Source: Synechococcus sp. CB0101
GTDB lineage: Bacteria > Cyanobacteriota > Cyanobacteriia > PCC-6307 > Cyanobiaceae
DNA: 64,000 bases
Reading direction: 5' to 3'
Assembly (NCBI RefSeq): GCF_000179235.2
Contig: NZ_CP039373.1
Coordinates: 2,266,554-2,330,553, forward strand
In this document: piece after piece, positions 1 to 64,000 of the stretch
How positions within the stretch are numbered: the stretch's first letter is position 1
Layout: the number at the start of each line of letters is the position of its first letter
Notes under the pieces: generated by a model
Told to the model about the DNA's origin: nothing
What the model saw: the letters and a program-made list of their open reading frames with translations, nothing else
The model's database searches: none
Position numbers and translations under genes: made by a program

Positions 1-363
1 GCAGACGACCCGCGCTTCTCCGCTGACTCCATCACCACTTGCGTCACCCGCCTGCTTGAGGTGAAGCAACAGCAAGAACTCCTCAACGCCGAGCAGAAGG
101 AACTGAACGAGCAGCTGCGCCTAGCCCACCTGCGCGGGGATCTGCTCACCCTGCTGCCGGCGGGCAAGGACGGCAATGGCTACCAGATCACCCCGGACCT
201 GGTGCTCAACCGCCGCCCCGGCCGCAAGCAGTGGAGCTATTCCATCGACTGCAAGGAGATCGAATGCCAGCTCAAGGCACGCCAGAGTTATGAACAGCAG
301 AGCGGCCTGGCGAGTTACAGCCTGGGTGCGGCGTTCTGGGAGGTGCGGGCCAGTAAGGGCTGA
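1..363 (+). CDS. C-terminal part of an unrecognised protein (5' end outside window)
   Basis: The reading frame is open from the first base of the window and stops at 361-363, so this is the last ~120 residues of a longer protein. The visible part starts with a charged, Gln/Glu/Leu-rich helix that looks like a coiled coil (about residues 19-47), then a compact domain with several aromatic residues and two cysteines. I do not recognise the family. It is followed after 30 bp by a good rho-independent terminator, which supports a real transcript end. Its place inside the tRNA-Lys island suggests an accessory gene, but that is inference from position only. Confidence 0.6.
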   Translation, partial: ADDPRFSADSITTCVTRLLEVKQQQELLNAEQKELNEQLRLAHLRGDLLTLLPAGKDGNGYQITPDLVLNRRPGRKQWSYSIDCKEIECQLKARQSYEQQSGLASYSLGAAFWEVRASKG

Positions 364-393
364 CGCTCCTCACGAGAGTTCTCGTCATCAAGA

Positions 394-422
394 GCCCTGG
401 GTCATCGCCCGGGGCTTTTTGG
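394..422 (+). terminator. Rho-independent terminator of the first gene
   Basis: An 8-bp stem GCCCTGGG/CCCGGGGC (one G-T pair) with a 6-nt loop is followed by five T on the plus strand. It lies just downstream of the first stop codon. Confidence 0.85.
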
Positions 423-439
423 TGTGCAGATATCCGCCG

Positions 440-470
440 CAATCAAAAACCCCCGAGCAGCGCCCGAGGG
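440..470 (-). terminator. Minus-strand terminator inside repeat copy 1
   Basis: Read on the minus strand this is CCCTCGGG, a 5-nt loop, CTCGGGGG and then TTTTTG. It would end transcripts coming leftward from the metal cassette (1736-711) through the repeat. The same hairpin exists in copy 2 with base changes that keep pairing. Confidence 0.8.
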
Positions 471-693
471 TCATGAAGCAATCAACATTCCAATGGCTTT
501 CGTTGGTCTGGATCGAAGCTGCTGGCGTTGGCGCCTGGGGCCGAACGATCCAGGTATGGGTTGTTTGCTCTCCTGGGGCACCTATGGCGGTGCAAACGGA
601 GTGTCGACCAGTCAGGTGCACAGGTTGAGGACCTTCCTCTTGCCCGGCCGAACGACCTGCCCACGGTTAGGGGATGACTGTTGGAGCAGGGCC
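440..693. repeat. Direct repeat copy 1, left flank of the metal cassette
   Basis: About 254 bp that can be aligned by eye nearly end to end with 2924-3169. Long blocks are shared, for example around AATCAACATTCCAATGGCT, the GCTGGCGTTGGCGCCTGGGG block and the GAGGACCTTCCTCTTGCC block, with scattered substitutions and a few small indels. Both copies have the same orientation and both start with a minus-strand terminator hairpin. Open frames through it differ between the copies, so it is unlikely to be protein coding. It could be the template of a small RNA read on the minus strand, or a mobile or duplicated 3' module. Confidence 0.8.
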
Positions 694-710
694 CCCATGT
701 GCTTCATTGC

Positions 711-1736
711 TCAGAAGCTGAAGCTGACTCCGGTACCGATGTGGTGCTGCCAGCCCACCCCCCAGCCATCTCCTCCTTGGCTGCTGTAGATCGGCTTCCA
801 GTGTGCGAACACAACGACAGACTCAGCCAGGGGATACTCCAGCTCGATCTCACCTCCCCAATCAGTGCGGAAGGGCAGACCTGAATAGGAACCAGGGCTA
901 TAGAAGCGTGGCCCCGCAGAGAGCGTGATGTTCAGAAGATCGATGTTGAAGCCCAGACCAAGCCATGGGTCGGTGTAGTTACCCAGATAGGTTCCTTCAC
1001 TTTCCCAACCTGTTCTGTTTTCGAGCGAAACAAACACACCGTCAACGATGGTTTCCAGGCCATCACCAAGTGCGAAGTTCACATCCCCATCCCCCAGTGC
1101 CCAGATGGCCTGAACACCAACCTCATTTTTCAGGCCAATGACATCATCACCTTGATTGCCGGTGACGTAATACGGCCACCATGTCAGCGAGACCTCAAAA
1201 CGATCGTTCGGTTGATAGCGCGCCTGAAGATAGCCCTTGACATCGGTGCGGCGATAGGGACTTCCGTCCCCATGGGCGTGATCATGACCAGCGGAATGAC
1301 TTTCGCTGTGGTGGGCACCATGGTCGTCCTCATGCCCGTCGTCGTGATCATCCCCATGCTCGTCGTCCGAGTCCTCATGGTCATCGTGATGAGCGCTGCC
1401 GCCATGACCGTCAACATGAACACGCCCATAGAAATGTTCAGCCTCGCCCCACACCAAAGCAGGACCGATCTGAGCTTCGATGGCGAAACTGCCGCCTTTG
1501 TCTAAACCCCACTCAAAGACGGCTCCGAACAACCCGTCGATGGCGTAATGGCGGGGCTGGCCCTCCAGATTGTTCTCCAGGCCTGCGTGGCCCTCCAGTG
1601 TCACCACTGGTCGGATCCGAAATTCACCCGGCAGCAGATCATCACCACCTGCAGCGCCATGGGCTAAGGCTCCACTGGGTGAGCCGATAGCAGCCAAAAC
1701 AGAAAGGATCGAGACGATTGTGTGGCGTGTCTTCAT
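711..1736 (-). CDS. Predicted outer-membrane beta-barrel with His/Asp-rich metal-binding loop
   Basis: A protein of 341 residues. It opens with a clear signal peptide (MKTRHTIVS, hydrophobic core, cleavage likely after ALA-HG). At roughly residues 112-160 there is a segment very rich in His and Asp, the kind found in zinc-handling proteins. The rest has alternating aromatic/polar strands and ends in Ser-Phe-Ser-Phe, a terminal Phe typical of outer-membrane barrels. The start chosen (ATG at 1736) overlaps the stop of the upstream ZnuA-like gene as ATGA, so the two are translationally coupled; an ATG 15 bp further upstream is possible. The role is inferred: zinc, or another divalent metal, passing or being bound at the outer membrane under Zur-type control. 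It shows no TonB-receptor plug. Confidence 0.75.
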   Translation of the reverse strand: MKTRHTIVSILSVLAAIGSPSGALAHGAAGGDDLLPGEFRIRPVVTLEGHAGLENNLEGQPRHYAIDGLFGAVFEWGLDKGGSFAIEAQIGPALVWGEAEHFYGRVHVDGHGGSAHHDDHEDSDDEHGDDHDDGHEDDHGAHHSESHSAGHDHAHGDGSPYRRTDVKGYLQARYQPNDRFEVSLTWWPYYVTGNQGDDVIGLKNEVGVQAIWALGDGDVNFALGDGLETIVDGVFVSLENRTGWESEGTYLGNYTDPWLGLGFNIDLLNITLSAGPRFYSPGSYSGLPFRTDWGGEIELEYPLAESVVVFAHWKPIYSSQGGDGWGVGWQHHIGTGVSFSF

Positions 1737-2614
1737 CGGATCGCAGCCCATTGTTGTTGCAGCGCAGAGGCTGTGCGTTGATCACATCGGCCTCCTTGCG
1801 CGGTCACAAAGGTGCAGACATTGGCCGTAGCTGTTTGAATCAGCGATTTCCCGGGTGCCAGCCCATCGGCGTAGAGCGGTTGCTTGGCGATGGCGACACC
1901 GCTGAAAGAACTGATGCGCCGAAGCGTTTTGGACGGTGGCAACGCCTCAGCGAAGATTGCTTTTGTGCCTGATTGGCGGATGGCCCGGCTGATGGCCCCC
2001 AGGCTCGAGGGTCTCAGAGTCCCCCCCGACGCAAAGTCATCGATCACCGGCAGTTCACGAATGCCATAGCGACGGGCAAAAGCTGAAAACGCTCGGTGCT
2101 CAGTGACCAGAACACGCTGAGCAGAGGGAACCGTCTGCAGCTGCGCTGCGCTCCAACTCCCTAGTTGGTTCAACACGGCCTGCATGGCCTGGCTGCGTCG
2201 CTGCAGTGCTCCAGCTTTTGCTGCTCCAAGGAGAGGCCTCAGTGCAGTGGCGCTCTCGCGGACCATGGCACTGGTGAGCCCTGGGTCGTGCCACACGTGT
2301 GGATCCTTGGCTGGGTTACCTGGGGTGGCGCGTTCAGCAACGGCCACCACAGGAGCACTGACACGAATCCGGTTCATCGCCGGCGTGAGGTTGTAGCCAT
2401 TCACCAACACCAGGCGAGCGGTGCTCAGCGCCTGACGATCTGAACCGCGCAGAGCCATGCCATGGGGATCAGCTCCGGGTGGAACCAGGCACGTCACCCG
2501 AGCGTCGCTCTGCACGAGTGACCGCGTGATGTCGCACAGCACGCCATCCACAGAAACCACCGATGGCGGCGGCGCCGCGGCAAGCACAAGCCCAACCAGG
2601 GCAGCGGAACCCAT
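1733..2614 (-). CDS. Zinc/manganese ABC transporter substrate-binding protein (ZnuA-like)
   Basis: A periplasmic metal-binding protein of the cluster 9 (ZnuA/TroA) family, about 293 residues. It starts with a hydrophobic export signal, then shows the family features: a His in GADPHGMALRG, NGYNLTP, the DPHVWHDP motif with metal-binding His, the TEHRAFSAFARRYGI block and an Asp near the end of the domain. No ATPase or permease gene is adjacent, so it must use a transporter encoded elsewhere or work alone. I chose ATG 2614 rather than the TTG at 2668 because the longer form would place the Zur-like box inside the coding sequence. It is translationally coupled to the outer-membrane protein gene downstream. 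The His-rich loop usual between the first domain motifs is missing here; the downstream partner carries one. Confidence 0.85.
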   Translation of the reverse strand: MGSAALVGLVLAAAPPPSVVSVDGVLCDITRSLVQSDARVTCLVPPGADPHGMALRGSDRQALSTARLVLVNGYNLTPAMNRIRVSAPVVAVAERATPGNPAKDPHVWHDPGLTSAMVRESATALRPLLGAAKAGALQRRSQAMQAVLNQLGSWSAAQLQTVPSAQRVLVTEHRAFSAFARRYGIRELPVIDDFASGGTLRPSSLGAISRAIRQSGTKAIFAEALPPSKTLRRISSFSGVAIAKQPLYADGLAPGKSLIQTATANVCTFVTAQGGRCDQRTASALQQQWAAIR

Positions 2615-2638
2615 GACACAGAAACAAGCTGCCGCGAA

Positions 2639-2653
2639 TGATAATGGTTCTCG
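2639..2653 (-). promoter_or_regulatory. Zur-like operator of the metal cassette
   Basis: The 15-bp TGATAATGGTTCTCG (plus strand) is an imperfect 7-1-7 inverted repeat; one half, TGATAAT, fits the cyanobacterial Zur/Fur-type half-site and the other is degenerate. It lies 25-39 bp upstream of the chosen ATG of the ZnuA-like gene, a normal operator position. The identity is inferred from the motif and the gene content. Confidence 0.6.
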
Positions 2654-2923
2654 CCCTCGTGTCGCCAATGGTTGAGGCCATGGGTCAGCAGGGATCTTTG
2701 GGGTTCATCCGCCTGGCTGGCTCGCCTCGCAAGTCGCCAGGCCCCTGCGCCATAACGACCGTTGATCGCAGAGATCTTTGGCGTTTCCCGCGGGGCGACC
2801 TTCGACTGTGTGGCCCGTGATGAAGGGACAGGCGCCAGCGACATCGACCCGCTGGATAACGACCGGTCGCTATCACTTCTGAGCAGGTGACGGCACGAGG
2901 GAGACACCGGAGCACCGCAATCC
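2654..2923. other. Intergenic stretch without a convincing gene
   Basis: Between the Zur-like box and repeat copy 2. Minus-strand frames are open here but without a recognisable protein, signal peptide or codon pattern, and they would run through the operator. I see nothing else supportable. From 3170 to 3346, beyond the repeat, I also see no gene. Confidence 0.4.
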
Positions 2924-2956
2924 CAATCAAAACCCCCCGAGCAATGCCCGGGGGCC
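2924..2956 (-). terminator. Minus-strand terminator inside repeat copy 2
   Basis: On the minus strand the stem CCCCCGGG/CTCGGGGG is followed by a G and four T. It insulates the Zur-like promoter from leftward transcription. Confidence 0.75.
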
Positions 2957-3169
2957 TGAACCAATCAACATTCCAATGGCTGTAGATGGTCGAAGCTGCT
3001 GGCGTTGGCGCCTGGGGCCGAACGTTCCAGGTGTGGGCGTTGGCTCTCCTGGGGCAGCTGTGCGGTGCAAACGGAGTGTCGATCAGTCAGGCGCACAGGT
3101 TGAGGACCTTCCTCTTGCCTGGCTGAACGACCTGCCCACGGTTGGGTGAAGACTGTTGGAGCAGGGGCC
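2924..3169. repeat. Direct repeat copy 2, right flank of the metal cassette
   Basis: The second copy of the ~250-bp element described at 440-693, in the same orientation. The two copies bracket exactly the ZnuA-like/outer-membrane-protein cassette and its operator. Substitutions in the terminator stem are compensatory or wobble-preserving, which suggests the hairpin is under selection. Confidence 0.8.
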
Positions 3170-3346
3170 TGCAGTCAGCGTGCTTCTGGCAGGTAGCGGG
3201 GTGGCGTGTCGTCCATTTGGGCGCCTCCTTGGTTGATGCATACAGATTCGCCCCGCCGCTGGCGCTGAGCAATCGGCGTTTACACGCATTGCCTTGGCGC
3301 CCGAGTGGGAGCAAGGTGGCCTTTGGCTTGTGCCTCTAGCCTGGGT

Positions 3347-3532
3347 CTACGTGGTTAGAGCGCGCTCCAGTAGACAGGCCGCGAGATTGCTCAGCGAGCG
3401 ACCCTCCTCAAGGCTGCGGCTTTCAAGGTCGCGGAAGGTGCTGTAAGGGATCGTGATGGTGATCCGCTTGCTCGCTCGACTGGATCGCGACTCTCCGCGA
3501 CAGTCAGAGGGATTTGCGTGGGGCAAGGACAA
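3347..3532 (-). CDS. Ribbon-helix-helix (CopG-like) protein
   Basis: A 61-residue protein. Residues ~23-60 form a ribbon-helix-helix domain: the beta strand RITITIPY followed by two helices, with the GRSLSNLAACLLE block seen in CopG-like antitoxins and small regulators of picocyanobacteria. Such proteins bind operator DNA as dimers. No toxin gene is adjacent, so it may be an orphan antitoxin or a simple regulator. The first 20 residues are not conserved-looking, and the true start could be internal. Confidence 0.6.
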   Translation of the reverse strand: MSLPHANPSDCRGESRSSRASKRITITIPYSTFRDLESRSLEEGRSLSNLAACLLERALTT

Positions 3533-3685
3533 CCTCTATAGCTGAAATCTTTACTTTGTTTTCCGGTTGAGCTCATCACGCCTGTGGCTTCACAAAAGGT
3601 CTCGCATCTGATGCATGGTGGCCCGATCCAAACAGGTGATCGGAGTTACGGCAGCGATGCAGCAGAGCGTTGCAGTCTGCAGCCT

Positions 3686-3943
3686 TTATTCAGGCAGAGA
3701 GGGTGCATCATGCGATCGAGCATCCTCGACAATCTCCACGCAGGATTGAGAAAGAATGTGCTCAATCAGTTCTGGCAGTGAGCGATGACTGCGCCCTGCC
3801 TGCCTCATCAATTTCTCCAGCAACTCCTCAGGAAGATCAAGATCAAGCCGCCGCGGCATACGGCTTGGATCAAGTTGAAAGCGAGGATCCTGTTCGCCTG
3901 GAGCTAACTGGAATGGAGGCATTTCTATGGAGGCGTAGGCCAT
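3686..3943 (-). CDS. Small protein with possible ribbon-helix-helix fold
   Basis: An 85-residue protein. The middle (about residues 31-70) reads as a strand, RRLDLDLP, followed by two amphipathic helices including SHRSLPELIEHIL, which fits a ribbon-helix-helix regulator. The N-terminus is Pro/Gln-rich. It is on the same strand as the CopG-like gene at 3347-3532. No partner toxin is visible. Function beyond likely DNA binding is unknown. Confidence 0.45.
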   Translation of the reverse strand: MAYASIEMPPFQLAPGEQDPRFQLDPSRMPRRLDLDLPEELLEKLMRQAGRSHRSLPELIEHILSQSCVEIVEDARSHDAPSLPE

Positions 3944-4084
3944 TGGTGGAGATCAGCTGGCTATAGCAACGGCTGCAGTCCTTATTTTTGGGAGCACGAA
4001 ACTAAAACGTGACCAATGCTCTTCAATGGCGCGCTATGAGTTTCTTAACGCCCGGGCTTAGGCGGTGTACGAGGTGTCGCGTGT

Positions 4085-4378
4085 TCAGCGTCCCCATCTC
4101 GGCTCCAGCAGTGGCGGTGGTTGCCATTGCGGCGTGCACGGTTTCCACCCCTCCGCCAGGCGCTGACGCCAGAGCTCAACCGCTCGCTCGCGGCTGAGGC
4201 GCACACGCCGCTGCAGCAACGGCACTGCTTGATCCCGCAACACCTGGCCGCTGGTGATCTCCAGCTCCTGCTGCCACTGATTCCAGATCGCGGGCTTGAA
4301 GTGCAGGACTTGGCGGCCATCACTCAGCCAGCCCTCAGCCGGAGCCGACGGAATCCGCTGACCCTTCTGAACGAACAC
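4085..4378 (-). CDS. DUF1651 domain protein
   Basis: 97 residues, matching the small DUF1651 family found almost only in marine and freshwater picocyanobacteria: GWLSDGRQVLHF near the N-terminus, then the ITSGQVLRDQAVPLLQRR core, then a helix ending in LAEGWKPCTPQW. The function of the family is unknown. It follows the Cys-rich gene 4382-4660 with a 3-bp gap, so the two are probably cotranscribed. Confidence 0.75.
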   Translation of the reverse strand: MFVQKGQRIPSAPAEGWLSDGRQVLHFKPAIWNQWQQELEITSGQVLRDQAVPLLQRRVRLSRERAVELWRQRLAEGWKPCTPQWQPPPLLEPRWGR

Positions 4379-4381
4379 CCC

Positions 4382-4660
4382 TCAGCCCGCCTCCGGCGCC
4401 CAACCCCGTTGGCGAACCATGTCATCCGTCCAGCCCTGGCAGCGGCGGATCAGGTGTTCGCCCTGGGCGATCTGGCCGCGGTGCAGCTGGCAGGTGAGCA
4501 CCGGGATGCACTCGGCTCCGGCGTGGTGCCTGAACCAATGGCAGGTCATGCAGACCTTGCGGCTCCGGCTGGGGCGCAGGACGCCCACGTCCAGATACGG
4601 CCAGGTCTCGCAGTCACTGCTTGCAGTCACCGCGGTGGGCCGGATTCGAGAAGCAGCCAT
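4382..4660 (-). CDS. Small Cys/His-rich picocyanobacterial protein
   Basis: 92 residues. Cysteines appear as CETW, a CMTC pair followed by HWFRHHAGAE, a further C/TCQLH pair and a final RRCQGW, an arrangement that could bind zinc or an iron-sulfur cluster. The C-terminal half resembles small hypothetical proteins I know from picocyanobacterial genomes, where they often sit beside DUF1651 genes, as here. The start at 4660 was chosen because residues further upstream look random. No function can be assigned. Confidence 0.6.
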   Translation of the reverse strand: MAASRIRPTAVTASSDCETWPYLDVGVLRPSRSRKVCMTCHWFRHHAGAECIPVLTCQLHRGQIAQGEHLIRRCQGWTDDMVRQRGWAPEAG

Positions 4661-4844
4661 CAATCTTCTCCATGCGTACACCTGTACTAGCAGGGATTGT
4701 GCGGGTTGGCTCGGGCTCTTTGGGCATCGACTGCCTCTGTCAGCCACGCCCGCTGACGACGTCGGAACCCTTCTGGGCCTCACACCATCCCCTTTGCTCG
4801 CCTTCTTCCGATCACTTCTGCCTCTAGTCCCAACCCTGCTGCCG

Positions 4845-5159
4845 ATGCTCAGCTGGACGCGCTCCTGTCTGACGCCGCCCACTCACCAGGCAGCCTCAGC
4901 CGACGAGCTCACGCTCCCGCCCTTCCAGCAAGACCACGCCTTTGCGGCCTTTGAGCAGGGCGACTGGTTGGCGGAACTGGATCTCCTGCAACTGGGCACG
5001 GCTCTGCAGCGCACCGCCATCGCCCGCGGCGGTTACGACGGCCGCTCCTTCGATGTGATGGTCGCCATCGCCGACGTGTTGGAAACCGATCACGGCTGGA
5101 GCTTTGAGCAGTCCGACGCCTGGCTCGAGCGGATGGGGCTCTGGGAGGAGGAGGTCTGA
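4845..5159 (+). CDS. Hypothetical protein with acidic helical C-terminus
   Basis: 104 residues from ATG 4845. The C-terminal ~70 residues (AAFEQGDWLAELDLL ... SFDVMVAIADVLETDHGW ... WLERMGLWEEEV) look like a real small helical domain; the N-terminus is less convincing and the start is uncertain. The frame is open much further upstream, but that part overlaps the opposite-strand Cys-rich gene and has no protein-like composition. Function unknown. Confidence 0.5.
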   Translation: MLSWTRSCLTPPTHQAASADELTLPPFQQDHAFAAFEQGDWLAELDLLQLGTALQRTAIARGGYDGRSFDVMVAIADVLETDHGWSFEQSDAWLERMGLWEEEV

Positions 5160-5228
5160 GGGTTCAGATCACCGCCAGTAGCCTCCCGTGCGGCCGCTCT
5201 GGTCGCAGCGTCGTCTGCCCTGCTGCCG

Positions 5229-5426
5229 ATGAGTGATCACCTCTGGCTCACCACTGCCGAGCTCTGCTCCCATCTGGCCATCAGCCGCTCCACCCTCTTT
5301 GCCATCCGCCGTTCGGGGCTGCTCAAGGACGGGCGGCATCTGGTGGCCAAGAACCCAACCAGTTCACGCTCACACCTGCTCTGGCACCGCCAGCGCTGTG
5401 AGCTCGCCCTCGGGAGGATCAGCTGA
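5229..5426 (+). CDS. Excisionase-like helix-turn-helix protein A
   Basis: 65 residues. It starts with WLTTAELCSHLAISRSTLFAIRRSGLL, the typical winged helix-turn-helix start of excisionase/MerR-like proteins, and ends in a block of basic and aromatic residues. The stop overlaps the next gene (TGATG at 5424-5428). It probably acts with the integrase 0.2 kb away as a recombination directionality factor or a local regulator; this is inference from family and position. Confidence 0.65.
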   Translation: MSDHLWLTTAELCSHLAISRSTLFAIRRSGLLKDGRHLVAKNPTSSRSHLLWHRQRCELALGRIS

Positions 5427-5644
5427 TGGGCGAGCAGAGAACCCTTTGGCTCTCAACACCTGAGCTGTGCACGCAGCTCAAGGTCAGCCGCTCCTCCCTG
5501 CGCCGATGGGTGCACAGCGGCCTTCTACGAGAAGGGCAGCACTGGGTTCGGATGAACCCCTGCTGCCCGCGCTCCGATCAGTTGTGGCAGCCCGAGCGCT
5601 GCGCCGTGCAGATCAACCGGCAGCGGCCTCACTGCCGCCGCTGA
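5426..5644 (+). CDS. Excisionase-like helix-turn-helix protein B
   Basis: 72 residues and clearly paralogous to the gene just before it: both share the W-L-[ST]-T-[AP]-E-L-C start, the SRS[ST]L block, the RSGLL/HSGLL turn and the H-V-x-x-NP segment followed by LW and ERC. Tandem duplication of a small DNA-binding gene is unusual; the two may form a heterodimer or bind neighbouring att-arm sites. The 3' end overlaps the convergent integrase gene by 32 bp. Confidence 0.6.
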   Translation: MGEQRTLWLSTPELCTQLKVSRSSLRRWVHSGLLREGQHWVRMNPCCPRSDQLWQPERCAVQINRQRPHCRR

Positions 5645-7001
5645 GCAGGCGGCGCACGACTGACGCCTTGGTCTGCTCACTACTGATCTCACTCAGATAC
5701 GTCCGGCGGTGCACCTCTGGGCTATGGCCCATCACGGCCGCCACATCCGCGTAGTTCCAGGTTGTTGTTTCCCGGGCCCGGATCGCATAGGCGTGTCGCA
5801 GGTCATAGGGCACGCAGCGCTCTTTCCTTTTCTGTGCCTTCTTCTTGCCCTGGGCCGGCGCTGTTTCCACCCAGGCGTAGAGCTTGTTCTTGAGCTCAAA
5901 CTCCGCCTTGGCATCGGAGCTGCGCAGCTTGTGGCAGCAGAGCGCCCCGAGTCGTTCGTTGTTGTCGCATCGCTTCACTAGGTCGCGCTCGGGATCGAAT
6001 GGTTCGCCGTCCTCGTTCACGAATTTGGGCACATGGCGGCGGCGCAGTTCCTCCAGCCGCTGTTCACCGTTGCCCCCGCCCAGCTGATAGCGCTCTACCC
6101 ACTCCGCCGGCAGGGGAACCGCCGCGCGAAAGCCGGTCTTCGTGACCTTGATATGGCGCGCGGCAACGCCGATGGTGATCAGCCCGTTCTGATCCGGCAG
6201 GCCATCGATGTGCCACACCTCATGGGGACGCAGGCCGTAGGTGGCCACCATCGCGAACAACCAACCCCATAGAGGGTCTTCCTCGATCACCTGATCGAGC
6301 CACTCCTGGATGGCCTCTGTGCTCGGGATCCGGCGCCTGGATTCACCGGCCGCCAGGAGCACCACCTTCTTGTGATTGACCATTCCCTTGAGCTCTTCGC
6401 TCAGGCTCTCGGGCGCAATCGAGCCAAACCCCGCCCGGCGCAGCAACGAAACCACCTCCCGCTTCTGGCGGAAGCCCTGGCGGTGAGTCGCCACAGGCAC
6501 CAGCGGCTCAGCGGGGTCCGCCAGGTGGGCGCGCAGGCTGTCACCGGTGTGGAGAGCAAAGCGGCGCACATCCGCCTCCCGGGCCGCACCATCGGCCGGC
6601 AGCAGGCGGAAATAGCCCTGCCCTTTGAATGGGCCCACCAGGTTCATGTTCACGCCCTGGCGGCGCTGGAACGCCACCACGGCATCACAGATCTCCGGCC
6701 AGCTCGGGGCCAGCCGCGGCGCCATGCCGCCTGGCTCATCGCCTGGGCTACCGAGCAGTTGCTCCAGGGTCGCTCCGGGCTGCCTACGCGCCTCGCTCAC
6801 CAGCCGGAAGCAGAGTTCTTCAATCGCCAGATCGTCCTGGCTGGAGCAGCCGCGCACGGCCCGCTCCCGTACCCGCCGCCCGGGCAGGTTTTCGTACACG
6901 CTCACCCAACGGCTGTTGTGCCCCGCCCGCAACCGGAAGGGCAGGTGATGGGCTCGCAACACACCGTTGGCGCTGCTCAAGGCGCTGTTGGCCTGTGTCA
7001 T
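5613..7001 (-). CDS. Tyrosine-type site-specific integrase
   Basis: 462 residues. The C-terminal catalytic domain has the box-I arginine in TYGLRPHEVW, the H-x-x-R motif in YDLRHAYAIR, the MGHSP histidine and the nucleophilic tyrosine in RRTYLSEI. The N-terminal ~200 residues would hold the core- and arm-binding domains. The gene lies 237 bp from the 3' end of a tRNA-Lys gene, the classical target of such enzymes, and points away from it. It very likely catalysed insertion of the island that fills the left part of the window. The gene looks intact. Confidence 0.9.
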   Translation of the reverse strand: MTQANSALSSANGVLRAHHLPFRLRAGHNSRWVSVYENLPGRRVRERAVRGCSSQDDLAIEELCFRLVSEARRQPGATLEQLLGSPGDEPGGMAPRLAPSWPEICDAVVAFQRRQGVNMNLVGPFKGQGYFRLLPADGAAREADVRRFALHTGDSLRAHLADPAEPLVPVATHRQGFRQKREVVSLLRRAGFGSIAPESLSEELKGMVNHKKVVLLAAGESRRRIPSTEAIQEWLDQVIEEDPLWGWLFAMVATYGLRPHEVWHIDGLPDQNGLITIGVAARHIKVTKTGFRAAVPLPAEWVERYQLGGGNGEQRLEELRRRHVPKFVNEDGEPFDPERDLVKRCDNNERLGALCCHKLRSSDAKAEFELKNKLYAWVETAPAQGKKKAQKRKERCVPYDLRHAYAIRARETTTWNYADVAAVMGHSPEVHRRTYLSEISSEQTKASVVRRLLSGGSEAAAG

Positions 7002-7076
7002 GGCTCAAAGGCTTTAAGGGGAGAGTTCCCCAGCCGCTGGCCGATCGGTCTCACGGTGCCCCAAGGGATCCCGTGA

Positions 7077-7109
7077 TGTTTGGGGGTGTTTGGGGGAAAC
7101 CCCCAAACA
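7077..7109. promoter_or_regulatory. Direct and inverted repeat next to the integrase gene
   Basis: The unit TGTTTGGGGG occurs twice in tandem (7077-7086 and 7087-7096). The second copy is also the left arm of a perfect 10-bp inverted repeat (7087-7096/7100-7109) with an AAA spacer. It lies between the integrase start (7001) and tRNA-Lys. It could be an arm-type integrase/excisionase site or an operator; there is no T-run, so a terminator is less likely. Confidence 0.5.
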
Positions 7110-7237
7110 TTTGGCGCAATTGGCGCCTTCTCAGCACATTCGCGATCTCATTCCGGCCTGGCCCAAAGGCCTTCCAGTAGCCTGAGATCACTTGCTGCTA
7201 CTGGCAAAAGCCAGTCAGCAAAAGCTGAGACACAAAA

Positions 7238-7309
7238 TGGGTCGTCTGAGATTCGAACTCAGGACCAATCGGTTAAAAGCCGAGTGCTCTACCGCTGAGC
7301 TAACGACCC
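7238..7309 (-). tRNA. tRNA-Lys (anticodon TTT)
   Basis: The minus strand folds as a complete tRNA: acceptor GGGTCGT paired with ACGACCC plus discriminator A, D-arm with AGCTCAGCGGTAGAGC, anticodon loop CTTTTAA with TTT, and T-arm with GGTTCGAA-like TTCGAATC. CCA is not encoded. It is the probable attachment site of the island carrying the integrase. I searched the window by eye for a second copy of the tRNA 3' end and did not find one, so the other island boundary is likely to the left of base 1. Confidence 0.95.
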
Positions 7310-7434
7310 GCCCGGAGCTGGAGAACCAGGTTCGGGGGTGGCCCTTTCGGGCACCACGTGAAGGTATCACCCGGAGGGTCCGGCCTCCAACCGCGCCGAG
7401 AATGGGGGCCGATGCCGCCGCTCAGCCGCCTGCC

Positions 7435-7959
7435 ATGCCTGATCAGCCCTGGCCTCAGCCCACGCTGCATCCCGATGCCTGGGTGGCCGACTCGGCCGTG
7501 TTGATCGGCGATGTGCGCCTGGCGGCCGGGGCCAGCCTCTGGCCCACCGCCGTGGCCCGCGGCGACGTGTGCGCCATCACCATCGGCGAGGGCAGCAACG
7601 TGCAAGACGGCGCCGTGCTGCATGGCGACCCTGGCCAGCCCGTAACGATCGGAGCCGACGTGACCATCGGCCACCGGGCCGTGGTGCATGGCGCAACCCT
7701 GGAAGACGGCTGCCTGATCGGGATCGGCGCCATCGTGCTCAATGGGGTCACCGTGGGAGCCGGTGCGCTGGTGGCCGCCGGTTCGGTGGTCACCAAGAAC
7801 GTGCCGCCGCGGGCGCTGGTGATGGGCGCACCGGCCCAGCTGAAGCGCGAGCTGCGCGAGGAGCAGGCGGCCGAGCAACGCGAACACGCCCGCCGCTACC
7901 GCCAACTGGCCATGGCCCACGCCGGCCGCTCCAGCGATCCCGGCTTTTCGCAGGCCTGA
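7435..7959 (+). CDS. Gamma-class carbonic anhydrase-like hexapeptide-repeat protein
   Basis: 174 residues with left-handed beta-helix repeats (I-G/V-x-x-x-x pattern) from residue ~20 to 140, belonging to the YrdA/CaiE-like branch of gamma-carbonic anhydrases. Zinc-ligand histidines are visible in the AVLHG, TIGHRAVVHG region. The C-terminus is a charged helix. YrdA-type proteins bind zinc, but many have no measurable carbonic anhydrase activity, so the enzymatic role is uncertain. ATG 7435 gives the usual family length; ATG 7402 would add 11 low-complexity residues. Confidence 0.85.
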   Translation: MPDQPWPQPTLHPDAWVADSAVLIGDVRLAAGASLWPTAVARGDVCAITIGEGSNVQDGAVLHGDPGQPVTIGADVTIGHRAVVHGATLEDGCLIGIGAIVLNGVTVGAGALVAAGSVVTKNVPPRALVMGAPAQLKRELREEQAAEQREHARRYRQLAMAHAGRSSDPGFSQA

Positions 7960-8052
7960 ATTGCTGCGAATTCAGTCAACTGCCCTGGGGCGCACTCGGT
8001 GGCCTGGGGATGGTCCGTAAGATCAGATGAAGCACCTACGTAACGCCCAGTC

Positions 8053-8175
8053 ATGGACGCCCGGCTCCTGCTCGTTGTGACCCCGATCGCGCTGGCCGCT
8101 GGCTGGGCTGTGTTCAACATCGGCCGCGCTGCCGTGGGCCAGCTGCAGATGATGCTGAAGCGCGCCAACGGCTGA
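8053..8175 (+). CDS. psbY: Photosystem II protein Y
   Basis: A 40-residue protein with one transmembrane helix (LLLVVTPIALAAGWAVFNIG) and a short basic tail ending in MMLKRANG. Length, single helix and tail match PsbY, a peripheral small subunit of photosystem II near cytochrome b559 in the thylakoid membrane. It is a stand-alone gene followed 47 bp later by a strong terminator. Confidence 0.9.
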   Translation: MDARLLLVVTPIALAAGWAVFNIGRAAVGQLQMMLKRANG

Positions 8176-8221
8176 TCGCCGCTTGAGCGTTCGCTCGTCG
8201 TTTCTGGCCGGCGTACCGAGA

Positions 8222-8247
8222 GCCCCCGCCAAAGCGGGGGCTTTTGC
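8222..8247 (+). terminator. Terminator of psbY
   Basis: A perfect 8-bp stem GCCCCCGC/GCGGGGGC with a CAAA loop and a TTTT tail, directly behind psbY. It could also act weakly on the minus strand against the convergent gene ending at 8295. Confidence 0.9.
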
Positions 8248-8294
8248 ATGTTCAGCCCATCCCGGGATTCAGCGCATCTCGCGCGAAACGCCCC

Positions 8295-9043
8295 TCATTG
8301 CCCGAAGGCCACCTGGCAGGCCGCATTGAGCAGCTGAGCTTCGTTGGCGTTCTGCGGGGGGTAACCGTTCAGGGTTCCGGAGCGGCAGTCGGCGCGGAAC
8401 GTGAGGGTGCTGGATCCATCGTCGGCCTGGAAGGTCACCAGATCGCCCGTGGGCTGCACCGAGCTGTAGTACAGCGAATAGTCCGAATCGGGCACCACGA
8501 TGTAATTGGTCTGGCTGCTGACGGCGCTGTCCACCAGGCTGTCGATCACCGCGAAGGTGGCCAGGCTGCCCAGGCCCCAGGCGGCGGCCCGGCCCGGCCA
8601 CCAGCCCCAGTTGTTCCACGTGGAGCCGCCGTACCAGCCATAGCGCCAGGGGCGATTCACGTTCCAGTTGCTGTTCACCCAGTTGGGACGGTTCCGGTCC
8701 CAGGTGTTGATCGCCTGGCGGCGGGTGCGGTTGCGGTCATTCACCCGATCGCTGCGGTTGCCCTGGCGGGTGTCCACGCGCCCGCTGCGTTCCGCTGGCC
8801 GCGTCTCCAGGCGCAGGCTGCTGCGGTTACTGCCGCCGCTGAACGAGGAGAAGCCCGTTCGAGCACCACTCCCGCCGCGGGAGGCACCGCGACCACCGCC
8901 GCCGCGCCCGCCACCGCCTCGGCCGCCGCCCCACGGGCGATCTCCACCGCCGCCGGGATCTCCACCGCGGCGAGCAGCTCCAGCGGCTGCAGCACCAATG
9001 CCACCCCCAAAGCCAGGGCGAACCCACGCATCCGAATCGTCAT
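8295..9043 (-). pseudogene. Secreted Gly-rich/aromatic protein, frameshifted as read
   Basis: The ATG at 9043 opens a good signal peptide (RMRGFALALGVALVLQPLELLAA) but that frame then turns into random Ala-rich sequence. One frame over, starting just at the signal cleavage region, a Gly/Arg-rich segment is followed by Asn/Trp/Arg-rich sequence, a hydrophobic helix and a C-terminal domain ending in AQLLNAACQVAFGQ. Joining the two needs a one-base change near 8966-8972. The protein family is unknown, but an intact paralog with the same C-terminal domain (two Cys, NGY-P-N, EAQLLNAAC) is at 31675-32325. The start overlaps the stop of the upstream gene as ATGA, which supports it. Either a sequencing slip in a GC-rich stretch or a genuinely broken gene. 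Confidence 0.75.
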
Positions 9044-9543
9044 CGTCCGATGGCCTCCAGCAGTCGACGGCAGCCGTTGTCAAAACAGGCGATGTCCACC
9101 CGGCCGGCCTCACCGAAGGCCAGCCCCACGGTTTCGCGCCCCTCAAAGGCCGGCCCCTGCGCCTCGGCCTGCACATCGGCCAGGAAGGTGGGGTTCACCA
9201 CGCAGAAGGCGCGGTCGTTGAAGCAGAGCTCGTTGGTGGCGAAGTTGATCCAGGCGTTGCGCACGCTGGTCCAGGGCGCACCGGCCGCTTTGCGCCCTTC
9301 AATACGCACGGTGGGGTCTTCAAGGATCCGGTAGCTGATCGTGCGGGCCCCCAACCGATGGCGGTATTCGGTGGCCTCACCCACCTCCACCGCCTCCACC
9401 TGACAGGGCTGGGCCTTGCCCTTACCGAGGCTGCAGGTGGTGTTGAGGCTGTAGATGAGATCCGTTTCCGCGTGCACTGGAGCCCACCCCAACCAGCTGC
9501 AGGCGAACCCTGCACTCAGCCACACCAGCAACGATCGATTCAT
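9040..9543 (-). CDS. Exported protein of unknown function
   Basis: 167 residues with a signal peptide (MNRSLLVWLSAGFACSW ... VHA). The mature part has six cysteines, which suggests disulfides in the periplasm, and a mixed alpha/beta pattern. I do not recognise the family. It is translationally coupled to the downstream secreted Gly-rich protein gene (ATGA), so the two products may act together in the cell envelope. The start at 9543 is chosen for the signal peptide; upstream codons look random. Confidence 0.7.
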   Translation of the reverse strand: MNRSLLVWLSAGFACSWLGWAPVHAETDLIYSLNTTCSLGKGKAQPCQVEAVEVGEATEYRHRLGARTISYRILEDPTVRIEGRKAAGAPWTSVRNAWINFATNELCFNDRAFCVVNPTFLADVQAEAQGPAFEGRETVGLAFGEAGRVDIACFDNGCRRLLEAIGR

Positions 9544-9673
9544 CGCCACCCACGGATCCGATTCCCGCAACCTGATCACAGGCGAAGCGCGCGTCAAGCC
9601 GATTGCACTGAGCTGCGGCGTTGTTGACGCTCGCGCGCCCAATCGTCACGGTGAATGCATCCGACATCAACCC

Positions 9674-10123
9674 ATGGCGGCCAAAGACACGATCAAAACC
9701 GTGGCGCGCAGCCACCGGCGCTTCAACCGCGAACTGCGCCGCTGGAACAACTACCTCGCCGATGGCAACTGGAAACCCAGCTACCACAGCATGAGCTATG
9801 TGGATGGCGACGCGATCATCAATGCCGGCGGAGGTACAGATTTCCGCGATGCCCGGAACTACAACCTCGACTTCGACGTTCTCACCAACGGACAACTCAG
9901 TGCGACGCGCACCTTCACCAAGGACGGCACCACCTACAGCCAGGAGTACATCGGCATGGTGGATCCATGGGCCAAGGAATTCCTGATGTGGAGCGTGGAT
10001 GGCACCGACCAGATGCTCGGCACCATCACCCCCGAGGAGGATGCCTTCACAATCCTGTTGGCCGGGCCAGGGCACATCTGGGATCGCGTCTACGCCACGG
10101 TGAACTTCGTGGACGTGGGTTGA
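9674..10123 (+). CDS. Conserved-looking hypothetical protein
   Basis: 149 residues, no signal peptide or membrane segment. It begins with a basic helix (RSHRRFNRELRRWNNYLADGNW) and continues with beta-rich sequence containing many Asp, Gly and aromatic residues, like a lipocalin- or calycin-style barrel (FDVLTNGQLSATRTFTKDGTTY). This fold suggestion is only an impression. It stands alone, 55 bp upstream of trmFO on the same strand. Confidence 0.6.
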   Translation: MAAKDTIKTVARSHRRFNRELRRWNNYLADGNWKPSYHSMSYVDGDAIINAGGGTDFRDARNYNLDFDVLTNGQLSATRTFTKDGTTYSQEYIGMVDPWAKEFLMWSVDGTDQMLGTITPEEDAFTILLAGPGHIWDRVYATVNFVDVG

Positions 10124-10178
10124 GCGCCACGGCCCTGACGCCTGCAGTGTTTAGCTGAAGAGCAGATGGGCAGGGGCC

Positions 10179-11570
10179 ATGCAGGCCGCAGGGTTCAACG
10201 GCAACGCGGTGTTGGTGATTGGTGCCGGCCTGGCCGGCACGGAAGCCGCCTGGCAGATCGCCAGCGCCGGCGTGCCGGTGCGCCTGGTGGAGATGCGACC
10301 GATTCGCCGCTCGCCGGCGCACCACAGCAGCGAATTCGCCGAGCTGGTGTGCAGCAACAGCTTCGGAGCACTGAGTAGCGACCGCGCTGCCGGCTTGCTG
10401 CAGGAGGAACTGCGGCGCCTGGGCTCCCTGGTGATCCGCACCGCCGATGAGCACGCCGTCCCCGCCGGCGGCGCCCTGGCGGTGGACCGTGGCCGCTACA
10501 GCGCCGCCCTCACCGCAGCGCTGGAGCAGCACCCGCTGGTGACGGTGGAGCGCCGCGAGCACACCGAACTGCCCAGGCCCGGCGAGATCGCCGTGCTCGC
10601 CACCGGTCCGCTCACCAGTGAACCCCTGGCGGAGCAGCTGCGCGCCTTCACCGGCCGCGCCGACTGCCACTTCTTTGATGCCGCCAGCCCGATCGTGGAG
10701 GGGGAGAGCATCGATCTGAGCGTGGCCTTCCGCGCCTCCCGCTACGACAAGGGCGATGCCGACTACATCAACTGCCCGATGAACAAAGAGCAGTTCCTCG
10801 CCTTCCGCGAGGCGCTGCTGGCCGCCGAGCAGGCCGAACTCAAGAATTTCGAGAAGGAGAACGCCACCTTCTTCGAGGGCTGCCTGCCGATCGAGGAGCT
10901 CGCCCGCCGCGGCGAAGACACGATGCGCTACGGCCCGCTCAAACCCATCGGCCTCTGGGATCCGCGCTGGGGCGATGTGAACGACCGCGATGTGCGCCGC
11001 GCCAACCGTGCCTACGCCGTGGTGCAACTGCGCCAGGAAGATAAAGACGGCCGCCTCTGGAACCTGGTGGGCTTCCAGACCAACCTCAAATGGGGCGAGC
11101 AGAAACGGGTGCTGCGGATGATCCCGGGCCTGGAAAACGCCGAATTCGTGCGTTTCGGGGTGATGCACCGCAACACCTTCCTCGAGGCGCCACAGCTCCT
11201 GGATCCCACCCTGCAATTTCGCCAACGGCCCACGCTGCTCGCCGCGGGGCAGATCACCGGCACCGAGGGCTATGCGGCGGCCGTAGCTGGCGGCTGGCTG
11301 GCTGGCACCAACGCTGCGCGGCTGGCCCTCGGCCAGGAGCCGTTGCAGCTGCCCTCCACCTCCATGATCGGCGCCCTCACCCACTTCATCGCTGAGGCTC
11401 CGAGCGAGAAGTTCCAGCCGATGCCCCCCAACTTCGGGCTGCTGCCGGAATTACCGGAGCGGATCCGCGATAAGCGCCGGCGCTATGGCGCGTATCGGGA
11501 TCGGGCTCTGGCGGATCTGGAGCCGTTCATGGCAGTCCCATCACAGCCAGCAGAGCCAGTTCCAGCTTGA
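10179..11570 (+). CDS. trmFO: Methylenetetrahydrofolate-tRNA-(uracil-54-C5)-methyltransferase TrmFO
   Basis: 463 residues. It makes ribothymidine at position 54 of tRNA using methylenetetrahydrofolate and FADH2. The FAD-binding GxGxxG motif is at the start ([13 protein letters not shown]), followed by the family blocks [19 protein letters not shown] (with the conserved Cys), [22 protein letters not shown], and the C-terminal [20 protein letters not shown]. Full family length, no anomaly. Its last codons are immediately followed by the promoter of a toxin-antitoxin pair. Confidence 0.97.
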
Positions 11571-11597
11571 GCAGTTCCTCGACCGGACGGCTCGCAC

Positions 11598-11603
11598 TAC
11601 AAT
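11598..11603 (+). promoter_or_regulatory. Candidate -10 box for a leaderless antitoxin transcript
   Basis: TACAAT lies 7 nt before the ATG of the antitoxin gene (11611). If it is the -10 box, transcription would begin at or next to the start codon, giving a leaderless mRNA. A clear -35 is not seen. Confidence 0.4.
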
Positions 11604-11610
11604 TTGGTGC

Positions 11611-11832
11611 ATGAAAAACCGGTCACTCACCATCCGCCTCGAAGACGACCTGGAGCAGGAGCTCGAGGCCGTCTGCGCCGAAACCGGCCGCTCCCGGGGT
11701 GAAATCGTTCGCGACGCGTTGCGCAGGCAATTGCAACTGATGCGATTCGAGCGCTTGCGTCGCCAGGCGCTGCCCTTCGGTGAGGCGGCGGGTTGGCTCA
11801 CCGATGACGACGTGTTCGCCGCCATCTCCTGA
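11611..11832 (+). CDS. Ribbon-helix-helix antitoxin
   Basis: 73 residues. The N-terminal half is a ribbon-helix-helix DNA-binding domain (SLTIRLEDDLEQELEAVCAETGRSRGEIVRDALRRQ, written here as the family pattern), the C-terminal half is the toxin-binding tail with WLTDDDVFAAIS. It stands 5 bp before a PIN-domain toxin, the standard order antitoxin then toxin, and probably represses the pair by binding the promoter region. Confidence 0.8.
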   Translation: MKNRSLTIRLEDDLEQELEAVCAETGRSRGEIVRDALRRQLQLMRFERLRRQALPFGEAAGWLTDDDVFAAIS

Positions 11833-11837
11833 GGCGC

Positions 11838-12239
11838 GTGCGGGTTTTCTTCGACACCAATGTGTTGGTGAGCGCCTTCCTTGCGCGCGGTTTGTGCGCC
11901 GATCTGCTGCGGTTGGTGCTCGCGGAGCACACGCTGGTGAGCAGCGAAGTGGTGATCAGCGAATTGCGCGAGGTGCTCAGCCGTAAGGGAAAACTGCCGA
12001 TCGCGCAGATCCATGCGATCGAAACGTTTCTGCGCGATCAGCCCATTGCACCCAGACCCGAACAAACGCTTGAGCTCGGACTGATCGATGCGGATGACGA
12101 ATGGGTGGTCGCCAGTGCCGTGCTGATCGACGCCGACCTATTCGTCACCGGTGATCAAGGCGTCCTGGCCTGCGTGGCGCCGCCGATTCCCATCATAAAT
12201 CCACGCGGTTGCTGGGAACAGTTGCGCTCGCCTGGCTAG
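11838..12239 (+). CDS. PIN-domain toxin, VapC-like
   Basis: 133 residues from a GTG start. A PIN ribonuclease: first acidic residue in VFFDTNVLVSAF, then E in SSEVVISELREVL, and the late acidic cluster DADDEWVVASAV followed by ADLFVTGDQGVL. These residues bind magnesium for RNA cleavage. It matches the 'putative PIN family toxin component' group rather than classical VapC. The active-site residues are all present, so it may be functional. Confidence 0.85.
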   Translation: MRVFFDTNVLVSAFLARGLCADLLRLVLAEHTLVSSEVVISELREVLSRKGKLPIAQIHAIETFLRDQPIAPRPEQTLELGLIDADDEWVVASAVLIDADLFVTGDQGVLACVAPPIPIINPRGCWEQLRSPG

Positions 12240-12263
12240 AGCTGGACTAGCGCCCTTCCCGCT

Positions 12264-13208
12264 ATGACCCACGCCCCACCCGGCGCCCGCCAGATCGAGC
12301 GGCGCTCCCTCCAGATCGGCGTGGCCGCCAGTCTGGTGATGGCGGTGATGGGCATCAGCGTCTACGCGCTTTCGGGCTCTGAAGCGCTGCTGCTCGATGG
12401 CCTGTATTCCGGTGTGATGGCCGCCTCCAGCTGGATCGCCGCCCGCATCGGCGCCAACGTGGTGCGCCCGCCCGATCGCGCCTACCCCTATGGCTACGAC
12501 GGCCAGGAAGCGCTGTATGTGCTGTTCCGCTCGCTGGTGCTGATCGGGATCCTGAGCGTGGCCCTGATCACCGCTGGCACCACGATCGTGAACCACCTGG
12601 CCGGCCAAGCGGTGGAGGCCGTGCAGCTGCGCCCCGTCGCCGCCTACGCCGGGCTAATGGTGGTGCTCTGCCTGGCCCTGGCTTGGCGCCACGAGATCGA
12701 CTGGCAGCGCAGCGGCCGCTGCAGCGAACTGCTGCGCACCGAAGCCCATGCCGCCCGCATCGATGGCCTGATCAGCGGCGTGGCTGGGGCGGCGCTGCTC
12801 GGCGCACCCCTGCTGGAGTCCACCCCCCTGCGAGCCCTGGTGCCGGTGGCCGATTCGGTGTTGGTGTTGGCACTGGCCCTGGTGGTGCTGCCTGAGCCGC
12901 TGCAGCAGTTCTGGCGCGCTCTGCGCCAAACCGCTGGAGCCGCCTGCGACCCGGATTTGATCGCACGCACCCGAGCGGCGGTGCAGGAGCTACTGAGCGG
13001 TATGTCGACCTGGCTGCTCGATCTCACCGTGATGAAAGTGGGGCGCACCACCTTTGTGGTGGCCTATCTCAACCCCGCCATGCCGGTGGATGGCCCCTGG
13101 CTCGATCGCCTGCGTGAACGCATCGACCAACGCTGCGGCGAGCTGCTGGGCCCAGTCCGCACCGAGGTGATCCTCACCGGGCAGGCGCCGTTTGCGCCGA
13201 TGCCATAG
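12264..13208 (+). CDS. Cation diffusion facilitator (CDF) family transporter
   Basis: 314 residues with about six membrane segments: two N-terminal helices (around residues 16-60), two in the middle, and helices around 165-215. The SEALLLDGLYSGVMAASSW segment and HAARIDGLISG carry the paired Asp/Ser-type metal-site positions of CDF transporters; the C-terminal ~90 residues form the cytoplasmic domain. CDF proteins export divalent cations such as zinc, cobalt or iron in exchange for protons. Substrate cannot be told from the sequence. The metal-uptake cassette at 1-3 kb is not linked to it. Confidence 0.8.
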   Translation: MTHAPPGARQIERRSLQIGVAASLVMAVMGISVYALSGSEALLLDGLYSGVMAASSWIAARIGANVVRPPDRAYPYGYDGQEALYVLFRSLVLIGILSVALITAGTTIVNHLAGQAVEAVQLRPVAAYAGLMVVLCLALAWRHEIDWQRSGRCSELLRTEAHAARIDGLISGVAGAALLGAPLLESTPLRALVPVADSVLVLALALVVLPEPLQQFWRALRQTAGAACDPDLIARTRAAVQELLSGMSTWLLDLTVMKVGRTTFVVAYLNPAMPVDGPWLDRLRERIDQRCGELLGPVRTEVILTGQAPFAPMP

Positions 13209-13214
13209 GACTGC

Positions 13215-13226
13215 GTAACATGTTAC
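13215..13226. promoter_or_regulatory. Palindromic candidate operator of the MazEF-like pair
   Basis: A perfect 12-bp palindrome, GTAACATGTTAC, 20-31 bp upstream of the antitoxin ATG. Autoregulatory palindromes at this place are typical of toxin-antitoxin operons. Confidence 0.5.
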
Positions 13227-13245
13227 AACCGTCGGCGAACGTGCA

Positions 13246-13500
13246 ATGACTTCAGGAGGAGGACCAAGCAGCGTCGAGCCCAGAGGGGATCGGCGCCAGG
13301 CAGCTCGGCTGCGCGTTGCCGCTCACCGCCAAAGGCTTCGCGAACAAGGCCTGCGACCAATCCAGATCTGGGTGCCCGATACACGATCCGAAGCGTTTGC
13401 CGCAGCAGCCCACGCACAGTCACGAGCCGCCAGCGCAAGTGCTCACGCCGAAGCAGATCAATCATTCATTGACAGCATCGGCCTACTCAACGAGCTGTGA
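13246..13500 (+). CDS. MazE-family antitoxin
   Basis: 84 residues. The core RLREQGLRPIQIWVPDTRSEAF matches the DUF3018-type 'antitoxin MazE family' proteins, with an Ala/Ser-rich linker and a final toxin-binding segment (DQSFIDSIGLLNEL). The preceding bases hold a palindromic operator candidate. The stop overlaps the GTG start of the toxin gene (GTGA), so the two are coupled. Confidence 0.75.
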   Translation: MTSGGGPSSVEPRGDRRQAARLRVAAHRQRLREQGLRPIQIWVPDTRSEAFAAAAHAQSRAASASAHAEADQSFIDSIGLLNEL

Positions 13501-13829
13501 AACGAGGCGAAATCTGGACCGTGGCTGGCGGCGGGGACGTGACTGGCAAGCCACGACCGGCGGTGATCCTGCAACACGACGCTTTCGACGGAACCGACTC
13601 CGTCACCATCTGCGCCTTCACGAGTGATGCCACAGATCTGCCGCTGTTTCGGATCGCAGTGGAACCCTCGCCCACCAATGGACTGACTTCAGTCAGCCGG
13701 TTGATGGTCGACAAGATCACCACCGTGTCGAGACGCCGATTGGGGCAATGCATTGGCCAACTAAGCCGTGCTGATCTCCACCGCCTCAGCCAATGCGCGA
13801 TCGTGTTTCTTGGCCTGGCCAGCTCCTAG
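13497..13829 (+). CDS. MazF/PemK-type mRNA interferase toxin
   Basis: 110 residues. Shows the MazF start KRGEIWTVAGGG, GKPRPAVILQHD with the conserved catalytic-loop Arg, the TDLPLFRIAVEPS block, GLTSVSRLMVDKI and the final basic helix. It cleaves mRNA at short motifs and is neutralised by the upstream antitoxin. The start is GTG. This is the second intact toxin-antitoxin pair within 2 kb. Confidence 0.85.
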   Translation: MKRGEIWTVAGGGDVTGKPRPAVILQHDAFDGTDSVTICAFTSDATDLPLFRIAVEPSPTNGLTSVSRLMVDKITTVSRRRLGQCIGQLSRADLHRLSQCAIVFLGLASS

Positions 13830-13858
13830 GGTCGCCCCAACCCCGCCCGAGCCCACCG

Positions 13859-15430
13859 GTGACCAGCAGCCCCGCCCCCACCTGGGACGTGATCGTGATC
13901 GGCTCGGGCATCGGCGGGCTGGTGACCGCCTCGCAGCTAGCGGCTAAGGGAGCGAAAACGCTCGTACTGGAGCGCTACCTGATTCCAGGGGGCTCGGGGG
14001 GCAGCTTCCGGCGTGAGGGTTACACCTTTGATGTAGGCGCGTCGATGATCTTCGGCTTCGGCGAGAAAGGGCACACCAACCTGCTCACCCGCGCCCTGGC
14101 CGATGTGGGCCAACACTGCGAAACGATCCCCGATCCAGCCCAGCTCGAATACCACCTGCCCGGCGGGCACAACGTGGCGGTCGACCGCGACTACGAAGCC
14201 TTCATCGCGCGCCTCTCAGCCCTCTTCCCCCACGAAGCCAAGGGCATCCGCGCCTTCTACGACACCTGCTGGCAGGTGTTCAACTGCCTCGATACGATGC
14301 CACTGCTCTCGCTTGAGGACCCGGCCTACCTCGCGAAGGTGTTTTTCAAGGCGCCATTGGCCTGCCTGGGGTTAGCCCGCTGGCTGCCGTTCAACGTGGG
14401 CGATGTGGCCCGCAAGCACATCCAAGACGAACAGCTGCTCAAGCTGATCGATATGGAGTGCTTCTGCTGGAGCGTGATGCCGGCGGACCTCACCCCGATG
14501 ATCAATGCGGGCATGGTGTTCTCCGATCGCCATGCCGGCGGCATCAACTACCCCAAAGGAGGCGTGGGGGTAATCGCGGAGAAGCTGGTGGCCGGGCTGG
14601 AGAGCCATGGCGGCGCCATCCGCTACAAGGCGCGCGTCACCAAGGTGTTGATCGAGAACGGCCAGGCCGTCGGCGTGCGGTTGGCTGATGGCGAGGAGAT
14701 CCGCGCCCGCCGAGTGGTGAGCAACGCCACCCGCTGGGACACGTTTGAAACTCCTCAGGAGAACGCTGATGTGCAGCGCCCCAGAAGCGCGTCACTCGTG
14801 GATGCCGCCCACACCCCCAAAGCCGAAACCACCTGGCGGCGCCGCTACAAGCCCTCCCCCTCCTTTCTCTCGCTGCACCTAGGTGTGGAGGCCTCGGTGA
14901 TTCCCGAAGGCTTCCACTGCCACCACTTGCTGCTTGAAGACTGGGGCGAGATGGAAAGCGAGCAGGGTGTGGTCTTCGTATCGATCCCCACGCTGCTCGA
15001 TCCCTCCCTGGCTCCGGAAGGCCGGCACATCGTGCACACATTTACCCCCAGCGACATCCAGGCCTGGAGCAAGCTCAGCCCCGCCGAGTACAAAGCCAAG
15101 AAAAGCGCCGACGCCGCACGCCTGGTGCAACGGCTGGAGGCAATCCTGCCGGGCCTTGGCACCGCCATTCGCCACCAGGAGATTGGCACCCCGCGCACGC
15201 ACCGCCGTTTCCTCGGCCGCATGGGCGGCAGCTACGGCCCGATCCCATCGCTGCGGCTACCGGGTCTACTGCCGATGCCGTTCAACCGCACCGGGGTTGA
15301 TCATCTCTATTGCGTGGGCGATTCCTGCTTCCCCGGCCAGGGGCTCAATGCCGTGGCCTTCAGTGGTTTTGCCTGCGCCCACCGCATCGGCGCCGACTTG
15401 GGGCTCAACCCCTGGGCGCTGCCGGACTGA
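13859..15430 (+). CDS. crtH: Carotenoid isomerase (prolycopene isomerase type)
   Basis: 523 residues. An FAD-dependent enzyme related to phytoene desaturases: dinucleotide-binding motif VIGSGIGGLVTASQLAAKG at the N-terminus, the LIPGGSGGSFRREG and FDVGASMIFG blocks, the INYPKGGVGVIAEKLVAGLE segment and the C-terminal CVGDSCFPGQGLNAVAFSG motif. It converts poly-cis lycopene to all-trans lycopene in carotenoid synthesis at the membrane. I chose GTG 13859, 27 bp after the toxin stop, because upstream codons overlap mazF and lack the family sequence. A CrtO/CrtD-like relative is less likely given the PGGSGGSF block. Confidence 0.85.
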   Translation: MTSSPAPTWDVIVIGSGIGGLVTASQLAAKGAKTLVLERYLIPGGSGGSFRREGYTFDVGASMIFGFGEKGHTNLLTRALADVGQHCETIPDPAQLEYHLPGGHNVAVDRDYEAFIARLSALFPHEAKGIRAFYDTCWQVFNCLDTMPLLSLEDPAYLAKVFFKAPLACLGLARWLPFNVGDVARKHIQDEQLLKLIDMECFCWSVMPADLTPMINAGMVFSDRHAGGINYPKGGVGVIAEKLVAGLESHGGAIRYKARVTKVLIENGQAVGVRLADGEEIRARRVVSNATRWDTFETPQENADVQRPRSASLVDAAHTPKAETTWRRRYKPSPSFLSLHLGVEASVIPEGFHCHHLLLEDWGEMESEQGVVFVSIPTLLDPSLAPEGRHIVHTFTPSDIQAWSKLSPAEYKAKKSADAARLVQRLEAILPGLGTAIRHQEIGTPRTHRRFLGRMGGSYGPIPSLRLPGLLPMPFNRTGVDHLYCVGDSCFPGQGLNAVAFSGFACAHRIGADLGLNPWALPD

Positions 15431-15639
15431 ACACTCTGTTCGCCAAAGACAGTGCAGCTGGCAGCGACCAACCCAACGCCACTCCATCGCGGGGGCATGC
15501 TTCAGCGACTTCATCTAGGCCGAGCAGATCGGCATCGACACGAGGCAGATGCACCATTTCGTCCCCGAAGACGCTGGATTGGTCCCCAGAGAGCAAAGAA
15601 AAAAATCCCTTGGTGTTGCACGAATACTGAACACGCAAG

Positions 15640-16634
15640 CAAGAAAAACCAGCTCAGGGTGCTGTCGAGAAATCTTTACCTGGGCGCCGACCTCGAGCCC
15701 GTGGCCGCAGCGGCTCTGAGCGGGGATGAACAAGGAGTCTTCACCAAAGCCACAGAGTTTTGAAACCAGGTTCAAACCAGCGACTTTCCGACAAGGGCGG
15801 AAGCGTTTGCCGCTGAGATCGCCGCAAAGCAACCTCACCTAGTTGGCCTGCAGGAAGTATCCCTCTATCGAACAGCCCAGGGCATCAACGAAGAAGCGAC
15901 GGACGTTCAGTTCGACTTTCTCCAGATTCTCTTGAACGCACTGGAGCGCCAAGGAGCCAACTACAAGGCAGTCTCAGTTCACCAGGCTTTCGACGGTCAA
16001 CTACCAGCCTTCATCAATGAAGGCGAGAAGAGCAGCGTGAGGCTGACAGATCGCGATGTGATCTTGATGCGCACTGATTTGCCAGCGAAGTCATTCAAGC
16101 TAGCCAAGAGCAAAGCGGGAGCCTATGAGGCTCAGCTCGACTTGGTCACGGGCCTAGATGTGAGCCGAGGCTGGACCGCTGCTGACGTGAAGTTCAACGG
16201 CGAGCGCATTCGCTTTGTGAACTCGCACTTGGAAACGAGTGCAGGAACAGCAAGCACGCGGACTCATCAATGGGCCTGCAAAGTCGAAGAAACGCACCCT
16301 GCTGGTGGCGGCCTTCAACTCCGATGCCGAGAATCCCGAATCTGCTGCATACGGCACCTACGACGTGCTGGCCGGCAAGAAGCTGGTCGACACCTGGACA
16401 ACCCTTAAACCTAAAGCAAGCTTCAAAAAGAGCGTCACCTATGGCGTCAACGACGACCTCAGACTGGCGCCATACAGCGTGAATCCAGAACGACTCGACC
16501 TTGTTCTATTTGGCGCCGGCTTCACACCAAAAACCATCTCCCGTTTCATATCGCCCGTCGAAAGCGCACAACCGCTCGGCCCACCCTGAAACTCCGACCA
16601 CGGCGGCATCAGCGCTGATTTCACACTGACGTAG
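15640..16634 (+). pseudogene. Endonuclease/exonuclease/phosphatase family gene, decayed copy 1
   Basis: The translation starts LSRNLYLGADLEPVA, the opening block of secreted EEP-family proteins, and continues with AEIAAKQPHLVGLQEVSLY (catalytic Glu), RFVNSHLET and FNSDAENPESAAYG, ending in NSDHGG (catalytic His). The gene is broken: an in-frame TGA at 15761-15763, a frameshift near 16236, and a second TGA at 16587-16589 just before the SDH motif. No signal peptide or start codon is visible at the 5' end. Both TGA stops sit where Trp is plausible (TGG to TGA). Confidence 0.8.
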
Positions 16635-16734
16635 TGAATACTCGAGCACAACGGTCCAGCCGAACAAGTGGCCGCAACGCTCGAGCAGCAATCTCCAATC
16701 AGGCTAAAATTGAAATGGTAATTTTCACTCGTCC

Positions 16735-17046
16735 GTGAACATCTTCAGACTTGTCGCTACAGCAGCTCTCAGCGCAGCCCTGATCGCTCCCACTGCAAGC
16801 CTGGCTGGCAAGAAGGGTAACGACGGCAATAAGGGAACAACTCGCGTCGAAGCCAAGGCTTCCAAGAAAGCAGCCCATAAAGCCAAAAAACAAAAAGCCG
16901 GCAAGCAGAGCGGCAAGAAAGGAGACAAGAAAAGCGGCAAGGATCTGACAGTCAAACGGGGAGAAACCAAGGTCTTCAGCGGCGAAGACGGCCAAACATA
17001 CGAAACCGTAACTGGAGAAGCTGGCAGCACAACGATTTTTCAATAA
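16735..17046 (+). CDS. Small secreted lysine-rich protein
   Basis: 103 residues from a GTG start. A signal peptide (MNIFRLVATAALSAALIAPTASLA, given as pattern) is followed by ~55 residues that are mostly Lys, Gly, Ala and Ser, then a short neutral C-terminal part. The basic low-complexity stretch could bind acidic polysaccharide or nucleic acid in the envelope. An A/T-rich promoter-like stretch lies just upstream, and a strong terminator follows, so it is a self-contained unit between two decayed genes. Family unknown. Confidence 0.65.
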   Translation: MNIFRLVATAALSAALIAPTASLAGKKGNDGNKGTTRVEAKASKKAAHKAKKQKAGKQSGKKGDKKSGKDLTVKRGETKVFSGEDGQTYETVTGEAGSTTIFQ

Positions 17047-17067
17047 CGTCTACTTGTGATCCTCACA

Positions 17068-17096
17068 AAGCCCAGTGACAAACTGGGCTTTTTTCG
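17068..17096 (+). terminator. Terminator of the lysine-rich protein gene
   Basis: Perfect 9-bp stem AAGCCCAGT/ACTGGGCTT with a 5-nt loop, then a T-run. Confidence 0.9.
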
Positions 17097-17198
17097 CCTT
17101 TCGAGACAGCTGATATCGACTTCTGACCGATCTAGATTCGATACACTCGACCCCAAGGCGATTAAAGCACAATTCGAGACCTTGCAATCAAGCTATTT

Positions 17199-17216
17199 CT
17201 CTAAGAATTCTTAGAG
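17199..17216. other. 18-bp perfect palindrome in an AT-rich gap
   Basis: CTCTAAGAATTCTTAGAG in the stretch 17097-17322, where I see no gene. It could be an operator or a chance palindrome; nothing else supports a role. Confidence 0.3.
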
Positions 17217-17322
17217 GATACACGCCGTTTCAGCTGTCCATAGCCTGCCTGCTGCGCCTGCCTATAACGCCAAGATCTCAATGCGCTGAGTCCAGTGCCT
17301 TCGCCTGCGCAAATCGGTCAGA

Positions 17323-17780
17323 GTTATTTCTAGAAATCTCGACCTAGAACCCGTGGCCGCAGCCCTGAGAGGGAATGAACAGGAAGTCGCCACAAAGGCA
17401 ACCGAACATTCGAGTCAGGTCCCTAGCAATAACGGCCCTACACTGGCCGGAAGCATTTGCAACTGAGATTATCCAAAAGCAACCTTACCTAGTTGACGCA
17501 CAGAAAGCAACCCTAGATCATACTATTCCAGCGCACAAAAAAGGATCGAGGGACTCCCAATCAGACTTCCTATAGACTCTCTCTATAGACCCTATTAGAT
17601 GCATGCTGGCACCAAAGAGCTGACTACAAGGCAGTCTCGATTTAGCAAGGTTTTCAAATGATAACCGATTGCATTCATCAATGAAGGCAAACCGGGCAGC
17701 ATCATGTTGACAGACCGCGATGTGATCTCAACGGGAATCATTGACCCGCGAAGTCATTCAAAGGAGCCAGGTACCAAGCC
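17323..17780 (+). pseudogene. Endonuclease/exonuclease/phosphatase family gene, more decayed copy 2
   Basis: Aligns by eye with the 5' half of copy 1: TCTAGAAATCTCGACCTAGA versus the LSRNLYLGADLEP coding block, then CCCGTGGCCGCAG, then CCTTACCTAGTTG, later TTCATCAATGAAGGC and GACCGCGATGTGATCT. Many stops, indels and lost codons leave no open frame over 70 codons. From 17781 to 18023 the traces become too weak to assign. It is a relic of a tandem duplication or of repeated insertion. Confidence 0.65.
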
Positions 17781-18023
17781 GATCGGCGCCTTGAGCGACT
17801 ACACCTACAGCTGTATCGCAATCAATCTGATCACGACCCCTCAAACACGAGGAGTTGAGAAGGCTCTGTTCAGTATCAAAGCCTTGTTCATCGGAGACAT
17901 CAGCTATTCCCCCCGGCGAGCCACTCGCACCAGCGATTGGATGAATCCGGCAATTCCGGGGATGAACAGGGCGCCGCTACTGTTTTACCCCTGCCATCCC
18001 TTCGTAGGCTTGACAGCGTTGAT

Positions 18024-18733
18024 GTGGCTGGTGATGTGAATCGGCGCCTGCCGCAGCTTCAGCACTGGCTGATTCAGCACTGGTTTGCACTCGCCAATAG
18101 CCTCTTCTGGCTTGTGGTTGGCCTTGAGGCCGCAATCACTGCCACCGTGCTCCAATCGCAGGTGTACCAGCTGCCCTGGTTCGTGAGCTCCAGGGCCTTG
18201 GCGGGTTGGCTCTTCTGCGTCTGGTTGCACCGGAGTCTGCAGCAGCGGCCGCGCTGGCGCGCCCTCACAGGCTGGCAGCGGGCTGCCCTGGTGATCAGCC
18301 TGCTCAGCTTGTTTGCCATCGGGAGTTCACTGCTGATCCGCGGGGTGCGGCTGGCGATTGGTGATGTCGACCCAGCCATGAGCGCCGTGAAGTTCTGGGT
18401 CTATGTGCTCGGGCTGGAACTGCGCCTGATGGTGTGGGCTGGCTTCTATCTGCTCATTGCCGAAAGCCGCGAGCGGCTCCAGGTTCAGGCCCGCCATGCC
18501 GCCACAGAGCTGGCCATGAGCCGGGCCCAGCTCAGCCTGCTCTCCGCCGCCTTTCAACCCCACTTTCTGATGAACGCGATGAACACCCTCATCGCCTGCC
18601 GCCATGATCCCGATGCGGTGGAAAGTGCCGGTGAGGGCCTGGCCGGCTACCTGCGCTACACGCTCGATCGCAGTGATGCGGAATGGGAACCGCTCGCCAC
18701 ACAAATGGAAGCGCTCAACAACTACCTCAGTGT
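18024..18733 (+). pseudogene. LytS/YehU-type sensor histidine kinase, 5' part (cut by IS21)
   Basis: Encodes the N-terminal ~236 residues of a histidine kinase: four or so membrane segments (around residues 20-150), a linker helix, then the phospho-accepting histidine block AFQPHFLMNAMNTLI of the His_kinase (LytS) family and EALNNYLSV at the break. Here an IS21-family element is inserted. Joining base 18733 to 21189 gives LNNYLSVEELRFGERL without loss or gain, a 358-residue kinase. GTG 18024 is a guess for the start; GTG 18036 or ATG 17937 are alternatives. As read, the kinase lacks its ATP-binding domain and must be inactive. Confidence 0.85.
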
Positions 18734-21183
18734 TGTCAGGCGACAGCAAAAACTGGTCCGGCGGCGACACGAAAACTGGTCCACCCTGTGGAGCGAGCCA
18801 GGCCTGACGACACGGTGAGCGCAGGGGCGTCATCTCTGGAGCCGATGGCTGCGGAGATGCCGGTGCAGACCCCTCAGGATGTGGAGGCGATGCAGCGGCT
18901 TTCGGCAGCAGGCTGGGGCCGTAGACGGATTGCCCGGGAACTGGGCTGTTCGCCGGAGACGGTGCGCAAGTACCTACGGCAGGGTGGCTGGCAGCCCTAT
19001 GGCAAGCCCTGCCGCACCTCGGTTCTCGATGGTCAACGGGAGTGGCTGCGGCAGCGATTTCTGGCCCACCGCGGCAATGCCGACGTGCTGCGGCAGGAGT
19101 TGGCCAGTGAGAAGGGAATCAAGGTGAGCCTGCGCACGGTGGAGCGTGCGGTTGAGCCATGGCGGCGTGAGCTGCGCAACGCAGCTGTGGCGACGGTGCG
19201 GTTTGAGACGCCACCGGGCCGGCAGCTGCAGGCGGACTTTGGCCAGTGCGTGGTGCGTATTGGCGGCGAGCGGGTGCGGGTGCACCTGGCGGTGCTCACC
19301 TTGGGATACTCCAGGCGACTGTTGGTGCGGGCGTTCCGCAGCGAGAAGCAGGACCACTGGCTCTCAACCCTGGAGGAGGGTTCCGGCACTGGGGCGGTGT
19401 GCCTCAGGAGGTGCTCGTGGATAACGCTCGCGCCCTGGTGAGTCAGCACGATCCGGAACGACAGATCCTGGTGTTTGCCCAGCGGCTTGAGCAGTTCGCC
19501 AGCTACTGGGGGTTCAAGCCCCGCGCCTGCCGGCCGTACCGGGCCAGGACGAAAGGCAAAGACGAACGTGGGGTGGCGTACGTCAAACGCAACGCCATGG
19601 CCGGGCGGGAGTTCAGCAGCTGGGCGGAGCTGGAGGCCCATCTGGTGCGCTGGACCCGTGAGGTCGCTGACCTGAGGGTGCATGGCACCACGGGTGAGGC
19701 GCCGCTGGAGCGGTTTATGCGCGCAGAAGCCCAGGCCTTGCAGCCGCTGGAGGCCAAGCCGTCCTTCTTGGCAGAGCGGGAGCTGGTGCGCGTTGTGCAC
19801 AGCGACTGCTGCGTGGAAGTGGAAGCGAACTGGTATTCGGCGCCGCAGGCGCTGATCCGCCAGCGGGTGAGCGTGCTGGTGCGCGATCAACAGGTTCTGA
19901 TCCGCCATGGCGGCAGGATCGTGGCTGAGCACAGGCGTCAGCGGCCTGGTAGCCGTAGCCGCCAGGTGATCGACGGCCATTGGGATGGCCTGGTGCCGCA
20001 ACGGCAGCGGCGCGAGGCGGTGCGTTCGCTGCGGGACACCAGCGAGCGTTGTGATCAAGAACAGGAGCAAGAGCAGGAGCGGCGCATGGTTCGCAGCTCT
20101 GAACTGGCCCGGCCTCTGGCCGTCTATGCCGAGCTGATCGGTGAGGTAGCGGCATGAGCACCAACCCGCGCAACCGATCCACACCCATCACGCCACCGGT
20201 GCCGACCGAGGAGCTGGAGGCGATGCTTACCCGCCTGCGGCTACCGGCCATCCGCGATCGCCTCGATGCGCTCCTGGAGGAGGCGGCAAGGCGGGAGATG
20301 AACCTGCGTGAGGCGCTGACCTGGCTCTGCACAGCTGAGGTGGCTCGCAAGGACCAGCTGCGGATGGAAATGGCGCTGCGGCTGGCGCGCTTTCCGTATG
20401 TGCGGACGCTGGAGGCATTTGATTTCGAGGCTCAGCCGTCGATCGATCCGGCCCAAATCCGCGAGCTGGCCACCTGCCGTTGGGTGGCCAACGGCGACAC
20501 CTTGCTACTGCTCGGACCGCCGGGTGTGGGTAAGACCCACTTGGCCGTGGCACTGGGCCGGGAGGCGGTGCGGCTCGGTCACAGCGTCCAGTACGTCGGT
20601 GCGATGGAGCTGATCACAGCCCTGGCCAAAGCCCAGGCGCAGCACGCCCTGGAAGCAAGGCTGACGCAGTACGCCAAAACCCGGCTGCTGATCATCGATG
20701 AGCTCGGCTACCTGCCGCTTGAGCCGAACGCGGCCTATCTGTTCTTCCAGCTGATCTCCCGCTGCTACCAGCGCGGCAGCGTGTTGATCACCTCCAACCG
20801 CCCCGTCATGGAGTGGGGCGAGGTGTTTGGTGATCAGGTGGTTGCCACGGCAATCCTCGATCGGCTGCTGCACCACAGCCACGTGCTGACGATCCGGGGC
20901 GACAGCTACCGGCTCAAAGGGAAACGTCGCAGCGGTCTCATCCGCCCGCAGGCGGCGGTTCCTCCTCACAGGACAGCGCTGGCCTACAGCCACCGCCGCC
21001 CAGTGAGGAGGCCTGAAGGAAAACTCGAATCAGGCAGCACAGGTTCCGCAGCCCACAACAACCACGTCACGACACACACCGATGAGGCAACGATCGAAAA
21101 GCCAACGGAAGGCCCCATCAGCAGACCATCAGCTGGACCAGATTTCGTGTCGCCGGAGGACCAAAAGCGGATGTCGCTTGACA
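18734..21183 (+). mobile_element. IS21-family insertion sequence, 2450 bp, with 5-bp target duplication
   Basis: The ends match as inverted repeats: TGTCAGGCGACA at the left and TGTCAAGCGACA on the minus strand from 21183. Further in, each end carries the repeated transposase-site block GGCGACACGAAA-CTGGTCCA typical of IS21. The element is flanked by AGTGT on both sides (18729-18733 and 21184-21188). Inside are istA (with a frameshift) and istB. Insertion is inside a sensor kinase gene, in the same direction. Confidence 0.95.
18845..20157 (+). pseudogene. istA: IS21 transposase IstA, frameshifted as read
   Basis: Residues in order: N-terminal helix-turn-helix (SAAGWGRRRIARELGCSPETV), then the DDE integrase core with the first Asp in LQADFGQ. 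The frame then breaks at about 19378-19381: STLEE runs into out-of-frame sequence ending at 19441, while the next frame continues FRHWGGVPQEVLVDNARALV (second Asp) and GKDERGVAYVKRNA (Glu), down to 20157. Addition of one base restores one ~437-residue protein. As read, transposase activity is lost. The stop overlaps the istB start (ATGA). Confidence 0.85.
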
Positions 21184-21236
21184 AGTGTGGAAGAACTGCG
21201 CTTCGGCGAGCGCCTCGAAACACGCATTACCAGTGA
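20154..21236 (+). CDS. istB: IS21 helper ATPase IstB (long C-terminal readthrough)
   Basis: An AAA+ ATPase related to DnaA/DnaC that guides IS21 target choice. Walker A GPPGVGKTHLAVALG, Walker B LLIIDELGYLPL, and the sensor-type SVLITSNRPVMEWGEVF block are intact. The family core (~265 residues) ends around YRLKGKRRSGLI; here the frame stays open for another ~95 residues of unrelated sequence, passes the IS end at 21183 and stops at 21236 inside the disrupted kinase gene. The extension is probably not functional and suggests loss of the native stop. Confidence 0.9.
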   Translation: MSTNPRNRSTPITPPVPTEELEAMLTRLRLPAIRDRLDALLEEAARREMNLREALTWLCTAEVARKDQLRMEMALRLARFPYVRTLEAFDFEAQPSIDPAQIRELATCRWVANGDTLLLLGPPGVGKTHLAVALGREAVRLGHSVQYVGAMELITALAKAQAQHALEARLTQYAKTRLLIIDELGYLPLEPNAAYLFFQLISRCYQRGSVLITSNRPVMEWGEVFGDQVVATAILDRLLHHSHVLTIRGDSYRLKGKRRSGLIRPQAAVPPHRTALAYSHRRPVRRPEGKLESGSTGSAAHNNHVTTHTDEATIEKPTEGPISRPSAGPDFVSPEDQKRMSLDKCGRTALRRAPRNTHYQ

Positions 21237-21555
21237 CCCGCACCTACACCATCAAGCCGTGCCACGTTTTCTGCTTCAACCGCTGGTGGAAAACGCGCTT
21301 AAGCACGGCCAGGGCAACAACGCTGGCTGCCTGCACTTGCGCATCAGCCTTGAGCGGACGGCGGAGCAGCTGCAGCTGCAGGTGTGCAACACCGGTGTTC
21401 TCGCAGCCGACCAAGGGAGCAGCCCAAGCGGCGTGGGCTACGGCCTGAGCGGCCTCGCGCAGCGCCTGCACTGGCACTACGGCAACCAGGCCAGTTTCTC
21501 GATCCGCCAAGACGGCGCCTGGGTGATCGCCACGTTGATGCTTCCTCTGCGATGA
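21184..21555 (+). pseudogene. LytS/YehU-type sensor histidine kinase, 3' part
   Basis: The C-terminal ~123 residues of the kinase cut by the IS: VEELRFGERLETRI, the N-box FLLQPLVENALKHG and the G-box GVGYGLSGLAQRLHWHYG of the HATPase domain. The sequence resumes in the right frame directly after the second AGTGT target copy. Its stop overlaps the ATG of the response-regulator gene (ATGA), as expected of an original two-gene operon. Confidence 0.85.
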
Positions 21556-22297
21556 CAAGCCCTCTGCGCGCCCTCTTGGTTGACGATGAACCTCCGGCCC
21601 TGGAGCGCCTGCAAGAGCTGCTGAGGCTCTGCGGGGATGTGGAGGTGCTGGCGATGGTGTGCTCCGTGCAGGAGGCCGTTGGCGTTCTTCAACAGCACCC
21701 GATCGATCTGGTGTTCCTCGATGAACGCATGCCCGGTGGCGATGGCCACACCCTGCTCGGCCAGATCCCCCAAGGGGTGGAGGTGATCTTCACCACCGCC
21801 CATAGCGACTACGCCGTGGACGCCTTTGCCGCAGGTGTGCACGACTATCTCTCAAGCGGGTGCAGGCAGCGCGCCTGGGCCTGAGCCTCGAGCGCCTTAG
21901 GCAGCGCAGGAGCTCGACAGCATCGCCCACACCAGCCACCAGCACTGGCCTGTGGCTGGAAGCAAGTGACGGCGACCGGGGTGTGCGCCAATTCGTGCCC
22001 TTTGCGGAGATTCTCTGGGTAGCGGCGATGCAGAACTACACCCATCTGCAACTGCAAGAGGGGCCTGGGCTCATGGTGAAGCGTCCGCTCAAATACTGGG
22101 AGGAACAACTCCCGGCTGAGCGCTTCCTACGCCTGGATCGCTCCACGATCGTGCAAGCAAGCCGGATCAGCCGCTGCGAGCGGCAATCGCGCAGCTGCAC
22201 GCTGTTGCGCTTTGGCAGCGCCGCCGAGGCCCCCACCCTGGCCGTGGGCAGCACGGCCGCGATCCGGTTGCAACAGGCCCTGGCTCTGCAGCCATGA
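21552..22297 (+). pseudogene. LytTR-family response regulator, frameshifted as read
   Basis: The first frame gives a receiver domain: ALLVDDEPPALERL, phospho-acceptor Asp in LVFLDERMPGGDG, TTAHSDYAVDAF. At about 21848-21857, exactly where the Lys-Pro of the receiver should follow HDYL, the frame breaks and stops at 21884. The next frame carries the linker and a LytTR DNA-binding domain (EASDGDRGVRQFVPFAEILWVAAMQNYTHL pattern, then LDRSTIVQASRISRCER) to 22297. At least one base, and probably several codons, are missing. It was the cognate regulator of the broken kinase. Confidence 0.8.
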
Positions 22298-24033
22298 GCC
22301 AACGCCATCCGCTGCAGTGGTTGCGTTCCTGGGGCAAGCAAGAGGCGCAGGCCCTGGCGCCCTGGCAGCGCCGGTGGCTGCAACGCGGCAGCCTGGTGTT
22401 GGCATTAGGTCTATGCGCCCTGGCGCTGGAGCGCCACCACCGCCTGGAGCGCCAGCGCCGCGATACACAGCTGCAGCAGGGCATCGAGCTGGCGGCCGCC
22501 CAATGGAGCACCCTGCGGGCCACCGCCTACGACTGGGCCCATTGGGATGAAACCCATGCCTTTGCCCGCGGCGAAGCGCCCGGCTACCCCGCCCGCAACC
22601 TGAAGGTGGCCAACGGGCTAAGCCGTGTGGCTCCGGTGGTGCTGATCGTCAACCGAAGCGGCGCCTTGCTCACCATGCAGGGCCGCCGCGGGCCCTCCAG
22701 CTGGGCGCAAGACCCCTTGGTGCGCTGCAGCCAGGCCCAGAGCACAGCACTGCTGGCCGCACCGCAAACCCTGGGAATCCACTGCCGTGATCAAAACGGA
22801 ACCCGGCTCTGGATCGGTGTGATCGAGCCGATCACCGATACCAGCGAACGAGCCGCGGCATCGGGCCTTATGGTGCTGCTGGCCCCCCTGCGCCATCCCA
22901 GCCATGGGCCTGCGATGCAGGCCCTGATGCAGACCCTGGAGCGGCAGCTGATCGCAGGCGCGCCTGGGGACCAGACCCTCCAGCTTCAGGGGCAACCGCT
23001 CTGGGGCCCTGATCAGCGGGTGCTCAATCTCAACCCCAAACCCGTCATAGGCGAAGCAATCGCCGCCCTGGGCAGCGACCTCAGCGTGGCGCTGCCCTTT
23101 CTGCTCTCCCTGCTGGGGCTGCGGGCCGGCTTGATGTTGCAGCGGCGCCGCAGCTTGCTCCTGCAGCGGCAACAACAACAACGCAGTCAACAACGGCTGC
23201 GCCGAGCCCGGGGTCAACTGGAACAAGGGCTCAACAACCTGCCGGATCGCCAACGCGAACAAGCGCTGCAGTTGCTCAGCCACGGATGCGGCGATCCGAT
23301 CGACGATCTCGCCAGAAAGCTGGAGCTGGTGGCCCAGGCGCTGCGTAATCAGCAAGAGGCACCGAGCCAAAGCGCAGGGGTGCAATTCGAACCGATGCGC
23401 AATCACCAAGGCGAGCTCCAGCGCGTGCACGTGCTCGCGGGCCATGAGCGCACCCTGGAGCACTACCGGAAAGCGATCAAGGCCTGGAGCAACTTGCCCT
23501 CGGGTGTGCGCTGCAATCTTGGCCTGCAGCTGGATCTCCCCCCTTCGCTGTGGGGCAACCCACGAACTCTTCAGGAGCTGGTCGCCATCCTCAACAACCA
23601 CAACATGCCAGCGGAGCTGTGCACCATTGGCATCGAAGGCGCTAACGCAAGTGCCGATGCAATCAGTCAACACCTACCGCTGTGGCGCAACGCCGGATTC
23701 GCGCTGGGCTGGTTGCATGCGGGGGGAGCTCTGGATCCAGCCATCTGGCTGCACAAACAGTGGGTGGATGAAGTGCAGCTATTCACACCAGGTTGGAGCA
23801 ACCCCTCAGTCTTCACAGCCCAGCAAGCACTGATCCAAGCCCTGATCGAGCTGGGACATGCACGCGATCTACAAGTGTCGGTGCGAGGGGTGCAACAACA
23901 GGACGACCTGCAGGGTTTGTGGCAGCGAGGCGTGAACCTCGCTAGCGGCCCACGAATCGGAGTGCCGGTGCAGGAGATCAGCGAGCTGCTGGTCAAACAG
24001 GCAGGCAACAACCATGAAACCAAGCAGCGATGA
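22294..24033 (+). CDS. CHASE4-like sensor protein with degenerate EAL domain
   Basis: 579 residues. One membrane helix near residues 33-46, then an extracytoplasmic CHASE4-like sensor domain (DWAHWDETHAF, later residues to ~210), a second helix near 255-275, a Gln/Arg-rich coiled coil (to ~345), and a C-terminal EAL-like fold (about 365-570). The catalytic EAL residues are gone: the usual DDFGTGYSS block reads LHAGGALDP, the KID position reads VQL, and EGVE reads RGVQ, so it should not hydrolyse cyclic di-GMP and may bind a partner instead. It starts with an ATGA overlap on the regulator gene and is the only unbroken member of that operon. Confidence 0.75.
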   Translation: MSQRHPLQWLRSWGKQEAQALAPWQRRWLQRGSLVLALGLCALALERHHRLERQRRDTQLQQGIELAAAQWSTLRATAYDWAHWDETHAFARGEAPGYPARNLKVANGLSRVAPVVLIVNRSGALLTMQGRRGPSSWAQDPLVRCSQAQSTALLAAPQTLGIHCRDQNGTRLWIGVIEPITDTSERAAASGLMVLLAPLRHPSHGPAMQALMQTLERQLIAGAPGDQTLQLQGQPLWGPDQRVLNLNPKPVIGEAIAALGSDLSVALPFLLSLLGLRAGLMLQRRRSLLLQRQQQQRSQQRLRRARGQLEQGLNNLPDRQREQALQLLSHGCGDPIDDLARKLELVAQALRNQQEAPSQSAGVQFEPMRNHQGELQRVHVLAGHERTLEHYRKAIKAWSNLPSGVRCNLGLQLDLPPSLWGNPRTLQELVAILNNHNMPAELCTIGIEGANASADAISQHLPLWRNAGFALGWLHAGGALDPAIWLHKQWVDEVQLFTPGWSNPSVFTAQQALIQALIELGHARDLQVSVRGVQQQDDLQGLWQRGVNLASGPRIGVPVQEISELLVKQAGNNHETKQR

Positions 24034-24101
24034 GCAACCGTTCAGAACGTGACGCGATCAGCGGGCAATGAGGCTTCGGGCCAGGTGAGTTCACCCTGAT
24101 C

Positions 24102-24539
24102 ATGGATGGCCTGAGAACCCTGAAGAGATACACCGAAACCCTCCGCCGCAAGCCCGGAAAGAACTTGGCGGTTGTGGATGTCTACGCCAATTCCAACGAA
24201 GACGGCAACAAGCCTATCGCGCGCGTCAAAGCCAACTTCAAACAACACAAGCGCATGGCTGAATTGAGCCGTGGCGGCGGATACATCAACACTCTGACCG
24301 ACGATGGCGATTTCGAGCTCACCTGGGAAGGAAAAAACTTAGAGATAATATGGCTCAAAGACTTCAGCAACTTCAACTTCACCCCGACCGAACTCAGCCG
24401 AGCAAGCAAAATGCAGACTAGTACAACTCAGAACCCACAGACATCCGCCCAAAAGAATGAGCCAACTCAGCAACCAGAAAATTACTTTATCGACGCAAAG
24501 ATGCCTCCATCAGAATCCGTAACGGGGCTACCCAATTGA
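24102..24539 (+). CDS. Hypothetical protein
   Basis: 145 residues, no signal peptide. The first ~95 residues look folded (KNLAVVDVYANSNEDGNKPIARVKAN, FELTWEGKNLEIIWL), the rest is a Thr/Gln/Asn-rich tail. The last 58 bases overlap the end of the opposite-strand caspase-like gene. Lower GC and different codon use than the core genes suggest transfer. Function unknown. Confidence 0.5.
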   Translation: MDGLRTLKRYTETLRRKPGKNLAVVDVYANSNEDGNKPIARVKANFKQHKRMAELSRGGGYINTLTDDGDFELTWEGKNLEIIWLKDFSNFNFTPTELSRASKMQTSTTQNPQTSAQKNEPTQQPENYFIDAKMPPSESVTGLPN

Positions 24540-26565
24540 CCAACACCATTACCGACAACAGACGGGAATATGGTGCCATACGTCTTCTGTTTGAACTGGT
24601 CAGGAGTGAGCCACTTCTTACCCCGACCAATCACCTGGCCAGACTCATCAGCAGTCCAGACCTGATACAAACCTTCCTTCTTTCCTTCGCCTTGGAGCAA
24701 CAGGCGGTAGCGGCCGCCATCCTTCACAGCAGCCGCAATATCCCAATGCGCTGAACTGTCATCGCTCAAAATAGAGCCGTCTTGGGCACGCAGTGGATTA
24801 ATGATGGGATCGGGACCATCTGACTTAAGCTCATAGAAACCGCCATAAGCATCGCGAGACAAAACATCTCCACCCACCGTGAACGTCACCTCCGCCACAG
24901 AGTAATCCTCACCATCTGACACTTGATAGAGGAATGAATCACGTCCCACAAATTCAGGGTCAGGAGTGTAGCGGAAGCTATTTCCACCAATCTTCTTAAG
25001 ACTACCATTCTCAGGCGCAGAGAAGTCTGTTACACGGAGACTTTGACCCTCCAGATCAAAGTCTCCAAGAAAACCAGGCTGAGAATCGACAGAGAATTTC
25101 ACGCGCTTCGCACCCGAGGCCACAGACACAAAATCATCTGCAAGCTGTGGCGCATCATTGACTGACTCGACTTCAAGAGTCACACTGATTGCGCCAGAGG
25201 ACGTAGGCGTCGAGTAACTCAAAACGAAAGAGTCAACCCCGTAAAAATCAGCAACTGGCACATAGTAAAGGCGGCCGTCTCTTCGCTCCAGACTCCCCAT
25301 AGATGGGAGAGTGACGGCATCAACCTGAACATCCGAACCATAAAGCTCAACAAGTCGCGCGTAGACTTCGACCACGCCATCTTCTTTAAGCCGTAAAGAT
25401 AATTCTTCGTCACCCACCTCAGCAAGAAGACGGTCAGGAGCTATTACATCAACACCATCTTTTTCTAGAGGATGAGTAAAATCATCACCCGAAAATACTG
25501 AAACGCTCCATCGCCATAAGCCCATGGATGCTCCCATGGATACTTTGGTTCGCCCGCATTAGGCTCATAGGCACCCTTAAACGCAAATTGGTCCTTGTCC
25601 TTTGCAGTCGCGAACAATTCACTTGCGAGAGGGCGACCGGCCTCCAAGGCAATTCTTATACCTTCAGCAAAAGCATAATTAATACTCTGCTCATACTGAT
25701 TGGTAGCAGCAATTCCATAGGCATAATCAGCGGAATCAATTGCTGATTCGCTCGCGGCAAGCATTCCGCCCGAAAAACATTGATTATAGACAAGAGTTGC
25801 ATACCCAGCACTCTCAATAACAGGGGCTACCCATTGAGCCAGCTGAGCATTACCAATAGCATCGCTCCCCCATCCATTCAGACGAGCCTGATTACCGACA
25901 TCTCTCCTACCAAAAAGCCATTTAGGGTTTATATCATTGTAAGCAATGAGATTACCCTGCCCCTCTCCAAAATCTCCATGGTCAAAAGTCCAGAAAAATA
26001 CGTGGTCGTTGCTATCAACACGACCCGCGACCTCAGTCAAAGCGCTTTGCAGCGCAGAGCCATTTGCAGAGAGAACAGAAGACCCCGACGCAAACGTCAT
26101 GTCCGACGAGGCGAAGTAAACAACTTGAGCTAGATAATCGCCATCATCTTTATCGCTAGCCTCGTATTGATAATCAATTTTCAACAACCCTCCAAGCCGC
26201 TTATTAAGGTCCGCAAAATTTTCCTCAAATCCTTCAGCTTCAGCACGAGAAAGCCTTGCATTGTTAGCAGTGGCCTTCTTAAACTCTAGCTGTTCATTAA
26301 AAATGCTCTCAGCAAGAAATGGATCAACACCAAGTCGAACAATTTCATCTATAGATCCAAACCCATAGGCTTGGTCGTGACGTGTATCCGATTCAGCATT
26401 GGCATAAAGAACAATAATGTTCTCTTGAGCTATACCATGCTGGTCACGCAAGACCTCGTAAAGACCCTTTAAAGAATTGTAGTAACGCGAAAAATTACGA
26501 CTTGGACTTATGCCACCCGCAAACAATACTGCATAATCTTCAGAAATGTTTTGCTCAGTCGCCAC
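24482..26565 (-). pseudogene. Caspase-like protein with cadherin-like domains, frameshifted as read
   Basis: Starting from GTG 26565, the first frame encodes a caspase/legumain-like domain: AVLFAGGISPSRNF at the start, the catalytic His in FWTFDHGDFGEG and the catalytic Cys in LVYNQCFSGGML. At the plus-strand A-run 25492-25495 the frame breaks; one more T on the coding strand would give QYFSGDDFTHP and join it to a second frame. That frame encodes two cadherin/VCBS-type beta domains (YVPVADFYGVDSFVLSY and YTPDPEFVGRDSFLYQVSDG) and a C-terminal region. The full product would be ~694 residues. It has no obvious N-terminal signal. Base composition is lower in GC than the core. Confidence 0.75.
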
Positions 26566-26649
26566 GGTTTCTAGTCAAGTGATCATCATCCTAAGTGTCG
26601 TCACCAGGAGTCCGTCAATAGAGGCGGGCATTGGGGATGAATCCGTAGC

Positions 26650-28140
26650 TCAAGGGGACGAAATCCACAACTGCCTCAATGACACCTGTTGAGGACCCAG
26701 TCTCTCCACTGACACCCCACAGCCTTTCTGACACGCCCACAACAGGCTGCGCCCTTCCAGCCCAGCCACCTCCAGGCCCACACGCCGGCTCCGGTTCAGC
26801 ACCACCTCCACCTGTTCCCCGCCCGGCGCCCCCCGCACCAGCCGCAGGCCCTGATCCCCGTCGGGGCCCTGCAACACCTCCACCGCAAGTTCGGCTGAGC
26901 GCAGCGCCGGCTGCTCCCGCCGCAACGCCGCCAGCGAGGCGATGAACGCCCGCAAATCCTGGGGCCAGGCCTGCGGATCGCCCCAGGGGAAGGCCTCCCG
27001 ACACTCCGGCTCCGCCCCACCGCTCAAGCCCGCCTCCGTGCCGTAGTACACGCACGGCACGCCCGGCAACACAAACAGCAGCACCAGCGCCAGCTTCAGC
27101 GCGTCCACATCGCCCTGGAGCATGTGCAGCGCCCGTGGCACATCGTGGCTGTCGAGCAGGTTCAGCTGGGCCTGATTCACCTCCGGCCGATACCAGCTCA
27201 AGGTTTCAAGAAGCACCTCCTTCCAGCGCTCACCGCTGAGGCAGCCGTAGGGAATTGCCTCACGGGCATGGCCCTGCTGCAGCCGGCCATCGGCCACCCA
27301 ACCCAAACAACTCCAGGCCACCCGGTAATTCATCACCCCATCGAAGTGCTCGCCCCCCAACCAGGCGCGCGCATCGCCCCAGATCTCACCCACGATCCAG
27401 GCCTCAGGATTGGCCTCCCGCACAACGCGGCGAAACTCCACCCAGAAGCTCGGCTCAACCTCATCGGGCACATCCAGGCGCCAGCCATCGATACCCCGCT
27501 CGATCCAGTGGCGCCCCACCGCCAGCAGGTGCTCCCGCACCTGCTGATTGGCGTGGTTGAACTTCGGCAGCGCCGGATCACACCACCAGCTGTGATAACC
27601 GCAGGGTTCACCCGGCTCTGGATAGGGCTTGAGGGGCCAGTGCTCGGTGATGAACCAGTCGACATAGGGCGAGGCCGGGCCGTTCTCCAGCAGATGGTGA
27701 AACGCCCAGAAGCCCCTGCCGCAGTGGTTAAACACACCATCGAGGATCAATCGCATCCCCCGCCGCTTCAGCTCCGCTACCAGCGCATCAAAGGCTTGAT
27801 CACCGCCTAGTAAGGGATCTACCTGGAAGTAGTCGTAGGCGTGATAACGGTGATTGGCCGCCGAACTGAAGATCGGGGTGAGATAGAGGCAGGTGATGCC
27901 CAGCGCCTGCAGATGGTCGAGCCCCTCGATCACGCCATAGAGGTCTCCACCCTGAAACCCGGTGGGCGTGGGTGGATCGCCCCAGGGCTGCAGAGCCAAA
28001 CCCTGCTGCGCCGCCACGCGGCCGCTGCGGCGAAAGCGATCGGGAAAGATCTGAGCCACCACCGCCTCGGCCACCCAGGCGGGCGGACGGGTGAAGGCAG
28101 AGCGGAGATCCGAACTCACGGCCACTCCAGCCCTCTCCAT
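26650..28140 (-). CDS. GH13 family alpha-amylase/cyclomaltodextrinase-like hydrolase
   Basis: 496 residues. A (beta/alpha)8 GH13 enzyme: YLTPIFSSAANHRYHAYDYF, LILDGVFNHCG (region I), GWRLDVPDEV with the catalytic Asp, IVGEIWGDAR with the catalytic Glu, and LLDSHDVPRAL with the third acidic residue. A beta domain follows. It lacks a signal peptide, so it should cleave maltodextrins or glycogen fragments in the cytoplasm; the YHAYDYF/VFNH blocks are like neopullulanases. ATG 28140 is chosen because upstream residues do not look like protein. Confidence 0.9.
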   Translation of the reverse strand: MERAGVAVSSDLRSAFTRPPAWVAEAVVAQIFPDRFRRSGRVAAQQGLALQPWGDPPTPTGFQGGDLYGVIEGLDHLQALGITCLYLTPIFSSAANHRYHAYDYFQVDPLLGGDQAFDALVAELKRRGMRLILDGVFNHCGRGFWAFHHLLENGPASPYVDWFITEHWPLKPYPEPGEPCGYHSWWCDPALPKFNHANQQVREHLLAVGRHWIERGIDGWRLDVPDEVEPSFWVEFRRVVREANPEAWIVGEIWGDARAWLGGEHFDGVMNYRVAWSCLGWVADGRLQQGHAREAIPYGCLSGERWKEVLLETLSWYRPEVNQAQLNLLDSHDVPRALHMLQGDVDALKLALVLLFVLPGVPCVYYGTEAGLSGGAEPECREAFPWGDPQAWPQDLRAFIASLAALRREQPALRSAELAVEVLQGPDGDQGLRLVRGAPGGEQVEVVLNRSRRVGLEVAGLEGRSLLWACQKGCGVSVERLGPQQVSLRQLWISSP

Positions 28141-28173
28141 AGGGTGACGCACCACCTTGCTCCCCGCAGCCCG

Positions 28174-28464
28174 ATGGCCGCCTCCAGCGATGGCACCCCC
28201 AACGCCGCCGACCTGGCGCGCTACCTCGAGCAGCGCGGTGAGCTGAGCAAACCCTGGATGCTGCAACTGCTACGGCTCACCAAGCTCAAGGAATCTCGCG
28301 ATTCGATGGATCCCCAGGAGTACATGGATGCCCTTCAGGAAGCCCATGCCGATCTGATGCGCCTAGGTGAGTTCTGGAAAGGCCGCGAACAAGAGGTGTT
28401 CAGCGGCCGCTACGCCCCTTCCACGGTGGTGGAACCTCTGCCCGGATCCCCCGAAGATCGATGA
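28174..28464 (+). CDS. Conserved cyanobacterial hypothetical protein
   Basis: 96 residues, soluble and helical: LARYLEQRGELSKPWMLQLL, MDPQEYMDALQEAHADLMRLGEFWKGREQEVF. This looks like a small protein I associate with picocyanobacterial genomes, but no function is known to me. It is divergent from the amylase gene (33 bp apart) and overlaps the next membrane-protein gene by ATGA. Confidence 0.7.
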   Translation: MAASSDGTPNAADLARYLEQRGELSKPWMLQLLRLTKLKESRDSMDPQEYMDALQEAHADLMRLGEFWKGREQEVFSGRYAPSTVVEPLPGSPEDR

Positions 28465-29000
28465 CCAGCAGCGGCGAGCAGTCCACCGCCACAGTCGCCA
28501 TCTTCCCGATGGCTCCGCTGATCCGCTTCACCCTGATCAGCCTCTATCTAGCGCTGGTGCTGCCACTGCCCGTGCTGGCTCCGCCGGAGCTCCAGGGCTG
28601 GCTCTGGGCTGCGTTGCCGCTTGGGCTAGTGCTGATCCTGGCGCTGGTGAGCGAACAGGTGGAACTCAGCGACATCGGGATCCGCGTCGGCCATCCGGCT
28701 TGGTGCCGTTGGTGGCTGCGTCGCGGCTGGCATCTGCAGTGGGAGGCGATCACCGGGCTCACCCCAGTGAACACCAGCCAGGGAGGCAAAGTTTTTTACG
28801 TGCGAACACAAGAAGGATCGGCCTATCTGCTCCCTCAGCGGGTACAAGCCTTTGACGGCTTTCTGAGCCGCTTCAGCCAATACACGGGGCTCAACACCAG
28901 CTCCATCGGCCGGATCAGCCCACCATGGACGTATCAACTGCTGGCCAGCATCTGTGGTGTGATGCTGGGATCTGAAATAACTTGGCTACTGATACGCTAA
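28461..29000 (+). CDS. Small membrane protein with PH-like domain
   Basis: 179 residues. Two adjacent hydrophobic segments (about residues 20-65) are followed by a domain with the pattern of a bacterial PH-like fold (VELSDIGIRV, WHLQWEAITGLTPV, GKVFYVRTQEGSAYLLPQRV) and a final hydrophobic helix. The PH-like reading is an inference from the strand pattern. Coupled to 28174-28464 by an ATGA overlap. Confidence 0.65.
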   Translation: MTSSGEQSTATVAIFPMAPLIRFTLISLYLALVLPLPVLAPPELQGWLWAALPLGLVLILALVSEQVELSDIGIRVGHPAWCRWWLRRGWHLQWEAITGLTPVNTSQGGKVFYVRTQEGSAYLLPQRVQAFDGFLSRFSQYTGLNTSSIGRISPPWTYQLLASICGVMLGSEITWLLIR

Positions 29001-29021
29001 CGTTCTGATCAAGCAATCTAA

Positions 29022-29507
29022 ATGTCGACGAGAGGCCAATTTCCAGCACAGTTCAGCCTCTCAAAACGATTTGTCCCCTCCGATACACCCCGCGATGTGC
29101 TCTGGTGTGGAACAGACCTCACCCTTGGTATTCGCACCCAAGAAGTACGAAACTGTTGGGCGTGTCCCAGCATCAACGCATTCGAATCAAGCCTGATTCG
29201 CCTTGGCCTAGCCGATCGAAGCATTCATAGCAGCGAATGGAGCCTTATCACCCTTCACGCCAATGATTTCACGGGAGGCTTCAAGATCGGGCCAGAATCG
29301 AGAGATAGATCTCGATATCAAATAAAGGGAGAGGGTCTCTTCAGCGGATCCGGCACCTATTGCGTTCAATACTTTTCGACGGCGTTGATAGCGCCATTCA
29401 CCTCACCATACCAGCCTAGGCCTGAACGAAAGGAACAAGGAACAGAATACCTGCCCAACCGGCTGGCCCCAAAACCAACCATCACCACTTCGAAGGTCGA
29501 GCAATGA
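29022..29507 (+). CDS. Doubtful hypothetical protein
   Basis: 161 residues with no recognised domain or signal. It starts 22 bp behind the membrane-protein gene and overlaps the next ORF by ATGA. Amino-acid composition is acceptable (three Cys, aromatic residues spread out), but nothing else supports it. It may be part of a decayed calcium-binding or repeat protein, as the next short ORF suggests. Confidence 0.3.
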   Translation: MSTRGQFPAQFSLSKRFVPSDTPRDVLWCGTDLTLGIRTQEVRNCWACPSINAFESSLIRLGLADRSIHSSEWSLITLHANDFTGGFKIGPESRDRSRYQIKGEGLFSGSGTYCVQYFSTALIAPFTSPYQPRPERKEQGTEYLPNRLAPKPTITTSKVEQ

Positions 29508-29689
29508 TCACGGATTTCACCAGCCAAGAGCGCATCATCCTACGTGGCTTTGATCCTGAAGATGTCAAGATCACACAACACTCCAGCTCAAGCGGAGGGC
29601 TGTCGATCAGGAATCAGGATTTCTGGATTGACCTTCGCAGCAGTGCGGTCAATCGAAATGAACCAATCCATCTAATCGCATTCAACTAA
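29504..29689 (+). CDS. Short ORF resembling the C-terminus of an RTX/hemolysin-type protein
   Basis: 61 residues. ITDFTSQERIILRGFDPEDVKI is like the conserved end of calcium-binding RTX-type proteins (I-x-D-F-x-x-x-D-x-I-x-L), with the final strand WIDLRSSAVN. No GGXGXD repeats are present. It is probably a fragment, or a small protein exported by the ABC transporter just downstream; the latter is speculative. Confidence 0.35.
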   Translation: MITDFTSQERIILRGFDPEDVKITQHSSSSGGLSIRNQDFWIDLRSSAVNRNEPIHLIAFN

Positions 29690-29704
29690 ACACAACCTCT
29701 AATC

Positions 29705-31660
29705 ATGTTACGCAGCATTCAGAATCTCGGCAGGCTGATCGCGCCCTTCTTCACAGGCTCAGCAAACAAACGCTCGATCGCCATCATCGCCATTTATCTG
29801 ATCCTTGCCTTCCTGATAGCTCTCGGGCTCGCCATGGCTGGGATTTTGGCAGTTCAGGCACTCATCAGCTGGCTCGTTCCTCAGAGCATCGCCACCAGCG
29901 CCTTCGCTGAAATCAGCAGCTTCACGCAGTGGCTGCGGCAAAGCCATATGGATGCACTCACCGCTTCGCTGGCCGGGGCTGCTGCTGTAGCGCTAGCAGC
30001 TGCAAGCCGCTCACTACAACGCCCCCAGAAAACGGCCTGGCTCTATGTAATTGGCAGTTTCACTCTGCTACTGCTATTGAATGCAATGCTTGTTGACTTC
30101 TCCTATCTTGCCAATCACCTAACCAATGCCTTTACCTCTCGCAATGAAAGCCAGGCCAAAAACATCCTAATCGGACTAGCCCTCATCCTTGGCGGGCTAG
30201 TCCCTGTTTTCTATAGCAGCACACTCGTCTCTCGCAATCTAGCAAACTTCTGGCGATCAGTCTCCAGCCAACAATACATTAACAACTACCTTCGCAACAA
30301 CAGTTTCTTCCGCATCAGCTCGGCAAGCAATACAGCCGATAGGCAAATCGACAACCCAGACCAACGCATCACCCAAGACACCGACGAGTTCACCCAAGAA
30401 GCCACTTATCTCTTTTTCGAATTAGTTCGCAGTTTCATCTCAACCGCAAGTTTTTCACTGGTTTTATGGTCAATCAACCCTGTAGCCTTTGGAATCGTGA
30501 TCGTGTATGCATTAACAGGAACAGCTATTGGAGCGGGCATCGGCAGGAAGCTTTTCAAGCTCAATTACAAACAGCTAGAACTCAATGCAGACTTTCGCTA
30601 CGCAGTCATTCAGGTACGCGACAATGCTGAATCCATCGCCTTCTACCGCGGCGAAAGCGCTGAACGCACCCGGATGACAGCTGCCCTCGACAGCGCTATT
30701 AACAATAAGTATAAACTCATCAAGAACGTCTCCGCTTTTGGCGCTTATCAAGCCACCTACGCCAATCTTCAGATTTTTGTACCCTACATCCTACTCTGGA
30801 CGACTTACTTCAACGGAGATGTGGAATTTGGAGCGATCAGCCAAACAGCCATAGCCTTCTCATCTGTGATGGGGACCTTTAGCTTCCTGGTTGATAATTT
30901 CACCTCCCTAGCAACTCTATCGTCTAACGCTGTTCGACTAGAGGAGCTCTCTGAGGCACTCATCCCGACCGCGCAAATTCAAGGTCCAGGCTCCCAGAGT
31001 TCGGACGCCGTAATCGACGTAAAGAAAGCCTGTCTTCATGTTCCGCACACTGATCGGCTCCTGATCAAAGACCTCACCCTCAACGTGAGCCCTCACGATC
31101 GCATTTTGCTCGTGGGCTCCTCAGGCACCGGCAAAACCTCACTCCTCCGCATGCTCAGCGGGCTTTGGCATCCATCCGCCGGCTCAAGCCACAGCAAAGG
31201 CCTGGATGACGGTGTAATCTTCGTTCCACAAAAGCCCTATCTATTTCGCTGCAGCCTTAAGGAACTGCTCTTCTACCCCCACACCCCACGGGCCATCAGC
31301 ACCGAGCAGATTGCAGCCACACTCAAGGCTGCGAACCTACCCAACCTGCTCCAGCAACATCCCGATCCCGATGAGGTTGTGGAATGGCAAAAAGTGCTCT
31401 CCGTTGGCGAGCAACAGCGCATTGCCTTTGCACGGGTAATGCTGAGCCAAGCGAGCTTCGCACTCCTCGATGAGGCCACCAGCGCCCTCGACACCGCCAA
31501 TGAGCGAGCCGCCTACCAGCAGCTGCAGCAATCAGGCATGGGATACATCAGCGTTGGCCACCGGCCGTCCCTGCTCGAGCATCACAGCAAAGTGCTCGAG
31601 CTTCAAGCCGGTGGACACTGGCGACTGATCGAGGCTGATCAGTATGCCTTCGCCAGTTGA
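29705..31660 (+). CDS. SbmA/BacA-like ABC transporter, fused permease and ATPase
   Basis: 651 residues. Six or more membrane helices in the first ~400 residues with the ABC_membrane_2 pattern (SFSLVLWSINPVAFG, EFRYAVIQVRDNAESIAFYRGE-type EAA-like loop), then an ATPase domain: Walker A VGSSGTGKTSLLR, signature LSVGEQQRIAFARV, Walker B FALLDEATSALD, and switch His in YISVGHRPSLL. The family includes peroxisomal ABCD proteins and bacterial YddA/BacA; cyanobacterial members are mostly of unknown substrate (vitamin B12 or peptides in relatives). GC is lower than in the core genes. Confidence 0.85.
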   Translation: MLRSIQNLGRLIAPFFTGSANKRSIAIIAIYLILAFLIALGLAMAGILAVQALISWLVPQSIATSAFAEISSFTQWLRQSHMDALTASLAGAAAVALAAASRSLQRPQKTAWLYVIGSFTLLLLLNAMLVDFSYLANHLTNAFTSRNESQAKNILIGLALILGGLVPVFYSSTLVSRNLANFWRSVSSQQYINNYLRNNSFFRISSASNTADRQIDNPDQRITQDTDEFTQEATYLFFELVRSFISTASFSLVLWSINPVAFGIVIVYALTGTAIGAGIGRKLFKLNYKQLELNADFRYAVIQVRDNAESIAFYRGESAERTRMTAALDSAINNKYKLIKNVSAFGAYQATYANLQIFVPYILLWTTYFNGDVEFGAISQTAIAFSSVMGTFSFLVDNFTSLATLSSNAVRLEELSEALIPTAQIQGPGSQSSDAVIDVKKACLHVPHTDRLLIKDLTLNVSPHDRILLVGSSGTGKTSLLRMLSGLWHPSAGSSHSKGLDDGVIFVPQKPYLFRCSLKELLFYPHTPRAISTEQIAATLKAANLPNLLQQHPDPDEVVEWQKVLSVGEQQRIAFARVMLSQASFALLDEATSALDTANERAAYQQLQQSGMGYISVGHRPSLLEHHSKVLELQAGGHWRLIEADQYAFAS

Positions 31661-31674
31661 ATCAAAGGCGCAGC

Positions 31675-32325
31675 TCAACTCCCATAGGCCACCTCACAAG
31701 CCGCGTTCAACAGCTGCGCCTCGGAGAGATTGTTCGGTGCATAGCCGTTCAGTTCACCATCACGGCAATCGGCATCCATCTGGTAGGTGACACCACCGCG
31801 GCTCACCAGAAAACGAATGCCGTTGTCGGTTTCAGCTTGTACCGAACGGTAATTCAGCTGATAGGAGCTATCGGGCACCACGATCGTGGGTGCTTGCGTG
31901 CGTTGGGCACTGGTGATCGCCGCAGCGATGATCGAGCCCGCCGCAAGGGCGCCGTAATCCCACGCGGCTGATCGCGACCCCCACCAGCCCCAGCCGCGGT
32001 AGGTGGAGCTGTTGTACCAACCCCGGCGGGTATTGCGGTACGAGGAGGGCGCCCAGGTGCGTGGATCACAACCCAGCCCGTTGCAGGGGCGATTCCAATG
32101 GTTGTAGCGCTGCACCGGGCTCCAATACTGCTGCTTCCAGCGATTGGGATTGCGACGCCAATAGTCGGGATGTTTGAAGGACGACGTCGACTTGGTACGA
32201 CTCGACTGGCTGTTACGCCTTTTGTTGGTGTTGTTCTTCTGTTTCGACAGGCCAGGCTCTACAGCCTGTAGGGCCATCACGGCCACCACACACGCCAGCA
32301 GACCACGGCGCAACAGCAATGGCAT
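31675..32325 (-). CDS. Secreted Asn/Trp/Arg-rich protein, intact paralog of 8295-9043
   Basis: 216 residues. A signal peptide (LLLRRGLLACVVAVMALQAVEP) leads to a Lys/Asn/Ser-rich stretch, an Arg/Trp/Tyr/Asn-rich region (YWRRNPNRWKQQYW), a hydrophobic helix (YGALAAGSIIAAAITSA) and the C-terminal domain VPDSSYQLNYRSVQ ... ADCRDGELNGYAPNNLSEAQLLNAACEVAYGS (pattern). This domain has two conserved Cys and is shared with the frameshifted gene at 8295-9043. Function unknown; membrane-anchored in the envelope. Confidence 0.75.
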   Translation of the reverse strand: MPLLLRRGLLACVVAVMALQAVEPGLSKQKNNTNKRRNSQSSRTKSTSSFKHPDYWRRNPNRWKQQYWSPVQRYNHWNRPCNGLGCDPRTWAPSSYRNTRRGWYNSSTYRGWGWWGSRSAAWDYGALAAGSIIAAAITSAQRTQAPTIVVPDSSYQLNYRSVQAETDNGIRFLVSRGGVTYQMDADCRDGELNGYAPNNLSEAQLLNAACEVAYGS

Positions 32326-32356
32326 CCTTCACCTTGAGCTCATTCAATGATGCCTG

Positions 32357-33139
32357 CTAAGGCGCAATGGGCGTCATCGTGCGGGATGATTCGGCACCAG
32401 CGGTTTCCGCCGGAATCGTGTCGAGGCTGAAGCGATAGCCCTGCTGCCGCACCGTTTCAATTCCGCCGCCTTCGCCGAGGCCCGCCTGTTCGAGCTTGCG
32501 CCGCAACGTGAGCACCTGGGTATCCACCGAGCGGGGCCCGCCGCTGAACGGCGGCCAGGCCATGCGCAACAGCTCGCTGCGGTTGCGCACCACCCCTGGC
32601 GGCATCAACAACGCACACAGGAGAGCAAATTCCCTGGGGCTCAGCTCCACCGGCTGATCGCGCAGCGTCACCTGGCGCAGCAGCAAATGCACCTCCAGCG
32701 GACCCACACACACCCGCTCCTGCAGGCCGCTGCGGCTGCGGCGCAGCAACGAACGGCTGCGGGCTGCCAATTCCTCCAGGCCGAAGGGCTTGCGCAACAC
32801 CTCATCGGCGCCGGCGTCGAGCAACGCCACCACAGGCTCCGAGCCCGAGCGCGCCGTGAGCACCATCACCGGGCAGCGCAACTGCGCCGCCAGCTTCAGG
32901 GCGGTGGTTTCCTCCAGCAGCTCCGCGGCCACCAACAGATCCGGGGTGAGGTCGTCGCACAGGGCCACGGCCTCGGCGGCGCTGGCCACAGCGGCGGCTA
33001 GATAGCCGTCCTGGCGGAGGCGTTGGGCCAAGACGGTGCGCAACGTGGGGTGGGGATCAACCACCAACACACGTTTCAGGGTTGTTTCAGCCCCATTGGG
33101 TGTGGAGCCGGCAGCGGAGGAATCCACCTGGTTCTCCAT
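32357..33139 (-). CDS. OmpR-type response regulator with degenerate receiver
   Basis: 260 residues. Receiver domain from residue ~22: VLVVDPHPTLRTVLAQRL keeps only one of the two acidic residues (Asp28-Pro); the phospho-acceptor position in PDLLVAAELL is Ala72 instead of Asp; the Thr (VLTAR) and Lys117 (LRKPFG) are kept. The C-terminal winged-helix DNA-binding domain (PVELSPREFALLCALLM, RSVDTQVLTLRRKLEQ, TVRQQGYRF) is complete. It therefore should bind DNA without classical phosphorylation. No kinase gene is adjacent. A short acidic and Ser-rich tail extends each end. Confidence 0.85.
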   Translation of the reverse strand: MENQVDSSAAGSTPNGAETTLKRVLVVDPHPTLRTVLAQRLRQDGYLAAAVASAAEAVALCDDLTPDLLVAAELLEETTALKLAAQLRCPVMVLTARSGSEPVVALLDAGADEVLRKPFGLEELAARSRSLLRRSRSGLQERVCVGPLEVHLLLRQVTLRDQPVELSPREFALLCALLMPPGVVRNRSELLRMAWPPFSGGPRSVDTQVLTLRRKLEQAGLGEGGGIETVRQQGYRFSLDTIPAETAGAESSRTMTPIAP

Positions 33140-33220
33140 GATTCTGCCTACGCTATCCCTGTTTTCCTGGCCAGAGTGGTATCAGGCGATGCCTTGCCAG
33201 CTGTCCCAACCGGTCCGCTC

Positions 33221-33487
33221 ATGACCGCCCTGCAACACCCCGACGCGATCCGCCACTTCCAATCCCTCTGTGATGCCTGCCAGTCGCTGGCCAGCCGCTA
33301 TCACAGCCCGGCCGAGCTGCGCCTTTACGCAGACGGCTATCTGCATGCCCTGCGCAAAACGGCGGTGCTGGATGCCCTCACCCAGCGGCGCCTGGAGGAG
33401 CTGGTGGATCGCTGGATCATGGATCCCTCGAGCTTCATCGGCCCGGGTGATGACATGAGCACCCTCTACGAAACGGGCCGGAACTGA
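33221..33487 (+). CDS. Small conserved cyanobacterial protein (DUF6761-like)
   Basis: 88 residues. The sequence IRHFQSLCDACQSLASRYHSPAELRLYADGYLHALR and RRLEELVDRWIMDPSSF matches a small all-helical family found across cyanobacteria (I believe DUF6761). Function unknown. The start at 33221 matches the family's N-terminus. It is divergent from the response-regulator gene and convergent with grxD. Confidence 0.7.
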   Translation: MTALQHPDAIRHFQSLCDACQSLASRYHSPAELRLYADGYLHALRKTAVLDALTQRRLEELVDRWIMDPSSFIGPGDDMSTLYETGRN

Positions 33488-33515
33488 TCCGGCCCCCGAG
33501 CGCGTCCGGCGCTGA

Positions 33516-33836
33516 TCAGGCCAGCGCCACCGCCAGCTTTTCGCGCAGTTCGCCGGAGTTGTACATCTCGATCAGAATGTCGGATCCGCCGATGAACTCG
33601 CCGTTCACGTACACCTGGGGAATGGTGGGCCAATCGGAGAACTCCTTGATGCCCTGACGAATCTCCATATCGGAGAGCACGTCGAAGGTTTCGAAGGCCA
33701 CCCCCAGGGAGTTGAGGATCTGCACCACGTTGTTGCTGAAGCCGCACTGGGGCATCAACTTGCTGCCCTTCATGAACACAAACACGGGGCTGCTGCCCAC
33801 CAGTTGTTCGATGCGTTGCTGGGTGGAGGCGTCCAT
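33516..33836 (-). CDS. grxD: Monothiol glutaredoxin, Grx4 type
   Basis: 106 residues. The CGFS active site (MPQCGFSNNVVQIL), the WPTIPQVYVNGEFIGG glutathione-binding block and GGSDILIEMYNSGEL are all present. CGFS glutaredoxins bind a [2Fe-2S] cluster with glutathione and carry it to client proteins, often with BolA. The BolA gene lies directly upstream with 3 bp spacing, so the pair is made together. Confidence 0.95.
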   Translation of the reverse strand: MDASTQQRIEQLVGSSPVFVFMKGSKLMPQCGFSNNVVQILNSLGVAFETFDVLSDMEIRQGIKEFSDWPTIPQVYVNGEFIGGSDILIEMYNSGELREKLAVALA

Positions 33837-33839
33837 GGT

Positions 33840-34076
33840 TCAGGCGGTGGGGGTGGAGGTCTGCAGGGCCAGGGCGTGAATGGCCTCACTGGCCAGCTCG
33901 CTGCGCAGGGCGCCGTACACGAGCTGGTGCTGCTTCACGCGGCTCAGGCCGTCGAAAGCGGTGGAGACCACCGTCACCTGCAGGTGATCGCCGCCGCCGG
34001 TGAGGTCTTCCACCTCAACACGGGCATCCGGCAGCGCCTGGGTGATGGCAGCTCGCACCTGGTCGGGATGGACCAT
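33840..34076 (-). CDS. BolA family protein
   Basis: 78 residues with the BolA alpha/beta fold: [22 protein letters not shown] and the conserved His-containing segment [17 protein letters not shown], ending [10 protein letters not shown]. BolA proteins form [2Fe-2S]-bridged heterodimers with CGFS glutaredoxins through the invariant His and are involved in iron homeostasis. Start ATG 34076; the longer open frame upstream is not conserved-looking. Confidence 0.93.
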
Positions 34077-34125
34077 GAACTGGAGAGTCGCGAAGCGGGC
34101 TACCGAGCGAATGTAGGCGCGGCCC

Positions 34126-34653
34126 TCACTGGGCTGCCGGAGTGGCGCTGACGGCGTTGTAGGGAGTGGCCACAAAGCCCAGCTCCAGCAGGCTCTGGTA
34201 GGCCTTCTGACCCTGGGGGCTGGTGGGCGACATGCGCTGCACCACCTTCACGAGCAAGGGAACAGCAACAGCCGGCTGATTCATCCGGCGCAGCAACGCC
34301 GCCAGGCGGAGCTCGATATTGGCCTGGAGCTCGGTGGCCTCACGGCCCTTCTGATCCATCTCGCGGGGGATGCGGGCATCGAGGCCGCGGAACGCACCGG
34401 AGAGGCCGCGATAGGCACTCACCAGATAACTGGCTGCTTCCAGCGCCTTGTCGTAATCGCTTTTGGCTTCGTTGAGCTTGCCGGCGGCGGCAGCGGCGTC
34501 GCCCTGGGCCACCTTGGCCTGCACGGAAGCCAGGTTGAGGCCGGAGCTGGCGGAGGCCAGCACCTTCTCGGGCTCCTGCTGCGCCATGGCTGGCAGGGAA
34601 GGGGTCACCAACGCCAGGGCGCTGAGGGCAAGAGCGGCGATCGGCCGGCGCAC
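34126..34653 (-). CDS. Exported helical repeat protein
   Basis: 175 residues. A signal peptide ([24 protein letters not shown]) leads to an all-helical body resembling two or three tetratricopeptide-like repeats ([40 protein letters not shown]). Likely in the periplasm or thylakoid lumen. Similar proteins occur in other cyanobacteria without known function. It is 9 bp downstream of plsC and probably cotranscribed with plsC and bolA-grxD. Confidence 0.75.
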
Positions 34654-34662
34654 GGCAACAAG

Positions 34663-35403
34663 TCAGACGTTGGAAAACTCTACGGGCGTTGCAAAGCCGC
34701 CCTCCGCGGCGCTGCGGCCAACCGCTTCGAGGGCCTGGCGCTCCGCCGCGGCCATCGCTGCCGCCAGCTGATCGCTGAAGCGTTTGGCGGCCTCGCGGCC
34801 ATGGCCCTCCACAAACAGCGGCTCCCCAAACGCCAAGGCCGCCCGATCGCCAAAACGCGGGATGGCACGGCCATAGGCGATGCCGATCGGCAACACCGGC
34901 ACCTGCAGGCCATGGGCCGAGGCCAGCAAGGCCAGGCGCGCGAGCCCCTGCATCAGCCGGATCGGGCCGGGCTCGCGCATGATCCGCCCCTCCGGAAACA
35001 CCACCAGCTGCTGGCCGGCCTCGAGCAGATCCACGGCAAAGCGCAGGCTGGCGGTCTGGGGCTTGAGTTGATTCACCGGGAAGCAGCCCAGCCGGTGCAG
35101 AAACCACCCCTGCAGGCCCTTCATCTCATCGAGGGTGACCATGAAGCGGCAGTCGCGGCCGCTCACGCGGCGGCCCGCCGCATAGGGGAGCATCAACGCA
35201 TCCCAACGGGCGCGGTGCGTGGGCGCCATCAGCACCGGACCGCTGTGGGGCAGATGCTCACCGCCAAGCACTTTGAGCGAGCGGAAAAAGCCCTTGAGGG
35301 CCACATCCTGGGTGAGCAGCATCGCCAGGGGCGACAGCCAGGGGCTGATGCCGTTGCACAGGCTCTGCTCGCGCTTGCTCAGCTGACTGGACGCCGTCGC
35401 CAC
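34663..35403 (-). CDS. plsC: 1-acyl-sn-glycerol-3-phosphate acyltransferase
   Basis: 246 residues from a GTG start. The H-x4-D catalytic motif is in THRARWDAL, the FPEGRIM motif binds glycerol phosphate, and PVLPIGIAYGRAI is the third family block. It makes phosphatidic acid from lysophosphatidic acid at the cytoplasmic membrane. Only a short hydrophobic N-terminal segment (PWLSPLAMLLTQDVAL) could anchor it. Confidence 0.9.
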   Translation of the reverse strand: MATASSQLSKREQSLCNGISPWLSPLAMLLTQDVALKGFFRSLKVLGGEHLPHSGPVLMAPTHRARWDALMLPYAAGRRVSGRDCRFMVTLDEMKGLQGWFLHRLGCFPVNQLKPQTASLRFAVDLLEAGQQLVVFPEGRIMREPGPIRLMQGLARLALLASAHGLQVPVLPIGIAYGRAIPRFGDRAALAFGEPLFVEGHGREAAKRFSDQLAAAMAAAERQALEAVGRSAAEGGFATPVEFSNV

Positions 35404-35550
35404 CCTTCTGCGGCCTCAACGGCCATCCCGAAAGACTCAACGTAGTGGTGGTGTTGCAGCTCTACAGCGCGGGGCAGGCACTTCACCCTGCGGTCCTGCG
35501 GCGGCAGCATCCGGCCCATCCATAGGATCCGGCCAGACGCCCCTGATGCC

Positions 35551-36300
35551 ATGGCCAGCCTTGGCGTGAACATCGATCACATCGCCAACGTGCGCCAGGC
35601 CCGCCGCACCGTGGAGCCCGATCCGGTGAGCTACGCCCTGCTGGCGGAACTGGGCGGTGCCGATGGCATCACCGTGCACCTGCGCGAAGACCGCCGCCAC
35701 ATTCACGACCGCGATGTGGAGCTGCTGCGCCAGGTGGTGCGCAGCCGCCTCAACCTGGAGATGGCCGCCACGCCTGAGATGGAGGCGATTGCCCTGCGCA
35801 TCAAGCCCGACATGGTGACCCTTGTGCCCGAAAAGCGCGAAGAGGTCACCACCGAAGGCGGTCTGGATGTCGCCGGCCAGCTGGAACCGCTTCAGGGCCT
35901 GGTGGGGCGCCTGCAGGAGGCCGGCATCGGCGTGAGTTTGTTTGTGGATGCCGAGCCCACGCAGCTCGAGGCCTGCCGCGCCGCGGGCGCCCGTTGGGTG
36001 GAGCTGCACACGGGCACCTACGCCGAAGCCGATTGGCAGCAGCAACCCCTCGAGCTGGCCCGCCTCACCGAAGGCAGCTTCATCGCCCGCAGCCTGGGGC
36101 TGCGCGTGAACGCTGGCCATGGCCTCACGTATCAAAACGTGGAGCCTGTGGCGGCGATCGAGGGGATGGAGGAGCTCAACATCGGCCACACGATCGTGGC
36201 CCGCGCCCTGGCGGTGGGCCTGGAGGAGGCGGTGCGGCAGATGAAGGCTTTAGTTCAGAATCCCCGCGGGGAACCCCTGTTCGGCAGCACCAGTTCATGA
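35551..36300 (+). CDS. pdxJ: Pyridoxine 5'-phosphate synthase
   Basis: 249 residues. Condenses 1-deoxyxylulose-5-phosphate and 3-amino-1-hydroxyacetone phosphate, the last step of the DXP-dependent vitamin B6 pathway. The start [17 protein letters not shown], the [16 protein letters not shown] block, [19 protein letters not shown] and [24 protein letters not shown] are all typical. Full length. Its stop overlaps the start of the Ycf54 gene (ATGA). Confidence 0.97.
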
Positions 36301-36617
36301 CCCAGTACCACTTCGTGGCCGCCAGCGAGACCTTCCTCACCGTGGAGGAGCCCCTCGATGAGGTGCTGCGCGAGCGGGTGCGCAACTACGGCGAACAGGG
36401 CAAGGAGATCGACTTCTGGCTGGTGAAGCGCCCCGCCTTCCTGCAGGCACCGGAGCTCAAAGCCATCGCGGATCAGGTGCCCCAGCCCGCTGCGGCCGTG
36501 GTGTCCACCGACGCGAAGTTCATCGAATTCATGAAGCTGCGCCTGGAGTTCGTGGCCAAGGGCAGCTTCGAAGCCCCCAGCACCTCCATCCCCGACGCCC
36601 TGGCCAGCGCGGCCTGA
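36297..36617 (+). CDS. ycf54: Ycf54, accessory protein of Mg-protoporphyrin monomethyl ester cyclase
   Basis: 106 residues. Typical family sequence: [42 protein letters not shown] (pattern) and [22 protein letters not shown]. Ycf54 is needed for stable, active AcsF/ChlE cyclase, which forms ring E of chlorophyll. The overlap with pdxJ indicates coexpression with vitamin B6 synthesis; no functional link is known to me. A long hairpin follows. Confidence 0.92.
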
Positions 36618-36654
36618 TCGGGCCATCACTCGGTCACTGAACGGGCCTCAAGAG

Positions 36655-36699
36655 AAACCCCTGATTCTGTACAAACCGTACAGAATCAGGGGTTTTGTG
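36655..36699. terminator. 18-bp perfect hairpin between convergent genes
   Basis: An 18-bp uninterrupted stem (36655-36672 with 36678-36695) and 5-nt loop. On the plus strand the tail is TTTTG, on the minus strand TTTCTCTT, so it may terminate both ycf54 and the convergent gene at 36747. The length without mismatch is unusual for a terminator. Confidence 0.75.
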
Positions 36700-36746
36700 G
36701 TCTACGCGTTGTGGCGGCGCCGGCTCACCGGATCGGCGCTGCGGCC

Positions 36747-37100
36747 TCAGAACAGCCCCAGAAACTTCTTGCGCGGTTGCTCGCCATCCGCCGCGGCCTC
36801 GGTGCGGCCCTGGTCGCCGTCTTGCTGGTAACGGGGCTTGGCGTCGCCGATGGTGAGCAGGGCTTCTTTGTTCTTCCACCAAATCCAATCGCGGATGGGC
36901 GGGGTGCGGGTCAGTTCGGCGCGGGTGAGGCCCAGGCCAAGCTTGCGGGAGGCATCGAGCAGCACCTCCACCATCTGATCGCCGTTGCTGCAATTCGCCA
37001 GCGCTTCATTGGTGCGCTTGGCACCATCGAGCGCCTTCACCAGGATCGAAACCCGTTGCCCCACCGAGAGCGTGCGCGGATCAATGGGCTGGCTGTCCAT
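36747..37100 (-). CDS. Conserved-looking cyanobacterial hypothetical protein
   Basis: 117 residues, soluble. The first ~75 residues are helical (LSVGQRVSILVKALDGAKRTNEALANCSNGDQMVEVLL) with RDWIWWKNKEALLTIGD; the tail is Gln/Asp/Gly-rich and ends in a basic-hydrophobic KKFLGLF. No known domain recognised. Convergent with ycf54, divergent from the phosphatase gene. Confidence 0.65.
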   Translation of the reverse strand: MDSQPIDPRTLSVGQRVSILVKALDGAKRTNEALANCSNGDQMVEVLLDASRKLGLGLTRAELTRTPPIRDWIWWKNKEALLTIGDAKPRYQQDGDQGRTEAAADGEQPRKKFLGLF

Positions 37101-37192
37101 CAGCGCTGGCGTGGTTGCGGGCAGGTTAACGGCGTTGCAGGGATGACAGAACTGCCACCCAGGAGCAAAAATGGGGCCAACGCGCCGTCTGT

Positions 37193-37870
37193 ATGACGTC
37201 CCCCCAGCGCCGCCCCCATCACTGGGTGATCGGTGACGTTCATGGCTGCGCCGACGCGCTGGAGCAGCTGCTCCTGAAGCTTCCGGCAGGCGATCGGCTG
37301 ATCTTCTGCGGCGATGCGATCAACCGCGGCCCGGGCATCGCGGCGAGCATGGAGCGCATCTGGGGCCTGGTGGAATCGGGCCGGGCGGTGTGGCTGCGGG
37401 GCAACCACGAACAAGACCTGATCAACGGGCTGCAAAGCGTGAACTGGCAAGCCGAGCGGCGCCTCGCTGGCTGCGACACCTACCGCCAGCTCGGCGACAG
37501 CCGCTCCCGCCAGTGGCTCGAGCGCTTGCAACATCTGCCCCTGGCCTACTGGGGCGAGGGCTGGGTGGCCACCCACGCCGGCTTCGACCCCAGCACCTGG
37601 CAGCCCGATCTGCGGGTGCGCCTCGATTTCTGGCAGAACTACGACGGCCGCTTCGGCGATGTGGTGATCGGCCACACCCCTGGCCCCCACGTGCGCCGGC
37701 TTCACCACATCGTGATGGTGGACACGGGCGCCTGCTACGGCGGCGACCTCAGCGCTTACTGCCCCGAAACCCAGGCTGTGATTGCCGTTCCCGGCCTGCG
37801 GGCCGAACAGGCAAGCCCCATGCCCGGCTTCCGCGGCCGTTCACCCGAGCCGGCAGCCGCCCTGGGCTGA
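37193..37870 (+). CDS. PPP-family metallophosphatase (ApaH/serine-threonine phosphatase-like)
   Basis: 225 residues. All three metal-binding signatures are present: GDVHGC, GDAINRG (a variant of GDxxDRG with Asn in place of the second Asp) and GNHEQD, plus the later ATHAGFD and IGHTPG histidines. It should hydrolyse phosphoproteins or dinucleoside polyphosphates. It precedes recC by 3 bp and thus may be in the same transcript as recCBD. The C-terminal 25 residues are a Pro/Gly-rich tail. Confidence 0.88.
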   Translation: MTSPQRRPHHWVIGDVHGCADALEQLLLKLPAGDRLIFCGDAINRGPGIAASMERIWGLVESGRAVWLRGNHEQDLINGLQSVNWQAERRLAGCDTYRQLGDSRSRQWLERLQHLPLAYWGEGWVATHAGFDPSTWQPDLRVRLDFWQNYDGRFGDVVIGHTPGPHVRRLHHIVMVDTGACYGGDLSAYCPETQAVIAVPGLRAEQASPMPGFRGRSPEPAAALG

Positions 37871-37873
37871 GCC

Positions 37874-40800
37874 TTGCTCACGCTGTATCGCAGCAATCGC
37901 GCTGAACTGCTGGCCCAGGTGTTGGCCGCCCAGCTGCGGCTTGAGCCGCCCGGCCCGCTTGAGCAGATCCAGGTGGTGGTGAACACCTGGCCCACCAGCC
38001 GCTGGCTGGGGGAGCAGATCGCCACGGGCAATGGCGCCGGCATCGCCGCCAACCTGCGCTTTCCCTTCCCCACCAGCCAGTTGCGGCAGGTGGTGGATCA
38101 ATGGCTCGGCAGCAGTCCTGCCCCCGGCCCCGACCCCTGGCGCGCCCAAAACCTGGTGTGGCCTTTGCTGGAGCTCTTGCCGCCGCTGCTCGAGCAACCC
38201 GAGGCGGCCCCCTTGCAGCGCTGGTTGCAGCAACGCCAGGGCCACAGCCAGTTGCGCCAGCTGGATCGCCCCCTCTGGCAGCTGGCCCGGGCCATCGCTG
38301 ATGCCATCGATGATTACGGCCTCTACCGCCCCGCCATGCTCGAGGCCTGGCTGCAGGGCCAGGCCGTGGATAGCCGCGGCCAACCGCTCCCGCCGGAGCT
38401 GCTCTGGCAACCGCTGCTGGTGCAGCGCCTGGCGGAAGCCCTTCCCGGTGAAGCCTTCGGCTTGCGGGCTCTCGCGCTGATCCGCCGGCTGCAGCAGGGC
38501 TGGAGGCCCGACAGCACCAACCCTCAGCCGCTGCGCCTGTTTGGCCTGAGCAGCCTGGCGCCGGTGCAGGTGGAGCTGCTCCAGGCGATCTCGGCCTGCC
38601 AGGCGGTGGAGCTCTACCTGCTCACCCCCTGCCGCGACCTTTGGCAGCGGCGCGACGCCGCCGGCAGCCGCGATCCCCTCAGCAGCGATTGGCTCCTGGA
38701 GGTGCCCGGCCTGGAGGCGCGCTTCGGGCGGCTGGGGGCTGAGTTTCAACAGCTGCTCGAGGGCAGTGGCGAAAACCAGCTGGGGGAATGGCGCGAAGGC
38801 GATCTGTTTTTTGCGCCGGCGGCGGTGGCCGTGGAGCAGGGCCGCACGCCCACGCTGCTGGAGCAACTGCAGGAGCGGCTGGCCAGCGGCGCCGCCGATG
38901 GCGAGGCCACGGACGCGCTGCAGGCCGATCCCGGCGACAGCTCCCTGGAATTCCACGCCTGCCCAGGCCGGCTGCGCCAGTTGCAGGTGCTGCGCGATCG
39001 CCTGCTGCAGCTGCTCGCCGCCGATCCCAAGCTCGAACCGCGCGACATCCTGGTGATGACGCCCCAGGTGGAGGCCTTCGCACCGCTGGTGGGGGCGGTG
39101 TTCGGCGACAGCGGCGCCACCGGTGTGCAGCTGCCCTGGCGCCTCACCGACCGCAGCCAACAGAGCGAAGCGGGCATCAGCCAGGGGCTGCTCGAACTGC
39201 TGCAGCTCGGCGGTGAACGCTTCACCGCCTCGGCCCTGGAGCGGCTGCTCGCCTGCACGCCGCTGCTCACGGCCCAGGGGCTCGAGGGGGACGACGCCGC
39301 GGCCATCAGCCGCATGCTGCAGGAGGCTGGCTTTCGCTGGGGCCTCGACGGGCGCGACCGCGGCGGCGATGGCACCCATAGCCTCGAGTGGGCCCTCGAT
39401 CGCCTGGTGCTCGGCCTGGTGCTGCCCCAACTGCCCGGTATGGCCCCGGGCGACTGCGCCCCCTTAGCGATGGAGGGCAGCCTCGAGCAACAGCAGCGCT
39501 GGATCGCCCTGCTGCGCACCCTGCTGGAGCAACTGCGCTGGCTGGCTCAACCGCGGTCGCCAGCCCAGTGGATCGAGGGGCTGCGTCCCCTGCTGCAAGC
39601 GCTGTTTGGCGATGGCGGCGAGCGGGCCTGGGAGCTGCAGAGCCTCCACGCCGTGCTGTCCGATTGGAAGGCGGTGGCCCAGGCCAGTGAGCTGGAGCTG
39701 GCGGCGCCGGTGGTGGCCGAACTGCTTGGCGAGCGGCTGAGCGAAGGCAGCGGCCGCTTTGGCCACCGCTCCGGTGCCCTCACCATCAGCGCCCTCGAGC
39801 CGATGCGCGCCATCCCCCACAAGGTGGTGGTGTTGATGGGCCTCGATGCCGGCGCCTTCCCCCGCCAGCGTCAGCGCCCCGGCTTCCACCTGCTCGAGCA
39901 ACAACGCCAGCTGGGCGACCCCAACAGCGGCGATCAAGACCGCTACGTGTTGCTCGAGAGCCTGCTCTCGGCGCGGCAGCACCTGTTGGTGAGCTGGAGC
40001 AACCGCGATGAACGCAGCGGCGAAGCGCTGGAGGCCTCCACCCCGGTGCGGCAATGGCTGGAGTGGCTCAGCCGCGAACTGCCGCAGCTGCCCCTGCGGG
40101 TGCACTGCGCCAACCCGCTGGAGCGCGCCAATTTCCTGCCCGCCGACCCCTGGCCGCCCGCCAGCTGCGATCGCCGCCTGCTGCAGGCGCGCCAACAGCT
40201 TGAGCAGGGCCTGAGCGCCCCGCCTGCGCGGGGCCTGGCCTTCAGCGCCATGCCATCACCAGCCGCTGAGCCCGTCGCCAGCCCCGAGCAGGCCTGGAGT
40301 GAGCTGCGCCAGTGGATCGAGCAGCCGCAGCGCAGCTGGCTGGAGGGGCTGAGCTTGCGGCCCCGGGAGTTCGATCACCCCGTGCTCGATCGCGATGCCC
40401 TCGAACTGGGCGAACGCGAACGGGCGGCGCTGCTGCGCCAACAGCTCGATCCCCTGCCCGAGGCGCTGCCCGATTGGCCCTTGATCGAGCGGGGTACAGG
40501 CCTGCTGCCTCCCCAGGCCGCCGGCGAGCTGGAGGTGCAGCAGCTGGAGCAGCGCTGGCTGGACCTAAGCAGCTGCCTCGAGCTGCTCGGTGAGGCGCAG
40601 CAGCGCCCAGCCAGCTGGGAGGGGCTCTCGGGCGAGCTGTCCTGGCGTGGCCGCCAGCTGGTGCTCGTGCACAGCGCCAAGCCACGCACGCCGCAGCGGC
40701 TCGTGCTCTGGCTGGAGCTGCTGCTCGCCTGCGCCGCCGGCCAGGCCCCCGTTGGCGCTGCGCTGGTGGGCCGCGATGGCCATCGCTTCCGGGTGCTCGA

Positions 40801-41131
40801 GCGCCTCGAAGCGCTGCCCGCTGCGGAGGCAGCTCTGCAGCTCGAGCAGCTGCGCCAGTGGCACCAGGCGCACCGCCAGCGCTGCTGGCCCCTACCCCCC
40901 GACACGGGCTGGGCCTATGCCGCGGCCAGCGAGCAGCGCCGCTGGAGCGCAGCCCTGGGGGCCTGGGAGGGCAATCCCCTGCTTCGTGGTGAACGGCGTG
41001 ATCCGGTGCAGGCGGTGTGTTTCGGCGCCGATCTGCCGTTGGAGCAGCTGCTCACCCCCAAGCTTCAGGCCCTGGCCTTGCAACTGCATGGGCCCCTGCT
41101 GCAGCGGCGAAAGGAGGAGAAAAAACCATGA
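37874..41131 (+). CDS. recC: Exodeoxyribonuclease V, gamma subunit
   Basis: 1085 residues from a TTG start. RecC-type start LTLYRSNRAELLAQVLAAQL, the VNTWPTSRWLGEQIA block, LRFPFPTSQLRQVVDQWL, LFGLSSLAPVQVELL, and the inactivated helicase-like region with FHACPGRLRQLQVLRD and ISALEPMRAIPHKVVVLMGLDAGAFPR (both shown as patterns). RecC holds RecB and RecD together and scans for Chi. About the usual length. The stop overlaps the ATG of recB (ATGA). Confidence 0.95.
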   Translation: MLTLYRSNRAELLAQVLAAQLRLEPPGPLEQIQVVVNTWPTSRWLGEQIATGNGAGIAANLRFPFPTSQLRQVVDQWLGSSPAPGPDPWRAQNLVWPLLELLPPLLEQPEAAPLQRWLQQRQGHSQLRQLDRPLWQLARAIADAIDDYGLYRPAMLEAWLQGQAVDSRGQPLPPELLWQPLLVQRLAEALPGEAFGLRALALIRRLQQGWRPDSTNPQPLRLFGLSSLAPVQVELLQAISACQAVELYLLTPCRDLWQRRDAAGSRDPLSSDWLLEVPGLEARFGRLGAEFQQLLEGSGENQLGEWREGDLFFAPAAVAVEQGRTPTLLEQLQERLASGAADGEATDALQADPGDSSLEFHACPGRLRQLQVLRDRLLQLLAADPKLEPRDILVMTPQVEAFAPLVGAVFGDSGATGVQLPWRLTDRSQQSEAGISQGLLELLQLGGERFTASALERLLACTPLLTAQGLEGDDAAAISRMLQEAGFRWGLDGRDRGGDGTHSLEWALDRLVLGLVLPQLPGMAPGDCAPLAMEGSLEQQQRWIALLRTLLEQLRWLAQPRSPAQWIEGLRPLLQALFGDGGERAWELQSLHAVLSDWKAVAQASELELAAPVVAELLGERLSEGSGRFGHRSGALTISALEPMRAIPHKVVVLMGLDAGAFPRQRQRPGFHLLEQQRQLGDPNSGDQDRYVLLESLLSARQHLLVSWSNRDERSGEALEASTPVRQWLEWLSRELPQLPLRVHCANPLERANFLPADPWPPASCDRRLLQARQQLEQGLSAPPARGLAFSAMPSPAAEPVASPEQAWSELRQWIEQPQRSWLEGLSLRPREFDHPVLDRDALELGERERAALLRQQLDPLPEALPDWPLIERGTGLLPPQAAGELEVQQLEQRWLDLSSCLELLGEAQQRPASWEGLSGELSWRGRQLVLVHSAKPRTPQRLVLWLELLLACAAGQAPVGAALVGRDGHRFRVLERLEALPAAEAALQLEQLRQWHQAHRQRCWPLPPDTGWAYAAASEQRRWSAALGAWEGNPLLRGERRDPVQAVCFGADLPLEQLLTPKLQALALQLHGPLLQRRKEEKKP

Positions 41132-44100
41132 GCCTCCGCCGCTTCGATGCCAACGCCATGCCCCTGGGCGCGGGCATCCGCCTGCTGGAGGCCAGTGCGG
41201 GCACCGGCAAAACCTTCGCCCTGGCACACCTGGTGTTGCGCCTGCTCAGCGAAGGCCGCGCGCCGCTAGCGGTGGAGCAATTGCTGGTGGTCACCTTCAC
41301 CGATGCAGCGGCAGCGGAACTGCGCGATCGCATCGCCCGCCGCCTGCAGGACGCCCTGCAATTGCTCGAACCCGGCAGCAGCGCCACCCCCGGCGATGCA
41401 CCCCTGGCCGCCTGGCTGGAGGCCCTCGGCCCCAATCCACCGGCATTGCTGCGCGGCCGCCTGCTGCTGGCTCTCGAGCAGCTTGATCGCGCCGACATCA
41501 CCACCATCCACGGCTTCTGCCGCCGGACGCTGCAGCGCCAGGCCCTCGAAGCTGGACTGGGGCCAGCGGTGAGCCTGGAGAGCGAAGGCCGCGAGCGCCG
41601 CGCCGAGCTGGTGCACGACTACTGGAGCCGCCAGGTGCTCCCCCTGCCAGCGGGGTTGCTGGCGGGGCTGCGCCAGAAGCAGGTCAGCCCAGAGCAGCTG
41701 GCGGGGCTGCTCGGCAGCCTCGATGGCGATCCGGCGCTGGCGCTCGATCCGCTGCCGCTAGCCAGCGATACCCCCTTAGCCCCTCAGCTCGAAGCGCTGT
41801 GGCCGCAGCTCTGGCAGCGCTTCCAACAGGAGTGGCAGGAGCGCAGCGAAGCACTGGAAGAAGACCTCGCCGCCGCGGCCAGCGAGCTCAACAGCCTGGG
41901 GCTCCCCTACAAGCCCTTCCGGCTCAAAGCCAAGCCCGACAAGCTGCAGCGGGTGCAGGCCTGGCTGGACGGGCTCACCGGCACCCCGAGCTATCAAGAG
42001 GTGCTCAGCCAGAGCGATCTGCTCGGCTACTTCCACCCCGGCAGCTTCTGCAAGGTGGCGGCCGTGGCCCATGGCGAAGCGGTGCCGCTGCCGCAGCGGC
42101 CGTTGCTCGAGGCGATCGCAGCACTGGTGGATGGACCGGCGGAGCTGGCGCTGCTGCACTTCGCCCATTGGGGCCGCTCCGAACTATTGCGGCGGCGGGA
42201 GCGCAGCGGCCAGATGGGGTTCGGCCAGCTGCTCGAGGCCCTCGATCCAGGACCCGACGCCAGCTCCCCCTCGCCATTGCTGGAGGCCGTGGCCCAGCGC
42301 TACCGCGCCGCCTTGATCGATGAATTCCAGGACACCGACCCAATCCAGTGGCGGATCCTGCAGCGCGCCTTTACCGGGCCCGGCTCCAACCACCTCCTGG
42401 TGATGGTGGGCGATCCCAAACAGGCGATCTACCGCTTCCGCGGTGGTGAACTGGCCACCTACCGCCAGGCCGCCGCCAGCGCCAGCGAGCGATACGGCCT
42501 GATCGAAAACCGCCGCTCCAGCGCAGCCCTGGTGGCGGGGCTCAATGCCCTGATGCGGCCGGGGCTGGTGCTCTCCGAGCTGGATGTGCCTGAGGTGGAG
42601 GCCCAAGCCAACAAAGGCGAGCTGCTGCTCGGCGCCGACGAAACACCGCTGCAGCTGTTGCCGGTGGAACCCGCCCAGCTCGAGAGCCGTGTGGCGGCCC
42701 TCTGCCAGGCCGTGCTCGAGCGACGGCTGGTGTTGCGGCAGGGCGCGAGCGAACGGGTGCTGGAGCCCGTTGATCTCTGCCTGCTGGTGGGGCGCCACAG
42801 CCAGGCCGAAAGCTTGAGAGCCGCGCTGGAGCAACGGCAACTGCCCAGCCGGCTGGTGAGCCGCGGCGATGTGTTTGAAACCGTGGGTGCCACGGCGCTG
42901 CAGCGCCTGCTCGATGCCTTGGCCAGCCCCGGCGACCCGGGGCGCCAACGCCTGCTGGCGGCCTCGCCGCTCCTGGGCTGGTCGGCCGAGGAGCTGCAGG
43001 CCAGCCCGCCGGAGCGCTGGGATCAGCTGGCGGCGGATCTCAGCCAATGGGCGCAGCAGCTGCCGCGGCTCGGCCTCACCGGTGTGCTCGCCGAGCTGCT
43101 CGCCGCCGATGGCCTGGCGCAGCTCTCGCTGCGGGGCCGGGCCCTGGCGGATCTGCAGCAGGCGGCCGAACTGGTGCAGGAGCAGATGCACAGCCAGGGG
43201 CTGGGGGCGGTGGCGGCGGCCGATTGGCTGCGCAACCTGCGGCTGCAGGAGGAGCGCGACCCCCCCGATACCCACCTCTGCCGCAGCGACGCCGCCCAAT
43301 CCGCCATCGCCGTGGTGACCGTGCACCGCAGCAAAGGGCTCGAATACCCAGTGGTGATCTGCCCCTATCTCTGGAAGGCCCCAGCCCCCGCCAAGGCCGG
43401 TGGCCAGCGGCTGGGGCGGCGCTGGCTGCCACCTGATAGCCCGTCGCCGCGGCTGGATCTCCACCTCAATCCCTATTGGGGGCCCGGCCGCACCGCCGCC
43501 CGCCAAGACCACCAAGCCCAGCTGCAGGAGGCGGAGCGCCTGGCCTACGTGGCCTGCACCCGCGCCCAACACCTGCTGGTGCTCGCCTGGCCCGGCGCCG
43601 ACCAAGCCGAAGCCGGCAACCCACTCAGCCCCTGGCTGGAGCAACCGGAGCTGGCGGCACTGCACCCGATCGATCCGGCCGAACTGCCGCCGCCGAAGCG
43701 TCCCTGGACGCCCGATCCTGAGCAGGGCGCCCTGGAGCTGGGCCCCACCCCCAGCCGCAGCCTCGATAGCCGCTGGGGCCGGGCCAGCTATTCCGCCTGG
43801 GCCCACGCCGGCGCCGCCCTGCCGCCCCAAGCGCAAGACGAAGGCCGCGACAGCGATGCCCTCAACCCCGCCGACGACAGCGACGCGGCCGCCGCGCCGG
43901 CCACACCCAGCTCCAGCTGGCCGGCGCTGGGCCCGCTCGCCGCGTTCCCCCGCGGCTCAGGCCCAGGGGATGCGCTGCACCGCATGCTCGAGCAACTGGA
44001 TTTCGGCGAGCTGGCGCACAACCCCGAGGCCAGCAGGCCCCTGTTGCTGCAGGAGCTCGAGCGCGCCGGCCTCGACGCGGAGCTCATCGATCCGCTGCTG

Positions 44101-44742
44101 GACGGGCTGGTGCACTTGGTTCAAAGCCCCCTCGGCGGTGCGCTGGGGGCCTGCCGGCTGATGGATCTGGCGAGCGGCAGCTGGCTGAGCGAGCTCAACT
44201 TCGATCTCCCCCTGGCCCACGACGACCCAGATCGGCTGGTGCGCAGCAGCGGCCTGGCCAGCGCGTTTGAGCAGCACCCAGGCGGGCCCTTCGGCGCGGA
44301 CTACGGCCGGCAGCTGCGCAGCCTGCAGGTGGCCAGCCGCGGTTTCCTCACCGGCTCGATCGATCTGGTGTTCCAGTGGCAGGAGCGCTGGTGGGTGGCC
44401 GACTGGAAGAGCAACTGGCTGGGCCGGAAAGGCAGCCAAGGCCAGGTGCTGGCCTGCGGACCGGCCGACTACAGCCAAGCCGCCATGGCAGAGCTGATGT
44501 CCCGCAGCCACTACCCCCTGCAGGCGCACCTCTATCTGGTGGCGCTGCACCGCTATCTGAGCTGGCGCCTGCCCGGCTATGCCCCCACCCAGCACCTGGG
44601 CGGCTACGCCTATGTGTTCCTGCGCGGTGTGCCCGGGCCGATGGCTGATCCCGAGGCGGGTGTTCCCGGCGTGGTGGTGGACACACCGCCCCTGGAGCGT
44701 GTGTTCGCCCTCGATGCCCTGCTGCGGGAGGGCCAGCCATGA
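41128..44742 (+). CDS. recB: Exodeoxyribonuclease V, beta subunit (helicase-nuclease)
   Basis: 1204 residues. UvrD-like 3'-5' helicase: Walker A LEASAGTGKTFALAHL at residues ~20-33, VVTFTDAAAAELRDRI, LIDEFQDTDPIQW (motif II), VGDPKQAIYRFRGGE (motif III), TVHRSKGLEYPVV (motif V) and YVACTRAQHLLVLAW (motif VI). The C-terminal nuclease domain has the GSIDLVFQ ... VADWKSNWLG acidic motif. It unwinds and degrades DNA ends for recombinational repair. A low-complexity Asp/Ala segment (~residues 905-930) links the two parts. Confidence 0.95.
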   Translation: MSLRRFDANAMPLGAGIRLLEASAGTGKTFALAHLVLRLLSEGRAPLAVEQLLVVTFTDAAAAELRDRIARRLQDALQLLEPGSSATPGDAPLAAWLEALGPNPPALLRGRLLLALEQLDRADITTIHGFCRRTLQRQALEAGLGPAVSLESEGRERRAELVHDYWSRQVLPLPAGLLAGLRQKQVSPEQLAGLLGSLDGDPALALDPLPLASDTPLAPQLEALWPQLWQRFQQEWQERSEALEEDLAAAASELNSLGLPYKPFRLKAKPDKLQRVQAWLDGLTGTPSYQEVLSQSDLLGYFHPGSFCKVAAVAHGEAVPLPQRPLLEAIAALVDGPAELALLHFAHWGRSELLRRRERSGQMGFGQLLEALDPGPDASSPSPLLEAVAQRYRAALIDEFQDTDPIQWRILQRAFTGPGSNHLLVMVGDPKQAIYRFRGGELATYRQAAASASERYGLIENRRSSAALVAGLNALMRPGLVLSELDVPEVEAQANKGELLLGADETPLQLLPVEPAQLESRVAALCQAVLERRLVLRQGASERVLEPVDLCLLVGRHSQAESLRAALEQRQLPSRLVSRGDVFETVGATALQRLLDALASPGDPGRQRLLAASPLLGWSAEELQASPPERWDQLAADLSQWAQQLPRLGLTGVLAELLAADGLAQLSLRGRALADLQQAAELVQEQMHSQGLGAVAAADWLRNLRLQEERDPPDTHLCRSDAAQSAIAVVTVHRSKGLEYPVVICPYLWKAPAPAKAGGQRLGRRWLPPDSPSPRLDLHLNPYWGPGRTAARQDHQAQLQEAERLAYVACTRAQHLLVLAWPGADQAEAGNPLSPWLEQPELAALHPIDPAELPPPKRPWTPDPEQGALELGPTPSRSLDSRWGRASYSAWAHAGAALPPQAQDEGRDSDALNPADDSDAAAAPATPSSSWPALGPLAAFPRGSGPGDALHRMLEQLDFGELAHNPEASRPLLLQELERAGLDAELIDPLLDGLVHLVQSPLGGALGACRLMDLASGSWLSELNFDLPLAHDDPDRLVRSSGLASAFEQHPGGPFGADYGRQLRSLQVASRGFLTGSIDLVFQWQERWWVADWKSNWLGRKGSQGQVLACGPADYSQAAMAELMSRSHYPLQAHLYLVALHRYLSWRLPGYAPTQHLGGYAYVFLRGVPGPMADPEAGVPGVVVDTPPLERVFALDALLREGQP

Positions 44743-46307
44743 GCAGCCTGGCCGCCGCCCTGCAAGACACCCTGCTGCGCCGCCAACCACCGGCGCCTGG
44801 GGCGGATCCGCGCCTGCTCCAACCAGTGATCACCGCGTTGTTCGAGGCCCTGGAGCAGGGCGAGCTGGGGCTCGATCTACGCCAGAGCGAGCTGGAGGAA
44901 GCATCCCTGGAGGCCCTCGCCGCCAGCGGCTGGCTCACCGGGCCCGAGGCGCTGCTGGTGCGCGATGGCCCCTGGCTGCGCTGGCGCCGCTGGCATGAGC
45001 AGCTCGAGCATTGCTTGAGCGATCTGATCGCCCGCGCAACCACACCCCTCAGCCCCGCCCCCAGCCCGGGCACCCTCAACGCAGCCGCGGCCACCGCAGC
45101 CCAGGCCGGGCTGGACGCGCAGCAACAGGCCGCTGTGGTGGCGCTGCTCGAGCGGCAGCTGGTGCTGCTGCTCGGGGGGCCCGGCACCGGCAAAACCTCC
45201 ACCGTGGCGCGGATGCTCGAGGCCGCCCTGGCCCAGGAACCTCAGCTCCGGGTGCAGCTGGCCGCCCCCACCGGCAAGGCCGCCGCCCGGCTGAGCGCAG
45301 CGCTCACCGGCGTGCAACCGCTGCCCTGCTCCACCCTGCACCGGCTGCTCGAGGCCCGCGGCAGCAACCGCTTTGCCCGCAACGCCCGCCATCGGCTGGA
45401 GCTCGATCTGCTGGTGGTGGATGAGCTCTCGATGGTGGATCTGCCCCTGATGGCCGCCCTGCTCGACGCCCTGCCGGAGCAGGCCCGCCTGCTGCTGGTG
45501 GGGGATCCAGGGCAACTCCCGCCGGTGGGCACCGGCGCGGTGCTCGAGGAGCTCTGCCGCCCCCACATCCGCAAGCAGCTGGGCGGCGCGGTGCTTGAGC
45601 TCACCACTACCTACCGCAACAACGGCGCCATCGCCGACGTGGCCGCCGCCCTGCGCCAACAGGCCCCCAGCGCCGCCGATCCCCTGCTGGCCCTGCGGCC
45701 GCAGCTCGAGCAGCTGCCAGCCAACGCCAACCTCGCCTGGCTGGAAGCCCCACTGCCCCAGTTGCCAGCGGCCGTGCTCCAGCCGCTGCGGGAGCAGCAG
45801 CAGCGGCTGCGTCAGCGCTGCCAGGCGCTGCGTTGGCAGGGGGAGCAGCTGCACCCCAGCGATGGGGCCGCCCTGCTGGGGCGCTGGAAGCGCGCATCGC
45901 CTTGAGCCCGCTGCGGCAAGGGCCCTGGGGGGGTGGAGGCCTTGCACCGGGCGCTGCTCGGCCCTGCTGCCGCGGCACCGCTGGAGCGCTGGCCCCTGGG
46001 CACGCCGGTGCTGAACCGGCTAAACCGCCCCGAGCAGGAGCTCGCCAACGGCGACATCGGCGTGCTCGTGGAGCGCGAAGGCCAGCGGCTGGTGTGGATG
46101 AGCTCCGGCCGGTTGCTCCACCCGGCCCGGCTGGCGGGGGCCGAACCCGCCTTGGCCCTCACAGTGCACAAATCCCAGGGCAGCCAATACGGCGAGGTGC
46201 TGCTGCTGCTCCCCCCCAGCCGTCACAGCGATCCGCGCCTGCTCTACACCGGGCTCACCCGGGCCCGCCAGAAGGTGCTGCTGGTCACACCACGGCAAGC
46301 CACCTAG
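44739..46307 (+). pseudogene. recD: Exodeoxyribonuclease V, alpha subunit, with two compensating frameshifts as read
   Basis: The first frame (44739-45905) gives Walker A LLGGPGTGKTSTVARML (residues ~144-160), LAAPTGKAAARL, VVDELSMVDLPLM, LVGDPGQLPPVGTG and LTTTYRNN, all RecD motifs of a 5'-3' helicase. It then hits TGA at 45903-45905. The frame two over reads GALEARIALSPLRQGPWG between 45880 and 45930, and the original frame continues from VEALHRALLG to the final VHKSQGSQYGEVLLL and YTGLTRARQKVLLV motifs. One G too few at 45878-45881 and one too many at 45927-45933 would explain everything; the corrected protein has ~522 residues. It overlaps recB by ATGA. Confidence 0.88.
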
Positions 46308-46317
46308 CGTCGGGGCC

Positions 46318-46689
46318 ATGAACAGCGTGGTGGAGCGCCCCTGGGGCTGGTTTGAACCGCTGGGCAGCGGTGAGGGCTACCTGGTGAAACGGCTCTGCAT
46401 CCGCGCCGGCCAGCGCATCAGCCTGCAGCGCCACCACCACCGCAGCGAGCACTGGGTGGTGGTGGGCGGCCACGGCACCCTCCTCTGCGACAACCACACC
46501 GTGAACGCCCAGGCCGGCACCACCTTCTGGATCCCCTGCGGCGCCGTGCACCGCGCCAGCGCCGGCGATCAGGATCTGCTGATCGTGGAAGTGCAGCGGG
46601 GCGATCAGCTCAGCGAAGACGACATCGAACGCCTCGCCGATGACTACCAACGCATCGCGGAGCGCGCTTCCGGCCAAGTGTTAAGTTGA
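46318..46689 (+). CDS. Cupin protein, mannose-6-phosphate isomerase type II C-terminal domain
   Basis: 123 residues. The sequence RPWGWFEPLGSGEGYLVKRLCIRAGQRISLQRHHHRSEHWVVVGGHGTL (pattern) is the cupin domain of bifunctional mannose-1-phosphate guanylyltransferase/isomerase proteins, with the metal-binding His-x-His and Glu, and the second histidine in AVHRAS. Alone, it could be a phosphomannose isomerase or a sugar-nucleotide-binding cupin. Starts 11 bp after recD. Confidence 0.85.
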   Translation: MNSVVERPWGWFEPLGSGEGYLVKRLCIRAGQRISLQRHHHRSEHWVVVGGHGTLLCDNHTVNAQAGTTFWIPCGAVHRASAGDQDLLIVEVQRGDQLSEDDIERLADDYQRIAERASGQVLS

Positions 46690-46751
46690 TTAAGAGACCC
46701 TTTGTGTAAGGGCAAGGCAGTTATTCGAAGCGAATCCGCTTCATTACCAGG

Positions 46752-48725
46752 GTGTCTGCCGGCCTGTCGACGAAGGACATTTCAGGCCCAGCCGTTCAGA
46801 ACGTGACCCAGAACCTTTGCGAGAGCCTTGACAGCTCTGTGGATCAACGCGTCCAGGAAGAAATCATCCAAGACCAACAACCCGAGACTCAAGCCATTTC
46901 CACTGAAACAACCAGCGCCGTAGCGAGCACCGCGGCCCAGGTGGCCGTTGATCTGAGCGCCCTCGATTGCGCCAGCAGCACCAGCGCCGATGACAGCGCC
47001 GAGGTGAGCACCACCGTGATCGCCGCCACGCCCTCAGGCTTCGCCAGCTTCGGCTTCGCGCCTGAGTTGCTCGATGCCCTCACCGCCATCGGCTACGAGG
47101 AGCCCTCCCCGATCCAGAAGGCCGCGATCCCTGAGCTGTTGCTCGGCCGAGACCTGGTGGGCCAGGCCCAAACCGGCACCGGCAAAACCGCAGCGTTCGC
47201 CCTGCCGATGCTCGCGGCCCTGGATGGCCAGCAGCGCACCCCCCAGGTGCTGGTGCTCACCCCCACCCGTGAGCTGGCCATCCAGGTGGCCGATGCCTTC
47301 AAGAGCTATGCGGCGAACATGCCGCACCTGCGCGTGCTGCCCCTCTATGGCGGCTCCGATTTCCGCGATCAGATCGTTCGCCTCAAGCGCGGCGTGCAGA
47401 TCGTGGTGGGCACCCCCGGCCGGGTGATGGACCACATGCGCCAGGGCACCCTCGACCTCAGCGGCCTGCGCAGCCTGGTGCTCGACGAAGCCGACGAGAT
47501 GCTGCGCATGGGCTTCATCGACGACGTGGAGTGGGTGCTCGAGCAGCTCCCCAGCCAGCGCCAGGTGGTGCTCTTCTCCGCCACGATGCCGCCCGAAATT
47601 CGGCGCATTTCGCACAAATACCTCAACGATCCTGCTGAGGTCACGATCAAAACGAAGGGCGCCGATTCCAGCCGGATTCGCCAGCGCTTCATCACCGTCA
47701 ACGGTCCCCAGAAGCTCGAAGCCCTCACCCGGGTGCTCGAGTCGGAAACCAAAGAAGGGGTGATCATCTTTGCCCGCACCAAGGCGATCACCGTCACCGT
47801 GGCCGAAGCCCTCGAAGCCAAGGGCTACGACGTGGCCGTGCTCAACGGTGATGTGGCTCAAAGCCAGCGGGAGCGCACGATCGAGCGCCTCAAGAACGGC
47901 ACGGTGGATGTGCTGGTGGCCACCGATGTGGCGGCCCGCGGCCTCGATGTGGACCGCATCACCCTGGTGGTGAACTACGACATCCCCTTCGATTCCGAGG
48001 CCTACGTGCACCGGGTCGGCCGCACCGGCCGCGCCGGTCGCAGCGGCGACGCGATTCTGTTTGTCACCCCAAGGGAGCGGCGTTTCCTGGGCGGGTTGGA
48101 GCGGGCAGTGGGCCGGCCGATCGAGCCGATGCAGATCCCCAGCAACGCCACCATCAACCAGAGCCGCCTGGATCGTCTGCGCCAGCGCCTCAGCGACGGC
48201 CTCACCACCGAAGGCCGTGATGAAGAGCGCGCCCTGCTCTCCGAGATCGTGCAGCGAGTCGCCCAAGAGAGTGGCGCCACGCCTGAGCAGCTGGCCCTGG
48301 CCGCTCTGCAGCTGGTGGTGGGTCCCCAGCCGCTGCTGGTGCAAGGCGATGAGAGCTGGATCCGCCAGGCCGCTGGCCGCGATGGCGGGCGCGACGGCAG
48401 CCGTGATGGGCGCCGCGACGGGCGCCGCGAGGAACGCCCCGGTGCCAGCCGCCGCGGCCCCCGCGAGCAATCCGGTCCGCCGGAGTCCGGCATGGAGCGC
48501 TTCCGCATCGAGGTGGGCTGGCGCGATCGCGTCAAGCCCGGAAACATCGTGGGCGCCATCGCCAATGAAGCCGGCCTCAACGGCCGCAGCATCGGCCGCA
48601 TCCAGATCTTCGATGCCCACAGCCTCGTGGATCTGCCCCAGGGCATGCCCGAAGACGTGTTCCAGGGCCTGCGGCGCCTGAAGGTGATGAACCGCGAACT
48701 GCAGATCAGCCGTTCCCGCGACTGA
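46752..48725 (+). CDS. DEAD-box ATP-dependent RNA helicase (CsdA/DeaD type)
   Basis: 657 residues from GTG 46752. An unusual Ser/Thr/Ala/Glu-rich N-terminal extension of ~95 residues comes before the helicase core: Q-motif (FGFAPELLDALTAIGYEEPSPIQ pattern), Walker A AQTGTGKTAAF, PTRELAIQ, DEAD in VLDEADEML, SAT, and HRVGRTGRAGR. After ~residue 470 a Gly/Arg/Asp-rich linker leads to a DbpA-type RNA-binding domain (RFRIEVGWRDRVKPGNIVGAIANEAGL pattern). Cyanobacterial relatives (CrhR) respond to cold and redox. The start codon is uncertain; the extension may be partly untranslated. Confidence 0.92.
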   Translation: MSAGLSTKDISGPAVQNVTQNLCESLDSSVDQRVQEEIIQDQQPETQAISTETTSAVASTAAQVAVDLSALDCASSTSADDSAEVSTTVIAATPSGFASFGFAPELLDALTAIGYEEPSPIQKAAIPELLLGRDLVGQAQTGTGKTAAFALPMLAALDGQQRTPQVLVLTPTRELAIQVADAFKSYAANMPHLRVLPLYGGSDFRDQIVRLKRGVQIVVGTPGRVMDHMRQGTLDLSGLRSLVLDEADEMLRMGFIDDVEWVLEQLPSQRQVVLFSATMPPEIRRISHKYLNDPAEVTIKTKGADSSRIRQRFITVNGPQKLEALTRVLESETKEGVIIFARTKAITVTVAEALEAKGYDVAVLNGDVAQSQRERTIERLKNGTVDVLVATDVAARGLDVDRITLVVNYDIPFDSEAYVHRVGRTGRAGRSGDAILFVTPRERRFLGGLERAVGRPIEPMQIPSNATINQSRLDRLRQRLSDGLTTEGRDEERALLSEIVQRVAQESGATPEQLALAALQLVVGPQPLLVQGDESWIRQAAGRDGGRDGSRDGRRDGRREERPGASRRGPREQSGPPESGMERFRIEVGWRDRVKPGNIVGAIANEAGLNGRSIGRIQIFDAHSLVDLPQGMPEDVFQGLRRLKVMNRELQISRSRD

Positions 48726-48743
48726 TCAACTGGAACCGGGGGC

Positions 48744-48956
48744 TCAGGCGCAGAGGCCCGTGAGCCCCTCGGTGGACAACTCAGAAGACAGCAGCGTCAG
48801 CTGCTCCACACTCAGCCGCTCCACAGCCACCACCAGACTGGGCTGCACGCTCTCGCATTCGCTGGCGACCAGGCTCTGCAGCAGATCAAAGCGATCCTGG
48901 GGAGCCAGCTCACCGTCTTCGCTCCAGGCCAGACTCCAGGGCACGGGTGCCGTCAT
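48744..48956 (-). CDS. Small acidic hypothetical protein
   Basis: 70 residues, soluble and acidic: WSLAWSEDGELAPQDRFDLLQSLVASECESV and VAVERLSVEQLTLLSSEL. It has a plausible fold and reasonable codon use but no recognised family. It is convergent with the helicase gene and divergent from the RRM gene. Confidence 0.5.
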   Translation of the reverse strand: MTAPVPWSLAWSEDGELAPQDRFDLLQSLVASECESVQPSLVVAVERLSVEQLTLLSSELSTEGLTGLCA

Positions 48957-48962
48957 GGGAGG

Positions 48963-49195
48963 CGCTCGCTACGAGTGTGGATTTACTGACAATCGGACAA
49001 TAGTTCGGGATCGGTGCATTTCTTCCGGTTCCCTTCGGGGTTGCTTCAAGCCTCTTCACGCAGCGCAGCACCCTTGCTGCACGCGCTAAGGCGCCCAACG
49101 ACGCCGCTGTAGGGTGACAGAGATTCAAAGGCTTACTGGCTCCACCCGGAACCGCGCAGCACCCACGGATCAGTTTTCAGGTTCCGCATCAAGGA
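48963..49195 (+). promoter_or_regulatory. Long upstream region of the RRM protein gene
   Basis: The 230-bp gap holds no gene. It contains the paired TTCCGGTTCCC/TTCGGGGTTGC region near 49020-49045 and an AGGTTCCGCATCAAGGA stretch just before the ATG. Long leaders with structure are usual for cold-induced rbp genes; the role here is inferred. Confidence 0.3.
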
Positions 49196-49627
49196 ATGAC
49201 CATTTACATCGGCAACCTCTCGTTCCAGGCCGAACAAGAGGATCTGCTTGACCTCTTCAGCCAGTACGGCGAAGTGGCCAAGTGCAGCCTTCCCCTCGAC
49301 CGTGAGACCGGCCGTAAGCGCGGTTTCGCCTTCGTCGAAATGGCAAACGAGGCCGACGAACAGAAGGCCGTCGACGACCTCCAGAACGTGGAGTGGATGG
49401 GTCGCATGATCCGCGTCAACAAGGCCACTCCCCGCCAAGGCGGTGGTGGTGGTGGCGGCGGTGGCCGCGGCGGTTATGGCGGTGGCGGCGGTGGCCGCGG
49501 CGGCTATGGCGGCGGTGGCGGCTACGGCGGCGGTGGCGGTGACCGTGGTGGTTACGGCGGCGGTGGCGGCGGCTACGGCGGTGGCGGTGGCCGTGGTTAC
49601 GACGGCGGCGGCGGCAACCGCTGGTGA
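49196..49627 (+). CDS. RNA-binding protein with one RRM and a Gly-rich tail
   Basis: 143 residues. RRM domain at residues 1-80 with RNP2 IYIGNLSF and RNP1 KRGFAFVEM, followed by ~60 residues of Gly-Gly-Gly/Arg-Gly-Gly-Tyr repeats. This is the cyanobacterial Rbp family, which rises in the cold and also helps place mRNA at the thylakoid membrane. Clusters next to DEAD-box helicases fit a shared cold-response role. The repeat DNA is a run of GGCGGTGGC units and may vary in copy number. Confidence 0.93.
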   Translation: MTIYIGNLSFQAEQEDLLDLFSQYGEVAKCSLPLDRETGRKRGFAFVEMANEADEQKAVDDLQNVEWMGRMIRVNKATPRQGGGGGGGGGRGGYGGGGGGRGGYGGGGGYGGGGGDRGGYGGGGGGYGGGGGRGYDGGGGNRW

Positions 49628-49656
49628 TCCAGCCCCATTGAGCACCGGCTCAACGA

Positions 49657-49700
49657 AAAGCCCTGGGTTCTGGTCACACGGCCGGCCCAGGGCTTTTTTT
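49657..49700 (+). terminator. Terminator of the RRM protein gene
   Basis: Stem AGCCCTGGG/CCCAGGGCT with an 18-nt loop, then seven T. Confidence 0.88.
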
Positions 49701-49761
49701 GCTGCCTGTGGATGGCCCTGTCACAGCGGAGCAGGACCATCGTTGTTGCGCTCAACCGCGC

Positions 49762-49962
49762 TTAGGCGATCGCCTCGAGCTCTTCGAGCTCAGTCAGATC
49801 GTGCAGCTGATCCCGCTGCCATTCGCGGCAACGCACCGCGGTAACGGGATGGGTGGGCTGCAGTTCGCCTTCACGGGGCTCAGGCAAGGCGCTGCGCAGG
49901 CTGCGGCGGCGCAGCTTCGCCGTCCAACGATGGAAGCGATGGAAGTCTCGGGTCCGTGTCAT
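49762..49962 (-). CDS. Small basic hypothetical protein
   Basis: 66 residues: an Arg-rich N-terminus (MTRTRDFHRFHRWTAKLRRRSL) and an acidic end (LTELEELEAIA). A strong ribosome-binding sequence AGGAGGTG lies 3-4 bp before the ATG, better than in most genes of the window, which supports translation. The family is unknown; basic-acidic halves might fold back or bind RNA. Confidence 0.6.
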   Translation of the reverse strand: MTRTRDFHRFHRWTAKLRRRSLRSALPEPREGELQPTHPVTAVRCREWQRDQLHDLTELEELEAIA

Positions 49963-50034
49963 GAACACCTCCTGGTGGTGACACCACTGGTCTAACGCCG
50001 GGCGCAACCCCTGAACTGTTCATCGGCAACAGCT

Positions 50035-50934
50035 TCACAGTGAGCCGCTGGCCTGGGCTTGCAGCACCGCGTCGTAGTGATCAAAACCCACCAGCTCCCG
50101 CAGCTCGGCGAACTCCAGCATCCGCTCGGGCGTGCGCCCGGCCGCCAGATCTGCCAGGGCGTCTTGCATCGCCGCAGCCGCGCAGGAGAGCAGGGTGAGC
50201 GGATAGGCCGCCAACCGGAAGCCCATCGCTGCGAGCCGATCAGGAGGCAAGAGCGGTGTGAAGCCCCCCTCCAACATGTTGGCCATGCGCCAGCCCGGCA
50301 CCTCGGCGCAGAAGCGGCGCATCTCCGCCTCGGAACGCGGCGCCTCCAGGAACAACACATCGGCGCCCAGTTCAGCGAACGCCTTCAAGCGCCAGAGGGC
50401 CTCGTCCAACGCGGCCTCATCGCCATGGCTTGCCGCCAGGGCCGAGCGGGCATCGGTGCGCGCCACGATCACCAGATCGGCGCCTTCGGCGCGGGCCGCT
50501 ACCGCGGCGCGAATCCGGCCCAGGGCCTCCTCGCGGCTCACCACTTCTTTCACACCCGTGTGGCCGCAGCGCTTTGGGGCCAGCTGGTCTTCCAGCATGA
50601 TCCCGGCGAACCCAGCCCGAGCGAACTGGTGCATGGTGCGCTGCACGTTGGCCGCGTTGCCATGGCCCGTGTCGCCATCGCCGATCACCGGGATGCGCAC
50701 CGCCCCACAGATCGAGCGCCCCTGATCGAGCATCTCCGTCACCGTGAGCAGCCCCGTATCCGGCAGCGCGGCCCGCGCCGCGGCCACGGAGAAGCCGCTC
50801 ATGAAGGTGAGCGGAAAGCCGGCCCGCTCCACCAACCGCGCTGAGAGGGCATCGAAGCAGCAGGGCATCACCTGGCAAGACTCTCCCGCCAAGAGCGCAC
50901 GCAACTGATCGGCAGGGCTGGTGAACGCTTGCAT
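50035..50934 (-). CDS. Isocitrate lyase/PEP mutase family protein
   Basis: 299 residues. A (beta/alpha)8 enzyme of the PEP mutase/isocitrate lyase superfamily: PCCFDALSARLVERAGFPLTFMSGFSVAAA (pattern), IPVIGDGDTGHGNAANV (metal/phosphonate site), IMLEDQLAPKRCGHTGVKEVV with the catalytic Cys-like KRCGH motif, and VIVARTDARSAL. The KRCGH motif suggests a carbon-carbon lyase such as 2-methylisocitrate or oxaloacetate lyase rather than a mutase. Exact substrate unknown. Confidence 0.85.
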   Translation of the reverse strand: MQAFTSPADQLRALLAGESCQVMPCCFDALSARLVERAGFPLTFMSGFSVAAARAALPDTGLLTVTEMLDQGRSICGAVRIPVIGDGDTGHGNAANVQRTMHQFARAGFAGIMLEDQLAPKRCGHTGVKEVVSREEALGRIRAAVAARAEGADLVIVARTDARSALAASHGDEAALDEALWRLKAFAELGADVLFLEAPRSEAEMRRFCAEVPGWRMANMLEGGFTPLLPPDRLAAMGFRLAAYPLTLLSCAAAAMQDALADLAAGRTPERMLEFAELRELVGFDHYDAVLQAQASGSL

Positions 50935-50999
50935 CGGGGCCCCTCACTCAATCGCTTGAGCGTTGCACAGCTCCAACGGCGGCTGGCTTGAATGCATCC

Positions 51000-52790
51000 A
51001 TGGCTTCCCAACCCTCTCCGCTGCAACGTCTGCTTGGCAGCCTGCGCCCCCATCGGCGCCTGGTCTGGCTCGCGGCCAGCTGCTCGGTGCTCAACAAACT
51101 GTTCGATCTCGCCCCACCGGTGCTGATCGGCCTGGCGGTGGATGTGGTGGTGCAGCAGAACACCTCCTGGCTGGCGGCTTTCGGGGTCACCACGGTGCCG
51201 GCGCAGTTGGGAGTGTTGGCGGCGCTCTCCTTTGTGATCTGGAGCGCTGAATCGCTGTTCGAATACCTCTACGCGCTGCTCTGGCGCAACCTGGCCCAAA
51301 CGGTGCAGCACGAGCTGCGCCTCGAGGCCTACAGCCATCTGCAGCGGCTGGAGATGGGCTTCTTTGAAGCGAGCAGCAGCGGTCGCCTACTGGCGATCCT
51401 CAACGACGACATCAACCAGCTGGAGCGCTTCCTCGATCACGGCGCCAACGAGATCCTGCAGTTGATCACCACCGTGCTCGCCGTCGGCGGCGCCATGGTG
51501 TGGCTCTCCCCCACGGTGGCGGGGGTGTCGTTTATTCCGATCCCGCTGATCCTCTGGGGATCGCTGAGCTTCCAGAAACGGCTTCAGCCTCGCTACCGCG
51601 AGGTGCGCGAGCGCGCCGGCGACCTCGCCAGCCGCCTCGCCAACAACCTCGGCGGCATGCTCACGATCAAGAGCTACGCGGCCGAGCCATGGGAGAACCA
51701 ACGCCTCGCCGAGCAGAGCCAGGCCTACCGCATCAGCAACGCCAAAGCGATCCGCTTCTCGGCCGCCTTCATCCCGCTGATCCGTTTCGCGATCCTGTTT
51801 GCCTTCCTGGCGATCCTGGTGATCGGCGGCCTGCAGGCCTGGAGTGGCGCCATCGCTGTGGGCACCTATTCGTTTTTGGTGTTCATCACCCAGCGACTGC
51901 TTTGGCCGCTCACCAGCCTCGGCCGCACCCTCGATGACTACCAGCGCGCCATGGCCTCGAGCCAGCGGGTGCTGGATCTGATCGACACCCCCATCACCAT
52001 CCCCAGCGGTGATCGCCCCCTACCCCTGGGCCGCGTGCAGGGCGCCATCGCCTTCCGCCATGTCGATTTCGCCTACAGCGGCCGCGAGCCCTTGCTCCAG
52101 AACTTCAACCTGGAGGTGCCTGCTGGCAGCACCATCGGCATCGTTGGCGCCACGGGCTCGGGCAAGAGCACGATCGTGAAACTGCTGCTGCGGCTCTATG
52201 AGCTGCAAGGCGGCGCGATCGAGCTCGATGGCATCCCGATCCAACAGCTACAGCTGGCCGACCTGCGGCGCGCCATCGGCCTGGTGAGCCAGGAGGTGTT
52301 CCTGTTCCACGGCACCGTGGCCGAGAACATCGCCTACGGCAGTTTTGAGGCGCCCCGCGCCGCGATCGCCCGAGCGGCGGATCTCGCCGAGGCCGCCCGC
52401 TTCATCGAGGCGCTGCCCCAGGGCTACGACACGGTGGTGGGTGAGCGGGGCCAGCGGCTTTCCGGCGGCCAGCGCCAACGCATTGCCCTGGCCCGCGCCA
52501 TCCTCAAGAACCCGCCGGTGTTGATCCTCGATGAAGCCACCGCGGCCGTCGACAACGAAACCGAAGCGGCGATCCAGCGCTCGCTGGATCACATCACCGC
52601 CGAGCGCACCACCCTGGTGATTGCCCACCGTCTCTCCACCGTGCGCCACGCCGATCAGATCGTGGTGATGGATCAGGGGCGGATCGTGGAGCGCGGCAGC
52701 CACGATCAACTGATCGCCGCCGCCGGCGCCTACGTGAATCTGTGGCGGGTGCAGGCGGGCCTCCGCGCCGATGAGGCCCTGCGCCTCTAA
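51000..52790 (+). CDS. ABC exporter with fused membrane and ATPase domains
   Basis: 596 residues. Six membrane helices in the first ~310 residues (type I exporter), then an ATPase domain: Walker [21 protein letters not shown]-loop [19 protein letters not shown], signature [15 protein letters not shown], Walker [17 protein letters not shown] and switch His IAHRLST. Resembles MsbA/lipid A or multidrug exporters (ABCB type), acting as a homodimer in the cytoplasmic membrane. ATG 50988 could also be the start, four residues earlier. Divergent from the PEP mutase-like gene. Confidence 0.92.
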
Positions 52791-52884
52791 GCGCCTGGCC
52801 CATGCCCACCAGCCAGCCCAAAAACTGACCGCTGGTTATGCGGCGTTGAAGGGATGGTCAAGACGCGTGAAATAAGTTGTGAAG

Positions 52885-53805
52885 ATGAAGAGCGAAGGCC
52901 TGAAGAGCATCGGCATGCGCCCCCGCGATGAGCGCGGCCCGATCCTGATGGCCATTGCCGTGGGCCTCGGTGGCGGCTTGCTGCTGGCAGCGCCGCTCAC
53001 CCAGTTGCTGGATGGCCCGCCTGCGGGCAGCAACCACGAGGTGGTGAATCCGTTCAGCCGCTGGGCCGGCATGGGCGAGAAGGAGGTGGTGATCCTCGGC
53101 ACCGATTTGGGCGGCGGCAACACCGATGTGATGTACACCCTGCGGGTGGACAACGGCGTCACCAAGCTCACCCAGGTGCCGCGCGACACCTTCATCGATT
53201 CAGCCCGCTTTGGCCCGCTCAAGGCCAATGCCCTCTATGCCTACGGCGGCCCCGAGGCCGTGAAGCAGGAGCTCTCCAAGCACCTCGGCCGGCCGGTGCA
53301 GCACCACATCCTGGTGAACCTTTCGGTGATCCGTCGCCTCGGCGATGCCCTCGGCGGCCTGGAGGTGGATGTGCCCAAGCGCATGTATTACACCGATCGA
53401 ACCCAAGGCCTCTACATCGATCTGCAACCCGGCCGCCAGGTGCTGCGCGGCCGCGATATCGAAGGCTTCCTGCGCTTCCGCCACGACGAGATGGGTGACA
53501 TCGGCCGCCTCGATCGCCAGAAGCTCTTGCTCAAAGCCCTGTTTGACCAAATCACCAAACCGGAAAACCTGGTGCGCATGCCCGCCCTGCTGGCCGCCGC
53601 CGGCAAGGACATGAAAACCGACCTGGGCCCGATGGAAATCGGCGGCCTCATGACCGCCATGGGCGGCACCCGGCTCGATGCCGAACGCCTGGGCGGACGC
53701 CCTTTCATGCGCGATGGCATCAGCTACTGGGAGGCGGAGTGGCCCAAGCCCAGCGCAGGCGACGCCGCCGCGGGCAATCCTGATCGCTACGGCTCGGTGT
53801 ACTGA
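52885..53805 (+). CDS. LytR-CpsA-Psr (LCP) family protein
   Basis: 306 residues. One N-terminal membrane helix (GPILMAIAVGLGGGLLLAAP) followed by the LCP domain: VVILGTDLGGGNTDVMYTLRV, LTQVPRDTFID (conserved Arg), LGGLEVDVPKRMYYTD and LRGRDIEGFLRFRHDEMGDIGRLDRQ with the Arg/Asp cluster. LCP enzymes transfer polymers from polyprenyl phosphate carriers to the cell wall or act as pyrophosphatases. ATG 52885 has been preferred to GTG 52879. The 3' end overlaps the convergent small gene by 19 bp. Confidence 0.9.
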   Translation: MKSEGLKSIGMRPRDERGPILMAIAVGLGGGLLLAAPLTQLLDGPPAGSNHEVVNPFSRWAGMGEKEVVILGTDLGGGNTDVMYTLRVDNGVTKLTQVPRDTFIDSARFGPLKANALYAYGGPEAVKQELSKHLGRPVQHHILVNLSVIRRLGDALGGLEVDVPKRMYYTDRTQGLYIDLQPGRQVLRGRDIEGFLRFRHDEMGDIGRLDRQKLLLKALFDQITKPENLVRMPALLAAAGKDMKTDLGPMEIGGLMTAMGGTRLDAERLGGRPFMRDGISYWEAEWPKPSAGDAAAGNPDRYGSVY

Positions 53806-54023
53806 TCTGGGGCCTTCCCCTCAGCCACCTGCTCGGCCCGGTAGGCCGCCGGCACTGCCACCAGAAATAGCCACCACCACAGCAGCACCCCAAGCGCCAG
53901 CGGCGCCGTGATCCACCAGATCCGCAGCCACCACCAGCTGCCGCCCACCACCACCACGCCGGTGAGCAGGATCGACCAGGGCTGACACCACCAGGGTTTC
54001 TGGCTCCAGAGACTCTCAGCCAT
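53787..54023 (-). CDS. Small Trp-rich membrane protein (DUF6737-like)
   Basis: 78 residues with two hydrophobic helices (SILLTGVVVVGGSWWWL and PLALGVLLWWWLFLVAV) and the start SLWSQKPWWCQPW, as in a small cyanobacterial family I believe is DUF6737. Function unknown. Overlaps the end of the MgtC-like gene upstream by 8 bp. Confidence 0.7.
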   Translation of the reverse strand: MAESLWSQKPWWCQPWSILLTGVVVVGGSWWWLRIWWITAPLALGVLLWWWLFLVAVPAAYRAEQVAEGKAPDQYTEP

Positions 54024-54462
54024 GGGCCTGACCGGAACGCGACAACACGAGAAGGGCCAGCAGCAACGCCACCAGCGCCATCAACGGACTGGCCGCAGCC
54101 ACCGTCACCCCCAGGGCGGCGGTGAACCAGATCGAGGCGGCACTGGTGAGACCGTGCACCTGCGGGGTGGGGTCGTCATGGCCGTTGCCACGGCGGTCCA
54201 CCAGGATTTCGCCCGCCCCCAAGAAGCCCACGCCAGTGGCCACCCCCTGAATCACCCGGCTGCGGGCCTCCAGATCAGGCCCCGCTGCCAGCACCATCAG
54301 ACAGGCACTCAAGCCCACCAACACATGCATGCGCAGGCGGCTGGGTTGGGGATGGCGAAAGTGCTGGGCGCGGTTGAACCCCACCGCCATGCCGCAGAGC
54401 ACGGCTAACCCCAGGCGCATCAGCACCTCAAGATCAGGCGAAATGGCAGGGATCCAGCTCAT
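54016..54462 (-). CDS. MgtC/SapB family membrane protein
   Basis: 148 residues with four membrane helices. The conserved blocks are RLGLAVLCGMAVGFNR, RLRMHVLVGLSACLMVLA, GVATGVGFLGAGEIL and VHGLTSAASIWFTAALG. The family affects magnesium homeostasis and, in some bacteria, ATP synthase. This is the short membrane-only version, without the C-terminal cytoplasmic domain of virulence MgtC. Divergent from the FUSC cluster (52 bp apart). Confidence 0.88.
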   Translation of the reverse strand: MSWIPAISPDLEVLMRLGLAVLCGMAVGFNRAQHFRHPQPSRLRMHVLVGLSACLMVLAAGPDLEARSRVIQGVATGVGFLGAGEILVDRRGNGHDDPTPQVHGLTSAASIWFTAALGVTVAAASPLMALVALLLALLVLSRSGQAHG

Positions 54463-54513
54463 CAACACTGCGCACCCCCTTGAAGGCGGCCATAAGCTCC
54501 AGCGGAGCGCTCC

Positions 54514-55497
54514 ATGCCGCAGCCAGTGTCGAACGAGTTGCTGCGCAACAGCCTCAAGATGGCCGTGGCGGTGTTCATCACAGCCACCATTGCGGTGTGG
54601 ACCGAACGGATTGAGTTTGTCTGGTATCCGGTCTTGGCGGCCATCATCGTTGTGGATGACAACGATGATCAAACAATCAGCGCCGCCTCCGCGCGCATCC
54701 TCGGCACGGTGGCCGGCGGCCTGATCACCTTCATCGTCCACACCATCCTCTCGGGCTGGGTCGGGGTGTTGGTGTCGCTGGTGTTGATGGTTCCGATCTT
54801 GGACTGGCTGGGCTGGAAGAGCGCCCTGGGCACCGCAAGCATGACCAGCATCATGTTTTTGATGATCCCCAGCCATGTGGCGCTCAATTGGAACTATGTG
54901 TTCAATCGAGCGCTCGACACCGTGGTGGGGTGCGTGGTGGCGATCCTCGTTGGATTGCTGTTCTGGCCGCGCAATAGTTACCGCGAGCTCGGCGCCGCGG
55001 ATGAACGCCTGCGCAGCAGCTTGCAGCGCCAATTGCGGCGCTACAGCGCCTGGCTGCGCCAACAGGCGGAGCGCCCCCAACCGCTCAACCCCGCCCCCCT
55101 CACCACTGATCTGCTGCGCATGGAGCAGTTGGTGAACCGCGAACGCAGCGGCCCCCGCCACAAGCTCCTGCGCAACAGCCAGTGGGAGCAGCGCCTGCGG
55201 CTGTGGCAGCTCACCCAATCCCACTGGGTGAGCTGGGAGCGTGTGATGCAAACCCTCCCCGAGCGCTCGCTCCAGCAGGCGGAGCTGATCCGCGGGGCCG
55301 TGTTGGGCCTGGGCGAACAGCTCGAAGCCCGGCCCCAGCCCACACCCCAGCGCAACGCCCGGGCCTGGCAACAACTGGCCGAGCGTGAGCAGCTGCCCCT
55401 GCTCCCTCTCCTCGCCCTGGCGGAGGAGCTACGCCCCCTGCATGCCTCACTCGGGGCCCTCAACCGCCTCGCCCCTGGGCAGCCGAGGCAGCCGTGA
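54514..55497 (+). CDS. FUSC-type transporter, N-terminal half protein (A1)
   Basis: 327 residues. Six membrane helices (residues ~12-155) with the FUSC/aromatic-acid-exporter pattern: helix pair, then WYPVLAAIIVVDDNDDQTISAASARILGTVAGG, and the last helix ending in LLFWPRNSYRELG, followed by a cytoplasmic helical domain. In most bacteria (AaeB, MdtO, YccS) two such halves are on one chain; here each half has its own gene. Coupled to the next gene by a GTGA overlap. Predicted to export organic anions or dyes. Confidence 0.8.
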   Translation: MPQPVSNELLRNSLKMAVAVFITATIAVWTERIEFVWYPVLAAIIVVDDNDDQTISAASARILGTVAGGLITFIVHTILSGWVGVLVSLVLMVPILDWLGWKSALGTASMTSIMFLMIPSHVALNWNYVFNRALDTVVGCVVAILVGLLFWPRNSYRELGAADERLRSSLQRQLRRYSAWLRQQAERPQPLNPAPLTTDLLRMEQLVNRERSGPRHKLLRNSQWEQRLRLWQLTQSHWVSWERVMQTLPERSLQQAELIRGAVLGLGEQLEARPQPTPQRNARAWQQLAEREQLPLLPLLALAEELRPLHASLGALNRLAPGQPRQP

Positions 55498-56552
55498 TCG
55501 ACCGCAACCACCTACGCACAGCCTTCACCGCGGGTCTGGGCAATGGCTTCGCCAGCATCACCGGCCTGCCCGACGCTCAGTACGTCGCTCTGGCGGTGCT
55601 GTCGGTATCGAGCGGCACCTATGGCACCTCCTTCGAACTGGGTCGCCAGCGCTTACTGGGCACCGTGCTCGGCTCGGTGTTGTTGCTGATCGGCTTTGAG
55701 TGCCTGCACACCTTGCCGATTGCGGTGGGTCTGGCGATCACCCTGGGCTGCCTGCGCCTGCTCGGCGGCCTGTTGAGCCTGAGGGTGGGTTACAAGGTGG
55801 GCGGCATGATCGTGGTGATGGGCTGGCTGGTGCATGAGGGCAACCTCGCCAGCTGGATTCCACTGCGCTTCTTCTGGACCGTCCTTGGCGTGGTGCTCAC
55901 GGTGCTGAGCCTGCGGCTGTTCTGGCCAGCGCGGGGGCTGACGCAGTGCTTCGGTCGCTACGGCGACTTGATGGAGCAGTTGCAGCACACCTTGATCGCC
56001 CTCGCTCAGCGCCTCGAGGCCCAGCCCGCGACCCGCGAACCCAACCCGTCCGCCCCTGCTGCAACCTTTCGTCAGTTGCGCCTCACGCTCCAAAGCGCCC
56101 GCAGCCAACGGCCGGCGCTCGTGCAGGAGCTCGGGAACCAACCCGAACGCCACCCCGCGGCGTTATTGGTAAGCAACCTCGATGCGACCGCCTCACGGCT
56201 GGTCAGCATGGTGGGCGGGATGGAGCGGGCGGTGCCAAGCCAACGCGACCCCCAGCTGGTAGCCCGGCTGCACCAGGCCGAAGCGGAGCTGCTGGAGCAC
56301 ATGGCGGCTCAGGTGGGGATCTGGAGCCAGCAGTTGCGCAGCGCCCGCGGTCTGCCCAGTCCGCCGCCACAGGAGCTCCAGCTGCCCCGCAGCTGGCTGG
56401 AGCTCGGCGCCGAACTGAACGATCCGGTGGTGAATTCCGCCTCCCTGGATCGCTTGGAGCGCATTGCCAGCCGGCTGGTGCTCTGCCGCCAAGCCGAGCA
56501 AGCCATTCGCGGCGGCGAAAGCAGCTGGCGGGCGATCATGGCGCGGAGGTGA
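55494..56552 (+). CDS. FUSC-type transporter, C-terminal half protein (B1)
   Basis: 352 residues from GTG. Six membrane helices with ALAVLSVSSGTYGTSFELGRQRLLGTVLG in the conserved position, GGMIVVMGWLVHEGNLASWIPLRFFWT and VLSLRLFWPARG at the end, then ~200 residues of Gln/Glu/Leu-rich cytoplasmic helices. It complements A1: the second half of a FUSC transporter. Clearly paralogous to B2 (60277-61320) with the LAVLSVS-x-G-x-YG and ELGRQRL blocks shared. Confidence 0.8.
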   Translation: MIDRNHLRTAFTAGLGNGFASITGLPDAQYVALAVLSVSSGTYGTSFELGRQRLLGTVLGSVLLLIGFECLHTLPIAVGLAITLGCLRLLGGLLSLRVGYKVGGMIVVMGWLVHEGNLASWIPLRFFWTVLGVVLTVLSLRLFWPARGLTQCFGRYGDLMEQLQHTLIALAQRLEAQPATREPNPSAPAATFRQLRLTLQSARSQRPALVQELGNQPERHPAALLVSNLDATASRLVSMVGGMERAVPSQRDPQLVARLHQAEAELLEHMAAQVGIWSQQLRSARGLPSPPPQELQLPRSWLELGAELNDPVVNSASLDRLERIASRLVLCRQAEQAIRGGESSWRAIMARR

Positions 56553-56559
56553 TCCGGCC

Positions 56560-57396
56560 ATGACCGTTGTTCGAGCCTTACTGCAGCAGCGCCACAACTA
56601 CTACCGCTGGTTGCTGATCGTTGAGGTGATCGCCTTGATCAGCCTGCGGCCGCTGCAACAGACACCGCAGCTGGTGAGCTTGGTGTATTTGATCATCGGC
56701 GGTGTGCAGGTGGTGATGGATTCGCCCCTCCTGCCCCAGAACAGGCTCAGCTCCCAGCTGCGCATGGCGGTGATTCGCCAGAAAGACCACCATCACCTGC
56801 AACGGGTGATCGAACGGCGCCGGTGGTTGCAATACGGCTGGTTCTGCGCGGCCGGGGTGGAACTGATCTGGCAGCTTTCTCTGTTGCTCGTGCCACCCCT
56901 GGCGGTGCAATTGAGCGTGCTGCACATGCTCATTTGGCTGTGCCTCTTGCTCTACGAGCTCTGGGCGCTGATGAGTGCCCTGGCGGAAGAGCCCGTGTTC
57001 AGCGGCGATCTGTTGATGGGTGCAGCGGCGGGCTATTTGCTGATCGGGTTTACGGGCGGGATCGTGCTCAATTCACTCTTGGTGCTCGATCCAGCGGCGT
57101 TCTCCGTATCGGGGTCCCCCCATGGGGAGCTGCCCAACGCGATTGCCTATGCGCCCCACATGCTGGGCGCCGCTTTCGGGAGCCTCACCACCCTGGGCAG
57201 CGCAGTGCTCAATGGTGAAAGTCTCACCAGCGTGAGCGCCAGTGTGGGCATCACGATCGTGGGTCAGCTCTATGTGGCCATCCTGATTGCGGGGGTGCTG
57301 GGGAAGCCACGCCAAATCGCCACTGTGCGAAAGGCGTCACATCAAGCCCGTCGTGGATCGGCTCCTTCCCCCAGACTGCGTCGCAAGAGCCGCTGA
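56560..57396 (+). CDS. Pore-like membrane protein with altered selectivity filter
   Basis: 278 residues with about five or six membrane segments, from LLIVEVIALISL to QLYVAILIAGVLG. The C-terminal layout (helix, short pore helix, loop, last helix) matches two-helix potassium channels, and the last helix ITIVGQLYVAILIAGVLG is very channel-like. The filter position, normally TTLGYGD, reads TTLGSAV, so it should not conduct potassium selectively. It could be a regulatory or scaffold subunit of the surrounding export system, or a channel for another ion. A pore origin is an inference. Confidence 0.55.
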   Translation: MTVVRALLQQRHNYYRWLLIVEVIALISLRPLQQTPQLVSLVYLIIGGVQVVMDSPLLPQNRLSSQLRMAVIRQKDHHHLQRVIERRRWLQYGWFCAAGVELIWQLSLLLVPPLAVQLSVLHMLIWLCLLLYELWALMSALAEEPVFSGDLLMGAAAGYLLIGFTGGIVLNSLLVLDPAAFSVSGSPHGELPNAIAYAPHMLGAAFGSLTTLGSAVLNGESLTSVSASVGITIVGQLYVAILIAGVLGKPRQIATVRKASHQARRGSAPSPRLRRKSR

Positions 57397-57418
57397 TCGG
57401 CACCACCTCGGCAGCACC

Positions 57419-59239
57419 GTGGCCCTGCGAAAGCGCGCTCTCACCCTCAGTTTGCTCTGCTGCGGCCCGGCCCTGGCGGCCCCGCAGCCAACCCTCCCGG
57501 TTTCCACGGCCGTGCCGGCTCCGATGATCGGAGGCTCCACCGAACTGCTCGAGCGCAGTTGGCAGACGCTCGATTCCGAGCTGCGCGCCCTCGATCAACT
57601 GCTGCCGGCGGAGCCTGAGCCCCCCGTGCGCGATGTGCTCAGCACCCCTGAGCTCCCGCCCAATCTCTTGCGGGCCAACGAACCGGCCCAGGGCCCCATC
57701 CAACCGGAGCAATCCACCCCAGCCCCGCCCCTGGATCTGCCAACCCCCAAGCAGCTGGAGGCCTCTGGGATCGCCAGCTTGAGCCTTGAGCAGGCCCTGG
57801 CCATCGCTTTTGCCAGTAGCGCCAGCCTGCAGGCCCAACGCGAGCAGGTGGCGGCAGCCCTGGCCAGCTTCCAGGCTGCGATGGGCACCTACTGGCCCAC
57901 GATCAGCGCCTTTGCCGCCGGCGGCTACGACCGCAGCCGCAGCACCGAAACCTCGCTGCAAGCCAACGACAACTTTGGCTTTGGCCCACAGTTTGACGGC
58001 AACGGTCTGCTGAAGCCGACCAACCCCCTATCCAAAAAACCTCAGCTGGGCACCCCTACCGGTGGAGCCTTTGGGGTACCCGAGGGCGGCTGGGTGAAGG
58101 CCACCTCCGGCAGCAGCGCCTTTGAAGGCGGGCTGCAGCTCAACTACGCGCTGCTCGATTTCGCGCGCACCCCCAAGGTGCAAGCAGCCCGCGCCAGCCT
58201 CGAGCAACAGCGCAACACCTACGCCAATCAACTGCGCTCCTTGCAGCTGCAGGTGAGCGAGGCCTACTACCAGCTGCAGCAGCAGGAGCAGCTGGTGCGC
58301 GTCTACGACGCGAACGTACGCAACGATCTGGTGATCCTGCAGGACAGCCTCGACCTCAAACAGGCCGGCCTGGTGCCTCGCCTCGATGTATTGCGGCGCC
58401 GGGCGATCCAAGCCTCCGATGAAGAAACGCTGATTCAGGCCATGGCCGATCGCGCCGTGGCGCGCCGGCGGCTGGCGGTGCTGCTCAACCTGCCGCCCCA
58501 GGTCACCCCCAGCGCCAGCGATCCGATCGTGGTGCAGCCCCGTTGGCCCCTGGATCTCGAGGCGAGCCTGTTGGCGGCCTACCGCGGCAACCCCGAGCTC
58601 GAGGCGATCCTGGCCACCCGCCAAGCCCTGGCGCAGCAGAAGCAGGCCACCGCAGCGGGCTTACTGCCCAAGCTGTCGCTGTTTGCCAACGCCGGCGGCA
58701 GCAGCAACCTCTCCAGCCTCGGCAACTTTGAACTGGGCGGCGGCGGCTGTTGCGGCTCCACCGCCCTGCCCCTCACCTCCACCAATGCCTGGGATTGGTC
58801 GGTGGGCCTCACCATGACCTGGCTGCTCTTCGACGCCGGCACCACCGCCGGTCAGGCCCGCGCCTTCGCCAAGCGGGAAGCCGCCGCGGCCCAGCAATAC
58901 GCCGCCACCCGCAACGACATCCGCCTGCGGCTGGAGCAAGCCTTCTTCAACCACGAAGCCAGCCTCGCCAAGCTCAGCTCGGCTCGCCGCGGTGTGGCCG
59001 CTGCCGTGGAAGCCTTTCGCGATGTGCGCCTGCGCTATCTCACCGGCCTCTCCAGCGAGTTGGATGTGTCGATCACCCAAGACCGCCTGATCAACAGCCT
59101 GGTGCAACGGCTCAACGCCACGGTGGGCGTGAATGTCACCTACGCGCAGCTGCTGCGGGAGCTGTTGCCGATGCCGCGCGATCCCAACCAACCGATCCAG
59201 CCACAGCTGCAGCTCCAGGTGTCGAGCAGCAGCCCCTGA
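57419..59239 (+). CDS. TolC-family outer-membrane export channel
   Basis: 606 residues from GTG. Signal peptide (LTLSLLCCGPALA), a Pro-rich periplasmic linker of ~120 residues, then the two TolC repeats of coiled coil and barrel strands: SLEQALAIAFASSASLQAQREQV and GNPELEAILATRQALAQQ at the repeat starts, and the helical blocks LRSLQLQVSEAYYQLQQQEQLV (pattern) and ATRNDIRLRLEQAFFNHEASLAKL. It would form the outer-membrane tunnel for the adjacent FUSC and HlyD proteins. A CC pair sits in an external loop (GGGGCCGST). Confidence 0.9.
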   Translation: MALRKRALTLSLLCCGPALAAPQPTLPVSTAVPAPMIGGSTELLERSWQTLDSELRALDQLLPAEPEPPVRDVLSTPELPPNLLRANEPAQGPIQPEQSTPAPPLDLPTPKQLEASGIASLSLEQALAIAFASSASLQAQREQVAAALASFQAAMGTYWPTISAFAAGGYDRSRSTETSLQANDNFGFGPQFDGNGLLKPTNPLSKKPQLGTPTGGAFGVPEGGWVKATSGSSAFEGGLQLNYALLDFARTPKVQAARASLEQQRNTYANQLRSLQLQVSEAYYQLQQQEQLVRVYDANVRNDLVILQDSLDLKQAGLVPRLDVLRRRAIQASDEETLIQAMADRAVARRRLAVLLNLPPQVTPSASDPIVVQPRWPLDLEASLLAAYRGNPELEAILATRQALAQQKQATAAGLLPKLSLFANAGGSSNLSSLGNFELGGGGCCGSTALPLTSTNAWDWSVGLTMTWLLFDAGTTAGQARAFAKREAAAAQQYAATRNDIRLRLEQAFFNHEASLAKLSSARRGVAAAVEAFRDVRLRYLTGLSSELDVSITQDRLINSLVQRLNATVGVNVTYAQLLRELLPMPRDPNQPIQPQLQLQVSSSSP

Positions 59240-59253
59240 GGACGGCCAGCGCC

Positions 59254-60273
59254 ATGGCCACCACCCTGCCGAGCCTCAGCCCCCTTTGGCGCAACAGCCT
59301 GCGCACCTGGCTGGCGGCCACGCTCACCATCGGGATCATGCTCTGGTCGGGCCGGCGCGACGTGATGATGCTCGGCCTGTTGATGGCGGTGCTGTTCATC
59401 AACGACAACGAGCTCACCCCGGTGCGCAGCCTTGGCCAATTGGTGGGAGGCGCCCTGGTGGGGATCCTCACCGCCGTGGTGCTGCATCACTTCTCCCAGG
59501 GCTGGCTGGTGACCGCCATCGGCTTGCTCATCACGGGCTGCCTGGTGCGCGGCCTTGGCCTCACCAAAGGCGCCGGCATGGGCTACATGGCCTGCTGGGC
59601 GCTGGAGATTGTGGGCTACGGCAAACACCTCAACTGGGCGCTGATCTTCAACCTGGCGTTCACCGTGGTGACGGGCATCGCCATGGCACAACTGGCCACC
59701 TGGGTGTTTTGGCCGCGCCGGCCGCTCCAACAACTACCAGCCCTTGAAGCCGGGCTGTGCGACCAGCTGCGACAACAGATTCAACGCATGCGCCAGTGGC
59801 TCGACACCGGTGGCGAGGCACCAGCACCGCTGCAATCCAAGGCGTTGCTGCCCCAGATCCTCCAGCTGCAAGAACTGCGCGATCAACGGGCCGGCGTCCG
59901 CACCCCTGCGGCAGTGCGGCGACTGAGCTCACGCTGGGCGCAAACCGGCAGCATCTGGCGCCAACTGCTGCGCCAATGGCTGTTGCTGGAGCCCCTGTTG
60001 CTGCAGCTACCACCCTGCCCTTCCGGCGCGCCACTCCTGCAAGCCGAGCTGCGGGCCCTGGAAGCAGCCCTAGGCAGCAGCTCAGCGATTCCGCCGATGC
60101 CTGCTGCGATCGATCCCGCCAGCACCCAGAACAACTGGTTGCAGGAGGCAGCTCAGCTTCAGGCCTCCCCGCCCTTGCTTCTGGCCATCGGCCAACAGAT
60201 CACCCAACTGCACCAACTGCTCCACAGCCGCGGCCTGGTGCGACAGGCGATCGGGCGCCAGGAGGCCAGCTGA
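59254..60273 (+). CDS. FUSC-type transporter, N-terminal half protein (A2)
   Basis: 339 residues. Membrane part like A1 (WLAATLTIGIMLWSGRRDVMMLGLLMAVLF, NELTPVRSLGQLVGGALVGIL, last helix ending TWVFWPRRPLQQL), then a cytoplasmic helical domain rich in Gln and Leu. It starts 14 bp after the TolC gene and is 3 bp from B2. Second paralogous pair in the same operon; it could form its own transporter or a hetero-oligomer with A1/B1. Confidence 0.78.
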   Translation: MATTLPSLSPLWRNSLRTWLAATLTIGIMLWSGRRDVMMLGLLMAVLFINDNELTPVRSLGQLVGGALVGILTAVVLHHFSQGWLVTAIGLLITGCLVRGLGLTKGAGMGYMACWALEIVGYGKHLNWALIFNLAFTVVTGIAMAQLATWVFWPRRPLQQLPALEAGLCDQLRQQIQRMRQWLDTGGEAPAPLQSKALLPQILQLQELRDQRAGVRTPAAVRRLSSRWAQTGSIWRQLLRQWLLLEPLLLQLPPCPSGAPLLQAELRALEAALGSSSAIPPMPAAIDPASTQNNWLQEAAQLQASPPLLLAIGQQITQLHQLLHSRGLVRQAIGRQEAS

Positions 60274-60276
60274 GTC

Positions 60277-61320
60277 ATGCTGCGGCCCGCCCTGCGCGAC
60301 AACCTGCGCCTGGCCCTCACGGTGGCCCTGGTGAATGGCTTCGCCACCCTCACCGGCCTTGCCTTTGCGATGTACGCCTCGCTGGCGGTGCTGAGCGTGA
60401 GCGTGGGCAACTACGGCAACACGCTGGAGCTGGGGCGCCAACGGCTGATCGGCACCACCATTGGCGCCATCGTGGTGTTCTTCGGCTACCGGGCCTGGGG
60501 CCATCTGCCGGTGCTGATCGCCCTGCCTCTGGCGATGCTGCTCGCCCGCCTGATCGCCGGCAGCCTGCGGCTCACGGTGGGCTACTCGGTGTGTTGCTTT
60601 GTCGTGATCATGGGCTGGCTGTTGCATGAACAACAGCTCGACAGCTGGATCCCCCTGCGTCTGTTCTGGACGGCGTTCGGGATCGTCATGGCGCTGCTCA
60701 GCCTGCGCCTGTTCTGGCCAGCGCGGGCCCGCCTGCAACAACGCCAGGGCTTGCTGCAGTTGCTGGTGGATCTGGGCCACACCCTCAGCGACTACCTGCA
60801 GTCGCCGCCCGATGCGAAACGCCGCAACGCCCTCACCCAACGGCTACGGGCGATGCGCAACAGCCTGATCAGCCTGCGCGAGCAACGGGTGAACGCCCTG
60901 CGGGAGCTCGGCCCCCTGGCCAGCCGACATCCTGTCGCCCAGCTCTGGGATCTGATGGATCACGCCTGCGAGATGTTGATCCTCGATCTCGATGAATTGC
61001 GTCGTCTACCCGATCCGCAATGGCAGGCCTGGGGACTGCACCGCCAACACGAGGCTGCGCTGCAGTTCACCGCAGCAGTGGCGAATCGCCTGCTCAACTG
61101 GCAAGGCAACTTGAGCCGCTCCTTGGAGCTGCAGCCGCCGCCGCCAACGCCGCGGCCTGTGCTGCCGATCGAAGACCTCAGCGACGAGCAAGCCAAAGCC
61201 GCCTTTCAACGCCTCACCCCCAGCGAGCTGCAACAGGTGGCCGGCCGGCTGATGGTGCTCAACCGCATTGATCACACCCTGGAGATCACGGAGCGACGCT
61301 GGCGGACCCTGGTGATCTGA
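60277..61320 (+). CDS. FUSC-type transporter, C-terminal half protein (B2)
   Basis: 347 residues, paralog of B1: YASLAVLSVSVGNYGNTLELGRQRLIGTTIG, CFVVIMGWLLHEQQLDSWIPLRLFWTAFGIVMALLSLRLFWPARARL (patterns), followed by cytoplasmic helices with a short Pro-rich insert (PPPPTPRP). The order A1-B1-pore-TolC-A2-B2 is the core of the cluster. Ends 3 bp from the convergent small membrane gene. Confidence 0.8.
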   Translation: MLRPALRDNLRLALTVALVNGFATLTGLAFAMYASLAVLSVSVGNYGNTLELGRQRLIGTTIGAIVVFFGYRAWGHLPVLIALPLAMLLARLIAGSLRLTVGYSVCCFVVIMGWLLHEQQLDSWIPLRLFWTAFGIVMALLSLRLFWPARARLQQRQGLLQLLVDLGHTLSDYLQSPPDAKRRNALTQRLRAMRNSLISLREQRVNALRELGPLASRHPVAQLWDLMDHACEMLILDLDELRRLPDPQWQAWGLHRQHEAALQFTAAVANRLLNWQGNLSRSLELQPPPPTPRPVLPIEDLSDEQAKAAFQRLTPSELQQVAGRLMVLNRIDHTLEITERRWRTLVI

Positions 61321-61323
61321 GCC

Positions 61324-61515
61324 TCAGGCGCCTGGCCGCGACGACCACCAGCGCTCGATCCGGTACAGCAACACCACCACCAACACCACCAACCAGAACC
61401 AAAGCTCCGGGGGGTTGGCGTTGAACAGGATCAGCAGCAACACCACCTCGCTCACCAGCCAGGGCAGCTCCTGACGCAGCAGCGCGTTGCGAATGGGCGG
61501 GATTCGAGGCGTCAT
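61324..61515 (-). CDS. Small membrane protein coupled to the HlyD-type adaptor
   Basis: 63 residues with one or two hydrophobic stretches (ELPWLVSEVVLLLILFNANPPELWFWLVVLVVVLLYRIERWW pattern), and a basic tail. It overlaps the adaptor gene by ATGA. Small proteins of this size in AaeAB-type systems (AaeX, DUF1656) are also membrane proteins next to the adaptor, so it may be the functional counterpart; the sequence is too short to prove it. Confidence 0.65.
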   Translation of the reverse strand: MTPRIPPIRNALLRQELPWLVSEVVLLLILFNANPPELWFWLVVLVVVLLYRIERWWSSRPGA

Positions 61516-62852
61516 TGGAGGGTGTTGGGCTGGCGCAGGAAGGGCAGGTTCCAGCGCAGGTCGATCCAGGGGGTGCGGTAACCGCCGGTGAGGGAGCGCA
61601 GACCGGGAATCACGTAGGTGATCGGTGAACGCCACTCCACGTAGGCGTGGGTGGAAATAGTGAGGCCTTCGCGGATCGGGAAGACGCCGCTGCCGCCGGA
61701 GAGGGTCCAGCGGTAGCCATCCACGCTGGCGGGATCAGGCTCGAGCTCAATCTCACTGCGCATCACCGGGCCGTTCTTGGTGAGCTCCTGGGCGAGCTGC
61801 GGGTTGCCGATGGTGGTGGAGATGTCGTCTTCGGTGGCAGGCAGGGTGAGCACCTGGGTCACCTTGCCCACAATCCCGCCGAAGCGACCGCGCTGCTTCC
61901 ACAGCGGCACCACCTCGACCGGCAGCCCCAGGGGCAGGCGACGGGCGTCGGCGGGTGGGAAGTAGGCCACAGCCTTGAGGGGCCGGTCCTTGGCATTGGG
62001 CTGCTCGGGACGCCCGATCGTGCCCAGGCGCTGACCGGTGCTCACGGTCTGGCCCGGGATCACCTGCAAATCGAGCACCGTGCCGTCGCGTTCGGCGTGC
62101 ACCTTGCCGTCGTAGGCGATCTTGGCCTGGGTCACCGCGATCTCGCGCTTGAGATCATCGATCTGATAGCGGCGCTGCAGGGCCTGGGTCTCGATGTTGA
62201 GCTTCACCTGCTGGTAGCTGGTCACCACGTTGCGCTCGTTGATCTTCACCTCATCGAGATTCACGCTGGTGCTGGTGAGGCCCTGCTCTGCAGACACCAC
62301 CTCGGTGGAGAGCGGCGCCACCACTTCCCGTTTCGCCAACCAATCCAGGTTGCGCAACTTGCTGGAGTACGTCGACTGCAACTCGCCGTAGCGGCGGCGA
62401 TCGTCGGAATACTTGGCGAGGGCGGTGTCGAGTGCGCGCTTCTCGGTGAGCAAGCGCAGCTCATCGCGGTAATCGAGCTTCTCGTTGTGGCGCTCGAGCT
62501 GGCGCAGGTTGCCGCGCTGCTGCTCCAGCTGCCGTTCGAGCACCGGCAGATAGAGCTGCATCAACACCTGACCGCGCTTCACCGTTTGGCCCACGCGCAC
62601 GAACACTTCGCGCACCTGACCACCGGAGCGGGCATTGAGGATGCCGGCGTTTTCCGGATAGATGAGCACCCCAGTGCCTTTCACCTCGGTGGGCACCGGC
62701 CAGAACAGGGCCCACAGCACGACCGAACCGGTCACACCGGCCAGGCAGACCCCCACCTGGTTGTGATCGCTCAACCCCTGCCAGCGCTCGCGCAGCTGCT
62801 GGGCACGCCGGCGGTACCAGGGCGTGTCGGCAGTGGGGGTGGCCTGAGTCAT
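61512..62852 (-). CDS. HlyD-family membrane fusion (periplasmic adaptor) protein
   Basis: 446 residues. One membrane helix near residues 32-52 (VGVCLAGVTGSVVLWALFW), a lipoyl-like half-motif (SGGQVREVFVRVGQTVKRGQVLMQLYLP), a long coiled-coil hairpin (residues ~110-250), the second lipoyl half (DGTVLDLQVIPGQTVSTGQRLG) and a beta-barrel domain. It would bridge an inner-membrane transporter to TolC. It is the only adaptor in the cluster and lies convergent to the FUSC/TolC operon. Confidence 0.9.
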   Translation of the reverse strand: MTQATPTADTPWYRRRAQQLRERWQGLSDHNQVGVCLAGVTGSVVLWALFWPVPTEVKGTGVLIYPENAGILNARSGGQVREVFVRVGQTVKRGQVLMQLYLPVLERQLEQQRGNLRQLERHNEKLDYRDELRLLTEKRALDTALAKYSDDRRRYGELQSTYSSKLRNLDWLAKREVVAPLSTEVVSAEQGLTSTSVNLDEVKINERNVVTSYQQVKLNIETQALQRRYQIDDLKREIAVTQAKIAYDGKVHAERDGTVLDLQVIPGQTVSTGQRLGTIGRPEQPNAKDRPLKAVAYFPPADARRLPLGLPVEVVPLWKQRGRFGGIVGKVTQVLTLPATEDDISTTIGNPQLAQELTKNGPVMRSEIELEPDPASVDGYRWTLSGGSGVFPIREGLTISTHAYVEWRSPITYVIPGLRSLTGGYRTPWIDLRWNLPFLRQPNTLQ

Positions 62853-62884
62853 GCGTGCCAGCTTGCAGGAATCCGATACAGCTG

Positions 62885-63970
62885 TCAGCCCCCCTGCGGC
62901 CACACCCCCAGCTGTTGCAGCCGCTGCTCCGCTGCACCCGCCCGCCGGCTGTCTCCCACCAGACACTGGGCGAGCAACGGAGCCAACACCGGCACCTGGG
63001 CAAAAGCCCCGCTGAAGCCGGTGAACAGCCACAGCCCCGGGGCTCGGTCCAGCGCTCCCACCAATGGCGCCCCGGTGGTGCTGAAGGCCACGGCCGCCTG
63101 GCGCAGCACCCCGGTGAACGCCTGCCGCTGCCGGCTCCAGGCCGCACGCTGCTCCAGCTCCTGGCGCAACTGCTGCTCACACAGCGCCGCCGGCGGTGGT
63201 TCTGCGTAGGCCGCCGAGGCGGCAAGCCAGGTGTACTGGCCCACCAAAGCGCCGCGCCCCCAGGGCACCAGACCCGGATCCACCACCCAGGCAGGCTCGA
63301 GCAACCCATCCGATCGGCGCTCCAAACCCAGCCGCGCAAAGCCCTGGGGTAGCCAGGCCGCCGCAGATCCAAGCGCCGCGGGAAACACCTGGAGTTCGAG
63401 CACCGCCGCCCAACTGCTGCGCAAGGTCTGGGGCAGGTGCGGCCAGAGGCGGTGGCAGCCCGGCCCCGCCGCCAACACCACCTGATCGGCCTGGCAGGAG
63501 CTGCCATCGCTCAGCTGCACCTGCCAGCCGCCTGCAGCGGGCTGGATCGCTAACGCCGTTGCACCAAGCCGCTCCACCCCAGCCTGCGCCAGCACCGCCG
63601 GCAAGCGCTCGTTCAGCACCGCGGTATCCACCTGCGCCAGAGGCAACACCCCCAGGCGGGCCAACGCGCTCAGCCAAGGGCTTGGGCCCTGCAGGCGCAA
63701 CGCGCATCGATGCCAGCCCAGCGGCCCATGGCGCTGCTGCAGCTGGCGCCAGTGGTGCGAGGCACCGGCCGCCAACCGCGCCAGGGGCGTGGGAGCCAGC
63801 GGCCAACCGGGAATCACGCCGTAACTGATCGCCGTGGCCGACGCGGTGCCGTCCGCCGGAGGCGCATCAATCAGGGTGACGGCCTCCCCGAGCTGGCGCA
63901 GCTCCAGGGCCAGCAGTGCTCCCGCCAGCCCCCCGCCGACGACCACCAGGCCGGCGGGTGCGCCGGCCAT
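62885..63970 (-). CDS. FAD-dependent oxidoreductase (DAO/glycine oxidase-like)
   Basis: 361 residues. N-terminal FAD-binding motif LVVVGGGLAGALLALELRQLG, an acidic end of the second strand (LIDAPP), and the C-terminal GLWLFTGFSGAFAQVPVLAPLLAQ block, typical of D-amino-acid-oxidase/ThiO-like enzymes. It probably oxidises an amine; substrate unknown. Overlaps an upstream gene (63970) by ATGA and precedes the HlyD gene by 32 bp. Confidence 0.85.
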   Translation of the reverse strand: MAGAPAGLVVVGGGLAGALLALELRQLGEAVTLIDAPPADGTASATAISYGVIPGWPLAPTPLARLAAGASHHWRQLQQRHGPLGWHRCALRLQGPSPWLSALARLGVLPLAQVDTAVLNERLPAVLAQAGVERLGATALAIQPAAGGWQVQLSDGSSCQADQVVLAAGPGCHRLWPHLPQTLRSSWAAVLELQVFPAALGSAAAWLPQGFARLGLERRSDGLLEPAWVVDPGLVPWGRGALVGQYTWLAASAAYAEPPPAALCEQQLRQELEQRAAWSRQRQAFTGVLRQAAVAFSTTGAPLVGALDRAPGLWLFTGFSGAFAQVPVLAPLLAQCLVGDSRRAGAAEQRLQQLGVWPQGG

Positions 63971-64000
63971 CAGATGCGCAGGGTGAAGGAGCTGATCACC
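63970..64000 (-). CDS. Last codons of an upstream minus-strand gene
   Basis: Only the final ~9 residues (...ISSFTLRI) and the TGA stop, overlapping the ATG of the oxidoreductase gene, are inside the window. Nothing can be said about the product. Confidence 0.5.
   Translation of the reverse strand, partial: VISSFTLRI

Follow-up and report, generated by a model that had tools for sequence, protein, structure and literature searches.

Cysteine peptidases of family C13 comprise legumain, asparaginyl endopeptidases and ligases, and a subunit of the GPI transamidase. According to a review, these enzymes cleave after Asn or Asp, and legumain and the caspases display the same basic topology (PMC4357240). 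The orthocaspases and metacaspases (C14B) of cyanobacteria belong to the same clan, and one survey lists them as missing from most unicellular Synechococcales (PMC8283722). Here we describe a gene of Synechococcus sp. CB0101 in which a putative cysteine peptidase of this clan and a pair of cadherin-like domains are encoded in two overlapping reading frames. It was analysed within a stretch of 64,000 nucleotides (the window), to which all positions refer. We consider it likely that the locus represents a gene for one chain of about 694 residues, acquired into an island and subsequently cut by one accidental small break, with no regulated switch involved.

Gene organization

The original prediction had placed a His and a Cys block in one frame and two cadherin-type domains in the next. 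Both open reading frames (ORF1 and ORF2) were confirmed on the minus strand, where they overlap in different frames, and the Pfam matches agree with this description. The features of the gene are given below, where L003 denotes a gene of genome G276, the sole relative found.

26565-25465, minus strand: ORF1, GTG start, 366 amino acids, predicted C13-like (clan CD) cysteine peptidase domain
25978-25980, minus strand: codon for His196, the putative catalytic residue of the DHG block, identical in both rows of the alignment with L003
25777-25779, minus strand: codon for Cys263, the putative catalytic residue of the QCFSG block, identical in both rows of the alignment with L003
25480-25521, minus strand: inferred frame break, with both frames open and homology to L003 on either side; includes TTTT at 25492-25495
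25537-24482, minus strand: ORF2, ATG start, 351 amino acids, two cadherin/Big_9-like domains and a C-terminal tail
24878-25159, minus strand: best Big_9 stretch (Pfam), ORF2 residues 127-220
24482-24874, minus strand: C-terminal tail, about 130 amino acids, with a related sequence at the C-terminus of a serralysin-type RTX protein

The blocks DHGDFGEG (His196) and NQCFSGG (Cys263) are both encoded in ORF1, whose final 8 residues lie downstream of the inferred break. ORF1 aligns to residues 4-357 of L003 and ORF2 to residues 367-586; by arithmetic, 358 residues of ORF1 and 336 of ORF2 add up to about 694, which fits the chain length proposed earlier for the repaired frame. The gene is single-copy in the genome and 2084 bp long, and apart from the single break there are no stops or frame breaks in its 2.1 kb. 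The ORF2 tail of about 130 amino acids is a feature that the original prediction did not contain. A scan displayed promoter-like sites only at chance level and found no terminator-like site. On the opposite strand, a plus-strand ORF of 145 amino acids (24102-24539) overlaps the end of ORF2, without any Pfam or NCBIfam match.

A relative in one frame

A protein search among 400 genomes of the family returned matches in two, namely G276 and the genome that contains the window. The G276 gene L003 encodes 593 amino acids in one open frame, with the peptidase and two cadherin/Big_9-like domains. It matches ORF1 (BLASTP, E 3e-32) as well as ORF2 (E 2e-32) and spans the join, at 30-35% identity to the window protein. 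L003 lacks the C-terminal tail, and its neighbours differ from those in the window. Because L003 carries both parts in one frame, the two halves would belong to one ancestral chain, a conclusion supported by this one relative. The single chain claimed earlier is borne out by the same 593-residue frame, and separate genes for the two parts were not seen in the one relative compared.

Two separate genes, with ORF2 translated from its own start, would be very improbable. There are ATG codons of ORF2 in the overlap, and GGGAG is located 5 nt before the second of these. However, this DNA also codes for WEHPW in ORF1, and L003 retains the EHPW part, and BLASTP aligns ORF2 to L003 only from residue 14, i.e. 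from the join. This alignment, together with the fusion of both parts in L003, led us to discard the two-gene reading.

Beyond G276 the gene is rarely encountered. It is absent in 24 other genomes of the genus, and a search across the phylum matched one of 386 genomes, i.e. its own, being negative in the other 385. In the genus of G276, one of 31 genomes matched (G276 itself), and in the family of G276, with the peptidase domain as query, one of 399 (again G276 itself), a draw that may not have included the window's own genome. A search of 400 family genomes with the Pfam model returned no match, which is a weak negative, since the G276 protein passes the model and an earlier draw of the same size had included G276, although G276 may not have been among these 400. 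No confirmed relative was obtained from the genome contig collection and none from viral contigs. Phages and plasmids gave no match with ORF1 as query, and plasmids searched with ORF2 or L003 gave repeat proteins only, no record covering 80% of the query.

The frame break

Both frames are open together only from the stop of the ORF2 frame (25559-25561) down to 25465, where ORF1 ends. The break is bracketed by the alignments with L003, with EHPW before and EK-GV after it, and this homology narrows its position only to about 25480-25521; hence TTTT at 25492-25495 is a candidate place, and an unproven one. The original prediction had set the break at precisely this run. The run does lie inside the interval, but it is only TTTT, and the gene contains 29 homopolymer runs of at least four equal bases, six of them runs of five T.

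The suggestion that slippage at this run could switch between two products, the enzyme in short form and a longer adhesive protein, found no support. Contingency genes carry a long homopolymer or repeat of seven or more units. A phase-variable run of this kind was ruled out, as there is only TTTT, one of 29 such runs. Comparison of the poly-T length in orthologs, which had been proposed as a check, was carried out with the one relative: at the join, the DNA of L003 lacks any stretch of four T, and as L003 is open in one frame, the break is not conserved there. Programmed -1 frameshifting, or a T-run of variable length, is very improbable in our view, although some details would suit it. The P-site tRNA could re-pair on TTTT, GGAG is found 10 nt upstream of it, and the downstream RNA folds somewhat better than shuffled sequences (z -1.88; 7 of 200 shuffles at least as good). 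On the other hand, inspection of the junction revealed no canonical slippery heptamer X XXY YYZ in frame. Programmed shifting was rejected on the basis of the single frame of L003 and the lack of a T-run in it, with the RNA fold leaning slightly the other way.

Identity of the peptidase

The enzyme had been announced as caspase-like. That it is a cysteine peptidase of the caspase clan is supported, but Pfam, fold and profile matches point to a legumain-like (C13) rather than a caspase (C14) relationship, and it is nearer to the former. ORF1 scores 19.5 bits against Peptidase_C13 (PF01650), just under the gathering cut-off of 22.8, and L003 scores 38.2 bits, over the same cut-off. Because ORF1 falls below the cut-off, we name it C13-like (clan CD) and do not file it as a member of C13. 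Neither ORF1 nor L003 matches a C14 family in Pfam, by which a caspase proper was ruled out.

A structure model was built from two sequences, the window protein and L003, with a pLDDT of 58. In it, one strand ends with the His, and the Cys directly follows the next strand. In Foldseek, ranks 1-12 are occupied by chain K of the GPI transamidase and by legumain-type C13 enzymes, every one with E above 0.01. In VIA, ranks 1-26 are legumain-type (best Z 10.4, rmsd 3.7, 148 aligned), and rank 27 is a metacaspase with Z 9.7, tied by VIA's own rule; metacaspases thus score within Z 1 of the legumains. A two-row profile searched against the PDB up to E 10 gave 7 matches, 6 of them legumain-type (best E 0.015). 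In the alignments shown, all of weak score, the DHG block lines up with DHG or NHG of legumains, and the Cys block lined up once, with the Cys block of an asparaginyl ligase. ORF1 would hence, in a model of pLDDT 58, combine a legumain-type fold with His and Cys blocks in legumain positions. Searches of the PDB by sequence gave nothing sensible and no legumain with ORF1 alone, and no legumain with the peptidase domain of L003.

Cadherin-like domains, tail and export

ORF2 matches Big_9 in two stretches with 64.3 bits (cut-off 23.6; 1.9e-17), Cadherin_5 with 55.4 bits (cut-off 26.5; 5.4e-15) and Cadherin_4 with 35.6 bits (cut-off 25.1). At the level of sequence, the matches to Big_9 and Cadherin_5 are far beyond chance. 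Against the tandem-95 repeat protein model NF012211, ORF2 reaches 68.9 bits, below the NCBIfam cut-off of 90. A structure model of ORF2 was poor (pLDDT 46).

The tail has no Pfam family of its own among matches up to E 5. Related sequences were found in 5 of 151 family genomes, the own genome included. The best non-self match is the C-terminus of L008 in genome G040 (33% identity over 80 residues, E 3.4e-8), a protein that carries serralysin and RTX domains. Pfam analysis of two of the four non-self matches displayed W_rich_C (PF07483) below its cut-off in both of these tail relatives (19.8 and 21.6 versus 26.2). Inspection by eye revealed no N-terminal signal sequence on ORF1. Since the tail resembles the C-terminus of a serralysin/RTX protein, export via the C-terminus is plausible, and so is a location of the whole protein at the surface or outside the cell. 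HlyD-type partners (TIGR01843) give 16 matches in the genome, none over cut-off, and 13 of 14 control genomes also match.

An accessory island

The gene is located in an accessory island, beside an alpha-amylase gene. The island and two of the features in it are as follows.

15430-26786, no strand: accessory island holding the gene; six relatives lack it or have other filling in its place
18733-21184, plus strand: IS21-like element (istA in two frames, istB), which cuts a histidine-kinase gene; six copies in the genome
21552-22297, plus strand: LytTR response-regulator gene with a frame break near 21851; unbroken in G013

A carotenoid isomerase gene is found at 13793-15430, as would suit a cyanobacterium. 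The locus was compared in six of the ten other genomes of the genus that have an amylase match. Between the homologies at about 15.4 and 26.8 kb, the spacing amounts to about 142 bp in G002, 158 bp in G024, 252 bp in G015, 635 bp in G016 and 1.4 kb in G011, and G013 contains 9.9 kb of partly shared filling. GC content is 0.48-0.54 over 24-27 kb versus 0.63-0.68 in the adjoining 22-24 and 27-29 kb; it is also low at 16-18 and 29-31 kb. The G276 gene likewise has a GC content of 0.365 versus 0.491 in its 17-kb surroundings. Low GC, patchy occurrence and the island itself indicate that the gene was apparently transferred, which agrees with the transferred type assumed in the original prediction.

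The kinase gene cut by the IS21-like element ends at 18734 and is intact in G013. Elsewhere in the island, 15688-16116 and 17340-17779 hold parts of a gene spread over several frames, in two diverged versions (73-92% alike) that look like decayed duplicates. On the far side of the alpha-amylase gene there is a second variable, partly low-GC stretch (28960-32406), within which an intact SbmA/BacA-like ABC transporter gene is located at 29705-31660.

In G013, the closest genome compared, a calpain-type gene (PF00648, 39.3 bits, 565 amino acids; L024 16646-18343) is situated beside the amylase gene and fills the slot of the window's legumain-type gene. The slot thereby offers a way to study why enzymes of this kind are gained and lost. 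One may speculate that the slot trades large eukaryote-like cysteine proteases, legumain-type here and calpain-type in G013, and that the legumain-type form is a rarely noticed kind of asparaginyl-type protease which small unicellular cyanobacteria export and tether to their surface; we regard this broader idea as unlikely.

Mutation or base-call error

The break is most likely an accident, whether a mutation in the organism or a sequencing error that remained in the assembly, and not a molecular switch. Between real decay and residual error we make no decision and take them as about equally likely.

A real and recent frameshift mutation is a substantial possibility, if somewhat short of even; the island would then be in decay, and the gene would be a recent pseudogene or encode a shortened peptidase. 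Damage of this kind is present nearby, in the island kinase gene cut by the IS element and in the frame-broken regulator, both intact in G013. Moreover, breaks are rare in unique conserved genes: over 132 ORFs of G013 (147.6 kb) only 2 were counted, the LytTR regulator and one 2-base difference. For this count, 5 of 137 ORFs had been dropped (coverage under 85%), and one of 3 flagged cases was set aside as a start over-extension. The reverse count flagged 3 of 141 ORFs, one being a gene near 8.9 kb, after 4 of 145 G000 ORFs had been dropped at the same coverage limit. When 24 gene stretches were compared with seven loci of relatives, 5 of them showed two frames. These comprise the LytTR regulator, the over-extension just mentioned, the gene near 8.9 kb, and the stretches 4914-5692 and 33519-33934, the latter two of which we take, without proof, for antisense shadows. 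However, the gene is otherwise undamaged, and the same assembly contains evident one-base deletion errors.

A residual base-call deletion in the assembly, with the gene whole in the organism, is a substantial possibility as well, if likewise below even. Six genome copies of the IS21-like element, compared over 2.45 kb, differ by no substitution and by five one-base deletions. Each of the five falls within a run of 3-5 G or C, and three are in the window copy. These deletions are read as assembly errors, because real mutation should bring substitutions too. The unique gene at 8295-9176 is one G short in a 5-G run relative to G015, which changes its frame. This one-base loss speaks for a base-call error and against a mutation in the gene studied here. 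Homopolymer-length errors are described as the commonest type in long-read assemblies, often remaining in repeats (PMC8812927). On the other hand, the gene is single-copy, the rate of breaks in unique genes is about twenty times lower than in the IS copies, and about 0.03 breaks would be expected in 2.1 kb at the unique-gene rate. In addition, the known deletions are in G/C runs, whereas the candidate run consists of T. In any case, the copies of a repeated element provide an internal standard against which frame breaks elsewhere in their genome can be judged.

Proposed origin of the locus

We hypothesize an ancestral chain in which a legumain/C13-like cysteine peptidase was followed by two cadherin/Big_9-like domains and a tail. 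The gene for this chain would have been acquired into the accessory island, where a single small frame break of accidental origin would have divided it. This break would be either a mutation that inactivated the gene recently or a base-call error left in the assembly. The whole chain would be a putative peptidase with a His-Cys dyad and, as in C13 enzymes, probable cleavage after Asn or Asp. The cadherin-like domains might hold this peptidase at the cell surface or in the matrix, and export would presumably proceed from the C-terminus. With the DNA as read, translation from the ORF1 start would yield the peptidase half only, ending 8 residues past the break, without the adhesive domains and the tail.

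Several points weigh against this model. The ancestral chain is deduced from a single relative of 30-35% identity that has no tail, and the peptidase half in the window is itself under the Pfam cut-off. The gene looks kept, with both catalytic residues present, unlike a long-dead gene, and the unique conserved genes show only the 2 breaks mentioned above, so that a chance error at just this place would not be expected. If whole in the organism, the gene would provide a bacterial example of a legumain-type protease joined to cadherin-like domains. Among the top-ranked open-licence literature on bacterial and cyanobacterial legumain, C13 and prokaryotic caspase homologs, we found no paper on such a fusion.

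Comparison with known systems

With family C13 the window protein shares the His and Cys blocks, the strand order in the model and the top fold matches. It differs by its PF01650 score below the cut-off and by the cadherin-like domains that follow the peptidase domain, and no N-terminal signal sequence is apparent by eye. Orthocaspases and metacaspases are of the same clan and of similar fold (Z 9.7 versus 10.4 for legumains), but ORF1 and L003 differ from them in lacking a C14 match in Pfam. The likeness to surface proteins with Big_9, Cadherin_5 or tandem-95 repeats consists in the two Big_9 stretches over cut-off in ORF2, which differs from tandem-95 proteins in having only two repeats. The serralysin-type protein L008 has a related C-terminal tail; it is a metalloprotease with RTX repeats, whereas ORF2 shows no RTX in Pfam. 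L003 of G276 has the same domain set as the window gene and differs by its one frame, the missing tail and other neighbours. The parts are already known, and their combination represents a variant, a rare architecture.
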